From positions 1,733,179-1,797,178 of the forward strand of contig OY979717.1 in the NCBI GenBank assembly GCA_963855995.1: DNA of 64,000 nt. The letters are read 5' to 3'. Below are positions 1-64,000 of the stretch, piece after piece (the first letter of the stretch is position 1; every line of letters starts with the position of its first letter). Made by a program: the position numbers and the translations under genes. Source of the DNA: Muricea muricata (taxonomy: Eukaryota > Cnidaria > Anthozoa > Malacalcyonacea > Plexauridae). The notes beneath the pieces were generated by a model that searched no databases, was not told where the DNA came from, and saw only the letters and a list, made by a program, of their open reading frames with translations.

Positions 1-68
1 ATCGGACGAAGAGCTGGATTATTTGATTTATTATGACCGTCCACATTAGTATGGAGGGCTGAAAATGC

Positions 69-425
69 ATATGATAGAATTCGAAAGTAAAGTGATGGTA
101 AATGGCATGCATATACTGTTAAAAATAAATGTATTTTTACAGCAACAACTACTGTAATATTTTACAGTTAAAGTACTGTAATCACGGGTAACAGAAGAAA
201 GTACTGTAATAAAACAATTTGTTTGTATTTTAACAGGTAAAATACTGTTATGTTTACAGTATTTACAATGTGAATACAAACTACAATATAAAGTACTTAA
301 CAATTGTCTGTAATTTTACAGTACTTTTTTTGCGTCCAAGCTGCCAGTACTTTTTACTGTAAATTTACAGTGATTTTTTTAACAGTGTATATGGTATAGA
401 ATTCAAGAGTAAAGGGATGGTAAAC
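69..425. mobile_element. small TIR element between two copies of a 34-bp direct repeat
   Basis: A stretch at about 69-102 recurs with few changes at about 389-424. Between them lies a segment rich in TACTGTAA / TTTACAGTA words, whose ends are roughly inverted (ATACTGTTAAAAA near 112 and TTTTTTAACAGTGTAT near 375-390). This fits a non-autonomous DNA element, with the long flanking duplication either part of the element or a local tandem copy. No coding potential is credible here. The family is not recognised. Confidence 0.45.
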
Positions 426-499
426 AACAATAGTATTTTACATTCTAGGTCACCGATTAACAAATGATCACATTAAATCAAATCATTCTGTCTCTTCAG

Positions 500-3400
500 T
501 TGTGGAATGTGGAAGTTTTTCTCTGCAAGGAAACTTTTCAGGATTTAGCTATAAAGCAAGAAAAAAAAGGAAAGAGATTAACTGCCAACTTGCAACGTCT
601 TTGACTAGTTTAACCAATGATGATTCATGGGCTGTTTATGAAAATGATCCTAGCTACCAGGTAAGCAAAAATTTGAAAACATGCGTTGTGTCCACACTAC
701 TTGTCCCGAACTTGTTGACAAGTTTAGAACAACTTATTAAGAATCGAACTTTTAGCGGCGTTACAGACTTGTTAGAAGGTTGGCCTACAGCAACTCTGAT
801 ACAGACCTGTTGTAACAGGATTGTAATGATGTTGCTAACAACATTGTAGCAGTATTGCTATGTCTGATAATCCTATCAAACTTGTTAATATATAATAAAC
901 ATATAATATATCAGCTCATAAATACATTGTCACAAGATCCTAATGTTATGAACCAAGGTAAAAAACAAAACGTGCATTTACTCGCTTTTATCTTGAACAA
1001 CATTGATTATTACATTTTCTTTTGGTATTGCCCTTGTATTTTCTAAACTTTTCATTTGCCTCTGGGAACATTCCCGTAAACTGGACGAGAATAACATACC
1101 ACAAATTTTCAAGTGTATTATACGGCTAATTCAAAAAAGGACAGGTTGTCCTTCAAACATGCCCGCCCCAAACATCTAAAATCTGAATTACAAAGTCCTA
1201 AATAGGACTATACTATCACGGCTATATTATACAACTACAATAGCGCAAATGAAAAACAACCAACTCGTAGAATATTGTATAATGTATATTTCTTTTTAAG
1301 AGGTAAAGTCAAGTTGATGTGCCACTTAGCAAAACTTAATGTTAATACATCTAGTTCATGATCCATTTGATGGATCTAAAAAGTTTGGGTTAGGGGGATG
1401 GGACAAAATAGACTAGCCTTTCGTGAAAACAAACACTGATTCATATTCTACTATAATTATTCGAATTGCATGTACGTATGTGAAGAATGACCAATTTATA
1501 ATCTCTCATATAGTATGGAACGAAACACAATCCTGGAAAATCTTGCTATGATATTTTAAAAGCACAGCGTGTTCAAGATAGACTAATTTATTGGATATCC
1601 CTTGAGAAAAGTAAGAATTTCCTTATTTTATATGCATGTAAAGATTTATTTGCACGAAAATCATTTAGGTCACCAAATCTCAAATGTCAAAGTCGATGAC
1701 AATGTAATTGTTTGTAAGTGTTCTGACACAGTTCATTAGAAGCTTATTTAGCTCATTAGAATAAATTAGAAGCTTTACAACTCACTATTTACGATATTAA
1801 ATTTAATTGGTCTGTAAACAGGAAGTTGAGAACCTTTCAACGATCTTTTCAAAATTTTGAGGAACTGATTAGGGGAATTGTTAAACTTAGGGAAATAATT
1901 AAACTGGCTATTTTTTCGGAACTGTATTTGCCGCATCTGTTATAGAATGAACCGATTCAGCTAACTATCTAAATCTGCCGATGCATCCAATCTATTCATG
2001 CAACAAAATATAATCGTCGAGCATGCACAGCGGATGAGGATTTTGATTTAGTATCCCAGCTTGTCTGGTCAACAACTACAACGTTTTACGCTTGCGTAAA
2101 TTGGTTATATCTTGTACAAGTTTTTCAAGGACTATAGAATAAAATTATATCCTGCACCATGCAACAATGTTACGTAGTGCGCAGCTTGCGGTAGTGTCGT
2201 ATGGTAGAAATGAGCACTTGTAGAAGTTGACAATAGTTATAGCGTGATAAATAATTAGATTTCGGTATCGATTTGCCATTGAGTGTAGTGAACATAGTTG
2301 GTATAATCCGTTGTATTCTGGGCGACAATATTGAAACAATACACCAGCCTGTAGCCATTTTTGGAAACGTTCAATTTTGAGCCATTACTGCGAGATTATA
2401 TATATTGACTAATATTTTGATATTGCAGCTGCTGCTACAGCATTCCCTGTGTTTTGTGACATGAAAAATGGAGGTAAGCCTTATGAAAGTACGCTGGCCG
2501 GAATTTCGTAGATTTAGAACAAATGAACTTATTGACAATTAAGGTACATCAACGAAGCTATCATTCTTCCCGTAGAATAATCAACATTTTTCCTGTACCT
2601 AAATCTTGGTGTAGCAAGCAAAATACAAAAAGCAGAAAGAATCCGGAACAGTACATAATATTTCTTTAAAGCGCCCAGCAATAAAAAATGCATTTTTAAT
2701 AGTGGGTGTTTTTAAACTGTAGTAAATGAATGATCAGCTTTTGATGAATCACGTAGCGCTAAAATAATCTGCCATGATTTTTATTTTGTAATTTTCAGGT
2801 TGGACTTTGATATTCAAAGTAATTGATGACGTACCTGGAACTTTTTTAAACTTATGGCAAAATCAGTTTACCTTGGAAGAAAATTCATTGGAAGCTTTGA
2901 ATGTCGACAACACGTTTAAAAATCATTATAAAAACAGAATTGTCCAAGAATGGGACACATTTAAACCAACACAGGTAAAACAGGGAAGAGGGGGAAGCCA
3001 AACATGCGCCGATTAATTCATCAACCTCGTTCCCAGGGCTATATTGTCCTTGGCTTTGAGGGTTGGGGGCTGGGGGGGAGGATTAGGGTTAGGGTTAGGC
3101 CAATAGCCCGGGAACGAGGTTGCCGATTCATCGTAATTAAAGATTCATACATATATGCGTAGATATTTTTTACTCAAGAAATTAAGTTACAATAAGTTTA
3201 AATTACTGAATTTCTAGAGTAAATAACTAATCTAGCTTTCATTGCTTAGTATGAATCTATAGGTTTCTTATCTTGTACAAGTTTGAAAAAACTCAAACGC
3301 GATTACATGTATGCGTGCCGTTTAAATTACATAGCTATATACTACGGTAGAAGGGATCCTTAAGAGATTAATGGTTAAGAGGTACCCTTCCCCTGTATTT

Positions 3401-5879
3401 TAACAATGCGGTTGAAAAGCAAAACAATATAAGTACAATAAGCAACAAGGGAGGGAGGGGTGGGGTGTTATCGCTCCTCCAGTGATGTCACTACTGAGGC
3501 AATAATACTCCTTGTTACCTCTATGTTCTCAAAGTAAATTAATTCAACATGCAATTGTGGCGCTGGAAGACGGGTAGTGTACGCTATTTTGAATTCCATG
3601 TAGGGATCCAGCCTCGTACCTAGGCGTCTCTTAGTGGGAGAGATAAATCTCGTATTCCCCGACAGACCTTCGGTACAAGGATTTTGTCTACCGCCTGTCT
3701 ACGGTTCACTCTACGCCACTAATTATTGTGCTTTTATTGAGTTTCTTTTCTCGTTTTTCTTCCAACTTTCGTCCGAATTGCCATTTTGGTTGCCGTTTTG
3801 AACAATAAACATCACTCAATTCTTGGTTTGCAGTCAATCTTCGGGACGCGGCAGACAATATCAGCCACCCACTCCCCCCTGGTGGAGAGGATAACACCCG
3901 CTTCCGGGGTGGAGCGACTAAGAGACCAGTCTGCGTTCGCAGACTGCCTCCAAATGGCCGCCGTGACATTAAATGCAACAGTCAATATATTGGCATGTAC
4001 GTGTTCCAGCAGCCAATCAGCGAGCTCAAATGGATACAAGTTTTTTAGAGCAAATCAGGAAGCTTAAAAAATCGTATACCTGTGAAGCACATTCGAGATT
4101 TTATCCATTCTGTTTCAACCAATCAAAAATTTATTGATCAAACTAGTGGTAGACAAAAGGTCATGTACACACTCTTGGGAAAAGCTGTTGAAGAACTTAT
4201 TTATGCACACTCATTGATTTTAACATTCATGCAGCTACCAACGATAACATTTATTTTTGAAGGCTCGTGTTGTACTGTACTCTCAAGGTGAAGAGGATTT
4301 GGTGTTGACATTCAATGCTCAGAATACAGACAATCTGAATTGGTTTACTGAAGCAAATCTTGAAACGTCGCCTTGGCAGGATATTCATACAATTACAGAT
4401 AAGAATTATTTCAGCCTGGTTGGTTATTGTCCTCACCCTCAGGTGGGCTGCCGTAATTTTTATATCAATCATCATCATGGCGGTTGTGAGGCAGATACTG
4501 GATGGTTGTGCATTGGAAATTTAAAAACATGTGATTGGGAAATAAGGCATGGAGAGAGCTCGTTTCTCTATAGCAACAATTCAACCGCTGTTAACTGGCA
4601 TAATAGTGGTGAGTTTTTTAATAGACATATTAACATCTGGCAAATGATAAGAAATTAGTATTATATCTTCGAGGATGGTTCAGCGAGAATATTATTGCTA
4701 TTATTTTCTGACTCTTTTCACTTTGTTGAATCATTGAATGGTAACATGCTCATTTATTTTTTTTGCCCTTTATAAGGCTCATGCATGGTCATGCAAGATA
4801 GAAGCCGAAAAATGATTTTTTCGACAAAAGGTTTCGGGCCTATGTATGATAACCTAGTTACATGAACACTGCACTAGCTACTGTTCCCACACCGCTCAGA
4901 ACTACATTGCATTTCAGAATTATATGCAAATCCAAATTTTTTGTGATAACTAGAACTAAGGCAATATTTAACAATTTGATTATTTCAGTATTGATTATTT
5001 ATTATTCTTTGTCATGCTACATATTGTAGGAAACACGCTCAATTTTGTTGATTAGCACCGATTTTCAGCTATTTTCCTGGATTTTTACTGCCTTCTGTTG
5101 TCATGGATCCCCATCTTAAGGATGAAGTTCTGGTATATAGCGGAAACTCATGTGACATGGCATGGCACAATATCATGCATAAAAACAAAAATTTGGCTAT
5201 TAGTAAGCTGTTGTTTCTGTGTCATTGGATAAAAATTTTTTTTGAGGTAGCATGTGAGACACAAAAATTCATTTTGGCTCCATGATCATCTCTGAAGCAT
5301 TCTATTATCCAAAATCTTTGTCGGATGTATCATTCTAATACCTAAAACACAACTGAGAAACATCTGGATCATCCTCACGGGAGCGATTAAAACTTGATTT
5401 TGAAGGGTCATGGCTCCTAATAAAATACAATTTCCAGGCTGGGGCATCTACAGGCGCGCTACTTATCTCCATGGTTATTGAGCATACAATCACGTCAAAC
5501 TCAGACAAAGCGAATGGCGACGCGTTCGACTTAAATTGTCAGCTTGTCGTCTGTTATGGCGTGCTTGGTCGACAAACAAATTTGAATGATTATATCCTTC
5601 TCTTTTTAATCACTATATACTTTTGTCTAAAATCATCCCTCTCGCCGTCAAAAGAATATTTCTTAAAGGACAATGGCATTAAAATTTTTTATTGCTTAGT
5701 TTAAAAGTGCTTTACATCTTTTTAATGTAGTTTTTCCCATATTTCATGAAAACGAACGTGTCCATTTCTGATATTTAATGTTTAATTTTCTGTAAAGCAG
5801 TAGTATAGTTTTGACATTTTTAAATCTTATTTCAGCTGCTGTTGGAGTGTCAGAGGTGTTTGCTGTTTATCTTCGCTAA
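500..5879 (+). CDS. PAN/apple plus fibrinogen-like secreted protein, 5' partial
   Basis: Exons seen: 500-660, 2429-2473, 2799-2974, 4263-4608 and 5836-5879, each with AG/GT borders. Exon 500-660 reads like the end of a PAN/apple domain (INCQLATSLTSLTNDDSW...YE). Exons 2429-2974 carry the start of a fibrinogen-like fold (FPVFCDMKNGGWTLIFKV). Exon 4263-4608 holds the cysteine- and Trp-rich part (NWFTEANLETSPW, FYINHHHGGC, DTGWLCI). The last exon ends SEVFAVYLR-stop. This domain order resembles cnidarian proteins annotated as uncharacterized skeletal organic matrix protein 5-like, which are secreted or matrix proteins. Phases agree from 2429 to the stop, but exon 500-660 ends in phase 0 while 2429 needs phase 1. 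At least one exon between 661 and 2428 is therefore unrecognised or lost, or the PAN exon belongs elsewhere. The N terminus and any signal peptide lie left of the window. Confidence 0.72.
661..2428 (+). other. intron of the PAN/fibrinogen-like gene
   Basis: AT-rich sequence between the GTAAGC donor at 661 and the TTGCAG acceptor ending at 2428. No long ORF or recognisable repeat was seen. A short phase 0-to-1 exon is expected here from the phases on either side, but I could not identify it. Confidence 0.4.
2975..4262 (+). other. intron with a GC-rich segment
   Basis: Intron between exons ending at 2974 and starting at 4263. It contains the foldback element at 3022-3122 and, at about 3590-4060, a stretch of higher GC and CpG than its surroundings, with overlapping ORFs on both strands. 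No ORF there resembles a known protein; an old repeat is the likeliest explanation. Confidence 0.4.
3022..3122. mobile_element. 101-bp foldback element with an internal telomere-like run
   Basis: The ends are inverted copies (CAACCTCGTTCCCAGGGCTA at the left; TAGCCCGGGAACGAGGTTG at the right). Between the arms is a G-rich strand with about three TTAGGG units at 3080-3099. It lies in an intron of the PAN/fibrinogen-like gene. It looks like a MITE or snapback repeat rather than a chromosome end. Confidence 0.7.
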
Positions 5880-6670
5880 CTGGATCTCAGATGTAAAAAT
5901 CGTAGACACTGCATCGTAGAGACAGTTCAATATAAATAATAATGCATGTTCATACCATGGTGTACTGTTTCAAGAACTATTCGGAAATCACAGCTAATAT
6001 AATTTATGCAAGAACCTTAATTGCTAGTGGAGTATATCGAGACTATTAATTCTACTTTGGAGGCGTTGATCTCCAGTATTTAAAGGTGAAACTTCTTGGC
6101 CATGTAGTAACGACCTTTCTCTATTGGAAGGTGAACTAAAATGAACGACACAGTTTCAACACTCTAAAATATAATCGTTGATTTTAGAGGCGAGATATAC
6201 AGTTGTGACATAATCAGTCTGGACATTGTCTTAGTTAATCAACAAAAAGTTATTCCAAGTTTCTATCATTTATATTTTTCGTGAAATCACGCGCACAAAA
6301 TTGCTTAAATTTAAGCACAGGAGTCACTCTATTCAGGTAACCATAGCAACAATAGCAATGAACAAAATGTTTAATTTATTTAGTCAGGGAAGCTGCCATA
6401 ACAACATATCAGAAATATAGTCTGATTGCACTGGCAATCAGTGTAACGTGTACATAGAGATAATTATATTTGTGTTGATTAAATGAACTTTGATCCAAGG
6501 GAAATCGAATTATGCTGAGAAACATTGATTGACAACTGTAATGAAAATGTAATTTGAGAAGTTAAATTCTGGACGCGTGACTGAAAGAAAGCTCGTGCAC
6601 GTTACAAAATCGACGGCAGTGGTGGGATGTAAAATAATAATGTAACTGAGGAAAAACAAAGAAAGATCAA
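5880..6670. other. no feature recognised
   Basis: AT-rich sequence after the stop codon of the PAN/fibrinogen-like gene, presumably 3' UTR and intergenic DNA. A stretch at about 6566-6606 (TTCTGGACGCGTGACTGAAA and following) resembles 7958-8003, which may be worn flanks of the gag-bearing retroelement between them. No clear LTR was defined. Confidence 0.35.
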
Positions 6671-6674
6671 TGAG

Positions 6675-7680
6675 AAAATAACGTCGATTCTACCAGGGAA
6701 ATTTGGTGGCAGCTCAGATTGGGCGACATGGCTGCGAGAATTTGACGCGTGTTCAATGGGAAACTACTGGAAAGAAGAAGAAAAGATCAAGAAATTGCCC
6801 TATGTGACACCTGAAGACGATAGAAAGACCTATAAAAATCATTGATAAAGATGCAGTCAAAATGCTCATTGATGTCATCAACCTGATTCTCAGGATCTTC
6901 ACCTCCGCTACCCGCGCTACGGCGAAGACCCTGACACAGGCTGGTCACGTGGCACCCAAATTTTGGGTGCTTGACATTCGTACTTAGCAGGGGTAGGTAA
7001 AAACGCGTTATCACAAATTATTGTCAAACAACAAGGGAGACCGACGAAGCGGGAAGTCATCTAACTCTGAAACCGTATCTTTGCTTTCTTTTGTGTTTGC
7101 ATCACGCTGTTGGCCTCGTTTGAACACCATGTTGGAATATGTTGGCTTAATTTTAAACTTGCTTAAAATTTCGTCCAACATCATGCAACATTGTTGGGCC
7201 AACAAGGTTGCATGATGTTGGCTTCGTTTGAACAGGCCTTTAGATTACAACAGCGTGATGCAAACACAAAAGAAAGCAAAGATACGGTTTTAGAGTCAGA
7301 TGACTTCCCGCTTCGTCGGTCTCCCTTGCTGTTTGACAATAATTTGTGATAACGCGTTTTTACCTACCCCTGCTAAGTACGAATGTCAAGCACCCAAAAT
7401 TTGGGTGCCACGTGACCAGCCTGTGTCAGGGTCTTCGCCGTAGCGCGGGTAGCGGAGGTGAAGATCCTGAGAATCAGGTTGTGATGTCATGTGCCCCACA
7501 GCCCAACGGGAAAATTTTTACGCGCAGTTCGAAGCAAGAACACTACGACCAAGCGAGGACCCAGCTGGGAGTATGGGGCCTAGAACAAAAGTTGCGTAAA
7601 AGTACTTGTACAACGGTCTCGCGTCGTTCAAGGACATGGTGACTCCAAAGATTATTGTGATGTGGCTGAATCTTCGGTAG
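6675..7680 (+). pseudogene. gag-like retroelement remnant split by a foldback element
   Basis: Upstream of 6870 a frame reads LPGKFGGSSDWATWLREFD followed by an EEEKIKKLP-like stretch, typical of capsid-region polyproteins of Ty3-type retroelements in cnidarians. After the inserted element (6879-7481), pieces in shifted frames (FEARTLRPSEDP, ASFKDMVTP-like) continue the same kind of protein to about 7680. There are frameshifts and no intact ORF, so this is a dead copy. No protease, reverse transcriptase or integrase was seen next to it. Confidence 0.55.
6879..7481. mobile_element. 603-bp foldback element with a perfect 9-bp target duplication
   Basis: The ends are inverted (CAACCTGATTCTCAGGATCT at left, its complement at right) and pairing extends for over 200 bp with few mismatches: about 6879-7110 against about 7250-7481. 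The element is flanked by TGATGTCAT at 6870-6878 and again at 7482-7490. Long inverted arms with a 9-bp duplication are typical of Mutator-like non-autonomous elements. The ORFs on both arms are mirror images and not genes. It interrupts a gag remnant. Confidence 0.9.
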
Positions 7681-7689
7681 TTCGGTTTT

Positions 7690-10600
7690 TCTACAAGATA
7701 AAAATATTAACGAACTGGTTACAATGGTCAACGCAATCGCTTGTAAACAACAAAAGTTGGAGGTTTGTTTGACGTTAAACAGAGCAGCGAACAGAAGGTA
7801 CACTGTATAGTACGCGTACAACAAGGAGAGTCTCTTTCAGTTACATACTATTCAATTTCTTTAGCATGGCCTTAAATGAAACAAATCAAATATATAAATC
7901 TATTGACTTTCGTCGATTGTAAATGGCTCGGATATTGATAAAGAAACCGGTTGGATTCTGGACGTGTGGCTCAGTGTTTGTTAAGAAAGCTTGTGCGCGT
8001 TATACTAGAAAAAAGTTTTTACAAGCTTCCTGTACTACTGTATATTTCAGCAATATGCCACCCTGCAATATTTTTTCGGCCTCTCTTCACCGGAAACAGA
8101 GTATACCGGAAAACCTGGTACGTCACTGTAAAAAGACGTCACGTTGTTTTGCATACTGACTAGTGACTGTCTTCTGTTGTTTGGGAGAGAAATACCTTGG
8201 CGCAGTGTGTTTCTTTGTACAAAGGTAAGGGGCTATCAGATTATGCTACCTTGTCTATACTTTTTCTATTTCCTGTTTAACATATTGAAGAACGCAATTG
8301 CAGTTACGCCAAGCGGAGCAGGACTGGAACAAATTCATTTCCCAAGATTTGCAATTGCGTGGTAGCTAGATATATTAAACATGGCTGACTGTGGTTTATA
8401 AATATCTATCTAAACAGATATCGAATATAAAATGATGATCAATTATATCAATTTATACTTCAATGTATAATCAGTTTATATTTTCTTCAATGTTTGCGTG
8501 ATGTCGATGGCTACTAAACGTTTAATGCTTGAAGTCAGTCGCCGTCCAGACACGGAAGCATAGAAAAATTATTTAAGTACAAATTAAGTACGTGTAGCTA
8601 TTTCCAAGCAAGCACTACCAGTTGAAATGTTAATCGGGCGTAAAGTGATACGTACGTCGCTTCGAGTGGAGGCATGTGAAATCAAACAGAATCAGATGAC
8701 ATCCCGATGTTTTCTGATTTTGTAGAAGCAGAGCCAAATAAGGCAAAATACTAAATAGATACGAACGAAAACGAACCGCAGAAACTTAGGCACAATTAAC
8801 TTTGCCACTGAAATCTAAAATACGCCACGGCCACATTTTAGCTGAGACTTCAGACCTAGTCTAAAAAACTACTGTGTAAATGCTACTGATTGTATTGATT
8901 TCGGCCGTTTAATATTTTCGCTCTTTTCCAATGTTTAAGTACGTAGTTCAATTTTTTATTAAAAAATAGGTACGCTATGCGTACATGTATTTGGCACAGC
9001 ATTGTTTTGAAAGTATACAGCCACAGGGTGTATCTAGTTATTTATAATGGTAAATGGTAATAGAACGAAGAGGAGTGCAACTAATGCCAAAATCATGCAA
9101 GTGATTACAAAATCAACTGACCGTGCAGGGGGAGGTTGATTTGTTAATCACAAGTATGATTTGGCATTAATTGCACGACTTGATTTGTTCTATTACTTAT
9201 TAATTATATATCTTCTGTAATCAAAAGCTTTTAAAGAGGTAAAAAAGCAAGAACACAATTTTTTAAAATTCAGTAAAATTATTAGATTTTTTCACGACAA
9301 TTCATATTTTGTATCCTAAATGCTGATTGGCTAGTTGTAAATACTAGAGTGATTTTCATTGGCTGTGGGCAAGGGTGCGATTACAGCTCACTGAGGGTGT
9401 GATTAATGCTCAAATCTCACTCCTGTAAACCAATGAAATTGCAGTATTTGCCACTGATTACAGAAAATATATAATTAAATAATGATTCACTTATTTCTTA
9501 CATTTGGTAAATAATGATTCACTTGAAATACACAGTACAATATGTTTGAAATGATTGCTGTGTTATGTAATTTTTTTAATAAAAACATATTTGAAATGAT
9601 TAGTGGTTAAATTCATGAAATGAAACCGTATCATTTCACTAGTAAACATTTGAATTATTATAACATTCATCTCAATTGTTGGAACTAAATTTGCATAACA
9701 TTTGATATAAAAATGCATGCCGAGTACACAATGTATATAAATGAAATGCCTGTAGTTCTACAAATATGGTTTACTTTAAGTTTAACCAAGATTTTATGAT
9801 TAACTGGTGATTAAATGAACATCAATCACTTATACAAAATTAGCTTTATCTCGTATGAATGTCTTTTTTTACAATGTTAAGATATGTTAGGGTGTAAATG
9901 ATATACTAACTGTACTTAAGCGAGTCTAGACCAGTGCTAGTGCTTTAGGATGTTTTTTCCAGCTGTGCTAATGAATATTCCTAATTCAATAGTTGGTCTA
10001 AAAAGGGGAATGGTGCATTACAGTCACAAAATTACACTTTGTCAGGGCTTTTTCCAGAAAAAGCAAAACAAAGCTCTCATAATTTGACTTATTTATAAAC
10101 ATATAATAGTGATGATTAATTTTTTCTACCAAATATATTACAAAGAGTATCTCACTAACTTACATGATCTATTTACCTACTTTGTAATCAATCTCTTGAG
10201 CTGGAGTCCCTCTTCTTTATTATTTCTACTAGTCTAACACATGTACAAGCATGCTTTACTTGTTAAAAAGAATGGCAGTGCCAGCTTTGTCAATCAAGTC
10301 ACCAACCTGTTCAGTGCTCATCCAGCAAGTTTATACTGTATCAGTTAATACATTAAGTTTAAGAAATGCAGTACTGTCTGTCTTCAAGGTTAAACAAATT
10401 TTATTTGTCAAATTTCATGTGTTAAATTTCATGTGTCTAAGGCTTTTTATAAAATACAAAACAATGGTAATACCGAATATTGAAATCATTTTTATTTCTC
10501 AACATTTCGACTAGTTTAAAGTCATCATCAGGAGTGGATTAAATTACATGGTGGCTGCTAAATATATAGCGATTAGTATTAAGTATTGATTACTGTGTAA

Positions 10601-11590
10601 AAGGGACTTTAATTGTGGGGGTGAATGGGGGGGGGGGGGGGATAATTTCTATACTTGTTTCTGTCTTCTGTAATTTCTTTTGTAATCAAACTTATTCAAA
10701 AATAAATTATTTTGGCAGAACCTGAATATATGAATGCTTCCCCCCCAAAAAAATAACACTCTAGCTTCACCTCTGACTTCATTCCACTCAACATATCAAC
10801 ATATCTATCATATGTTTAAGATGTACGTAGCCTGGTTTAGTCAATTATGTTAAACCATCAAATTAGTGGTAGATAGTATAAATATGGAAAGTAAAATGTA
10901 ATGAAGCTAAGTTGGATCTAGACTGCGTTGTGTGATGTGTTAACTCGGTTTGTTACTCATATATAACCTTTCGATCAAAGAACCTGATATAATACCAAAC
11001 TCGAACCTCGCACAAGGAGCTTCAGAAGTGTTTACGATTAAAACTGATCCTCGATCATTGCGCAACAAAAGCATGGTCACCGTGTCTCGCCGTGTCGCAC
11101 GTCACAAAATCTCTACTTGTGATTTTTGGATACCTTATTTAGTAACAAAAAACCGCGGAACATGTCAAATTGTGTCTAAAAATCGCGTCACATGTTACGA
11201 TCACTTTTTCGAACATGATTAACAACTTCGACAATCATTCGGTTATACTTTGTGGAAAACTAGAAATACTCATGAATTGCAGGGTTTTCCCATCGTTCGA
11301 ACATATACTAATTTATATATTTTATACCGTTAAAGAGATAGGTTTGAGATCTTTGCGTCAGTTTTGGGGGTGAGGGCTTTTTGTTGAGGTAATGATAAAA
11401 TTTTGGTGTTGAAGATGGAATTTAAAGCGTGCCAAATAATGCGTGTGAATACTGCGACAAACATGTTGATATCTCATACATCTGTCTCAAGCCACACTTG
11501 ATACCCCCTATTATGTAAATCCACCCCTTAGGCAGGAAATCTTACAACAGCAAAGGACTAGCACAATTTGATGACTTGTATGGGAGAGAG
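7690..11590. other. gene-poor stretch
   Basis: No convincing coding exon or RNA gene was seen. It holds a foldback repeat at 9058-9195 and a loosely inverted pair at about 9200-9225 and 9455-9480 (TCTTCTGTAATCA / TGATTACAGAA). There is a poly-G run near 10,628-10,640 and several short ORFs without recognisable similarity. The pair GCAATTGCAG near 8296 and TGCAATTGCG near 8349 is too small to interpret. Confidence 0.4.
9058..9195. mobile_element. 138-bp foldback repeat
   Basis: The two halves are inverted copies: TAATAGAACGAAGAGG... at the left and ...GTTCTATTA at the right, with pairing through about 60 bp on each side. This is the form of a MITE/snapback element. No target duplication was confirmed and nothing in it is coding. 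Confidence 0.65.
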
Positions 11591-11592
11591 CT

Positions 11593-11945
11593 CTAGATCT
11601 CAGCGACAATAAGAAATCTCAACATCGGTGGAAATTCGATGATCAGGAAAGGATCAACGCAAACGCAATACAGGGCGGATTCAGCGAAGAGAACGCAGCG
11701 ACGAATGCCCCAGGTTCCAAATTTGGTTCCCTGGAGGACACCAGAAGGAGCACTAGTCCATTCAGACATGCAATCTTTTGCTAATTTTACTCGTTGTCTG
11801 GTCATCAAGAAATCAATCACCCAGCGCTTAATGAAGATTGGCAGTGGTAATTGGACTTTGATAGCTAAAATGGTATGGTCAATCATAGCCAAAGCCCTTC
11901 TGTAGTCGAATACTAGTACAACGTTACCAGTTCCATCAGTGGCTT
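11593..11945 (-). pseudogene. LINE reverse transcriptase fragment
   Basis: The minus-strand frame has the middle of a non-LTR reverse transcriptase: a DYRRALAMIDHTI-like palm segment (A motif), then FIKRWVIDFLMTRQRVK, and SGVLQGTKFGTWGI, a degraded form of the SGVPQGTxLGP motif. The surrounding domains are missing, so it is an isolated dead fragment. A plus-strand fragment of a related protein follows at 12,130, in the opposite orientation. Confidence 0.7.
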
Positions 11946-12129
11946 GGGCCTACGTGTGTCACGTAAAAATTAAAGCTCTTGTAGCAGATGATGAGGGATG
12001 CCTGTGCGGAAATGTGATAAACCCTAGATGACATCATCAATATAGTCCTCTTTTGCGAGACGCCGGAAAGCTCTCCACGAGTGTGGAAAAAATTCGAATG
12101 TCTATAATTCGAATGTTTTGGCGTAACAA

Positions 12130-12960
12130 AGTTTAATTAAGTATTAAAACTGTGCGTAAGAAATACTATATGGGTTTAGTTGAGAAATTGAAAAATTCCA
12201 ACCCGATGAAATGGTGGAAAGAAGTTAAAGCCCTAGGTGGTCTCTCGTCCAAAAACTCTTAGGTAAAATATTTGCCTTTGAACTTGCCACAATTATCACG
12301 GACATATACACAACTCATCTATGTTCCAAGGTGTCTTCCAAGTTCTCTGAGAAGATCTATTGTAGTGCCGGTACCAAAAGTCTCACCTCCAACGAGTATA
12401 GAAGATGACTTAAGACCTATATCTTTAACATTCCAAATTGGAAAAGTTATAAAGATTGTAACTTGGACATTCTTTCCCCCCAAGTCGTTAATAAATTGGA
12501 TATCGAACAATTTGCACTCCCCAAGAAATCAACAGCTCACGCCTTGGTATGTCTTCTACATTCGATTCAAATGCTCTTGAGAGAGGTTCCTGTTGTTGTT
12601 TTTTGCGAATTTTCAAAAAGGCTTTGATATGGTCGATAATAATGTCATTGTTAAAGAGTTAACAAAATTGAATATGCGTCCCCTGTCTGGTCGTCACTAC
12701 CTAAATCACTATCTGACGTGCTCAAATCTGTCCAAAAGCAGCTTGAAAGTTGCCTACCCAAGTCCAAAGAGCTTTCGTAGGGACATTTTCTGTAAGCAGT
12801 TCGTTCAATTCTTGCGACGTGATGCATCATCACCCTATAACCCCCTTACCAAGATCATGGAAATTAGTCCACGTCTCCGAACTCATGATTACGAGATGAA
12901 CTACATTCAGGTCAAATGTTACTACCTGTCATGTCTGAATGTTTTAACAAATATGTGACC
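12130..12960 (+). pseudogene. LINE reverse transcriptase remnant with internal deletion
   Basis: Frames on the plus strand read NPMKWWKEVKALGG (linker before the RT), SLRRSIVVPVPKVSPP...EDDLRPISLT (fingers) and FQKGFDMVDNNVIVKEL (palm). They then jump to a C-terminal piece (LPKSKELS, SPYNPLTKI). The palm catalytic region is missing and several frame changes are needed, so the copy is dead. The family is CR1/Jockey-like by motif style; I cannot place it more precisely. Confidence 0.7.
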
Positions 12961-14280
12961 AGAAAATAATAATAGCGATGTCTTAACAAAATAGAATTGT
13001 ATATTTTAACGTTAATTTTTTATCTTAATATTTGTATTACGGTATAATCACAAAGGATCATTGCAATGAAATTTAACACGTTCCTCGGGCATAAGAATGT
13101 CATAACCAAGCTTTATTGCAGAGCATAAGATATCACAATTTTTATAGCAAGATTTCGAAGAGTAAATCAGGTGCCAGTCAAACTTTCTCAGATATCGACC
13201 AAGTTCTTTTTTGCATGATTGACGGGTGTCTCTTTTTATATACTCGGGATTAATAAGTGGGCTTTACATTCCGCTTTTCTAGGCATGCTCGAATATTTTG
13301 TTTCTTTAAAACTTTCAGGGAATACCATTCCGGAAGAATCTTTTTATTTGACTCATTTAACTCCCGTAAAACCATCATCTACATTAGCTGGTATTTCATG
13401 ATGGGGTAACGAATCTTTAGGGGCAATCATGAGCTGATTTATTTTTGTAGGCAGTGGTTGACGTGCTACTACTTCGGCGCAAGTATTTTCACGGTCCGTA
13501 GTCTTAACTTGAGCAAGATCGTCATCGGAAACTGGGCTAATAAAATGTGAATAATTGTAACTATTTTACTTGTTTAATTATTACAAATAGAATCCGTGAG
13601 ACAAGGAACCATTGTAGCATTAGATACTAGACTACAGTCCCCATCGGCTATAGTGATTGATTTCAATTTTCCGAATTGGTAGATTTATCGCGTCAACATA
13701 ATTTGAATCACAACAATGCATTCATTAATAAATAATGGATGCATCCTCTTACGTTGAGGTGATTTTTTTCCCTATCGCTCTCATTTTTCTGCATAAAATC
13801 CTGAAATTGAGAGATAACTGTCTATATGAGGCATCAAACATCAGGCGATTTGCAGGGTATAAAGTGCGGTTAGATGTGCAATCAGTGTGGGGCGGCGAAA
13901 GGTTTTAGCTCGAGGGTGTACTGACGACAGATAGTTTACCCGTGACTCCTAGACACATAACTACGAGAGAGAAGATTCAGGAGTGGTCACACATATAGGA
14001 CATAGCCTTACCAAAAACAGGGGAAAGAAGGTCACTATTGTGATAGGCGATGATCGCCCAGACATAATTAATAACTATATCTAGACCGAGGAGAACTGCG
14101 TTGGAATGTCTACGGTTGATGGGTTAGTCAAGTGAGAAAGTATCTGAAGCGAAAGTACAACGCAGAATTTCATGAAACCGATGAAGGCTTTGAAGAAGAT
14201 ATGTCCAATGAAGATCAATATGCAGAAAAAATCATGGTTAGAACAACGACACTGAATGATGGACATTACCAAGTTGATTA
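12960..14280. other. no feature recognised
   Basis: AT-rich DNA with only short ORFs of no recognisable similarity. No inverted or tandem repeat stood out. Confidence 0.4.
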
Positions 14281-14284
14281 CCTT

Positions 14285-14760
14285 ATAGATAGATAGATAG
14301 ATAAAACTTTATTTAAACACGCTAACCTCGTCAACAAAAGCTGATTTCCACGAGGGGCGTGTGAAGTAGGTAACAGATACATAAAAATATTTAAAAGCTA
14401 TTTACAAAATGTAAGATATAGTGCGGTAGCGAGGTATTTACAATGCACATTTGCTTTAACTATCAAAGTAAGCAGCGATTTTCGTCCGAAAGGAAGAAAG
14501 GCATTTGCTCTCTCTAATTTCCTTAGGAATGGAATTCCAAAGAAATGATCCATCATACACTAAACTTTTTTTTAGATTATTAGTACGCGGTTGCGGTAAA
14601 CAAAGTGTACCTGAAATGTTTCGGAGATTATAGCTAGTCGTCTCACCTTTATAAGTGAATAAATTGGTGAGTGATTGAGGCCCCATGTTATTTAACAACT
14701 TATACATCATTTTTGCCTTGGCTTTCTTCCTTTCTACTTTGAGTGTTTTCCAGACCTTTT
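14285..14760 (-). pseudogene. 3' end of a LINE: RT C terminus and tail
   Basis: On the minus strand, ORF 14,710-14,456 encodes the C-terminal end of a non-LTR reverse transcriptase (TSYNLRNISGTLCLPQPRTN, then SLVYDGSFLWNSIPKEIR). It is followed by a 3' UTR ending in four ATCT/TAGA units at 14,286-14,303. The same protein motif and the same UTR words (AAAACTTTATTT, GAGGGGCGT) occur at 33,780-34,552, so both are copies of one LINE family. The 5' part is truncated, as usual for LINE insertions. Confidence 0.8.
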
Positions 14761-15287
14761 AAACATAATCCATATCATTCACCAGAAATGGCCGAAGAAG
14801 ATGCGTAACTTTTGCGTCGGAGATTTATTGTGCTCGACAAGGATGCTCCGCGCGTTCATTGGCGGAAGAAATTGGTTGAAGATGGGTTTTTTCCGATGCT
14901 GAAGGAGAGTTGAGTGTCGTGGTGTCTACTCGAGGAACGTGAGAAAACTTTATCTACCAGAAGTAAGCTGTTGGCGCGCATAAGACGAGAAGGAACCCGT
15001 TGAATAACTGGGAACATATAAGTATAAGCCAGCTAAGCCAACCCTCGTTTAGAGAGGTGCTGTAAATACGAGGACATTATAAATAACAAATTACAAACAT
15101 ATACTCACGAACTTAGAGTCGAGAGCTATAGAATAGACAATTTGACTCTAGATATTCCATTAAGTTTTTCTGATAGACGTCAGTTCGAGAAGTAGAAGCA
15201 ATGTGCTATATGCAGTTTGGCAAAACAAGTCGGTTTTTAAGCGCTAATTTGAATAAATTAGAATAATATTTACTAATATTCATTCCT

Positions 15288-16330
15288 TTATCTAACGGCG
15301 GATTCAACTTCGCACATAATGGTAATTAGGCATTCATCATCCACAGGTTGCTGTTCAAGAAGGGCCGATAAAATCTTCCCGATAGTTCTAATACAGCGTT
15401 CCCATATTCCACAAAAGTCTGACCCAAATAGGGGATTGAATATGCACTTAATATCATGTTGAAAAAGAGACTGATGGATTTTCTCTTGATTCCATTCATT
15501 AATAGCGGCGCTGATCTTTTCAACACCAACAAAGTTGGTTACTTTGTCCAATCTTATCACTTTAGGCGGACCTCTTCTTGCAATAAATCAGCGCAGTGCG
15601 TTAATAAACGAGTCACGAGCCAACTCATTATTATCATCGGCAGTTTTTTGAAGTGCAATATTCGCAAAACATGGAGATGTAGCTCTAAATATAATTGACT
15701 CTTCTGGTTCTTTGCTCAAGTCGTTTTCTGGCCACCAGAGGAAGCGTAGGGCGTTTGTACGGGGGGGGGGGGGGCACACGCACTCAGTGGAACATCGCCT
15801 CTACTTCAGACATCATTGCTACTGGACCCTCACGGAAACGTATCAGGACATCGACTAACATATTTGTTAAATCTGGACCTTGCAACAATTTATCGTTCAA
15901 CGATGATCCTTGATATTTGGCAGCACGGTCAAATACGACTCTGATCTTGTCTGGCTTATTTGGGTTATAAACGAAATGGTGAGGTAAATATCACAATGGC
16001 TGCTAAGGCTTCTCCAGTTCGACTTTAGGGAACTTGTTCGCATATCCTTTTGCTAGAAGATCGTCAATGTTGTCTGAATAAAGGTCATGATCCTTTTGAA
16101 AGCGCTTCTTAAGGAGATTTAGGCGAGTGGACGACTATACGGCAGGGAGAGCAATTCATAATGACCTTTCAGGCTCACCGAATCTTCCATAAGACCAAGA
16201 GCGCGGATATCTTCTTTTGACATTTCGGTTCGTCCGGGATATGTAGAATCATTAACCTTCATATCACAGAAATTTTGAAACTGCTCGCTAAGATTACTAT
16301 CGAATCGAAGCAAGTTGACTCTATGCTTAT
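15288..16330 (-). pseudogene. BEL/Pao-type retrotransposon pol remnant
   Basis: Reading the minus strand from about 16,313: [80 protein letters not shown]; then, past a poly-C run at 15,760-15,775, NALRFLWWPENDLSKEPEE; and finally an integrase end (FNPLFGSDFCGIWERCIRTI, DDECLITIMCEVES). These match BEL/Pao polymerase and integrase C-terminal segments in order. The protease, most of the RT-RNase H and the integrase catalytic core are missing or scrambled. Several frameshifts make it a dead copy. No LTRs were identified. Confidence 0.85.
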
Positions 16331-16753
16331 CCTATAACAATGTTCAAGTGGACCGTTAACTGTTCAACCAAGCAATAGCATGAGGACCCTCACCAGGACA
16401 TTCGATCACTTCTTTAGGCTCAAGAGCTTTAGAGACATAATTTCCAATTAGCAGACTAACTATACTGTTTATACTTTTCAGCTGAACATTCTTTTAAATC
16501 AGAAGTATTGAAACTAAATAACTGAGATGCTTTATCTGGATTACTATCTTAAGGTGGCTTTTGCAGTAGATTTCGATCAATTATGACGAATAGAGGAGCT
16601 CGCATAATTTAAAATGAAAACAGTATTATTATTATTATTATTAATATTTATATTATTTTTAGGAAGATATTTTGATTTTGAAATGTCCATGCAATAACGA
16701 ACACAAATCAGAACTAATCTCCAATCTAACCAAGCTAATGACGGATATTTTAA

Positions 16754-16952
16754 GGCCCACACAAACCGGACGCGATTTGCCAACGCGACGCGATTTTTCG
16801 ATTTTTAAAAGCAAATAAAATTATCAACGGAAAGATATGTGCACAAAATAGCTTAAATTCCTGACGTCTTCCGAAGATTGGAGAAAAATAGAAAACGATG
16901 AAAATCGAGAATTCGCGTCGCATTGTCAAATCGCATCCGGTCTGTCTCGGCC
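16754..16952. mobile_element. 199-bp MITE flanked by TTAA
   Basis: The termini are inverted repeats of about 45 bp (GGCCCACACAAACCGGACGC at the left; the right end complement reads GGCCGAGACAGACCGGATGC). TTAA lies immediately outside both ends (16,750-16,753 and 16,953-16,956). A TTAA duplication is used by piggyBac and Kolobok elements. The element is too short to code and must be mobilised in trans. Confidence 0.8.
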
Positions 16953-16964
16953 TTAACAGTGCTT

Positions 16965-17300
16965 AAGTTTTATCAAAACTCTCCTGGCAGACTTTTCTGC
17001 AATTGCTCTCAAAGAAAGTCCTCAAATTATTTCGTCAAGATCAAGGAGACAAACTTAACAACAAATTGTTGCATCAAGAATCATTCTTCTCAAGTATTTC
17101 CAAATTTTCGTTATCTCGAGGTAATAAGATCTGGTCAGCTTGCCAATCTAAACTACCAAAGAACATTGTCAAGTTCACAATTCACTATATTAACAATACC
17201 TTACCAACCAAAAAAACCTGGCGAAATAGGAGATCTCGACATCATCAGAATATTTCTTCTGCCATCCTGAAACTTTTATAGTTAACAACATACCATTACA
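16965..17300 (+). pseudogene. LINE reverse transcriptase C-terminal fragment
   Basis: The plus-strand frame (ORF 17,003-17,281) reads IWSACQSKLPKNIVKFTIHY and INNTLPTKKTW. This is the conserved segment before the terminal Cys-rich region in a group of cnidarian LINE reverse transcriptases. The following Cys residues are degenerate. Upstream RT domains are absent and the copy is dead. It directly follows the TTAA-flanked MITE. Confidence 0.6.
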
Positions 17301-17411
17301 AATCTTTCAAAACATTTTTGCTGTTCCTCCTGAATTTTCTAACCCATCAAAAATAACCAGTGACAAACATCGCCCAGATTTGCCGCTAACGATCGAGGAC
17401 AAATGCCTGTA

Positions 17412-17490
<79 letters not shown>
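17412..17490. repeat. (TTA)n / (TAA)n microsatellite
   Basis: About 26 uninterrupted TTA units. On the minus strand it lies downstream of the LINE ORF that ends at 17,694, so it may be the 3' tail of that insertion rather than an independent microsatellite. The poly-isoleucine ORF across it is an artefact. Confidence 0.9.
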
Positions 17491-17492
<2 letters not shown>

Positions 17493-17693
17493 AAATACAC
17501 ACATTAAGTAGCTTAGACAGCTAAATTGTTATGTGATTTACATGAAAAAGAGAGACGAAATCAATTATATGTATATAAGTACAATTACAGAGTTTTTGTA
17601 AAACTACAATCTATATTAAAAATAATTAATTAAAAGTGCCCCAGAATACCAAAGCCATAGTAGTTAAAATATTTAAAATCCAAGAAAAAACCA

Positions 17694-19722
17694 TTAATTA
17701 TTGTCAAAAGCCATATTGTATTTGCGGATCGCATATACTAAAGGACTATTGTTAAAACGTTCTGTTTTGCATTTAAAATTATAAAATTTATTTTCATTAA
17801 GTCTCGTGTGTTTCTCCCGTACCAGACCGACAATAGGTGGCAGAAGATCGTTTAGTTTGTGGGTTGGCTGTTTCATGTCTTTTATTAAATTTACACACAT
17901 TATATCTCTTCTGTATTCTAGAGTGTGCAAACCACATTCAGTTAATGCCTGTTTGTAAGTCTTTCTTGGACATATTATTTTCATAGCGCGCCTTTGAATT
18001 CTCTCTATATCTTTAGACTGTTCCTGTGTCAGGCCACCATGCCAAATTTGAGCTCCAAATTCCACAATTGATCTGATAGCCGAGATATAAAATATCTTTA
18101 AGTCTTCTCGTGGAGCATTGTACCCTTTAAGAGTTTTTAAAAAATATAACCGCTTAGCTGCCTTCTTTACAACGTATTCCGTGTTTGATTTCCACTTGAG
18201 GTCATCATCTATCCATAAACCAAGTAATTTATAAGAGCTAACTCTTTCAAGGACACAGTCATTTATTTTCATTGCAGGAATAACTGTTCTATCTTTTCGA
18301 AAGTCAATGATCATTTCTTTACATTTTTTTGCGTTTAATACCATTTTCTCGTTTTCCGCAAAGGTTTTTACTGACTCAATTTTCTTGGGTATGTTCCCAA
18401 TTTCCATTCCAGAAACGTGATAATGAACATCTAACGCCTCCCAACTCGTGGTATCGTCCATGAAGAGAATCGTATCACCATCCACAACAACATCCTCGTT
18501 TCCAACAGCTTGTTCTATAACACTAGGTAGCATATTAATTTTAATTACAAAGGCAATTGGTCCCAATTTACTGCCCTGTGGGACGCCCCCAGTAACATTT
18601 TCAAAATCAGATGTTTCTTTCCCAAACTGTGTGAAATGAGATCGCTCATTCAAGTACGAAGCAAACCATTTTATCCAGGCGGGTCTTACACCCATTGATC
18701 TCATGTTTTCTAGCAATTTATTGTGATCGATGAGGTCGAAAGCCTTGCGAAAGTCGAGGAAGACTATCCTAATCACTCTATGCCTTTCGTCCATTAATTT
18801 GTGCCAATTATGTAATAAATTAACTAAGGCATTAACTGTCGATGATCGCGGTAAACCACCATATTGAGAATCCGAAATTTTCCCAGTGGTATCATCATAC
18901 ATCCACTTAACTGCAAAGGTTTCTTGGATTTTTGCCAGGACACTTGTTAAAGCAATTGGTCTTAAATCTTCTGCAAGCGTACAAGGTATTGATTTTGGAA
19001 TACCCGACACTTTATAATTCTTCCAAACTTTAGGAAAAGTTTTAGATTGAAAGGATTCATTGAAGATTTCGGTCAAGGGTACAGCAAAGTACTTTGCAAA
19101 GGTCTTCAAAATTTTCAGTAATGGATCGTTAGGGCCAGGTGCTTAATTAACATTAATTTTTTGCAGTTCTTGTTGCACTTCATCGACGGTGATTAGTGGC
19201 AAATTTTCCGCGCAATGAAGTTCTAGCCATTCTTTTCCCACTTTTGGGTAATCCTTAGTTAAGTTTGCAAAGAAATGGTTTATGAAGCAAGCAGACCGTT
19301 TATCATCCATCAACAGCCCAGTAGAGGGGTCCACCATCGTTGCTTTAGCCGACTTTTTGCCAATCAAACGCTTAATGACTTTCCACCAAGATTTTGGGCG
19401 ATTTTTTAGGTTTGGACCTACTTTATTCTCGTAGAAAAAGGTTTTTGCTTTCCTAATCTCTGCCGAAATCTGACTTCTGAGCTTCTTTACACATTCGATA
19501 TTTTTTCTTTTAAAAGCCATGTTCCTTTTAGAAATCAGGCGTTTTATTTTTGGTGTCATAAAGGGTTTGTCCTTACTGTGCATTCTGACTGTCCTTTCCG
19601 GAAAATGTTCAGAGATCATATTATTAGTAATGTGCAGAAACGTATTAACTTTTTCATCGGTACCAGAGATGTTGAGCACAGAAGACCAATCGTAATTTGC
19701 TAATAAGGCATACTTGAGCTAA
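17694..19722 (-). pseudogene. near-complete LINE ORF2 (reverse transcriptase), one stop codon
   Basis: Two collinear minus-strand frames (19,722-19,143 and 19,142-17,694) form one protein broken by a single in-frame TAA at 19,143-19,145. The first has the linker after the endonuclease (MTPKIKRLISKRNMAFKRKN, SWWKVIKRLIGKK). The second has the full RT: EDLRPIALTSVLAKIQE, VFLDFRKAFDLIDHNKLL, GGVPQGSKLGPIAFVIKIN, catalytic FMDDTT (the YxDD box), SYKLLGLWIDDDLKW, and the terminal HTRLNENKFYNFKCKTERFN. The stop sits just before APGPNDPLLK. The endonuclease is missing, so this is a 5'-truncated CR1/Jockey-like copy. It is the youngest-looking LINE here, ending toward an (AAT)n tail. Confidence 0.9.
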
Positions 19723-19739
19723 CAGTGGGATACGAGTCT

Positions 19740-21220
19740 AACCTTAGAAATAACGTAAACAATCTAAATACCTAGTGCTAATTCAACTCGTCTACTTTTA
19801 TTGAAATGCTCGAAGAACTAAATGTAGATACAACCATCAAAAGTTTGAAGTAAGGAAAATTATAAACATCGCTATAAGATCAGCGTAATGCATCTTTTGT
19901 TGCCGAGACAAGCAATGGTCGCATCCGGAGTTGATGTGATTTAGATTATTATACATTGCAGTTGTTTTATGCGTTGTGATTGGTTAGTTGTATGCAGATA
20001 AATGCGACTATCACACAATCTGCGGTATTCGTTGGCATCAATGGTTGGCATGCCAACAACATTTTTAGTTCGATTTTTTTCCAAATAAATCTATTCTTTC
20101 GTTACCATGTTTATTTTCTCCGCTTACAATGTACAATAAAACAATTACCGGATTCGGTTTTTGTGATATGCAAAATTGTCAATGTCTCGGTAAGAGTTAT
20201 CTGTCTCGCCTTCAGCTCAGCTGATAACTCTTGCCTCGACATTGATAGTTCCGCATATCACAAAAACCTCATCCAATGATTGTTTATTATTTTGTATATG
20301 CTTATATATAGCCATTTTATTGTAGTAATCCAAGCAGGCGATTGTGAATCACCTTTTTAAGCGAGATTTGCAATTGTTTGTACAAAAGAAAAACATTTCA
20401 ATAAAGTTTCCATTATTATTGTATTAATATTATTTTAATATTTCTAGCCAAGCTTAGATTTATTGCTATTGTTTTAAAATAATAATTATACAACATTGCT
20501 AAAAATCATGAAGGCCATAATTAATTGCCCGTGATCAGTGATCAGTTTATTGTTGCCCAGTTCCCAACTACGTCACGTATTTGCAGTTCACAGAAGTTCA
20601 CTGCAGGACAGAGTTCGTAATTGGTTTCGTGATTGCTTATGAAAATTTGGCCGCATTATTACACTTTAAAAACCTTTAGAAGAGTTTAGCCAATCTGACT
20701 GAAAATTCAATATTTGAGACATATGAAGCATTTTACGTGTTGATATACCGAGTGGAATACAATCCCTCAGTGTCGAACGTTTTCACACAAGCTCGAGTTT
20801 TCCAATTTTTATAAGTGCTAACAATACGGAAAAATCTTTATAAAATTCCTTTTCCGATGTAACACAAAAATACTTTAACAGAAGAGCGGAGATAATTTTT
20901 TTCTGATGACATTGAGTTAATTAATATGGCTATTAGTCAATGAGCGTTCAGAATTTACAAAAGCTATATTATGATAAGTTATAAACATAACTTAATCTCG
21001 AGAGAGTAGTTATATAGAAAATAACTGGAGAAAATGTATGGTTGTTTACTGCAGATTTTGATTTTCAAATTATTGATATTTCCAAGCATGATAATCCCAA
21101 CCTTTGACTCCATCATAACACTGTACAAATTCTGCGTAAATCCGACTCGTATATCACTGAGAAAGTCCCTGTTTTATGTTGCTAGATGTGAATAAAAAAT
21201 GGACGTGATGTAAAAAGATA
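19740..21220. other. intergenic, with one foldback repeat
   Basis: AT-rich DNA between the LINE and the first exon of the NLR-like gene. Contains the foldback at 20,134-20,289 and otherwise nothing recognised. The promoter of the NLR-like gene should lie near 21,000-21,220, but no clear TATA box or initiator could be named. Confidence 0.4.
20134..20289. mobile_element. 156-bp foldback repeat
   Basis: Two imperfect inverted halves of about 70 bp. The left half contains TTTTTGTGATATGC, TCAATGTCTCGG and AAGAGTTATCTG; the right half has the complements. The centre contains TCAGCTCAGCTGATAACTC. This is a typical snapback MITE without coding capacity. Confidence 0.75.
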
Positions 21221-21224
21221 TAAA

Positions 21225-24200
21225 ATGGATGACCAGAATCTAAGACAAAGGAATTTAAATTTAAAGGCTGATGTTGTTGTCATTGGTGATAACACTACTG
21301 TGAACTATAATTACAACGTACAAAACTCTGTGGAGCAAGGTAGGTGTAATAGAATGATAGATGGTAACTGTTAGAAAGTCTAACATTTCTAGTCAGATGT
21401 TAGCAGGAATCCGAGTGTGCTGAGATATAATATTCCCTGTGGAATGAGAATTAAAGGTTACTGAATGGTTTTCCGTGCAGGATATCCGTGCACACATGGC
21501 AATCTGCCTGACAATTTATTTGCCTCGCAACGTCGGTCGATGGTTCATGAAAGTATTATTTTTTCGGGTTCCAAACAAAACAATGGAAAACAAAAAGGTT
21601 TTGATAATGTGTGTTTATAATTGAGTGCGATTGAATATTTTAGTATTCCTTAATTCGATTAGTTTTGGCATAACATATGTTTAAGTTATCTGTAAACCAT
21701 CTAAATAATTTAAGATAACTCTTTTTATATAGAGCGCAAGATGCTCACACACAGCTCACATGTGCATGACAACTCTTATTTAAATCACTGGAGTGGTAAA
21801 TTTGTCCCTCGGGATTTTAAACTCGCGAGAGTAGTTCAATGTACCACGTGATTAAATTTTTTTCTCGCTCGCGATCCGAATTTTAGTGGCTACGTGATGC
21901 ATATGAACATTTGATAATTGCCTTGGCTCGTAAACACTTTACTAGTCTACTGTATCACAACATGGCATGCAGCTCGAAAGGACGTTTCTTTTCGAGAGGA
22001 AAATTAAATCTCTCGAAGAGTATGTGCGAGGCGATATTATTGACGATATTTTAAAAGGTGGTGGTGATAGTGTTACAGCACATTTCCCTGGACAGTGGAC
22101 AACGGTTGGTCGTAAATACAAAGTCCATGGAAAAACACTGAAGGATATGTGGGAGAAATTCGTGAACGGTGGTTCTGTCAGTCCACGAAAAGGAGTATCG
22201 TGAAATCCTCGTAAGTTAGGAGGGGGTGAGCTGCATCTCGTTGAAGCTGTTAAAACGCAAAAGCCTTTCATTTCATATAAGCTGGTTAAAAACAATCTGG
22301 AGCAGCATGCAAATATACTTGGTGGAACTTCAATTTCGGCCGTTGGACGAGCTGTTCGAAGTTGTATGACCGAGGGTCTTTGCACGTGGGAAAGGATGTC
22401 TCGAACTGTCAAAAACAAATTTAGTGCTCCAAACGTAAATTACTCTCAAGACTACTTAAATTTCATTAGTTAAATTGATCCGCATAGGCAGAAATTTTTT
22501 GATGAAATGGGTGTTTGCCTATCCGACTGCAATAAACGCTATGGCCATTCCCTAAGGAACACGCCTTGTGTAGAAGTTGGTCGATTGATAAAATCTGCAC
22601 ATGTCACGTTAAACTTTCTTGGTGGCCTGGACGGTGTAATGTACGCAAATACAATTAACGGTGCGTCAGATACCATTGAATTTTTGAATTTTTTTGACCG
22701 AAGCCAGTAGAAGCTTTCAACCAAACGGGAATGCTGTTTTAATGGAGGGCGATATAGTCGCTATGGACAATTGTGCCACCACTTTCGGAATAGAGGTAGT
22801 CTATTTACCAAAGTACTCACCTGAAATGAACCCAGTTGAACTTGTGTTTCGAAAGTTGAAGATTATCTTTAAAAGGGAAGAACTCGAGCCACTCATATCC
22901 ACTAATTTACATAAAGCCTTGTATTACTCTCTGGGGGAAGTCTCAGTGAACGACATGCTAGGATTCTTTAGACACTCCAACTGCATATTCATTTGATTTT
23001 TACGTAAAAGGTTTCTTTCAAAACTAAACTCAACTGACTTTATAAATGTCACTAGTAATGTAAATAGTGCATATGTAGTATAATTAAAAATGCAATCGCC
23101 GAGAAGCTGACCATATTTATTTACTGTACATGTTGATTTTCAAATGTAAGGCATATACTGTAGTATGCCTAAAAATACATGAAATAATTTTGTACAAATA
23201 CTGAAAACAATGCCGACGTTTGAAGTTTGACAGTGCGTCATGTTGACAGTATTATGACCAACTTTTCCACACGCCTGAGCATCAATATATAAAAAATCAA
23301 CTGAGAAACATAAATATCATTTTGCAGTATCACAGTAACACGAAAATATGAAATGTTATAATTGTTTTTGAGACTGTATATATAGCTATTTATAGTTCCA
23401 TACAGTAAACAGGGCTTTACTCACGATTTTTAAATACTTTTTCAACTTTATATTAATACTGAAAAACAAATGTTAGTATGGCGTATAGTATAATGTTGCA
23501 AGAACAAGAAAAACTATAAATCATTTTGAAATACATCCACGGCAGCTTTGGCAAGGGAGTGCAAATTAAGAGTTGACTTCCTAGACTCGCTTTCAGACTC
23601 CGATTCACTGATATTTTCGTTTCCATGAGATTTTGCTCTGTTACTTGTGATGCGGATGCTTCGCTGTCGGTATCTATAACTGCGTTTGTGTTTTGTCGAT
23701 CGAATGTAGCTTCTTGTGTCGCCTCCTGGTCGAGGTTACTTTCGGAGCCCACAATATTGGTCCACGTACGTTCAAAGGCTTCACTGAAGTTTTCCATGTT
23801 AGTTGCTCATGATGAAGACTGTTCGATATTATTTGATTTTTTCTTAAAGATCGAGTTTACTTGGTCAAACAGAGGTGGCTGTGTTTTCTCTTGGTCAACA
23901 TATTTATTTTTGAAATCTTCAACATGTCTGAGCGTTCAAATGCATCTAGATCAAACGAATCAGGCAACCTATCAAAACTGTTTTACATGCATGCCTAAAG
24001 CCAGTTCATACTCGTCTTTGTAAATTTATGAACTGTTGTGTCTCGCTTACGCAGGTTTTTTCCTTTCGTGGAGAGCAAAGTGCAGTGTCGCAGATTTGTT
24101 TGGAAGTTTTAGAAGTAACTGTACTGCCAGTTTTTGATGACTTCTCGCAGGGTTTGGGCCACGTACTTCCTTGTGATTTCCATAGCTATTTGTACGGTTT

Positions 24201-27200
24201 ATGGACAGAGGTTTTCCCTTTTGCTTTATGTGGAACAAGACTTTCGACAGACATTATTGCCTTTCTGGCTTCTTCGAGAGAGGGGATTTTAAAATTCCTG
24301 TTCAAGTATTTTGCTGTCCTTATTTATCATCCGCCAGTTTTTAATAGATCTGCCATCAATTTCCATTGTATATTTTTCAAAGTTGCTCGCCATTAACGTT
24401 TCTTTTACTCTTGCAGCCCCCCCCCCAGTTTAGTCTGAAATATTAATTAGTCGGGCAATTTGTACTTGAGCGTCGGCCAATCGGGCAATTTTCCTGTTTG
24501 CGTAAAATCAATTTGCTCTTTCATGCATCTAACAAATATTATAAACAGAAAAATCGTAAAATATTAATAAATATTCGAACATGACTCGATGAATAATATG
24601 CATGCGTAAAGGTGACAAGGTGGATCACGTTAATCTAACCCTTAAATCCTTAAGTGCTACAAGATGGTTGTGCCGTTGGGAGGCTGTGAGAGCAGTAGTC
24701 GAACAAATAACAAGAATTGTTCAAGCACTCATCACATGCAGTGATGATCGCGATCCCAAAACCTATACTGATAGCAATGCCTTCCTAAATTCAATTTGTG
24801 CTTTTGATTTTGTGTTTGGTTTGTTATTGCTAAAAGTAGTCCTGTCAAATACAGATAGTCTATCGAAGTACCTTCAAAGCAAGAATATGGATGTTGCCAC
24901 AGCCAAGAAAACTGCGAACTCAAAGATCAAAACTCTAGAAGGCTGCCGAGATGAAAAATGTTTCCAGATGCTATGGGTAAGAGCTCAAGTTATGGCAAAC
25001 GGCATTAAGAAAGAAATTCAGGGTACCAGATTTTTATTTAAAGATGCTACAGCCCCAAGAAACAAGGCTCCGTCGCGTCGACTGCCGGCCCTAATTGGTG
25101 AGTCATCCACCACAACTCAGCATCAACAACGGACTGCAGAGAGTCATTACCGGGTTAAAACCTTCTACCCAACGTTAGACAAAGTCATCTTAGAGATGCG
25201 AACGCGCTTTTAAAGAACGATCAAGACATCTTGTGTGCTCTGGCAGATGTGGTTTTCAGTCAGAAACCGTCGGAAGGAAGTTTCGCCTTGGTCTCTTCGT
25301 TCTATTCTCTAGATAGTTCTGTTTTAGAAGCCGAGGTGCAGATATTCCGAAACTTTTTGTCTGATAACCCTGTTTCACATAAAATCAAGAGAGCTACATC
25401 TGTGGTGAAGACCCTGTTCGAAAATGGACTCCATCTGTCCTGCCAGTCTTCTACAAAGCAAGTTCTATCTTGGCAACTATCCCAGCTATGTCATGTTCGG
25501 CAGAAAGATCTTTCAGTGGGTTGTGAAGAGTGAAGACGTACCTTCGTTCCACAATGAGTCAAGAACGTCTAAGTAGCATTTCTCTTCTTTGCATGGAACG
25601 AGCATATACTAATAGAACTCTTGAAAATGACATGGACAAAATTATTGATGTTTTTGGCCATCGAAGCCACTGTGCCTCACATTTCTTTTGACAATATTTA
25701 TAAGCTAATATAATACACGGGACAAAATTGTAATGTATATTACGTTGGTTTTTTGGCAAAAATTACAGTTAAGATACTAACATATTCATCATATTTGCTC
25801 TTGTTTCAATAATATTCCTAATATTTTCTCTTGATTCCTCACCCTCTTTATGCACAAAATCTCACCCCACAACGCAGGAATGAGGAAATAAAGAGACTTA
25901 GTTTTCAAAATTTTCCGGGGGAACCCCTTAACCCCCGTAAAAATGCTTGCGCCATCGGCGCTCGTCGGGCAGACTGACGTCTGCCCCCCCAAAATTTACA
26001 AGCCCGTACGCCTATGCGAGTAACCGATCGATTTTTAACACTCTCGCACGACTTTTCCTTGTTTTTTTAGATCTTCCTTCATAGACGACAAGCGTTTAAG
26101 CTCCTCACCGAGTTTTTTTATTCAAGTCCTTTAGTTTTTGCTTATCTTCTTGGTGTTTGTCAACGTTTTTTGCAATAAATTGACGAGGAGAAGGGTTTGG
26201 GATAAGGACAGTTCAGTCATTGTGACCTTCCTTCAGGTGGCACTTGCTACAGGTTGTCAAAGTGGACAAGACACGTTGCTTTTGTACTCGAACGAAATCA
26301 TCACGGTCTTTCTCAATACTGTGCAGAGTTTTTTCTTGATCTTTAATCGCATCTTTTTGATGTAAAATATACGACTGTAGAAAACTAACAGACAAAACTT
26401 CATTATACATATCCCTTGAGAAGCGGGATAAATAGTCCTTTTCTAGCTGTTATCACCCGATCAGAAGTTGCTTCGACTCGTTTGTTTGTACTGGTTTCCC
26501 CTTCGAAAGAAACAGCTTTCAAAACAGCTTTTTCAGTTGTAAACTACAATAACATGCAGTGTACCTTTGTTTGCAGCATTTTTATTTGTTTTTCGAGCAA
26601 CCTACGCTCGCCAAGTTTCAATCCATTTGGTTGGAAATTTACGTAAATGTCTCCAGGGTCCAATGCTGAAATCGATCCCACAGTTTCAAAACTGTTTTTT
26701 TCAAGTACTTGAGACAAGTGCTCCAGATTCATGTTATTTAGCCATGTTTTTGTCGGTGTACTCTGAACTGCATTCTTGTTGTTTTGAACCACACAAAAGT
26801 GAGTCAATTCAACAACAACAATTCAGCAAACGGCAAACGCACACGAATAAATTTTCATCACGTGGCCACTAAAATTCCTATTGCGAGCGAGGAATAGTTG
26901 AACGTAGTACATTGAACTACTCTCGCGAATTTAAATCCCGAGGGACAAATTTACCACTCTAGTGATTTAAATAATACCAGGTGATCTGAAAACATGGAAA
27001 TGTACTGGCACTAGTTGGGAAATAGGAATCCATTTTTTGAACTAAATTTAACCAAACTAGTAAATTGCTGATCAAAAATATAATATTCGACTTTGTTTCC
27101 ATATTTCTGGTGGACTTATAATTTTTTTACTAAACATGATTCATATGTTTAAAAATGTTCATAAAGGAAAACAGAAACATGAGAAAAATGGATGTCCATT

Positions 27201-30200
27201 CAGCAACTAGTTCTAGGCATTTTACTCAAGGTCAGATAACATAGTGAGATCTATAGCTATGCAGTGGTGTAAGTCTAAGCGATTTTGCAGTGTCGGAAAG
27301 CGATCAGAGTTGCACCTTGTCGACCAGTTTTCACTGAGGTCGAAGAGAAAATGCACGATATGATATCTCAACTATGAGACGAGACGACAAGTGAACCTTA
27401 AGTCGATTAAGGTTTCAAAACCAGTTGTAGAAAATGAACAGGAATGTCTCTTTACTGTTCAATCGAATCGAATTCAGTGCGAAACAACGTCACTAACATT
27501 TTTTATTGAGATCACGCCTCACAGGCGTAGAACAAATCACATTTCACAAAACCAAGATCTTACTAAGAGTCTACTGCTTGTAGAAATTTATTGATGAGTA
27601 CAGGGTCTGTTTGGAGCGCGATAAACGCTTGCACGACATACCCTAGGCCTGCTACAAGTCGTCTCTTAAAACCCTAAAGCGTTGTGTTTTGTCTCAGAGG
27701 TTTTTTAAGAGTCGACTTGTATCATTGTCTTATAATTATCATTCTCTTACATAATTTCTTATAAGACTTCATAACTAGGAACAACAAGCTTTTCACACAA
27801 AGGTTTTTTTAAATCTTCAGCAAAGCGAGCAGCCATTGTTTAATTCTTTTTAAAGCAATGCGCATGCTCAGAGTGTTATTTGTGGTGCAGCCATGTTTTT
27901 AACAAATGCGCATGCTCAGGGTGTTATTTTTACGCAGTTATTTGCAGCTAAATTAACAAATCAGAATTAAAATGCATATAAAGAGAATGATATTTTAAAA
28001 GCAATATTTGTACTTTATAAAAATACAAAATGTGACAACCAAATCTCTCAAAAGTCAGCGTCATGCATGAATGTAGGTTTGTTGACAGCATCAGGATATT
28101 CGTGTATATCTCAGCCAATCGTCTTCTGTTGAATTTATTGTTTCCTTTTTATTTTCAGAAGATATCACTAGCAAAGCTGACCACAGATATGCAAAGGTAT
28201 ATTCTATCTGTTATATTAATAATACCTGTATTATAATTCTAATATTATTATAGTAGAGCGAAGTTCACATTTCATCTGTACTTGTATTGCCAGCTCATTA
28301 TTGAAAATTTGAGCCCCGAGTTTACCATGCAGTTAGCAGGCTCTAATTTTGAACTTATCAATGTTCTTAATAGCCTAAAAATGTGTGTCCTGACAAGCCG
28401 TTTCATGTTTCCCGCACAAGAAGAAAAGAATTAGATGAAATTAAAGCGTTGTTCTGTGGCATGAATGCTGATGAAGATGTTGTTAGAACTGTTTATCTGA
28501 CGGGTCAACCTGGATCTGGTAAGACGGAGTTAGCTCGACAATATGGTGAACAGTTTAAAAATGCGACATCTCCAGGTAATACATCTAAATCTTTGGTAAT
28601 TACATTGGATGCTAAAACAGAAGAATCTCTTTTGAAATCAATAAAAGAAGTGATGCAAAAATTGCAACCGTCCATTGATATGGAGCCAACACATGGTCTT
28701 GTCATTCTGATGAAGCAACTGAGAGATTATCTCTTGGGTTACAATGGTGCTTGGCTTCTCGTTATTGATGATATGTTTGAAAACGAGTTTAATCATTTAC
28801 TGCCACAACCTGGTAGCAAGGAATGGGGTGGTGGTCAGGTTCTGGTCACAACACAAGATAATAATCTCGTACAAGCTTGTCATCAGGCAGCAAAGAAACT
28901 CTCTTTAAACGAGGGTATGACCAGAGAAGATGCTCTAGCATTGCTTGAGGAAATAAGCGGTATTAAAGTTGACGATTTTGCCGAAGAAATTGCTAAAGAG
29001 TTCAAGAATCTTCCGCTTTCTTTGGCATGTTGTGCAACATATGTGGGGGAAGTCAGACAAGATCGTGCTTCAACGGAGTTTGGCTGGAAAGGATATCTAG
29101 AAATGTATCGTAAAAATGAATGTGTCCAACTTGAATCGCGAACATTTTCCAGCAACAACGTTTATTCTTTTTCCATGGCGGCTTCAGCTGAGCTTGCTGT
29201 GAGGCGAATGGCGGAGACAAGTGATGTTCTGCGATTGACATTTTCATTTCTTTCGTTCTGTGCATCGATGCCAGTTCCTTTGAATGTACTTGCACGTTAT
29301 GTCAACGAAAATCTTCCAATCAGCAATGAGAAACAAGCGACAACAAAAGAAAATGCAATTTTCAAAATTCAGAACTCGATCTCAAGGTGCACATTACTTA
29401 ATCACGGCCGGTCACAAAACGTTGAAACAATAAATTGTCATCAGGTCATTCACCGTGCCTTTCAAAGTATTCAAAATACAAAGCCTGTTGAGCAGCAGAA
29501 AATTGAATTTGTTGAAATGATGAAATCTCTGAATGCGACACTGGATTTTATGGACAACACGCATAAAGAAGACGTAGTTCTAAAAGTCCTTATGAGACGA
29601 CATCTACAATCGTTCATCGATCATGCCAATAATATGTCATGGAATGATACCGCTGAATTTGTTCTTATTTCCATGAAAAACGGTCAGTTTTTGTATTCCA
29701 CATCGGACATGCAAGAAAAAAAAACACTTGATACACTGCAATTACTTTATAGTATTGCTTTGGAATTGGATTTGTCTGACCAAGAACGTTGTGATATATT
29801 GGCAAACCTTGGCTTTTATTATCTAGAACTAGATCGTGATGAAGAAGCTTTGAGTTTTTTATGCAAGGCTTTTTACATGACAGAAGGTAAACGTGAGAAT
29901 GAATGGTTGTTGTTAAGATGTCGCATCACTTACAACTTGGCCAGAACGTACAACAGCATGGACAGTGTTGATCTTGCTATAACGATGATGAGAAGGTCGA
30001 TTGACTTGGCCAAGAAAGTTTATATCAAGGAAGAAGACAAAATTATGAACAGATTTTTGTGGCTTGCTACCTTTTACCTGTGTTGGAAGAAAATTTGGAA
30101 AGTAGGAGCTGTTGTCGAGGAGGCGGTCGAGTTTTTCTCATGCTGTACGTCAGAGAGCGATACTTTGTGCCGAGCAAGCTGTTTATGCCAGTTGGCCGAT

Positions 30201-30746
30201 GTATGCTGCTTTGGCATTATGGAATCCTGTATTAAAATTTGGAAATACCGAAAGTATACAACCCAAGTTGAAAATTTTGTTGAAAAGTCCTTGAGTATTT
30301 ATGAACAAGTTTTGGGAGCGGACGTCTGGTGCTGCAAGGAATATTGTGACCTGCTTGTCCTGTCTGCAATATTAAAGGCACGAAATTCAAACTTAACTGA
30401 AGGAAGAATGCAGCTTGAAAAGGCACTGAGATGCTGCCATCAAAATGGTGACAATTTCGGCTATAGTTGCATAGTCGCCTTCAAGACACATCTGTTTGAT
30501 AATTACAGTAGCTGGTGGCGGTCATTTTGCTATCGGGCTCAAAACTTGGCAAGGGGGCGTTTACCATTTGCAGCGGAAATGAACATCCTTGACGATATCT
30601 TAGAAGATTATCATCGTGGGAGAACATCGCCATCACGTCGGATAATAAAGTCGATCGAGGAAGGAAAAAATTTTTTGGTTTTGTATAACTACCTGTGTTA
30701 TTTTCATTTAATTATATTTTTATTCGATTTTTTCTGTAATATTTAG
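21225..30746 (+). CDS. NB-ARC/TPR (NLR-like) protein, probable frameshift
   Basis: Exons: 21,225-21,339 (ATG; contains VVVIGDNTTVNYNYNVQNS), 28,159-28,196 (EDITSKADHRYAK) and 28,294-30,746. Phases agree across both introns. The last exon encodes an NB-ARC STAND ATPase: P-loop GQPGSGKT, Walker B AWLLVIDDM, GGGQVLVTTQ and the LPLSLACC (GLPL-like) motif, within about the first 220 residues of the exon's long frame. A helical linker and TPR-like repeats follow (DILANLGFYYLELDRDEEAL, ITYNLARTYNSMDSVDLAIT). It ends with a hydrophobic stretch (LCYFHLIIFLFDFFC). Such proteins act as cytosolic nucleotide-gated oligomerising sensors; no death or CARD domain is visible. The exon starts in frame SPEFTMQLAG...NVLNSLKM but the NB-ARC runs in another frame. 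TGTGTG at 28,382-28,387 instead of TGTG explains the shift: a broken allele or a sequencing error. Intron 1 houses a 5.2-kb transposon. Confidence 0.82.
21962..22995 (+). pseudogene. IS630/Tc1-like DDE transposase, broken
   Basis: The frame starts with helix-turn-helix-like sequence (LEEYVRGDIIDDILKGGGDS, TVGRKYKVHGKTLKDMWEKF, then NGGSVSPRKG). After a stop it continues with LVEAVKTQKPFISYKLVKNN and GTSISAVGRAVRS. The DDE core is degraded: FFDEMGVCLSDCNKRYGHS (first Asp region), GDIVAMDNCATTFG (second) and YLPKYSPEMNPVELVFRKLK (third, the SPxxNPVE box). At least two stops (near 22,201 and 22,471) and one frameshift near 22,700 inactivate it. Its position just inside the left inverted repeat marks it as the element's own transposase. 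Confidence 0.85.
23800..24396 (-). pseudogene. probable distal part of the same minus-strand second gene
   Basis: Minus-strand frames from 24,396 (MASNFEKYTMEIDGRSIKNW) and near 24,290 (SLEEARKAIMSVESLVPHKA, then KGKTSVHKPYK) look coding but are in different frames. They are followed by Ser/Thr-rich low-complexity sequence toward 23,453. They fall outside the hAT fragment, on the same strand as the SAM/coiled-coil remnant. I infer one gene split by the insertion; plus-strand ORFs here are shadows. Confidence 0.35.
24602..25691 (+). pseudogene. hAT transposase C-terminal half (DUF4371/ZMYM1-like), frameshifted
   Basis: The first frame (24,602-25,213) reads LTLKSLSATRWLCRWEAVRA, typical of hAT transposases of the TTF-finger/DUF4371 group, then a helical insertion. 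After frameshifts, 25,240-25,520 continues (VFSQKPSEGSF...SFYSLDSS) and another frame gives the dimerisation domain: ILATIPAMSCSAERSFSGL, TMSQERLSSISLLCMER, DMDKIIDVFGHR. The N-terminal zinc finger and DDE Asp residues are missing. The sequence at 26,003-26,018 (GCCCGTACGCCTATG) looks like a hAT right terminus, but no matching left end was found, so the copy is 5'-truncated. It interrupts the host IS630-like element. Confidence 0.8.
26100..26807 (-). pseudogene. SAM-domain / coiled-coil second protein of the IS630-like element, broken
   Basis: The minus-strand start at 26,807 encodes MTHFCVVQNN... and then a sterile-alpha-motif-like stretch (TWLNNMNLEHLSQVLEKN, ...LKLGERRLLEKQIKML). After a frameshift near 26,540 comes a charged helical part (EKTLHSIEKDRDDFVRVQKQ) and a Cys/His knuckle (CSKCHLKEGH) ending in a stop near 26,210. 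It lies just inside the right inverted repeat, opposite to the transposase. More minus-strand coding (MASNFEKYTMEIDGRSIKN... from 24,396, and SLEEARKAIMSVESLVPHKA near 24,290-24,230) is on the far side of the hAT insert and may be its continuation. The function is unknown; a DNA-binding or oligomerising helper is an inference. Confidence 0.6.
26972..28158 (+). other. rest of intron 1 of the NLR-like gene
   Basis: No coding exon is supported. There is a hairpin at about 27,653-27,721 (ACAAGTCGTCTCTTAAAA against TTTTTTAAGAGTCGACTTGT). A direct repeat AATGCGCATGCTCAGRGTGTTATTT occurs at about 27,857 and 27,905. Confidence 0.45.
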
Positions 30747-30790
30747 CTGTATTTACATACCCTGTACATCGGAACAGAGAATGGATAAAA

Positions 30791-30796
30791 AATAAA
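30791..30796 (+). terminator. polyadenylation signal AATAAA
   Basis: A canonical AATAAA 45 bases after the TAG stop of the NLR-like gene, in a context fit for 3' end formation. It supports the 30,746 stop as the true end of the terminal exon. Confidence 0.6.
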
Positions 30797-30867
30797 AGAT
30801 TTTAACTGTTTTGCACAGAATGTCAGCGGTGATTTTCTCTTGCCTCAATTCAATCCTAAAGTAAGAG

Positions 30868-30935
30868 GTATTCTACTCACTCTCGTCGTATATGAGCGAT
30901 AACTCATATACGACTCGAGTTTGTAGAATAACTAT
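30868..30935. repeat. short foldback repeat
   Basis: An imperfect palindrome of about 66 bp: ATTCTACTCACTCTCGTCGTATATGAG paired with CTCATATACGACTCGAGTTTGTAGAAT. Probably a small MITE or a remnant of one. Confidence 0.6.
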
Positions 30936-31476
30936 TAAATATGTATGATACATATTTGTTAAAAAGTTGCCAGAATACTGTATTATTTTAAGGTGGTTAT
31001 ATCCCTTTCAAAATGTTAAAAAAAATTTTTTTTCAAAATTATGGGTTTGAGTGTTTTAGATATTTTAAGCATTGCACTTTCATAATCTATTGTTAGTTTT
31101 GTCAAGTTTTTGGTTTTTCAAGGTGAAAAATGCTTTTGAAGTGCCCATGGTCAATCATTCTTCCCTTAGCAACGCCTTAGCAACCAGTTTTTATCCAAAA
31201 AACTCGAGAAAAAACCAAAAACAAAAACGTTTTTGAAGTTTCTACTTTTGATGTATGTTATTCAAGGCTTATTTCAAAGGCTGGAATTTGATTGGTCCGT
31301 CTTAATCGTCATGGTAACGCATATTTTATAGCGAAATTTTTCATTCAAGCACTGGGCGAATTTACCACATTAGCTGCGAATACTCTGTGATTTCCTCGGA
31401 TTAATTGAAGATATACTGTCGTTTTTTTTACGTTTGTGTTATTTTGTCATCTTTTAATAATATTTTTGGCAAAATA

Positions 31477-33227
31477 ATGGGAAATCCGCAGAATAGAAAG
31501 AGAAAAAAGAAGAGAATTCCGCCATCAAAGGCAGCCAAGAAATTCAAAGATGGCGAACCTGCCAAACCAGCTTCTCCTCAAAACCCTGGGCCTTCCGAAG
31601 CGAAGCTTGGAGATTTCACGGCAAAATTAGCTGAGAATCATAGTCAAAGTGATTCTGCTAAAGAAGGCACCATATTTATGGATGTAGAAGTGTTGTTTAG
31701 AGTGTTTGGCGACGTATTGAAATGCCCTGACTGTGGTAACCAAATGAGTTCTCACATTGACATGACAAAGAAAAATGGGTTTTCACATTGCATCGTTTTA
31801 CAATGTGACAATACTGAATGTGACTGGACACATTGCTTTCATACATCTGAGAAACAAGGGCCATCTTACATTGTAAACACAAGAGCAGTCTTGGCTTTCA
31901 GGGAAATTGGTCGTGGACATAGTGCTATGGTAACATTTGCCAAACTTATGAACATGCCACCACCCCCAACCTCGTCTAATTTTATGAAAATTCAAAACAA
32001 TAAACCGCTGCCTGCTGTGAAACAGTTGGCAAATGATAGTATGGTTACCAATGCCATGAATGTAAGAGAGGTCTGTGCAAATGATATGGGTGAGTGTGGA
32101 ATTTCCCTTGATGGAAGTTGGCAAAAACGAGGTCATACATCCCATAATGGTGTTGTTACTGCCATCTTGTTAGACACAAAGAAATGCTTGGATGTGGAGG
32201 TCATGTCCGATAAATGCAAAGCATGCCAGAAATGGCAAAATAGAGTAAATGATGCAAAGTACCCAGAGTGGAAAGCTAGCCACCAGTGCAAGATCAACCA
32301 CACTGGAAGTGCAGCATGGAGGCAGCTGGTGCTCTGCGGATTTTCAAACGATCCTTGGTATCGCGGGGACTTAGATATAAGAACATGCTCGGTGACGGTG
32401 ACTCTTCTACATACAATAGTATTGTAGAGAGCAAGCCCTATGGTGAGGAGTGTATTCCCAACAAGTTGGAGTGCATAGGACATGTGCAGAAGAGAGTTGG
32501 CAGTAGATTGCGAAAGCTGAAGAATGCATCAAAAGGGGTAAAGCTAAGTGATGGGAAAGGTTTAGGTGGTAAGGGAAGATTGACTGATGGAAAGATAGAC
32601 ATATTACAGAATTATTATGGCCTAGCAGTAAGGGAGAACTTAGATGATGTAGACAAAATGGCATCAGCCATCAAAGCAGTTGTATATCACGTTGCATCAA
32701 GTGATTCTGATCCACAACATCACCTTTGTCCGGATGGAAATGACAGTTGGTGTGGATACAAGAGAGACATGGAGTCTTATAAACATAAGAATGGCATCCC
32801 CAAGTGCATTGTGGAAGCTATTGAGCCAGTGTTTAATGACCTGAGCAAGCCTGACCTTCTACAAAAATGCACTCATGGCTTGACTCAGAATGTCAACGAA
32901 TGCCTCAATGGACTAATTTGGGATCGATGTCCCAAAACCACCTATGTGGAACAGGAAACTGTCTCATTGGCCACTTACTTGGCAGTACTTAAATTTAAAC
33001 ATGGAGACATCTCTTATTTGAAGATCTTGGAAGATTTAAACATCAAACCTGGGATGTTTACTAGTCAAGGTTCTCAAAAGTGTGATGAGTCTCGAATCCA
33101 GTTGTCGGCAAAGAAAGCCAGTCAAACAGGGAAAGCAAGAAGAAAAACAATGAGGCACTTGAGGAAAAAGTACATTGATGATGTGGAAGAGAAGGAAGGT
33201 GTGGTATATGAAGCAGGAGGCTTTTGA
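31477..33227 (+). pseudogene. Mutator-like transposase-domain protein, one frameshift
   Basis: Two overlapping frames, 31,477-32,310 and about 32,310-33,227, join into one protein of the cnidarian 'Mutator-like transposase domain' family. It has a basic N terminus (MGNPQNRKRKKKRIPPSKAA) and a zinc-ribbon-like CPDCGNQM...CDNTECDW. Next come the first acidic motif ISLDGSWQKRGHTSHNGV and a CKACQKW...HQCKINHTGSA cysteine motif. After a small deletion near 32,315 come MEAAGALRIFKRSL, MLGDGDSSTYNSIV, ECIGHVQKRVGSRLRKLKN and a C-terminal NVNECLNGLIWDRCPK. The frame break lies between GSA and MEAAG. Apart from this it is well preserved. No terminal inverted repeats could be fixed, so a domesticated origin cannot be excluded. 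Confidence 0.82.
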
Positions 33228-33770
33228 AGTTGTGCTGAGGTACTTTGACTGCAAAGAAAAGTTTTAAAATGGATTTTCTCCATTTTGCGATTTGGACTGG
33301 GTTGACAATTTTTGTGACACTGTAAATTTGTAAATATACTTAGGGGGGATTTAAAATTTGGCATACTTATTCTTTACAATGTGGGCTATCATGTGATACT
33401 CTTGAAATTTCAATATTTGGTGACAGTAGTGATTTTTCAGATCAATTACAAAATAAATTTGTTGTTTAAAAGTCAATTTTTGAAAAAAAGTTGATTTTTG
33501 GCCTTATTTTTTTTAAAAGCATTTTTAAAGAAATTGAAGAGTGTCACATGATAGCTCAGGTTCTAAGCTTTCTATAGATATATCATTCAATAAATTTGGA
33601 TAATTGGTTCTGGAGATATCGTGTTTACGATACAAGTTAATTATGCATTAATTAGCGGCCGCCATATTGGATAATTAGCCTAATTAGTGACTTTTCCAAA
33701 AAAAAATTTCAGATTTGTGTTTCCAACACCTATCTTCACTCGGTCACTCCTTGCAATGGATTCCTGTAAG
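33228..33770. other. downstream of the Mutator-like gene
   Basis: AT-rich DNA with poly-A and poly-T runs. It probably contains the right end of the Mutator-like element; no inverted partner or target duplication was found. Nothing coding. Confidence 0.4.
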
Positions 33771-33779
33771 GTAACGTCA

Positions 33780-34552
33780 AAACTTTATTTTCCTACGCTA
33801 ACCTCTACAGCGTAAGCTGGTTTCCAAGAGGGGCGTAGATTTACTTAGAAATAAAATGCATTACAAATTTATATTAAATAATACTATACTAGTTACAACT
33901 TACAACCACAAATTACAATACACAAGTTATATGCAGTACATTAATTTAAAATTTACATATAATTATCTTAGTGGCCAGGTGTCGCACACTTGAATTAATC
34001 AAAGTGATTGAGAGATTGTGTATTTCTCTGCTCGTCTGAGAGGCTATTCCACAATTTTGCTCCTCTGTTACTAAAACCTTTTTTAAGATATTCAGTCTTA
34101 GGTTTAAGCCGATAGAGCTTTGTGGTAGAGCCTCTTAAGTTATAGTTCTGAGACGAAGTCGTCTTTTGTAAAATATCGATTAATTTTTTGAGCGCTAGAC
34201 CATGAGTTATACACGAGACTTGCTATAAATTGAGTTCTACGTTTTTTGCAGTTTTGAAGTTTAATTCATTTAAATTTAAAGCAAGTTCGGATTGACCATG
34301 TTCATTTTTACGTCCAGTTATTACTCTTGCAGCCCTATTTTGTAATTTCTGGAGACGATCAGAAAAAGTAACACCAATAGTCTCCCAGACTTCGCAGCAA
34401 TAATCAAAATGTGGTAAAATGAGTGCGTTATAAGCACAAATTAATGTATTTTGGTCCACACATGATTTGAGCTTCCTAATCGCTCCAACTCTAGATGAGT
34501 ACAATAGAAATATCGCCTGCTGTCCATTGCTATAACTATCCCCCCAGGTCAC
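33780..34552 (-). pseudogene. 3' end of a LINE, same family as 14,285-14,760
   Basis: The minus-strand frame 34,552-34,223 holds a late RT segment (AIRKLKSCVDQNTLICAYNA, LILPHFDYCCEVW, RLQKLQNRAARVITGR). A second frame near 34,190-34,000 reads NYNLRGSTTKLYRLKPKTEY, then KGFSNRGAKLWNSL, parallel to the copy at 14,456-14,710. The 3' UTR ends near 33,780 with GAGGGGCGT and AAAACTTTATTT. It is 5'-truncated and frameshifted. A MITE begins right where it breaks off. Confidence 0.8.
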
Positions 34553-34585
34553 ATGACTGCCGATTCTGGCATTTCCTTTCCTTCA

Positions 34586-35068
34586 AGCATGGGTATTCCA
34601 GAAACACCGCGGTCAAACGTTTACGCATGCGCGAGTTGTCCGGCGAAGAAGTAGAAGAACATCAACTGATGATGATAATAGTACATCGCTACCGATGGTC
34701 GTTGATTGCAGTGATACTTCACTTGTTGGCATATTACATAATTTTCATTGTGAGCACTGCTGTTTGTTGTGTTTTCTGGCCCTAGTTCTCGATTGTGACA
34801 ACAACAGCTGTAAGGATATTTAGCAGGAGTATCGCTGTCGGCACGTTTATGAAGCTCTAGAAAAAAGCGTAAATAAAATTACGAGGGGATTAACTCAGAA
34901 AGACTTTCTTTTAACATAAGGAACATACTCAAAATTTTGCTACCTTATATTTTCAGCCGTTGTCTTGTATTCTTCGCTTTTCTTAGCTTTTCACTCCTTT
35001 GTATTCAATTTGCCTTTGTTTTTTCTGAGGTCTCGCGCATGCGTGTAACGTTTGACCGCGGTGTTTAT
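34586..35068. mobile_element. about 480-bp MITE with GC-rich inverted ends
   Basis: The left end (TTCCAGAAACACCGCGGTCA, then AACGTTTACGCATGCGCGAG) is inverted at the right end (CTCGCGCATGCGTGTAACGTTTGACCGCGGTGTTTATTCCAG). Pairing is about 45 bp. The exact borders and the target duplication are uncertain. The ORF across the left end is not credible. Confidence 0.7.
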
Positions 35069-35069
35069 T

Positions 35070-36210
35070 CCAGACGCACTAACACTGAGCTATACTAACG
35101 GACTTGTAATCGTTTCATTAGCATGCTATTAAAACCTCAATTAGTTCAATTATAATTTTAGTACTGTTAACTTTGATAACATCCTTTGCAATTTCTTTGC
35201 ACTTCGTGTTAAATATTCTTTGTCGATATGTGATTATATGATAAATGATAAAATTCAGTGTCTACCGACTCTCAGACTTATTATTGGTGATAAGATATTA
35301 TCAAATGAAAGAAACGAACCATGGAAAGCAAGCTGTGTATTCATAATTCATATTGGATGAATCATGAATGACTTCTGAACGTTTATGTCCCCTACTAATC
35401 GTGGTAATTAATGGTAATAAACAAAGCTGTTCATCAATTGATACCTTTGATCTATGCTGCATTTAAGTTATAACTACATATCTGGTGATGAAACCAAGTT
35501 ATTTGAAGGTCTTAAAACCTTGGACCATTTTGATCTAAATTTTATAATATATACAGTAACTGTTAAAACTGCCACCATCCTGAAACGATACTTGTTTTCT
35601 TTCTGTTCTCTGTCTCAATGTTAATTTAGCTTAACATGTCATGTTTAGTTTTGAGGGTAATTTTCCCACTTTCTTCTGTTGTGTTTATCCTCCTTTCCCC
35701 CTTCTAAAAATATTGTTTTATGTGCAATGACATGTGAACATCCCGATTCACAATTATCCTCTGTTTGTATGTCCTTGACTCCTTGCCTGCAAGATGCTTC
35801 ATATAGACAAAACCTGAAAACCTGTAACTGTATAATTTCTTTAATAAATTTTTTAAAGTTATTTTTTATCCTACTTTTAGTTGACGTTGCTACAATAGAT
35901 ATACTATAAGAAATCTGTGCCCGCTGTTGAGGTAGGCTACTCTCACCTAGACTATGAGTACCTATTTTTAGTACAGAGAGGATAGAATTATGTCAAGTAA
36001 AATTAATTTTTCCTAGGGACTTAGTAAGAAATTAGGAAATTTCTGAGGGGATTTAGAGGAGACATGAAATTTTCAAGGGTCAGAATATCATTGCAAAATT
36101 TCTGAGGTGTTTAGGTAAAATTACGAATTTCAAGGGGATAAGCTCCAAACAAAATATTCTTAGGGGTGAAGAAACATTTCACGTCTTCCATAGGGGGCGA
36201 TTGTGGATAT
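35070..36210. other. no feature recognised
   Basis: AT-rich stretch with only short ORFs lacking recognisable motifs. At 36,030-36,190 there is low-complexity purine-rich sequence with GGGGA runs. Nothing else stood out. Confidence 0.4.
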
Positions 36211-36335
36211 TAAATGGAATGGCCCACATGTAAGCCAGACGAGCTTGACCAGTACTTGACCTTATTAAAATCTTCTGACGTTAATCCACCTAAACACTGG
36301 ACTACCTATCTCAAACAGCAGGATGTTCGAGCCTA

Positions 36336-36738
36336 CAGCAATTTGCGTCCAAGCACTAAGCGCAAACATTTTCGCGAGTTTTTTTACGTTTGTAACGTGA
36401 CGTTTGCCCTTTTAAACGCAACGTTTGCCGTTATAATTGTTACTGTTTAAAATGATCAAAACTGAGTCCGTTTCACCTGTAAGAAACGATTATTTACAAG
36501 CTTTATCGCGTTTGTGTCATTTGAAATCCCAAACAAGCTCCTACAACACGAAATTTGTATGTTTTATAAAAAAATGATAAAGCGTGCATCAAAACATGAC
36601 ATAACATGACATTTGCAGTAACATAACCGTCAGGTTTTGCATCTAAATGGCTTCCGTTTCAAACGGCCAAACGTCACGTTACAAACGTAAAAAATCTCGC
36701 AAAAATGTTTGCGCTTAGTGCTTGGACGCAAATTGCTA
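36336..36738. mobile_element. 403-bp MITE with TA target duplication inside gag
   Basis: Inverted ends of about 80 bp (AGCAATTTGCGTCCAAGCAC at left, its complement at right). TA lies just outside at 36,334-36,335 and 36,739-36,740. Removing it and one TA joins two gag pieces in frame (...DVRAY and YDSVV...), which confirms the borders. Confidence 0.85.
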
Positions 36739-36823
36739 TATGATTCTGTAGTTTTTGCTGAAGAAGAATGTAAAAAACATGCTTATGGGGAGGACCCTAA
36801 CAATATAACTAATGGACATTATA

Positions 36824-37105
36824 CAGGGTGTCCCAAAAAACCCCAGAAAATAATTGAAAATAATCTGTTGTTAGAATTTCAATGCCTAGCACTAGATTGA
36901 ACCCACGAGTGGATAAAGTATTGAAATAAACGTCATAATATGCATGGTTATTTGATTTAGAGAAAACAATTTACAAATGTAAATTCCCATGGGTAAAACA
37001 AACGTACTTTACAAAGATATTTTAATTTTTTAAGAAGTGCTAGGGCATTCAAATGTTAACAGTAGATCATTTTCAATAGTTTTGGGGGTTTTTTGGAACA
37101 CCCTG
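36824..37105. mobile_element. 282-bp mariner-type MITE inside gag
   Basis: The ends are CAGGGTGTCCCAAAAAACCC and its near-complement GGGTTTTTTGGAACACCCTG. TA flanks both sides (36,822-36,823 and 37,106-37,107). The CAGGGTGTCCC terminus and TA site are those of mariner-like elements. Gag-like coding resumes right after it. Confidence 0.88.
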
Positions 37106-37740
37106 TATATGAAGAATACTTTGAGGTTGTAAAAGAATCCCTGCTTAAGAAACGTCAAAAGCCTAAAGATGACCGTATACGTGAATTACATCAAGATCAT
37201 TATCACATACAACAAGATAATGGTGGATCTGTCTCAACATTTGCACACAGATTACATGAACTTGAAAAGTGTATTCCAAGTATACATTACACTGCCACTC
37301 ATAATGATATCGAATTGCGATATGCATTCTTGAACAGACCTCGAACAGAAATTGGAAAAGCTCTCATGAGCCAGGATGCTAAGTGCATAATCTTTAATTT
37401 AGCTGAGATTATCGAAGCTGCCAAGAGACTCGAACAAAGCTTTCCATCATTACCAGTCCTGACCTCTGACTATGTGAACTCCTTTCGTGAAGATAAATCT
37501 ATGTTGAGCAACAAACGCCGCTACATTTGCAATCAGCCTAGTCATGTGAAAAATAGTTACCCACTACAAACAGTCCTAGAAAAGAAAGGAAACAAACCAA
37601 AGTTGCCCTCCACCACTTAAGTTTGCCTGCTGTGGAATCAAAGGTCTGACCCACACTGCCTTCTTCCTGTCAACATTTGCAAGTTTTCTCGCCAGCATGT
37701 ATGTTTAGTGTGTAAAACGAAAAGATCTACACAATTAGTA

Positions 37741-37902
37741 TAGGAAATTACACGGTTCGAGAAGTATTAATGAAAAATCGCACGCGTGTTTGGCGAAATG
37801 TTTATAATACGGCGAGTGCGTAGCACGAGCGGTATTATAAATATTTCGCCAAACACAAGTGAGATTTTTCATTAATACTTCGAGAACAAGTGTAATTTCC
37901 TA
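37741..37902. mobile_element. 162-bp foldback element
   Basis: Nearly complete palindrome: TAGGAAATTACACGGTTCGA at the left and its partner ending TGTAATTTCCTA at the right. The inner arms share AAGTATTAATGAAAAATC. The centre contains CGAGTGCGTAGCACGAGCGG. It lies between the gag and protease parts of the retroelement remnant. Confidence 0.8.
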
Positions 37903-38879
37903 TTAATATCATTTTACTACATATTTCAATGCTGAACTTAACTGTTTTCGTGAATGAAGTGCTGTCGACGATATGTTTCACAAACTTTCGCAATAAATAC
38001 TTTCAGGTTTGCCATTTTCTCTTCAAAGAAACCTTTTCTAACACGAGTATTCATCCATCGAAAGTTTTTTAACCACTTTGTGAACATTTTTGCCAAAAAA
38101 ACTGCTGATTTTTTGAATATTTTAAAATAAAAATACAAAAATGTTGACAAATTTTATCACAAAAACATTTTACTACATGACGTATAACTCGTTTCCGTGC
38201 CGATTAATTTTTAATCGGCACAATGTGCCGATTAAGGATTAATCGGCACACTTTTTAACCAATCAGAATCGAGTAAACTAAAAAAAATGATATTATTACA
38301 TAAAAAAAACTGACATCTACAGAAAGTCAATTTAGAAGAAATACTATCAAGTAAGTTTCAGGCACAGTTTGATAGCCTCTTTTCCAAACTAGAAAGTGTG
38401 ATCCCAACTACCCCCCCCCATCCCACCTCCACCCACCACTCCCACTGAGACAAAACCACCATCCACAGATTACCCCCTGTTTCACATGCTATCTCTTAAT
38501 ACCCATTCAAAAGTCACATCAGCCAGCCTGAAACTTTCCTTTCCTCTCGATAGTTGCAATTGTTGTTCAGTATCTTTGTGCAGCTTAAACAATGCAGAAC
38601 GTATCCAGCATCCTAATCTGAAAATGACTAAACTTACCGAACCAGTTGCAATTACTTTTGCTAATGAAGATGCCAATTTACAAGGTATTGCCTTGCAAAA
38701 TGTCCCGATCACCAGGACACCAGCAGAATCATCTATTCACACAATGTTGGTTGTTCCAAAATTGGCCAGGCACATTGGAGAGTTAGTTTCACATATCCTC
38801 ATACAATTTGCAATCAAATGTCCAGCGACCACCTGACCGAGCATCTGGTAGAGTTGAAACCAACCCTAAGCACCGTTGT

Positions 38880-39130
38880 CTACACTCCTGAGAAATGATC
38901 AAATTGAGAATTTGAAACTGAGAATTACAAGATGGGCAGGAGAGATAGAAGTTCAGAAATGGTCGGAGGAGGATGTCTAGTGTATATTGCTAACCATCTT
39001 TGTTTCACGCGGCTTCAATAATTTGAATCGACGGATATTGAAGGCATATGGCTTAAGATCATGTTTGAATCATCTGCATTCAATCGTAGGTTCTATTTAT
39101 AGACCACCCTCTAACTATCAGTTCTTTTAA
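38880..39130 (+). pseudogene. LINE endonuclease fragment, left of the 19.4-kb insertion
   Basis: Shifted frames read GRDRSSEMVGGGCLVYIANH, FESTDIEGIWLKI and then SIYRPPSNYQFF up to the TTAA at 39,127-39,130. These are motifs of the apurinic endonuclease domain of CR1/Jockey-like LINEs. The same frame resumes at 58,571 with VVVIGGFNA, the next motif of that domain. So this LINE was the target of the large element. Confidence 0.82.
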
Positions 39131-39232
39131 AGGGCCAATGCAGCCATCTTTGTTTATTTTATTACCTTATAGATCGCAACACGGTGAGTTTAGAGCAGCA
39201 AAAATTTTTTTGATACGATTATCCTTGCGAAG
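39131..39232 (+). repeat. left terminal inverted repeat of the 19.4-kb element
   Basis: Pairs with 58,468-58,570. Conserved blocks include ATGCAGCCAT, CCTTATAGATCGCA, CACGGTGAGTTT, GCAAAAATTTT and GATACGATTAT. Just inside it, at 39,294-39,301, is a perfect TGACGTCA. Confidence 0.93.
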
Positions 39233-39293
39233 TTATTATCATTTGAGTTTTGGCCGCGCGTGTTCAATTTTGCCGCCATGACACTTTGGCTTG

Positions 39294-39301
39294 TGACGTC
39301 A
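39294..39301. promoter_or_regulatory. CRE-type palindrome TGACGTCA in the subterminal region
   Basis: A perfect bZIP (CREB/ATF-type) consensus. The matching place at the right end has TTACGTCA (58,378-58,385), and every unit of the adjacent satellite has TGACGTAA or TTACGTAA. Binding is not shown by sequence alone. Confidence 0.4.
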
Positions 39302-39442
39302 AAACCGGAACCCATGTTGATCAGCACACTATAAACACATATGTTTTATTTTTGGTTTTATGTTACAATTTTTTACAACTGCGGATACAAGCTCAGGAGC
39401 GATTGTAGAATACCCGTCCATTTTTTAAACCCAAAAATAACC

Positions 39443-41376
39443 GTGGCTACTGGCTACGCGGTGAGTTCCCATGAGAACGAGGTATAACTATAATGACGTA
39501 ATCTTAAAGTAAGATATATTATTTTTGTGGCTACTGGCTACGCGGTGAGTTCCCATGAGAACGAGGTATAACTATAATGACGTATTCTTAAAGTAAGATA
39601 TATTGTTTTTGAGGCTACTGGCTACTGGCTACGCGGTCAGTTTTTTTAAGAACGAGGTATAACTATCATGACGTAATCTTAAAGCAAGATATATTATTTT
39701 TGTGGCTACTGGCTACGCGGTCAGTTCCCATGACAACGAGTTACAACTACTAAACTACGTAATCTTAAAGTAAGATATATTATTTTTGTGGCTACTGGCT
39801 ACGCGGTGAGTTTTCTTAAGAACGAGGTATAACTATAATGACGTAATCTTAAAGTAAGATATATTATTTTTGTGGCTACTGGCTACTGGCTACGCGGTCA
39901 GTTCCCATGACAACGAGTTACAACTACTAAATTACGTAATCTTAAAGTAAGATATATTATTTTTGTGGCTACTGGCTACTGGCTACGCGGTCAGTTTTCT
40001 TAAGAACGAGGTATAACTATAATGACGTAATCTTAAAGTAAGATATATTATTTTTGTGGCTACTGGCTACTGGCTACGCGGTCAGTTCCCATGACAACGA
40101 GTTACAACTACTAAATTACGTAATCTTAAAGTAAGATATATTATTTTTGTGGCTACTGGCTACGCGGTGAGTTCCCATGAGAACGAGGTATAACTATAAT
40201 GACGTAATCTTAAAGTAAGATATATTATTTTTGTGGCTACTGGCTACTGGCTACGCGGTCAGTTTTCTTAAGAACGAGGTATAACTATAATGACGTAATC
40301 TTAAAGTAAGATATATTATTTTTGTGGCTACTGGCTACGCGGTGAGTTCCCATGACAACGAGTTACAACTACTAAATTACGTAATCTTAAAGTAAGATAT
40401 ATTATTTTTGTGGCTACTGGCTACGCGGTGAGTTCCCATGAGAACGAGGTATAACTATAATGACGTAATCTTAAAGTAAGATATATTATTTTTGTGGCTA
40501 CTGGCTACTGGCTACGCGGTCAGTTTTCTTAAGAACGAGATATAACTATAATGACGTAATCTTAAAGTAAGATATATTATTTTTGTGGCTACTGGCTACT
40601 GGCTACGCGGTCAGTTTTCTTAAGAACGAGGTATAACTATAATGACGTAATCTTAAAGTAAGATATATTATTTTTGTGGCTACTGGCTACGCGGTGAGTT
40701 CCCATGACAACGAGTTACAACTACTAAATTACGTAATCTTAAAGTAAGATATATTATTTTTGTGGCTACTGGCTACTGGCTACGCGGTGAGTTCCCATGA
40801 GAACGAGGTATGACTATAATGACGTATTCTTAAAGTAAGATATATTATTTTTGTGGCTACTGGCTACTGGTTACGCGGTCAGTTTTCTTAAGAACGAGAT
40901 ATAACTATAATGACGTAATCTTAAAGTAAGATATATTATTTTTGTGGCTACTGGCTACAGGCTACGCGGTCAGTTTTCTTAAGAACGAGGTATAACTATA
41001 ATGACGTAATCTTAAAGTAAGATATATTATTTTTGTGGCTACTGGCTACTGGCTACGCGGTGAGTTCCCATGACAACGAGTTACAACTACTAAATTACGT
41101 AATCTTAAAGTAAGATATACTATTTTTGTGGCTACTGGCTACTGGCTACGCGGTGAGTTCCCATGAGAACGAGGTATAACTATAATGACGTAATCTTAAA
41201 GTAAGATATATTATTTTTGTGGCTACTGGCTACTGGCTACGCGGTCAGTTTTCTTAAGAACGAGATATAACTATAATGACGTAATCTTAAAGTAAGATAT
41301 ATTATTTTTGTGGCTACTGGCTACTGGCTACGCGGTCAGTTCCCATGACAACGAGTTACAACTACGAAAGATAGCA
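39443..41376 (+). repeat. 84-93 bp satellite, 21 full units plus a partial one
   Basis: Each unit has TGGCTACTGGCTACGCGGT (the TGGCTAC word once, twice or three times), then one of three variable middles, then CTTAAAGTAAGATATATTAT. Middles are TTCCCATGAGAACGAGGTAT, TTCCCATGACAACGAGTTAC or TTTTCTTAAGAACGAGGTAT. The third unit has ACGCGGTCAGTTTTTTTAAG as a variant. The variants alternate in a partly regular way, pointing to a higher-order structure. The tail of the array stops at GTTACAACTAC. The CTACGCGGTGA word recurs near 43,453. Confidence 0.97.
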
Positions 41377-41740
41377 TTTCGATCACACTTAGGTGATTTT
41401 TTTGACGATACCAAAACAAGGATAAAAATTTATTTCCAACATTGTAATTGATGTTAAGAGCATTAAAATAAACACATAAATCCCTCGTGAAGGTATAGTC
41501 ACCTAGAATTTGAGTAAACTAACAAGTAATTTTATGTGCATGTGGGCATAAGTTGGTGGATAGGGGGTGTGCGATCGATGGAATTTCGGAACGATGGAAT
41601 TTCCGTTGCTTAATTATGAATAGTAATGTTTTTCATTGGACGGTGAAAACACACAGTGAAAACAATATGAAATATGAAGCTATTATAGACCTCTTTTAAT
41701 ATGATGCGGATTAAAAAAGCTCAGTGTAACGGATGCTAGG

Positions 41741-42787
41741 ATGGAAAAGGGTGTCCAGGTTTGCGTTAAATTCGGAAAGATTTTAAAAAGAAATAGTTTT
41801 TCACAAACTGATTTGTCGTGTTTTGAAAATAAAGACGCTGAAACACAGTGCGGCGTAGAAAAAAGCAGATACGGCAGAAATAATAAATTAGATAAATGGA
41901 CTTACGACCGCTTAAATGACGAGGTTTTATGTCGTAAGGACATAACCATAAATTGGTGCATGAAAGAGGAATTGATAGCACGTGAAAGAGTTTGCGGACA
42001 TTGCAGTGAGCAAATGAAACTAGTGGAGTGCACGGACAGATCGGACAGATATAAGTGGGAATGTCGAAGACAGATTGGTGGAAAGAGGCACAAGGTTGAG
42101 ATGTCGAAAAGAAAAGGTAGTTGGTTCGAAAATAGCAACCTGTCATTAGAGGAAGTATTGAAGTTAACATATTGGTGGTGTCGAGATGTGAAGCAGGAGG
42201 AGATATGTCACGAGCTTAACATCGCTTCTCATACCGCGGTTGATTGGGACAGTTTCTGCCGCGAAACGTGTGAAATAACACTTCTGGAACGAGACCAACA
42301 AATTGGTGGACCTGGCAAGATTGTCCAAATCGACGAAAGCAAATTCGGCAAAAGGAAATACCATCGAGGGCATCGTGTAGAAGGACAGTGGGTTTTTGGC
42401 GGGATTGAAGAAGAGTCTAGGCGTAGTTTTATGGCAGCTGTAGACAAGAGAGATGAAGCGACATTACTACCTCTGATACAAAAACACATCGCACCGGGGA
42501 CAACGATAATTTCCGATTGCTGGAAAGCTTATTGTAATTTAGAGAAGCACGGCTACGAGCATCGCCTTGTCAATCATTCGAAAGAGTTTGTGAGCGACGA
42601 GGGATTTCACACGAACAAAATCGAGGGACACTGGCGACAGGCGAAGTCGAAACTTCCAAGTTTTGGTGTGCGAAAGAGCATGTTTTCGTCGCATTTAGCA
42701 GAGTTTTTGTGGCGATATGAAAATAAGGGTAGAGATTTATTTTCAATATTTATCAACGATGTTAAAAAAATCTACAGTGACTTTTAA
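41741..42787 (+). CDS. Merlin/IS1595-like (ISXO2-type) DDE transposase, intact
   Basis: A single-exon ORF of 348 residues. A zinc ribbon is formed by CGHC (85-88) and C97/C108. A helix-turn-helix-like part follows (LSLEEVLKLTYWWCRDV...ICHELNIASHTAVDW). The catalytic core is IDESKFGKRKYHRGH (D198), then SDCWKAY (D259), then NKIEGHWRQ (E295), which is the DDE triad pattern of the ISXO2-like domain found in IS1016/IS1595 and eukaryotic Merlin elements. The reaction would be cut-and-paste DNA transposition. It has no stop or frameshift, unlike almost all other mobile-element genes here, and lies 360 bp after the satellite. Terminal inverted repeats and target duplication were not established. It could be a nested Merlin copy or a retained gene. 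Confidence 0.88.
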   Translation: MEKGVQVCVKFGKILKRNSFSQTDLSCFENKDAETQCGVEKSRYGRNNKLDKWTYDRLNDEVLCRKDITINWCMKEELIARERVCGHCSEQMKLVECTDRSDRYKWECRRQIGGKRHKVEMSKRKGSWFENSNLSLEEVLKLTYWWCRDVKQEEICHELNIASHTAVDWDSFCRETCEITLLERDQQIGGPGKIVQIDESKFGKRKYHRGHRVEGQWVFGGIEEESRRSFMAAVDKRDEATLLPLIQKHIAPGTTIISDCWKAYCNLEKHGYEHRLVNHSKEFVSDEGFHTNKIEGHWRQAKSKLPSFGVRKSMFSSHLAEFLWRYENKGRDLFSIFINDVKKIYSDF

Positions 42788-42789
42788 CT

Positions 42790-43400
42790 TTATCTTACTT
42801 TATACGTAGCATATCTTCGTAAGACTTATCTTAGCTTATCTTTGTTATCTTAGTAGCACTTAGTAAATTATATAGCCTTATTCATAAATGTAATATATTA
42901 TTCAGCTGATTGTGTTCTGTTATTGTATGTGGGTTGTCCTATACTGATTTCGTGCATGTAAATTCTATTATGATAATTTAATGCCAACTCTCAAGATGAT
43001 ATTATATGAATAGTAATGGCCGGGTTTGTAGAAATTGCTTGGAATGCGAAGTTTTTAATTGGAATTTTTTTTAAACTTTCTAACAGATGGGAATCTATTA
43101 ACAATATACTATTTGGATTAATTTATTAACCAGTAAGTGAAATAATAGCTTTAGCGATGTCGCAAACCGAACCTTCTCATTTGAGCATGTAAACATAGTT
43201 GCATTGTTGTAAATTTGTCACTGAAATAGTGTGTCAACCTCCCAACGCCGTATCAGTGTCATGCAATGCCCTCTTTCACTCGAAAATGGTTGCTAATTTT
43301 TTCATCTACAACCCTTATAGTCTTAATAAATAGCTTGTATTCGTGATTCGAAAATCTTCACGACACAGAATATATAATTATAGCTTATTGATAATACATC
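42790..43400. other. downstream of the Merlin-like gene
   Basis: AT-rich. Right after the stop are TTATCTTACTTTATACG and similar words that loosely mirror the satellite's AAAGTAAGATATA. The 13-bp ATGAATAGTAATG at 43,005-43,018 is also present at 41,616-41,629. No ORF is credible. Confidence 0.4.
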
Positions 43401-43472
43401 AAACGCGGCTATCACGCGGGTCACTGCGTAGCCAGTAGCCGCTGAGAATATGGCTACGCGGTGATGGGTACA
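43399..43472 (+). repeat. direct repeat unit bounding the minisatellites, left copy
   Basis: Contains CATCAAACGCGGCTATCACG, CGGGTCACTGCGTAGCC and GAGAATATGGCTACGCGGTGATGGGTAC. The right copy begins at 46,599, where it is interrupted by another transposon. It shares the CTACGCGGTGA word with the satellite. Confidence 0.85.
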
Positions 43473-43564
43473 CGCGTAAAAATCATCATGTTGTTGCAAG
43501 CTGTCAACAAGTTGTTCAACGCCTGTTGAGATCAGGATGTAGCAATGTTGTTGGGGCGGCATTC

Positions 43565-43925
43565 AACAACCCAGGTTATCAATTTGTTCCCGGTTGTTAG
43601 AACAATGCTGTTCCCGATTGTTAGAACAATGCTGTTCCAGGTTGTTCAAACAACAGTACTGTTCCTGGTTGATGACACAATACTGTTCCTGGTTGTTGAA
43701 ACAAGTGCTGTTCTCGGTTGTTGGAACAGTACTGTTCCCGGTTGATGAATCAATACTGTTCCTGGTTGTTCAAACAACAGTACTGTTTTCGGTTGTCAAA
43801 ACAATGCTGTTCCCGGTTGATGACACAATACCACAACAATACTGTTCCTGGTTGTTCAAACAACAGTGCTTTTCTCGGTTGTTGGAACAATGCTGTTCCC
43901 GGTTGATGACTCAACAAGCCTAAAC
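43565..43925 (+). repeat. minisatellite of about 30-bp GTTCCxGGTTGTT units
   Basis: About eleven degenerate copies of a unit like ACAATGCTGTTCCCGGTTGT. Because the period is often a multiple of three, long ORFs run through it on several frames; they are not genes. Confidence 0.92.
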
Positions 43926-43929
43926 AATG

Positions 43930-45435
43930 CTGTTAGAACAACTAAAATCAACATGATAACAGTAGTTTTTTTTGCTGACAACAACTTTGGAAATCAAGCT
44001 TGCATATCATATTGACTAAACCATAAAGAAAAACACAGGAAATAAATGAATTGCTTTATATTATTTTATCCGCCTTACAGTATATACTCGTATACATTTG
44101 TCATTTACATTAATCATTATGTAAAAATAGCATTACGCCTTTTAAAACTACGATCTATTATTAACATTAACATTAAAAACCGTTAAGAACCATTTTATTA
44201 TCAGCAGGCTAGCCAAAACATTGTCGTCTGTTAGCACAGTCTTCTTCTTTAGTCGACGCTGTCGATTTTTTAGTATGTTCCTCCATATAATGTCAATATT
44301 TCACTTGCGTAGAATGGTCAAGTCCAAGATCACTTTTAATTCCTTAAAATTCTACAGAGAAATTTCAAATAGAATTATTAATCTCAGTGGATAATAGTAT
44401 TGTAAAGTTTGAATTTTTTCTAGCTAAGTATTTTATATTTTAGTCAAGTATATTATATATATTGACGCAGAAATTTATTTTACAAATGCATGCATTATCA
44501 AAACTGCTCAAAAAACAACAAAGGTACTGAAACGACCGGCTTTTCGCAAATGCTCTCAACACTATTAGAGCTATTCTAACTTGTACACGTTTTAAATAAA
44601 GAGCACGTTGAGATGACAATTACCTTATGTATGGTGCAGTCGTGCCACATGCGAGCTTGACTTTTCTTCGTCGTTTTCGCTGGGATACTGCTAAATGTGG
44701 AAATTTTACATTTTACCGTACCCTAGTAATTACAAAGTACATGCGCCATCAAAACTTATTATAAAAGAACGAGAAATAATCACGCCATCGCCTACTGACG
44801 TTATTCGGGTACGGTAAAGTGTAAAGTACCCCTAAATGTCTTTATAAATATCCGAAACACGAAATGTCTTTTCGCCTATGAAAATGGTAAGAAACATGAT
44901 TAAAATGTCATTTTTAGTCTAAACTCCCATCTATACACCAAGTAAAGAACTATACTTTAACTGTGCCTCTATTTTTTCGCTTCAATCTCTATTCAACCTT
45001 TCAAAGACTTGACATCTTCTGTTGTTTTTTTTTAAATATATCTTTCTTGCTGTTGCTTGCTGTTTGTAATGACGAATACGGTCTGATCTTGATTTGATTG
45101 GTTGTTTGATTGTTCTTGAATTTTAAAAGCCAATCAAATGCTGTATCGACTGTTCGTGACAATTTATCATTAACAAAAATAAATAAAGTTACTGCAGCGA
45201 AAATTTAATTTTAGTGCCGCTTTATTTTAAATATCAAGAATAGTTTTTCTTACGTATTTTTAACATTTTCCAACCAATGTTCGAGGATAGATTTCAATTA
45301 TTTTACGCTAACGACTGTTAGGTCTGTCAGCCCTTATATATAAATACAGGCTATAGCTTTGACAAGACTTGTTATTCACAAGCAAGTTTTTTCAGTAACT
45401 TTCAGAAAGGCTGCATTAAAATATTAAATCGCATC
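43930..45435. other. between minisatellites
   Basis: AT-rich DNA with no coding signal. One foldback element lies at 44,701-44,829. Confidence 0.4.
44701..44829. mobile_element. about 130-bp foldback repeat
   Basis: ATTTTACATTTTACCGTACCC is inverted as GGGTACGGTAAAGTGTAAAG at the other end. Small and non-coding; probably a MITE. Confidence 0.6.
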
Positions 45436-45439
45436 AAGT

Positions 45440-46020
45440 CTGATTTTCACTGCAAATTTGCAGCAACTTATATATTATTCAATTTGCAGCAAGATTCTCT
45501 TGTATCAGCACTGATGCTTTCAACAAACATGCTGCAATTTGTGGTTTCAGTTTTGCAGCAAGTCTGTGATGTCAACTTGAAGCAAATCTGAAAAAATCAA
45601 CTTGCAGCAAGTCTGATTTTTGCAACTTGCATCAGCATTGATGCGTTCAACCGACTTGCTGCAAGTTGCTGTACGACAGACTTGTCAAGACTTGATATCC
45701 ACATGCAAGCTTGCTGCAAGTTGTTTCAACAACTTGCAGCAAGTCTGCAAATATCAAGTTACGGCAAGTCTGATTTTCGCAACTTGCATCAGCATTGATG
45801 CGTTCAACAGACATGCTGCAAGTTGCTGCGACAGACTTGTCAAGACTTGATATCCACAAGCTTGCTGCAAGTTGTTGCAACAACTTAAGCAAGTCTGCAA
45901 ATATCAAAATGCAGCAAGCCTGATCCTCACAGACTTGCTGCAACTTGATGAAGTCAACAGGCTTGCTGCAACTTGATGACAACTTGCAGCAAGCCGGTAA
46001 AGTCCACAACTTGCAGCACG
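45440..46020. repeat. self-complementary minisatellite (CAACTTGCAGCAAG family)
   Basis: Repeats of CAACTTGCAGCAAGTCTG alternate with the complement CTTGCTGCAAGTTG. There is also a higher-order unit of about 155 bp (45,606-45,702 and 45,765-45,860 are near copies). Inverted orientation inside the array lets single strands fold. ORFs on both strands are artefacts. Confidence 0.93.
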
Positions 46021-46044
46021 TCTGTGGCGTTTCTGGCTATGTAA

Positions 46045-46540
46045 TGCCTAACAATATTGTTCTGACAACATTTAACATCTTTGTTTTATCAGTATTGTTG
46101 AGCCTTGTTCCAACAGCATCGAACAGCATTGTTTATCCATCAAGTCCGAACAATATTGTTACAACAATATTGTCGAGGCATGATAAAACAACAATGCCTA
46201 ACAATATTGTTCTGACAACATTTAACATCTTTGTTTTATCAGTATTGTTGAGCCTTGTTCCAACAGCATAGAACAGCATTGTGCATCCATCAAGTCCGAA
46301 CAATATTGTTACAACAATATTGTCGAGGCATGATAAAACAACAACGCCTAACAATATTGTTCTGACAACATTTAACATCGTTGTTTTATCAGTATTGTTA
46401 AGCCCTTGTTCCAACAACGTGGAACAGCATTGTTCATCCATCAAGTCCGAACAATATTGTTACAACAATATTGTTCAACAATGTTGTTTCAACAGTACTG
46501 TTCAACCATGATAACAACATTGTTCCGGTGTTGTTCAACC
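46045..46540. repeat. about 150-bp tandem repeat, three copies (AACAATATTGTT family)
   Basis: Near-identical units start at about 46,047, 46,197 and 46,347, each with AACAATATTGTT palindromes, TCTGACAACATTTAAC, and CATCCATCAAGTCCG or close variants. A shorter run of GTTGTT/AACAAC words follows to about 46,540. ORFs through it are artefacts. Confidence 0.93.
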
Positions 46541-46598
46541 ATCATGCGCCAACAACCTGTTCAATTTTTGGCCGTGTAGCTAATAGCTTATTTACAAT

Positions 46599-46675
46599 AC
46601 ATCAAACGCGGCCATCACGCGGCTATCACGCGGGTCACTGCGTAGCCACTGAGAATATGGCCATATGGCTACACA
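46599..46675 (+). repeat. direct repeat unit bounding the minisatellites, right copy
   Basis: Matches 43,399 onward (CATCAAACGCGGCCATCACG, CGGGTCACTGCGTAGCC, GAGAATATGGC). It ends at ATGGCTACACA, where a 5.3-kb element is inserted; the remaining GTGATGGGTAG is found at 51,941 on the other side. Confidence 0.85.
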
Positions 46676-46734
46676 GTCACAGAGTACTATACAGAGGGCT
46701 CACTCGACGAAAAAAGCGTAACGCGGATTGGTAG

Positions 46735-46816
46735 TTGTCAGGGGGGTGAATGCCTCGATGCACTTGCTGGGAATTTTATCCCAGCAAGTGCATAGAGGCA
46801 TTCACCCCCCTGACAA
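46735..46816. repeat. strong subterminal hairpin
   Basis: TTGTCAGGGGGGTGAATGCC at the left arm is answered by GGCATTCACCCCCCTGACAA, with TGCACTTGCTGGGA and its complement forming the inner stem. One mismatch per arm. The words also recur at the other end of the element (49,389-49,430: CAGGGGGGTGA, GCACTTGCT), so it belongs to its terminal structure. Confidence 0.85.
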
Positions 46817-46819
46817 TCT

Positions 46820-49460
46820 CAAAATGGCTCTGATATGCAAGGAGTCCAAATTGACAAAATAAAAACCAACTAAAAATACCTCTGTTGTCTGCATAAAATA
46901 ATGCTCGCACATAATCAAATTTGGCTACTCCAAATGCCAGTGTCCTACCAGAAAACGAGTCAACGGATACAGTTTTCGAAAGTTATTTAATATTTTCTTT
47001 TGGTGCCATCGTTCAAGGAGTTGAGATGCAGACAAAGCCGTGGCTTCAAGTTCAAGCGTTTTCTGTGAACATGCCATTTTTTATGCCACAAAATTATACT
47101 TTGAGCATGTCATTTCGCGTTGGATGCCAAAACCAAAAGACAGCAATCCGATAGAGAAAAAGAAATCTTATAAATATTGGGAAAACGGTCAAGGGAAGGA
47201 TTAACTATTTCAAATCATTCAAGACCTTTTTTAGATTATAAAGAACTTTCAGTTGGGCAAGTGAAAATGACTTCATATTTACGTGGTTCTAGTGACAAGA
47301 ACTGGACATGAGAACTAAAGGAAAGATAGCATAACATATAGAGTTGGATAGCAATGTAGATATTCATTTTATTAATATATTAATGTATAGTTTTGGCATG
47401 AAAACATCAGCTTCTTTTGCTGGGATTTATGTATAGTAAATCCTTCCTACTTTTATTGGCAATTGAATTAACCAAGGGGGCAAATGTAGGTTAGACAGCC
47501 AAAAATGCACAAGTTAAAGCAAGTTATAAGACTTTCACAGGGAAATTTTGCAAGAACCATGAATGGAAGTTGATATGGGAAATATACAATTTCCCATGTC
47601 AAACTCACACATGGGAAAGTTGCACAAATCTCATTAAAAAAGTGATATTTACCATTTATTTACAATATATCCAAACCTCAACTCCCTGTGCTGTTGTGCA
47701 CCAGTCATGCTTGTTACATTTTAAACTCTTAAAATATTACAATTAGCCTGTTGAATACATAGCATAACCCAGGCAACCAATCATGCTAATACTCAAATAC
47801 GCCTGAGGAGTGTAACATTCTGCCTGTTACATGAAACAAATTTGTCGTGAATTAAAATGTAGATGTAGTATTTAATGGTTTGTTCTTATAGCCTATTTGT
47901 TAAAAATACTTTATAAGATAGAAAGATCTTAGGGACATGGTAGAGATTTTAACAAGGGGAAGGGTAGAAAACACGAAGAGGGTCATTTCAAGACCCTAGA
48001 AATCGGAGGGTCAAGATAAAATGAGCTGCTTAAAGGGGAGGGTCATTCTAGTTTATGCTTAAGGGGTGGTAGCTGTTGGTACACAGTATACTTAAAACAG
48101 ATATTAATGGTGCTATATATTTGGTTCAACTACCAATTTAGGGTCTTTTCTTTTAAGACCCTAAATTGGTAGTTGAACCAAATATATAGCACCATTAAAA
48201 AAGTAACATAACTTTATCATAACTTTTTTAAAAAAGTTATGATGCTACCCATGTTTCCACCCCTCCCTCCCCTTTTAATTTCTGACCTGTCCCTTATAAA
48301 AGAAATTGCTACAATAAAGGAAATACCACAATAAAGAGAATAATCAGTAGGACCACATGGCAGTGAAACGTATCCTTCATGTTGTAATTATACAGTTCAT
48401 ATTGTAACAGTTGACACATGTTAATTATACACTAGAATGGCTACAGACACCAGACTGAGGTGTCAATGTTACCTTGCAAGGCAAATCCTGAACTGGATAT
48501 CATTGATCTGGATTAGCCCCAATATCATGAATGATTTAGCTGATTTAATTTTTTTTCAACTTCAACAAAAAAGCTTACAAGTCGGTTATCGTGCATAAAA
48601 TATACCTTTATTATATACTTCAACAAGGTGTCATAAATCCCATCATCTGGTACTAATTCTACTTAATCTGGTAGTCATTGGGCATCTGTTCTGGATATTT
48701 CAGGGAATTATCTTCCTTTAAATGCTATTCCATCAATTCAAGTATATCATATTTCACTGGCACATATAATTGTTGTCTTCATGATAGTGAAAAACATTGA
48801 AGTCTACCAGACTTTCATAGGAACTGAGCTTTGTGTTCTAACATCCTCACACATCTTGACATGGTAAGCCTGGAACTGCTCACTAAAACAAAGTGTTTCC
48901 AACGGCATATACTCAATATAGATAAAGTTGCTGATTATTCAAAGCACACATATGGTTCCAAAGTTCCGTTCAGAAGAGAACAATGGGTGTGATTGTGGAG
49001 CCAGGAGCCTCGTCAACATCAGAAAAATTTCCACATCCTTTAAGCTGACAGCGTTCAGCCAAAGATTTTGTGAGGTTTTTAAAGTTTCGTTTCCGTGCTA
49101 GTTCCTTAAAGTACAAGGCAGAACGACAGTTTGGATTTCCCACTCAAATGATATATAGCAGCCTGGTCGCAACTAGCTGCTAGCAAACTTTAAAGAACAA
49201 GGCTTGCATAAAATCGCTATAAAAACATTTCCCATGGCTTGCAATTTGGACATAGATGTAAAATATATTACTTTCGAGTTTTTCAAAAAATAATATGTAC
49301 TGTGTACGCATCTTTGCTTTATCTTTGTTAAGATCTTTCTATACCGCCGTCTTTCCGCTCCTAAACATCGCCGCCATGTTGAATTTTTCAGGGGGGTGAC
49401 GACCTCTCTTCAGCGCACTTGCTATCAAAAGGCCGTTACGCAAAAATCGTACGAAAAGTG
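46820..49460. other. interior of the 5.3-kb element
   Basis: No transposase was recognised. The only moderately long ORF (46,921-47,154) has no known motif and lacks supporting exons. A near-perfect hairpin lies at 48,104-48,198. The rest is AT-rich. Confidence 0.45.
48104..48198. repeat. 95-bp near-perfect palindrome
   Basis: TTAATGGTGCTATATATTTG and onward through CTACCAATTTAGGGTCTT pairs with its exact complement after a loop of about 10 bases. The lack of mismatches means it is young or maintained by gene conversion. It looks like a very short MITE. Confidence 0.9.
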
Positions 49461-49483
49461 ATGAAGTGAGCCCTCTGTATAGT

Positions 49484-51920
49484 CACAGATCAGATATATA
49501 CAGATAGGGAACTCGCACTCAATAACCTCAATTTTTGTGTCCCCGTGCTCACGTCATTCCACGCGCCACGCAAATTGCTCTGGCAAGTGTCGTTCGTCGT
49601 GTTTTCAGTCAAAAGCATAGGAAAAACGCCGTTCGAAAGTACAAAAATGAATATTTTTGCGAAGTTCCTTCACCGATCTTCATTTTGGGATTCAAATTTG
49701 AAAGGTAAATAGTAAGTGGTTATTTTTATGTAAAAAGATGTACATTTATTGGCTAAATACGAAGAATAATACAATATAAACTTTGTACCGCATGGCCATA
49801 TTTTACAATCTCGGTGCTTGTGAAGTTCTGCCGCATCACCCAGGAGAGTCCGCATCGTATAAAAAAGCCATATCGGGATTTTTTGCTTTGTTGTTGCGAC
49901 ACCCAAGTCCCAAGCACCAAGTTGTCCCATTTCTTCGTGTTTTTTTTTTCGTGTACTTTCACATCAATGCTCATGATATTGAAGAAAAAACCATGGACGT
50001 ATTTAAATTAATCTTTGTACTCTGATTTTTTTGCAAGTTTTCCCCGTGTCAATGGATAAAATACGCAAGAATTTTGTTTACACCAAAAGTCCGGGCAGGC
50101 AAAGATATTTGTGAAGACAAATTTTGTACATGCAATGCGAGATTACTACATTTAAAAATGTATTATACAGATGCTACTGTACAGTATAATTAAGGTTTAA
50201 AAATACAAAGTTTGTTTTGATAAATGTTTATTTATTCCACATTTATATAAAAGTGCTTAATATATTAATAAATTATTAAAAAAACTAATATGTGTTCAAT
50301 GTCAATGAACTATCAATTATTACATTCTCAACGTCTAATATAAACTCATTCCAAAACAGGCAATAGACCCTACATGCTGTCATGAAAATTATTAAATAAA
50401 AAAGCAGCTAATGATCCAATGTTTACTTTTACAGTTAATTATCTGGATATAAAATTTTAAGTACTATGAATAAATACATTATTCCTTTCTTTGATAAGAA
50501 ATTTTCTATTTAAAGGGAACCCTGGGAACACTGGGCCACACTGGCAAGGTAAAATTATATAAACATAATACTATTGTAGCAACTGCCAGGCAAGTGTTTA
50601 CACAGAAAAATTTTGAACTTATCTCACTCAGTGGCAGGTTTGCCAGATTGCATGCATAAATTAGGTTGGTTGGCTAATGATGGTTTGGCTTAATTATTCA
50701 AGAAATCTGGCGACCCTGCTCAGTAGGGTGCCTAGTAGGTCCCACTCTCAGGGGGTGGAGCATCTCTATTAATGTTAGTAGAGATTATATACTTATGTAA
50801 AATTGGTAGGGACTCCAACAATTAACAATTAGTCGCCGAAGTCGAGGTGATTACAAGCTTATATTCACTGAGCTGAAGGCGAAGTGAATATAGGCTTGTA
50901 ATCACCTCGCCTTCGGCAACTAATTGTTTTAGTATAAATTTCCAGGCGATTACAAATAATAATCAACACAACTCTATAAAAATTCACTTCAAATTTATTA
51001 CTGTATAAAACAGACAAAAGGCAAAAAGCTATAGTCACTGACCAGTGACTGTCACTTCAGAAACAGTAAAGCTTGACAAATCAGAGTGCAGGAAAATCAA
51101 TAGTTACCTGGAAATTTATACTAAAATCAAATAGTTTTCCACAATCAAGTGAAAAAATTAAGCATAGTTGTATGATCCTGTGTCTAATTCACTGTAACTG
51201 AAAGAATAATGCAGTCTAACAGGATTGATTGGCAATCTAGAAAAATAAAATATAAAACAGTTTAGGTTAATACTCATATTTACAGTAACTCTGCATGCTG
51301 CATCACAATCACCATTGACCAATGCACTGTTCTAAGCCTAGAGGAATCATATAAGTTAAATAAAGTATCAAAGTCTACATGTCTTGCTCCATGGCACCGT
51401 TTGTGCATGTTGATGTTCATTTTGTTTTTGCACGTCCTTGACCTATAAAAGTGTTTAAAATTTAAATACCCTTTGATACAACATTGCACTTCACAAAAAT
51501 ATATTCATAATTTCATATATACGAGCCGGTGCAAAAAAACTTACATTTTAAGTTGCCAAATTCCAACTTGTCTTGAGTTCAGAGTACTCAGTACTGAATC
51601 GAATCTTCAGATTGCCTGAGAATTCTCACTCCCGCAGGATGTCTTTTCTCATTTTCACCGCTAAAAAGGGTATTCGTTGAATTGCTTCTGGCTAAGAACA
51701 TGCAGTGTGCCATTTATCAGTAAAATTCGTCCAGAAAATAAAGATCGATCGGTTATTGCGCCTAAAATCGCCGTTTAATTGCCAAAATTTTGCATTTCCC
51801 TATCTTTTTCCTAATAAAAAATGTGCATTACGTATACACTTGCCAGAGCATCGCGCATGCGCATTAAAAGTGGGGACATGATTTCCCTCGAGTTCCCTAT
51901 CTGTATATATCTGATCTGTG
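49484..51920. mobile_element. 2.4-kb DNA transposon nested in the right end of another
   Basis: The ends are perfect 32-bp inverted repeats beginning CACAGATCAGATATATACAG. The 7-bp GTATAGT is duplicated at 49,477-49,483 and 51,921-51,927. No transposase is recognisable inside; short ORFs at 49,670-50,025 and 51,280-51,489 lack known motifs. It carries its own nested foldback at 50,825-51,126. Superfamily not assigned. Confidence 0.9.
50825..51126. mobile_element. nested foldback repeats inside the 2.4-kb element
   Basis: Two overlapping structures. A palindrome spans about 50,825-50,930 (ACAATTAGTCGCCGAAGTCG, then AGGTGATTACAAGCTTATATTCACT, against the complement). A pair of inverted ends lies at 50,927 and 51,126 (TTTTAGTATAAATTTCCAGG and its complement). 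Most simply, one MITE sits beside or in another. Confidence 0.7.
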
Positions 51921-52044
51921 GTATAGTACTCTGTGACACAGTGATGGGTAGCTAGTGGAACGGGTATTTTACAATTTAGCCCAAGCTCACTTACGTTTAT
52001 TTGACGGAGCAAACGTTTGCCTTAAAACGTTATAATTCAATAAA

Positions 52045-53344
52045 ATGAGTTCTTCGTCAAGCTCCGAAGTAATTTCCGAGTCTGAGAATTCAGGATGTTC
52101 TGATTTTGAGCAAGAAATGGAGGAGGAACTCATGGAAAACACGGACCAAAGTAAAGTCGGCAAATATTCAAGCGAGTATTTGTCTAGTAGCGAAGAAGAA
52201 TATGCCTACCGAAATGATCCGATTGCAGACGAAGAATGGACTGCTAGGTACGAAGCTGAAATGGCAGAGGAGCGAAATTTAGATGAAATGCTTACGCGTC
52301 GTTTAAATGGATCAATACCAGTCAGTGAATGGTAATGCTTTTTAATATACTGTAATACAAACATGACAGCATAAATCAGCATAATGCAGAAGCCGATACA
52401 CACCTGCCATGTGGCATTGTTTAGCATGTGTAGTTGATACCTAATCTTTTTACACCCTAACTTGTAGGTGTACATGTGGAAATTGTAACACAAGCCTTCT
52501 TCAAAATCCTAACGAGTGTTACTGTTGCCAAGAACAAGAAGTCTGTGTGGAGGAGTTAAATAGTGTTCTAGTTAAGAAAGATATTGGAGAAGAAACAAAA
52601 CTCCAATGCATTACAGATCATCCAGGATTTGCCTCTATTTGTCTTGAAAAGTGGAGTCTAAGAATGGCATCTTCACACTACAAGACCACAACAAAGGGAA
52701 AATATACTCAAATGGAATCAGAAGAAAGGTATACTATAACTGCTGTATTGCAAATAGAAAGTAGGGCCCTCAGCAGTGCAACATTCTGCACCTGCTTTCT
52801 TATTGACCGGAAAACCAATTGACTCCCTGTGTGATTGGGATAATGGTATTAATGAGATTTGTAATGTGACATGCATGGACATGGAAATTTCAACTCATTG
52901 GCCCTATCTCCCATTCCCTGTATTGAAGCTGGTTGTACCAAAAGCATTCAGCTTTAATTTTGGGAAAGTTGAAAATATAAAACAAGTTTGATAAAACCTG
53001 CCCCTGTGCTATAACCAAATTCTAGTTAGGTGTGTGTATGGCCACAAGATACCACCATGGTTGGCAACATTTTCCAGATTTAAGATAATCTGGTTTATGT
53101 AGATATCTTTTCTAATTTATATTTCCTCATTTTAATTTGTTGCATTGCTATTTTAGTGACCATAATTATTATTCATTTTAGGTTCTTACGAAGTGTTTCA
53201 TACAGAGAGTTCTGTAGGCTTGTTTATGGAATAATGGGAAAAGTCAGAAAACCTTTGCCATCATGCGCATATATCCTCATCAGGAAGAAGTTCCCTGCAG
53301 AGAAAGATGAAAGCTACACAGGATTTGAACTAGATGAAGACTAA
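52045..53344 (+). CDS. P2X7 ballast-domain-like cysteine-rich protein, second gene of the 19.4-kb element
   Basis: Three exons with consensus borders: 52,045-52,332 (Ser/Glu-rich acidic N terminus, MSSSSSSEVISESE...), about 52,468-52,728, and about 53,182-53,344 (stop TAA). Exon 2 has WCTCGNC, NPNECYCCQEQEVCVEEL, CITDHPGFASICLEKWSL. Exon 3 has FLRSVSYREFCRLVYGIMGK, PLPSCAYILIRKKFP and YTGFELDED. This Cys pattern, the R-x-x-SYREFCR-like segment and the LPSCxxxxIRxxFPxxxxxYxGF end match the zinc-binding intracellular C-terminal ('ballast') domain of P2X7 receptors, which also occurs alone in many animals. No channel part is present. It faces the transposase gene tail to tail, 480 bp apart. It probably binds zinc and perhaps DNA or protein; the role in transposition is unknown. 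The frame looks intact. Confidence 0.85.
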
Positions 53345-53825
53345 ATAATTCTGTTGAAGACTATTAACATGTTAAATTTACAATCCTTAACTTTTGAGTA
53401 ATGTCACAAGCTAGGCTCTTCAAAATATACAACAGCAATAACTCTAAATAAAGACAAATTTTTTATTCATTGTTATCAATAAACTCTTCATGCATAAATT
53501 TGAGATATGGATGATAGCTGTTCAACTTGTATGAAATAATGTTAATACCAAGACGATTTGGCTACGACTAATGCGTCATCAACATATCTAACATAAAATT
53601 TGATAATATGGTTGTCAGTAAGGTCTTTTACTCTTTCATGCTCTTTCATCCTCTTTATTGACAACAATGATGAATTAAAAATGTTGTCTTTATTACCGCA
53701 ATTACACATCCACCATCATATTACAAGTAATAATGGCTTCAGTTCAAGTGTGAAAAGTTAGGTACAGATGTTACCAAGCTGTGGAGTGATATACAGTTAT
53801 ATAACTGTATTTATAATTATTATTT

Positions 53826-56800
53826 CTGGTTTTTGGGACATGATGCAACATTTTTGTGACCCTTCATAGAATTGTTACAGACTCTACATTTTGGTGCAGC
53901 TCTTGGAGTCTTGCTACTTTTGCCAATGTTTGCTACATGTGACACTAAAAAGAAAAAAAATTAGATCATTCTAATGGCATTACCTTTAGCATAACTTAGA
54001 TTGTATTTCAAATAGTTTACAATGTTTTCATTAGCCCATGGATTTAATAATAAGCTCTGCCCTTATAAAGTTCAAAATTTTTGCATTTGTAAAGTTTGGA
54101 GCACACTGGGTAACATTGATGCTCATACAGTTTTGCTTACCTGGTGCAGTTGGTGGAACATTTTGAGTGACCATTTTTTTTCCTTTCTTCCCTTTTTGCA
54201 ATCGCCTCCTTTTTTGATTGCATAACCAGCATTTCATGCATGGGTGGTGGAGTCTTTTTCTTCAGTTCATCTCTTGCTGTTTTGGTATCCTCCTTGCTCG
54301 CTTCCATGATTACGTTAAATACTTCCTCTACATAACCTTTTGTAATTTCAATATAAAATAATGAATGCATTTTAGCCAACTTCTTTATGTCACACAAAAC
54401 TTGTCACATACCAAAATTTGGCTTTATTCTAACAGACTTAACAGTTGCCTCTCCATTCTTGAACTTTGGGTACGACACCTTAACCATTTCCCTGTTGTCA
54501 CTTTTTCTAGTTTTTACTTCACGTTGAAGGTTGGAATTGAAGTGGATTGCAGCAATAGCATGCCTAAATTAAAAGAAATCGAAAATGTGTTACTTATAAC
54601 ATATTTTGTTTTCTCACATATCCTATTGTCATATTAGTCCATAATTACGCTTTTCAATTTCAGTAGAATCATACTATTGGAAATGCTGTAATTTGATTGG
54701 CTAGCTACTTGCTATCTGTTTCTTGATAGATGGTGAGTAGCAAAACAATCATCATTCTTGATATTACTTTTCCAACAAAATGTCACAAAAAATCAATTTT
54801 TTGTTGAATGTTTACGTTTGATCTCTAATTTTGCTCAGACAATTAGATTACTCTCTCTCAATTTCCATGAGATAGTTGATTCGGGCTTCGAGGCAGGTAT
54901 GTAACTTTTAAAAAATGACATATCAGCCCCTAGTAGCCCAAGTGGTTTCAGTAACATACAGGAATCAGTGCATATATTATCTGTATTATGCAATGGTATT
55001 ATGTAATACAGATAATACATTCACTGATCTCTAGTTATTACTGAAACAACAATAAGAATTGGGCTACATTATACATATCTACCTGCAATACATCCCAGCA
55101 AATGAAAAAGCCAGCATCTTTGGGCAGAAGTGGTTCAACACTGAGTGGAAGGCTTCTAAGCAACTTGTTTGGGCTAGGGGTGATATCTTCTTTATGCCAG
55201 AAACCAAACTTTTCTTGTTGGGCTCAGCACATAACCGGTCATGAACAACAGTACCTTGTCAAAACAGATATTTTACAGGTACATAATTAACCCATTATGC
55301 AATGCACCTTGATGTTTCTCAGTTCTTTACTATTTTAGAATCACCGGATTTTAACCATCTTCTGGGTTCAATTTCTCTATGAGCACATTTATCAAACAAA
55401 GGGTCATCCAAATTTTTGTGTTTGTTGACAACATGGCTCAAAAAGCTTCTGAATTTAGCCCAGATGATATCACCATCACCACTATATGTGGATGTCGCAC
55501 TCCAATAAAGATGAGTTTCACATGGTTTTACCCAGTCTACAAGATCTTCACATCCTTTCTCTTTTGCAATCTTTGAAAGGACCTTGTGGATTTCTATAAG
55601 TGTTAATCAAAGGTAAACTTCCGCTTTATAAACAGAATATAAAGTACACTTTCATTTTTAGTCACTTACTTTTCTTTAAATGCCAGAGATCATAGTAGTG
55701 AATGACTTTTTTTAGATTCTTCTTCATGTAACTGGCAATGGTCTTGTGTCTGTCAGATATAAACGTTCCCATATTTATATCATTCCCAAACAAATAGTCC
55801 ATACACAATTTGAAAGCCATGAATTCCATAGCTGGACTGCTTCCTGCTTGGTTTCTCTAAATATATTAAAATATAATCAAGAAATGTGAGGGAAAGATTG
55901 TGACTAATAAGGGCTGAGTCTGCTACATATTAGATACTCATGGTACAATACTGGGATTATAATATGCTTGCAAACCTGGACTAGCTCAAAATGGATAATT
56001 CCAGGAAGGGAGCAAGAGAAGACTGTATAAGCACAGTATTTGGCACTGTGGCCCATACTATCATGCCGTCCATCCCCGGCAAGTACCACAGGATCTTCTT
56101 CGGCTTTCACCTTTGCAACTAGTTGGTTCTTATATCTCTCCCAGTATATGTAAATGGATGGGAACAATTTGTTCTACAAAAAGAAATTTGAATAAATCGT
56201 ATTTTAACATAAAAATAGGCAGCAGTATTCAATGCCATATAATCCTAGGGGCCCACTAATTGATGGTATGTTTTTGGTTCAATTGATGGTTGTTTGTGGA
56301 TCACAAGCTGACCGCTCATTGAACTGGACCGTGCGCATGAATAAAGTTGTAGACAGAGTAACACAAGAATAAATACACATTTTTTGAACCAAAAATATAC
56401 CATCAATTAGTGGGCTACCTAGGATATAATGAATAGATCACATGCAACTAAGTCAATATATCTGCCTCATGAAAAAATATATCCCATTAAACTTACTCAC
56501 CCTCTGGTACTCAAAGTAAGTACGAAGAGATATGCAGCCAATACCAATGTGCTCGAACATTCTTATGACCCGTGAAGGCAAACCACCAGTCATCAGTATA
56601 GAAAAGCCAATTAAGAGGTTCCCAGCTGGGGTACTCCCTCCTGGCAAAAATGGTTGACTTTGCCATTTCATTTCTTGCTTGCAGGCATGACAAATAGTTT
56701 TAATAACAACCATGCTGCCAATCTCATATTTCTGTACTTCTGGATTGTCTGCTTTACAAGCATGACAAAATTTAAACAGATGCATTAACTGTGAAAGGAA

Positions 56801-58268
56801 GACAACATGCTTCGGTTCTGTTCTCAGAGTTTTCCCAGCAAGAACTAACCTATGTGAATTCAAGGCAAATTTTTAAAAATTATTAGCAATTACAAGGACT
56901 GCAGATATGACATACCAGAACCATTGATCATACCAATGATTTAACATTCTTACGTCCATGATTGGTCATACCGAGGAAAATTTAGGGGTGCACCGCAACT
57001 CAATTCCGGCTGAATCTTGAATTTTTTGAGGGTTCTGATTAACAACATGCATATGGTACTGGCACACAAACAAAATAAGAGGATTTGAAATATAGACTAA
57101 TGCATACATCTAGTAAATATACATGTGCACTGACCACATTGCCACTAAAAGGGATAAAACATTATTTGTATTTACCGACTGTCATTATCATCAGAGCTGT
57201 GATCTTCTTCTGTTGATTCTGTTGACCCTGTTGTATACTGTGAGCTAGAAGTTGATGCTTGGCTTCGCTCAACATCCAATTCTTCTTCAACATCCAATTC
57301 TTCAACATCAAATTCCCCTCCCATCTCAAAGTCACTTTCCTCGCAATCTTCAATCATTTTGTCTGAAGCACCAAATGACTTCACCCGCACTCTTTTCTGT
57401 GGTATATCGCCAACTTGTTTTAATGCGTTTTCCAGCTTTAGAGCTATAAGGCGCACAATATAAATTTTCAGATAACTGGCGCTTATATACCGATTTAATA
57501 CATCATAATTGCAAACAAAATACTTTAACAGTATTTGTAATAATTTGAATTGGGAATTCCTACCTTTTCTTTTGTACTTTCTTAACTTGTTGTCTCGCAC
57601 TTGCAGTAACCGTTGTAATTTCTTTATTGTGTTGTTCAGTTCCTGATTCTTTGCAGACAGCGACGAACATTCGACACATTTTGTTGGCGAATCCGGTTGG
57701 GGCAATATAACACCAGAGCATTCACCCTTCTCTTCAGGTTGTATAATAGCGTCAGTGCGTGTAGTAGCTTGATTTGCAACAGTTTCCAGCGATCCTGTAG
57801 CTAACACGTCTCCGATTTTCGCGCTTCTAATCAACTAAAAATACAATAAGTTTACTCTGACGCACCCAAAATAGGCAAAAGAACTACCTCACAAATATAT
57901 ATTTCATAGTTTACCTGTCGTTTGGCTCTGCCGGTCAGGGGATTTCCTGTAACTTCAATGTAAACACTGGGAAATACTGAAACTCCAAGTTCATCAGAGT
58001 TTAACCATCTTTTTCCTTGCATTCTTACCCCCTCGACTTCGCTGAATCTTTGCGAAAAGTCGGTATCTTTAAAATGCTTCGAACATATTACCGAGTGTCG
58101 TGTTGGTTCCCATTTTGCACGTTTTTGTTTCACAAAACTAACCCACTTTTTCCTCCTTTTCTTCGCTTCTGGCCGTTCGTCACCATAAAAAGGTATTGTG
58201 TGAAGCGAAATACCTTCGTCTAAATTTCTCGTGTTGCTGCAGCCTGTCACAACACATCTTTCAGGCAT
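53826..58268 (-). CDS. THAP-domain DDE transposase with zinc knuckle (Kolobok-like), about 11 exons
   Basis: Exon 1 (58,268-57,915) is a complete THAP domain: C5, C10, C62, H65, W42 and the FP motif (VSVFPSVYIEV). Exon 2 (from 57,834) has a leucine-rich coiled coil (NTIKKLQRLLQVRDNKLRKY). Exon 3 (57,448-57,177) is acidic. Exon 4 (56,847-56,503) has FCHACKADN...CHACKQEM. Exons 5-8 hold the catalytic part: AGDGRHDSMGHSAKYCAYTV (first D), FISDRHKTIASYMKKN (second D), SPLAQTSCLEAFHSVLNHFC (E). Exon 9 has RHAIAAIHFNSNLQ. The last exon (53,948-53,826) ends with a knuckle, CRVCNNSMKGHKNVASC. The start lies 200 bp inside the right inverted repeat. A TGA at about 54,410 interrupts the 54,567-54,137 region unless an intron removes it, and the exon 7/8 junction phase is unresolved. 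So the gene is nearly complete but its activity is uncertain. Confidence 0.85.
56238..56430. mobile_element. about 190-bp foldback in an intron of the THAP transposase
   Basis: CCCACTAATTGATGGTATGT and onward to TTTTTGGTTCAA pairs with TTGAACCAAAAATATACCATCAATTAGTGGG, about 45 bp per arm, continuing into AATCCTAGG outside. It lies between exons 4 and 5, so splicing would remove it. Confidence 0.75.
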
Positions 58269-58467
58269 CTTTGTCGAACAAAATGTGAGAGTAATTCGAA
58301 ACTGCTGTGTGTGCCCTATAATTTACATAATGAAAGATAATGCGCTTTCTTGTTGTGTTTACTTCCGTTCCGGTTTTTACGTCACAGTACCTCTCGCCCC
58401 AGTCTCAGACAATGGGCAAACATGGCGTCGCAAAATGCCTAATTTTCATTACTTCAACCCTGCATAC

Positions 58468-58570
58468 CTTCGCAAGCAATAATCGTATCGACAAAATTTT
58501 TGCAGCACCAAACTCACCGTGCTGCGATCTATAAGGTGATGAAATAAATGAAAATGGCTGCATGGGCCCT
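58468..58570 (-). repeat. right terminal inverted repeat of the 19.4-kb element
   Basis: Inverted partner of 39,131-39,232, ending GGGCCCT before TTAA. It lies 200-300 bp upstream of the THAP transposase start codon and may act as its promoter region. A TTACGTCA site is at 58,378-58,385. Confidence 0.93.
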
Positions 58571-59690
58571 TTAAACATTTTACATCACGTTGGAGAAAGT
58601 CTGGCTGAAGTAGAGAAATGTCGTGGTAATCGGAGGCTTTAATGCAGTTTAAAAGGAATATGATAGAGGTGAAATTACATCAGCAATGGGCAAACGACTT
58701 CATAATATACTTCAGCATTTTTACCACTCAGTAGTCAACGATCAACCGACAAACATGACTGGCGAGACATCTGCTTTAATCGATTTGTATCGCCAGTAAG
58801 CCAGACACCATCAAATGCACGAAAACACTCGAGCTGGGGATTTTAGACCATCTGTTGGTGTATGCATTGGTAATAAACAGCATTAAGCGACCTCCACCGA
58901 AAGTGGTTACAGCTAGATCTTATAAACGATTTGACAAAGAAGCGTTTAAAAAAGATGTTGAGGAAGCACCGTGGGCTGTTGTCTCTGTCTTTGACGATCC
59001 TGATGACAGCTTCTGGGCCTGGTCATACCTGTTTAATGAAATATGTGATAGACACGCTCCTTATAGACAGGTTAAAATTAGGCAACAGTCATTACCTTGG
59101 ATTACTCCCCAGATTCGACATCTGATGAAATTGCGTCTGAAAACGTTTTTGAGGGCTAAGAAATCAAATAGCCAGAAACTGTGGTCTGAGTATCATAGCC
59201 TTAGGAACAGAGTAACTCAAGAGGTCAGGCTGTCAAAAACTGAATATTATACTAACTTGTTTGATGAAGTTAAAGATTGTCGATCCTACTGGAAACTGGT
59301 AAAAAATGCTTCAGGTAGCCAAACTGTTCAGCCAATTTGTGGTATAAGAGGAAACGACCAATTGCAAATCATCGAAACATCTATTCTGACTTGCGGAAAG
59401 CAGAAATCCTTAATGAACATTTCTCTACTATTCGAGAGGAATTAGCGAGTGAATTATACTCGGGTCAAAGTCAGGAAAACATATGATAGGAAGTTAAGTT
59501 TAGCCTTACTTGTGCCTAACGGCCTAAATCTAATTATCTTAGGAATCAATATCTTATAAAGCAGCTAGTCCATGGGACTCTTTAACTAATGAGCATGGGG
59601 CTTCAAATAATGTAGCTAGTTTTAAAACGATTTTAGGGACACTAGTTTTTAAGTTACAACGAATCAAAGCGGAGTACCTTTTTTGAGACA
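58571..59690 (+). pseudogene. LINE endonuclease end and linker, right of the 19.4-kb insertion
   Basis: Begins in the same frame as the left half: LEKVWLK, RNVVVIGGFNA (the GDFN motif). Then come frameshifted parts and a clear linker region in ORF 58,855-59,445 (HAPYRQVKIRQQSLPWITPQ, RHLMKLRLKTFLRAKKSN, YHSLRNRVTQEVRLSKTEYY). A short C-terminal piece follows at about 59,550-59,680 (AASPWDSLTNEHG, SFKTILGTL). Nearly the whole RT domain between them is deleted. It is the target LINE of the big element, dead before or after the insertion. Confidence 0.82.
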
Positions 59691-59717
59691 ACTGGTATAT
59701 TATGACGAAGTCTGTGC

Positions 59718-60054
59718 CAGGCTCGGACTGGCCTATGTGCCACTGTGCCATGGCACATGAGCCCTTACTGGGACATCAAATGGGCCCTTGACAATTGTTG
59801 TTTAATTTCCGTATTTGTAAACATTCAAAGATGTTTAAAACAGACTATCAGGCAGTACGAAACGAAAATAAAAGGGCCGGATGGAAATGATTTGGAATTT
59901 TTGAGCTCTTCAGGGAAGCAGTTAAATAATTCATCATGTTCTCTCCAAAATACCATAAAATCTTCACCTAAAACATTCAGGACAGCAAAAAATTTCAGGG
60001 CTCCGCTCAGTGCTAGAATGGCAAGGCCCCTTAATTGGGGCCAATCCGAGTCTG
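59718..60054. mobile_element. 337-bp hAT-type MITE with perfect 8-bp target duplication
   Basis: Ends CAGGCTCGGACTGGCC and GGCCAATCCGAGTCTG are imperfect inverted repeats. GTCTGTGC is repeated exactly at 59,710-59,717 and 60,055-60,062. CAG...CTG ends and an 8-bp duplication identify the hAT superfamily. The 117-residue ORF inside has no support. Confidence 0.92.
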
Positions 60055-61111
60055 GTCTGTGCTGCTATCGCTATATAGCCCAGTGCACCGTTTCGTAGAA
60101 TGTTGGACACAGCATTGAGAATGGCGATGCTAAACGGTAGCATTGTACATCATATTCACACTCTCCTGCTCAACTCGACCTTTTAAAACAGGAAATTCAC
60201 AAAATTTAACTGAAACAAAACATTTCTAAACCATTAGCATCTTCTTGTGGTGCTCCTTGCTTAGTTGCTTACTAGTAAAAACGAAAACAGAACACGGTCA
60301 ACAAGTGGCCCCTCGTCTCGTTTGGGACTTTTGAAATGTGATCAGTCAGCCATATATGAGGAAACTCGTTCTATTTGACAAAACTCATTTCAAAAGAAAG
60401 CAGTCGTACAAAAACCGCGCGCTCATACCGGTGAAAACGATGAACAGTTTGTGCTCACACTGTGCAACAACGTTCTCACGGCTCACGCTGAGACATGATG
60501 CCCCAAAAATATGCTGAGAAGGGGTGCATTGGAATGGTCATAGCTTTGTCTTTTCGTGGCAAGACCCCTTTCAGTAACTGGTAATTCAGAAAAAGATAAA
60601 GTACACTGGTCAGCATGACACAGGTTTTTTTGTGAGATCAGTGTCCAGCGAGACCAGAGCCCGCGATTCCTCTACAGCATGGATCAGTACTTTATGTTGG
60701 GAGTAGTGTTGTATATATAGTACAGACTGTACAGTTCAGTGGGTTAACTGTCTGTAATCAATGATGTTCAGCATTGTTTTATGAGCTTTATATGTTTTAT
60801 AAATTTGCGAAAAATAGAATAAGATAAAAGATATAGCAGTTAACAAGTTAAATGTAATATGAACAAGTTGATTACCAGGTAAGCAATGCATTTACCACTC
60901 TTTTTCGTGTTTCCACACCATGAATAACTAAATGTTTAAGTCATTCCAAGCATCAAGCGTTGATCAATCCGTAGAGTGAAAACTCCACGGATGTGCAAGA
61001 ATGCTCCTGGGAGGTTTTAAAAAATAAAACCTTATGAATTCAATTTCCTGTGACTTGATTATTTGGTTGCAGTTTGTGTCAGGACTCAAGAAGCAGCAAA
61101 ACTGTGTGTAG

Positions 61112-61229
61112 TGTAAACCTCTGATTATAAGCCCTGGGCTTATACAAGTTTCTAAGCCTTATAGACAGGGGGGCTTATATTGGGGGGGGGCATATTTTTT
61201 TTGGGGGGGCTTGTAATCAGAGGTTTACA
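61112..61229. mobile_element. 118-bp foldback repeat
   Basis: TGTAAACCTCTGATTATAAG at the left and its complement TTGTAATCAGAGGTTTACA at the right, enclosing repeated GGGGGGCTTATA-like words. MITE-like; target duplication not clear. Confidence 0.75.
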
Positions 61230-61319
61230 GTATATGCCTTTATAATTGAAAGCTATTTTTTAGCATATTGCTACTGTCACCTCTATTCAGAGCTCTGAGT
61301 AGAGATGATGATGATAATA

Positions 61320-62001
61320 GTCAGGGAGGCAGAGGTAATTGTACCTACCTTCTCGAGAGACAAATCAATTTTGCTCTTAAATTGTTCGTTGGATACCTAA
61401 TATCACAATTCTGAATGTTGTTTTGCCCGACTTATCTTGTGGGCTTCGATCAACACGTTTTTCTTCAGTTTTATTATAAAACTATTATGTGGTGAAAAAT
61501 AGTAAACTTTCAAATTTGCTCATTTGAAAATAACTTGTATCATAAGAAAGCTTATAAAAAACAACACATAAGACATAATTACTGGAACCCTTGTTTTTCA
61601 AGCCGTTTTTTAGTTATTGCTGTTCAAAATGGGAAAGTGTCCTAAAATGGCGCTAATTTCCTGGGCACTAGTCGGAAAATAAGTTTTCAAACGCTCATAA
61701 CTCAATAAAAATGTGAAAAATAAAAGTAACCATAATAATGTGTTATCTGTAATTTTTTATTAGCTTTTTGACAACGAAAGTGGTTTTTCTTAGAAATAAA
61801 TTTGAAATTTCCCCTTTCTTAACAATAATATAGTTTTATAGAAAATTTTCGGAAAAACATGTTGGCTGGAGCCCACAAGAAATTTTATCGCGTTCAACAT
61901 GCAGAAATATATCAGACCTAAAGGTACAATATAAACATAAAATGAAATTGTCCCTTGCTATGGTAAGCAAACATATATTTTTGTACCTCTGCCTCCCCGA
62001 C
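61320..62001. mobile_element. 682-bp MITE with TA target duplication
   Basis: Ends GTCAGGGAGGCAGAGGTA and TACCTCTGCCTCCCCGAC are inverted with one mismatch. TA flanks both sides (61,318-61,319 and 62,002-62,003). The interior is AT-rich and non-coding. TA-targeting suggests the IS630/Tc1/mariner group. Confidence 0.82.
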
Positions 62002-62495
62002 TATAATTACTGATGGTACCTTTCCACCTTCTTGGCATACCAGGAGCCTTGAGTATATAAACTCCTTCATTCCTGCAATCCCTATGTGTAATGATACTAT
62101 GTGTTAAAATACCTGACGGAATACTAAAAATTATGACCATTTGTATATATACTAGGAAAAATAGTGGTACAACAGTACAATTGTCAGCAATCTTGTACTG
62201 AATGTTTTTGTACTAGATGTTAAGCCACTGTTCCACTTCATAGCCATGTAGCTACTGTACGTCAGAGATATGGCTGAGGAGGGGGGGACTGAGAAACTTT
62301 AAATGTCTGAAAATGAAACCCAAATCACAGGAAAATTCATTTCCAAAGTTCTAGTTTTCAAAATTTCTTTTAGGCCATTCCCTCCCTCCTAAACCACTAG
62401 ATATGGCTAACACATTTAATATAATCTCAATTCTATTTAATATAATGCCCTGATCCTATATTAGGCCAAATTTTTTACTGTAGTTTAAGTAGATT

Positions 62496-62510
62496 TATAT
62501 ATATATATAC

Positions 62511-62597
<87 letters not shown>

Positions 62598-62695
62598 ACT
62601 GAAGAAGAAGGCGGTGGCATGCTGCCGAAAGTTTAAGCTATTTTTTATTATAAATAAATATCATCGTATCTTGGAATCGTGACAGTTTCCTTTGT

Positions 62696-62775
<80 letters not shown>
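62496..62775. repeat. two long (TA)n tracts
   Basis: About 100 bp of nearly pure TA at 62,496-62,595 and about 75 bp at 62,701-62,775, separated by about 105 bp of unique DNA. Immediately upstream of a candidate first coding exon. Highly polymorphic sequence is expected here, and assembly length may be unreliable. Confidence 0.95.
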
Positions 62776-62778
<3 letters not shown>

Positions 62779-62829
62779 TGTTATAATTTATAATTTTATA
62801 TAATTTTCAGTTTGAAATAAGCAATTGCA

Positions 62830-63866
62830 ATGAGTGAACAAAAAGAAGCAACAGCAACCACTCAGCAACCTACAAATGAAGCAGATCAACAAGTAGAAAG
62901 GGGTACACCCCCACAACAACTAACAAATGTTGCACCTTTGCAACAATCTGCAGATGTTACCTTTCCTCAACAACCTACAAATATATCATCTGCTCAACAA
63001 TTGGAAAGTATCTTACCTAGCAACAACCATGACCAGCAGTCTATGTCTAGTGATGAAACGCAAGAATATCCAGAAGAACAAGAAAATAAATTAGAAAATG
63101 AAGAGGATGACGAACAGATAAAGATAAATTGTCCGGAAAAAATTGTAGGTCCTCATTGCAGTATTTCAATATGTTTTACAGGATATCATGTATCATGCAC
63201 TACGACCAGCTCAAGAACATTCTTGACTCCAAGTCACACTGATTGTATCACACAGTCACGAGACAAGTTTACCCTGACATAAACAAAACCTGATGTACTA
63301 GTTAGTCTGTAAGCTGGGCGAGCATCCATTCATCCATCTACTGCTGAGATGATATTAAGATTATACTGTATGTCCTTTCAGCATTCTTGGACTCCCGTTC
63401 CCACAAATTCTGATGATATAGCTTGTGCCCAGTGGTAAGAGCTAGAACAGTCATCTGGGATGTTGAGAATCGAGAGTTCAACTTTCACTGGGGGCTCTGA
63501 GAATTGTAATGTGAAATTAAAGTGTGTTTTGGATTGATGATGTATATATTAAATTTTACGACTATTTTGGAAACAGGGCATTGTAGATGAAATTTATCGG
63601 CATGCACTCAGTGTTCTCCAACAGGAAATGTAAAAATGAAGCCTTCAGAGCACAGGGTCTGCGATATAATAATTCTCATTCTGCAATATTGTTAATCCAG
63701 TCCTGTGTTCATTAGCTTGTTCACGTGATCATGGTTGAGAATAGAGTCAGGATACGCTAAATTTTCAGTCAAATTTTGTTTAACGTATATTGTTACAGGT
63801 TCTGTGTTTTGACTTGTCTTCAGAGTTGAGTGACATCATTGTACGACAGAATCAAGTTGATACTAG
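62830..63866 (+). CDS. 5' exons of an unidentified gene, continuing past the window
   Basis: An acceptor TTTTCAG ends at 62,810 and ATG follows at 62,830. The first coding exon (to 63,144, donor GTAGGT) encodes a low-complexity Q/T/P-rich and then acidic segment (SSDETQEYPEEQENKLENEE). Possible further exons are 63,577 onward (GIVDEIYRHALSVLQQEM) and 63,799-63,866 (VLCFDLSSELSDIIVRQN, donor GTAGGG). Exon 2's donor is unclear, since its frame meets TAA right after QQEM, so exon 2 and its joining to exon 3 are tentative. I do not recognise the family. The long Q/E-rich start suggests an intrinsically disordered N terminus. Confidence 0.5.
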
Positions 63867-64000
63867 GTAGGGATATAAGCTTTCAATATCTTTAACTTAC
63901 TGTACATCAGTGGTGTTTGGTACGTTAAGAATAACTAGTTAAATTCCATCGTCAACCAAAGGGACTTGTTGTACACTGAAATATTTTTGTAGAACTGTGT

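Follow-up and report, generated by a model that had tools for sequence, protein, structure and literature searches.

The window, as we call the whole 64,000-nt stretch of DNA that was analysed, contains a locus that is almost certainly a Kolobok DNA transposon of the Kol0 lineage, in the genome of a cnidarian that is probably an anthozoan; this assignment was made by comparing features of sequence and structure. The element carries two convergent genes, one for a THAP-DDE transposase and one for KolX, a protein with a domain like the P2X7 ballast domain, and it is split by an insertion of another type. Its boundaries are as follows.

39127..58574: predicted Kol0-type Kolobok element including its TTAA duplications (6846 bp of its own and, nested within, an insertion of 12.6 kb)
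39127..39130: TTAA target-site duplication, left
39131..39236, + strand: left inverted end, starting AGGGCC
58464..58570, - strand: right inverted end, terminating GGGCCCT
58571..58574: TTAA target-site duplication, right

The inverted ends matched at 88% over 97 nt (39126-39222 against 58479-58575) and, in BLASTN, at 86.6% over 112 columns (E 4e-31). An initial annotation of this DNA had described TTAA on both sides and inverted ends roughly 100 bp long; we confirmed this at 39127-39130 and 58571-58574. Outside the ends, 38860-39126 and 58575-59445 resemble (in translation only) parts of one decayed non-LTR retrotransposon, which is what we take a YRPPSN-like motif on the left that continues on the right to represent; the Kolobok element therefore seems to have inserted into an older mobile element. 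Short, hairpin-like inverted repeats were also seen at 48104-48198, 50824-50928, 46735-46816, 54942-55050 and 56242-56425, two of them within transposase introns, and these are probably small non-autonomous elements.

The following features belong to the nested insertion or border it.

39396..51981: nested Merlin-type insertion, foreign to the Kolobok element, 12,586 bp
39388..39395: CAAGCTCA, left copy of the insertion's 8-bp duplication
51982..51989: CAAGCTCA, right copy of the insertion's 8-bp duplication
39443..41364, + strand: tandem array with a unit of ~91 bp, adjoining the insertion's left end
41741..42787, + strand: 348-aa ISXO2/IS1595-like transposase ORF of the insertion (Pfam DDE_Tnp_IS1595, E 7.4e-20)

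While the initial annotation spoke of a 19.4-kb transposon, this figure is the span: 12.6 kb of it (39396-51981) is the insertion, placed just inside the left end, and without it the two TTAA enclose 6846 bp (~6.85 kb). The insertion was first recognised because in a database relative, P0010, the left-end region runs, in translation, directly into KolX, first its leader and then exon 1. One giant 19.4-kb transposon with at least three genes, the IS1595-like one included, would explain why everything sits inside one pair of ends, but this is extremely improbable. The + strand of the window holds just two copies of the 8-bp sequence CAAGCTCA, starting at 39388 and 51982, and immediately within them the insertion has imperfect inverted ends of its own (their local alignment scores 34, whereas the highest score among 1000 shuffles was 28). 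The insertion site is uninterrupted in all eight other paired copies of the Kolobok element, and the left end of the insertion recurs elsewhere: its left 85 bases have matches of at least 53 bases at 11 or more other places in the genome (the same first base in 9 of 11), while its first 31 bases are found exactly at no fewer than 14 further places. The duplication, the empty sites and the recurring left end together rule out a giant element. Since its transposase is ISXO2/IS1595-like, we classed the insertion as Merlin-type, a superfamily defined by an IS1595/IS1016-like transposase and an 8-9 bp duplication; both are present here, and the 348-aa protein presumably moved the 12,586-bp insertion. 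Further repeats lie within it. At 49484-51920 it also contains an inner insertion, which has perfect inverted ends of 32 bp and is flanked on either side by the 7-bp GTATAGT; an intact version of its site lies on the other strand at ~46660-46705.

The two genes of the Kolobok element are laid out below, with exon borders that are models predicted from the sequence.

53820..58268, - strand: THAP-DDE transposase gene, 11 exons, 829 aa
58268-57915, 57834-57564, 57443-57176, 56849-56501, 56173-55976, 55856-55670, - strand: transposase exons 1-6
55593-55345, 55254-55083, 54563-54412, 54336-54172, 53944-53820, - strand: transposase exons 7-11
52045..52331, + strand: KolX exon 1, homologues found
52468..52728, + strand: KolX exon 2, with six of the seven zinc cysteines
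53182..53344, + strand: KolX exon 3 with the stop, carrying the seventh zinc cysteine and the counterparts of R546 and R578

The transposase model has no stop over its 829 aa and only GT-AG introns. Splicing to its last exon keeps the frame if a weak donor is used, and loses it with a more canonical donor downstream; the exon before it differs in length by 1 base in some copies. A THAP domain was recognised by Pfam (E 4.1e-12). When 14 proteins including that of the window were aligned, the catalytic residues D448 and D515 were present in all 14 and E659 in 13, and the DxxH of the window transposase (D536-H539) had its D in 12 and its H in 14. An H2CH zinc finger (H596, H601, C612, H614) was found in all 13 aligned proteins that have no gap there. 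The window transposase thus combines a DDE core with the C/DxxH signature of Kolobok, as well as the THAP domain and H2CH zinc finger that the available text of PMC6004289 gives for this superfamily. The TTAA 4-bp duplication and the termini 5'-RR and YY-3', both named for Kolobok in the accessible part of PMC9587614, were likewise found in nine of nine paired copies (the window and eight others), the termini reading AG...CT each time. Between the tails of the two genes, a - strand open stretch at 53545-53715 carries the motif YVDD. This stretch is presumably reverse-transcriptase-like.

KolX has three exons and 236 aa and is convergent with the transposase gene. Its closest relatives are anthozoan (Acropora, Porites, Paramuricea), and a scan of IMG/VR with a relative gave 600 pattern matches and 0 confirmed ones. 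Pfam detected P2RX7_C in the window protein (E 3.6e-10), so that the gene models and Pfam together bear out the convergent THAP-DDE and P2X7-like genes that had been reported inside the ends. The predicted model of a relative, P0001 (51% identical), has a fold that matches the P2X7 ballast domain. A single KolX sequence retrieved nothing from the PDB up to E 1, and Foldseek with the relative's model yielded nothing at an E of 0.001 or below; a profile of 10 KolX sequences ranked P2X7 top in the PDB, at an E of only 0.0059. Because the profile value is weak and Foldseek gave no match at that threshold, the link to P2X7 rests jointly on Pfam, the ranking of folds and the cysteines. All seven zinc cysteines are present in the window protein (C97, C99, C102, C115, C116, C143 and C211; numbered against P2X7 from the profile alignment, with C506 matched by eye), and across 30 KolX sequences five were found in every one and two in 29. 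Judging by Pfam and the predicted fold of P0001, KolX is the second protein with a ballast fold that marks the Kol0 lineage.

One locus alone would leave it possible that the P2X7-like gene is a host passenger caught by chance between transposon ends. A search of the 453-Mb genome with the left end gave 19 matches, which resolved into nine pairs of ends, window included; at a tenth left end (L028) the right end is reduced to a fragment ~1.15 kb away, and part of the first KolX exon and part of the last transposase exon are retained. The eight other pairs enclose 3672 to 7791 bp, every one between TTAA and at differing sites. A check set beforehand looked for copies of the ends that lack the P2X7-like gene, and there were none among the paired copies found: all three KolX exons were matched in 9/9 pairs including the window. 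The transposase core was matched in six of the nine. All 11 transposase exons were found in the window and in L021, L022, L023 and L024 (with a few exon ends unaligned in L024), exons 10-11 had no match in L020, and exons 2-6 and more are missing from L025-L027. Three copies, L021-L023, are 98.9% identical to the window element minus its insertion.

KolX has gained no stop in any of L020-L024, where its length is also unchanged but for 3 bases in L024; it has decayed in L025 and L026 (a stop and gaps) and in L027 (gaps). These last three copies keep KolX although most of their transposase is lost, but as it is decayed there, its persistence counts for little either way. The ratio of nonsynonymous to synonymous changes relative to the window was 0.24-0.49 for KolX in 8/8 comparisons, each based on no more than 2 to 20 changes, and 0.31 to 3.43 for the transposase in seven comparisons (undefined in one); we draw no inference from these within-family ratios.

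Beyond this family, a search of the genome with KolX gave at least 196 matches (150 of 1452 candidates scored) and one with the transposase core at least 161 (107 of 1356 scored). Merging the 150 rows listed for each gene left at least 127 KolX and at least 102 transposase places, 118 and 96 of which lie outside the window's family. Among the matches listed, 18 of these 96 transposase places had KolX within 8 kb, in convergent orientation in 18/18, while random placement averaged 0.81 such places and never exceeded 4 in 1000 trials. The other 78 had no KolX within 8 kb among the matches listed; many of them match less well, and they may belong to other Kolobok lineages. Starting from the KolX side and using several relatives as queries, we found a tail-to-tail transposase at all of the first six of the 118 places in listing order. 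At two of these six, both genes lie inside TTAA-bounded inverted ends of other sequence (L061 2010-5778 and L063 2032-5781).

As a control, the window outside the element gave no KolX or transposase match. The scan for inverted ends is unspecific when used alone, as beyond the element it also picked up a pair of hits in the window that overlap each other, at 21780-26970. Another inverted repeat bounded by TTAA thus lies at 21780-26973, with 23 of 24 bases equal and longer arms, ~5.2 kb apart, and no KolX or Kolobok transposase match was found in it.

In other species, named rows for KolX and for the transposase fell on equally long contigs in amphioxus (Hypp6571, Hypp6572), the jellyfish Rhopilema and the octocoral Dendronephthya, which we read as the same contig in each case. 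Such pairing was seen in 3/12 species with named rows of both genes, a figure that is weak either way as each row gives one contig.

KolX in all nine paired copies, 18 of 18 pairs convergent, all six sampled places and the pairing in three species strongly support that the ballast-like gene is part of the transposon, as the initial annotation had proposed. A passenger gene is by the same token very improbable, and is ruled out by the paired copies that carry KolX; the same convergent pair in families with different ends, the 127 or more merged KolX places and the published occurrence of KolX in Kol0 elements of several phyla (PMC9587614, from the text available) argue against it as well.

The pairing itself and the idea about the origin of P2X7, and with them the substance of what the initial annotation inferred, were published in 2022. 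According to the available text of Kojima and Bao (PMC9587614), Kol0 elements code for a transposase and for KolX, the latter with the P2X7 ballast fold, and are found in vertebrates, annelids, cnidarians and sponges, while P2X7 arose when a P2X4-like gene fused with a KolX gene. In our literature search KolX appeared together with Kolobok only in that paper, and the part of it available contains no test of KolX function. The window element appears to be a new family of this published kind with its own ends (AGGGCC...). Our whole-genome analysis independently confirms that an animal transposon has, as its second gene, the ballast domain known from the immune receptor P2X7. Rump et al. 2020 (PMC7016195) traced the ballast domain across animals, with transposons unmentioned in the accessible text, and reported one or few (<10) ballast genes per species, in contrast to the merged KolX places counted here; filtering of transposons from annotations may explain the low published counts. 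The same source describes a tick protein with an added THAP domain, which would fit the Kolobok link.

A reverse course, in which Kolobok elements took up an old ballast gene of the host and P2X7 obtained its domain from that host gene, is unlikely. The shared neighbours of ballast genes across animals (PMC7016195, as far as its available text goes) speak for such an origin, but these neighbours could themselves be element genes. In early-branching animals, moreover, the domain is mainly an element gene (this genome; PMC9587614, in the part available), and P2X7 is confined to jawed vertebrates according to the accessible text of PMC7016195.

From what is known of the family, the THAP domain would bind the element ends and the DDE core would excise the element and paste it into TTAA. 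KolX, as a zinc-binding protein of ballast fold supplied by the element itself, would work with or for the transposase. We give about even odds to a role in the transposition complex or in controlling it, as opposed to a role somewhere else in the cell. KolX could also serve the element's life in the cell, as a regulator of the transposase or an anti-silencing factor, instead of taking part in the reaction itself, a reading that we hold tentatively. Pfam recognised no catalytic motif in KolX, and its N-terminal part is acidic, serine-rich and of low confidence in the structure prediction, both of which favour this role; the fixed pairing with the transposase fits either. To our knowledge no enzyme activity is known for zinc-binding ballast domains, which counts on the same side.

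A more specific form of action with the transposase, decidedly improbable, is that KolX might be a guanine-nucleotide-binding subunit serving the transposase in trans, by analogy with the built-in GTP-binding insertion domain of the P element. P element transposase depends on GTP for pairing its ends and putting them in place (PMC7776569, from the text available), and the guanine-nucleotide residues of P2X7 are R546, H547, R574, R578 and K583 (PMC7016195, likewise). The counterparts of R546 and R578 are R in 30/30 KolX proteins, which favours the idea, and those of the other three are not kept, which speaks against it: among the 30, the counterparts of H547 and R574 are never H or R, and that of K583 is K in five. 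If it were true, the guanine-nucleotide pocket of P2X7 would go back to a cofactor of transposition. With several well-preserved copies of one family at hand, the function of KolX is open to experiment.

Among known systems, the window element is closest in kind to the Kol0 Koloboks with KolX (PMC9587614, in its available text; Kolobok-1_XT), with which it shares the TTAA duplication, the 5'-RR...YY-3' termini, the DDE core with DxxH, the H2CH zinc finger and a second protein of predicted ballast fold; it differs in its host and its ends, and in that this copy is split by the 12.6-kb Merlin-type insertion. KolX resembles the ballast domain of P2X7 and nanor (PMC7016195 and PMC9587614, both as available) in the predicted fold of its relative, the seven cysteines and the counterparts of R546 and R578, but is a separate protein without the P2X channel part and does not conserve H547, R574 and K583. 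The TTAA duplication is shared with piggyBac, whereas THAP-DDE with DxxH, RR...YY termini and the seven cysteines set the window element apart from it. Finally, its transposase shares with that of the P element the order of THAP domain, coiled-coil-like stretch and DDE core, and the TTAA duplication distinguishes the window element from the P element.
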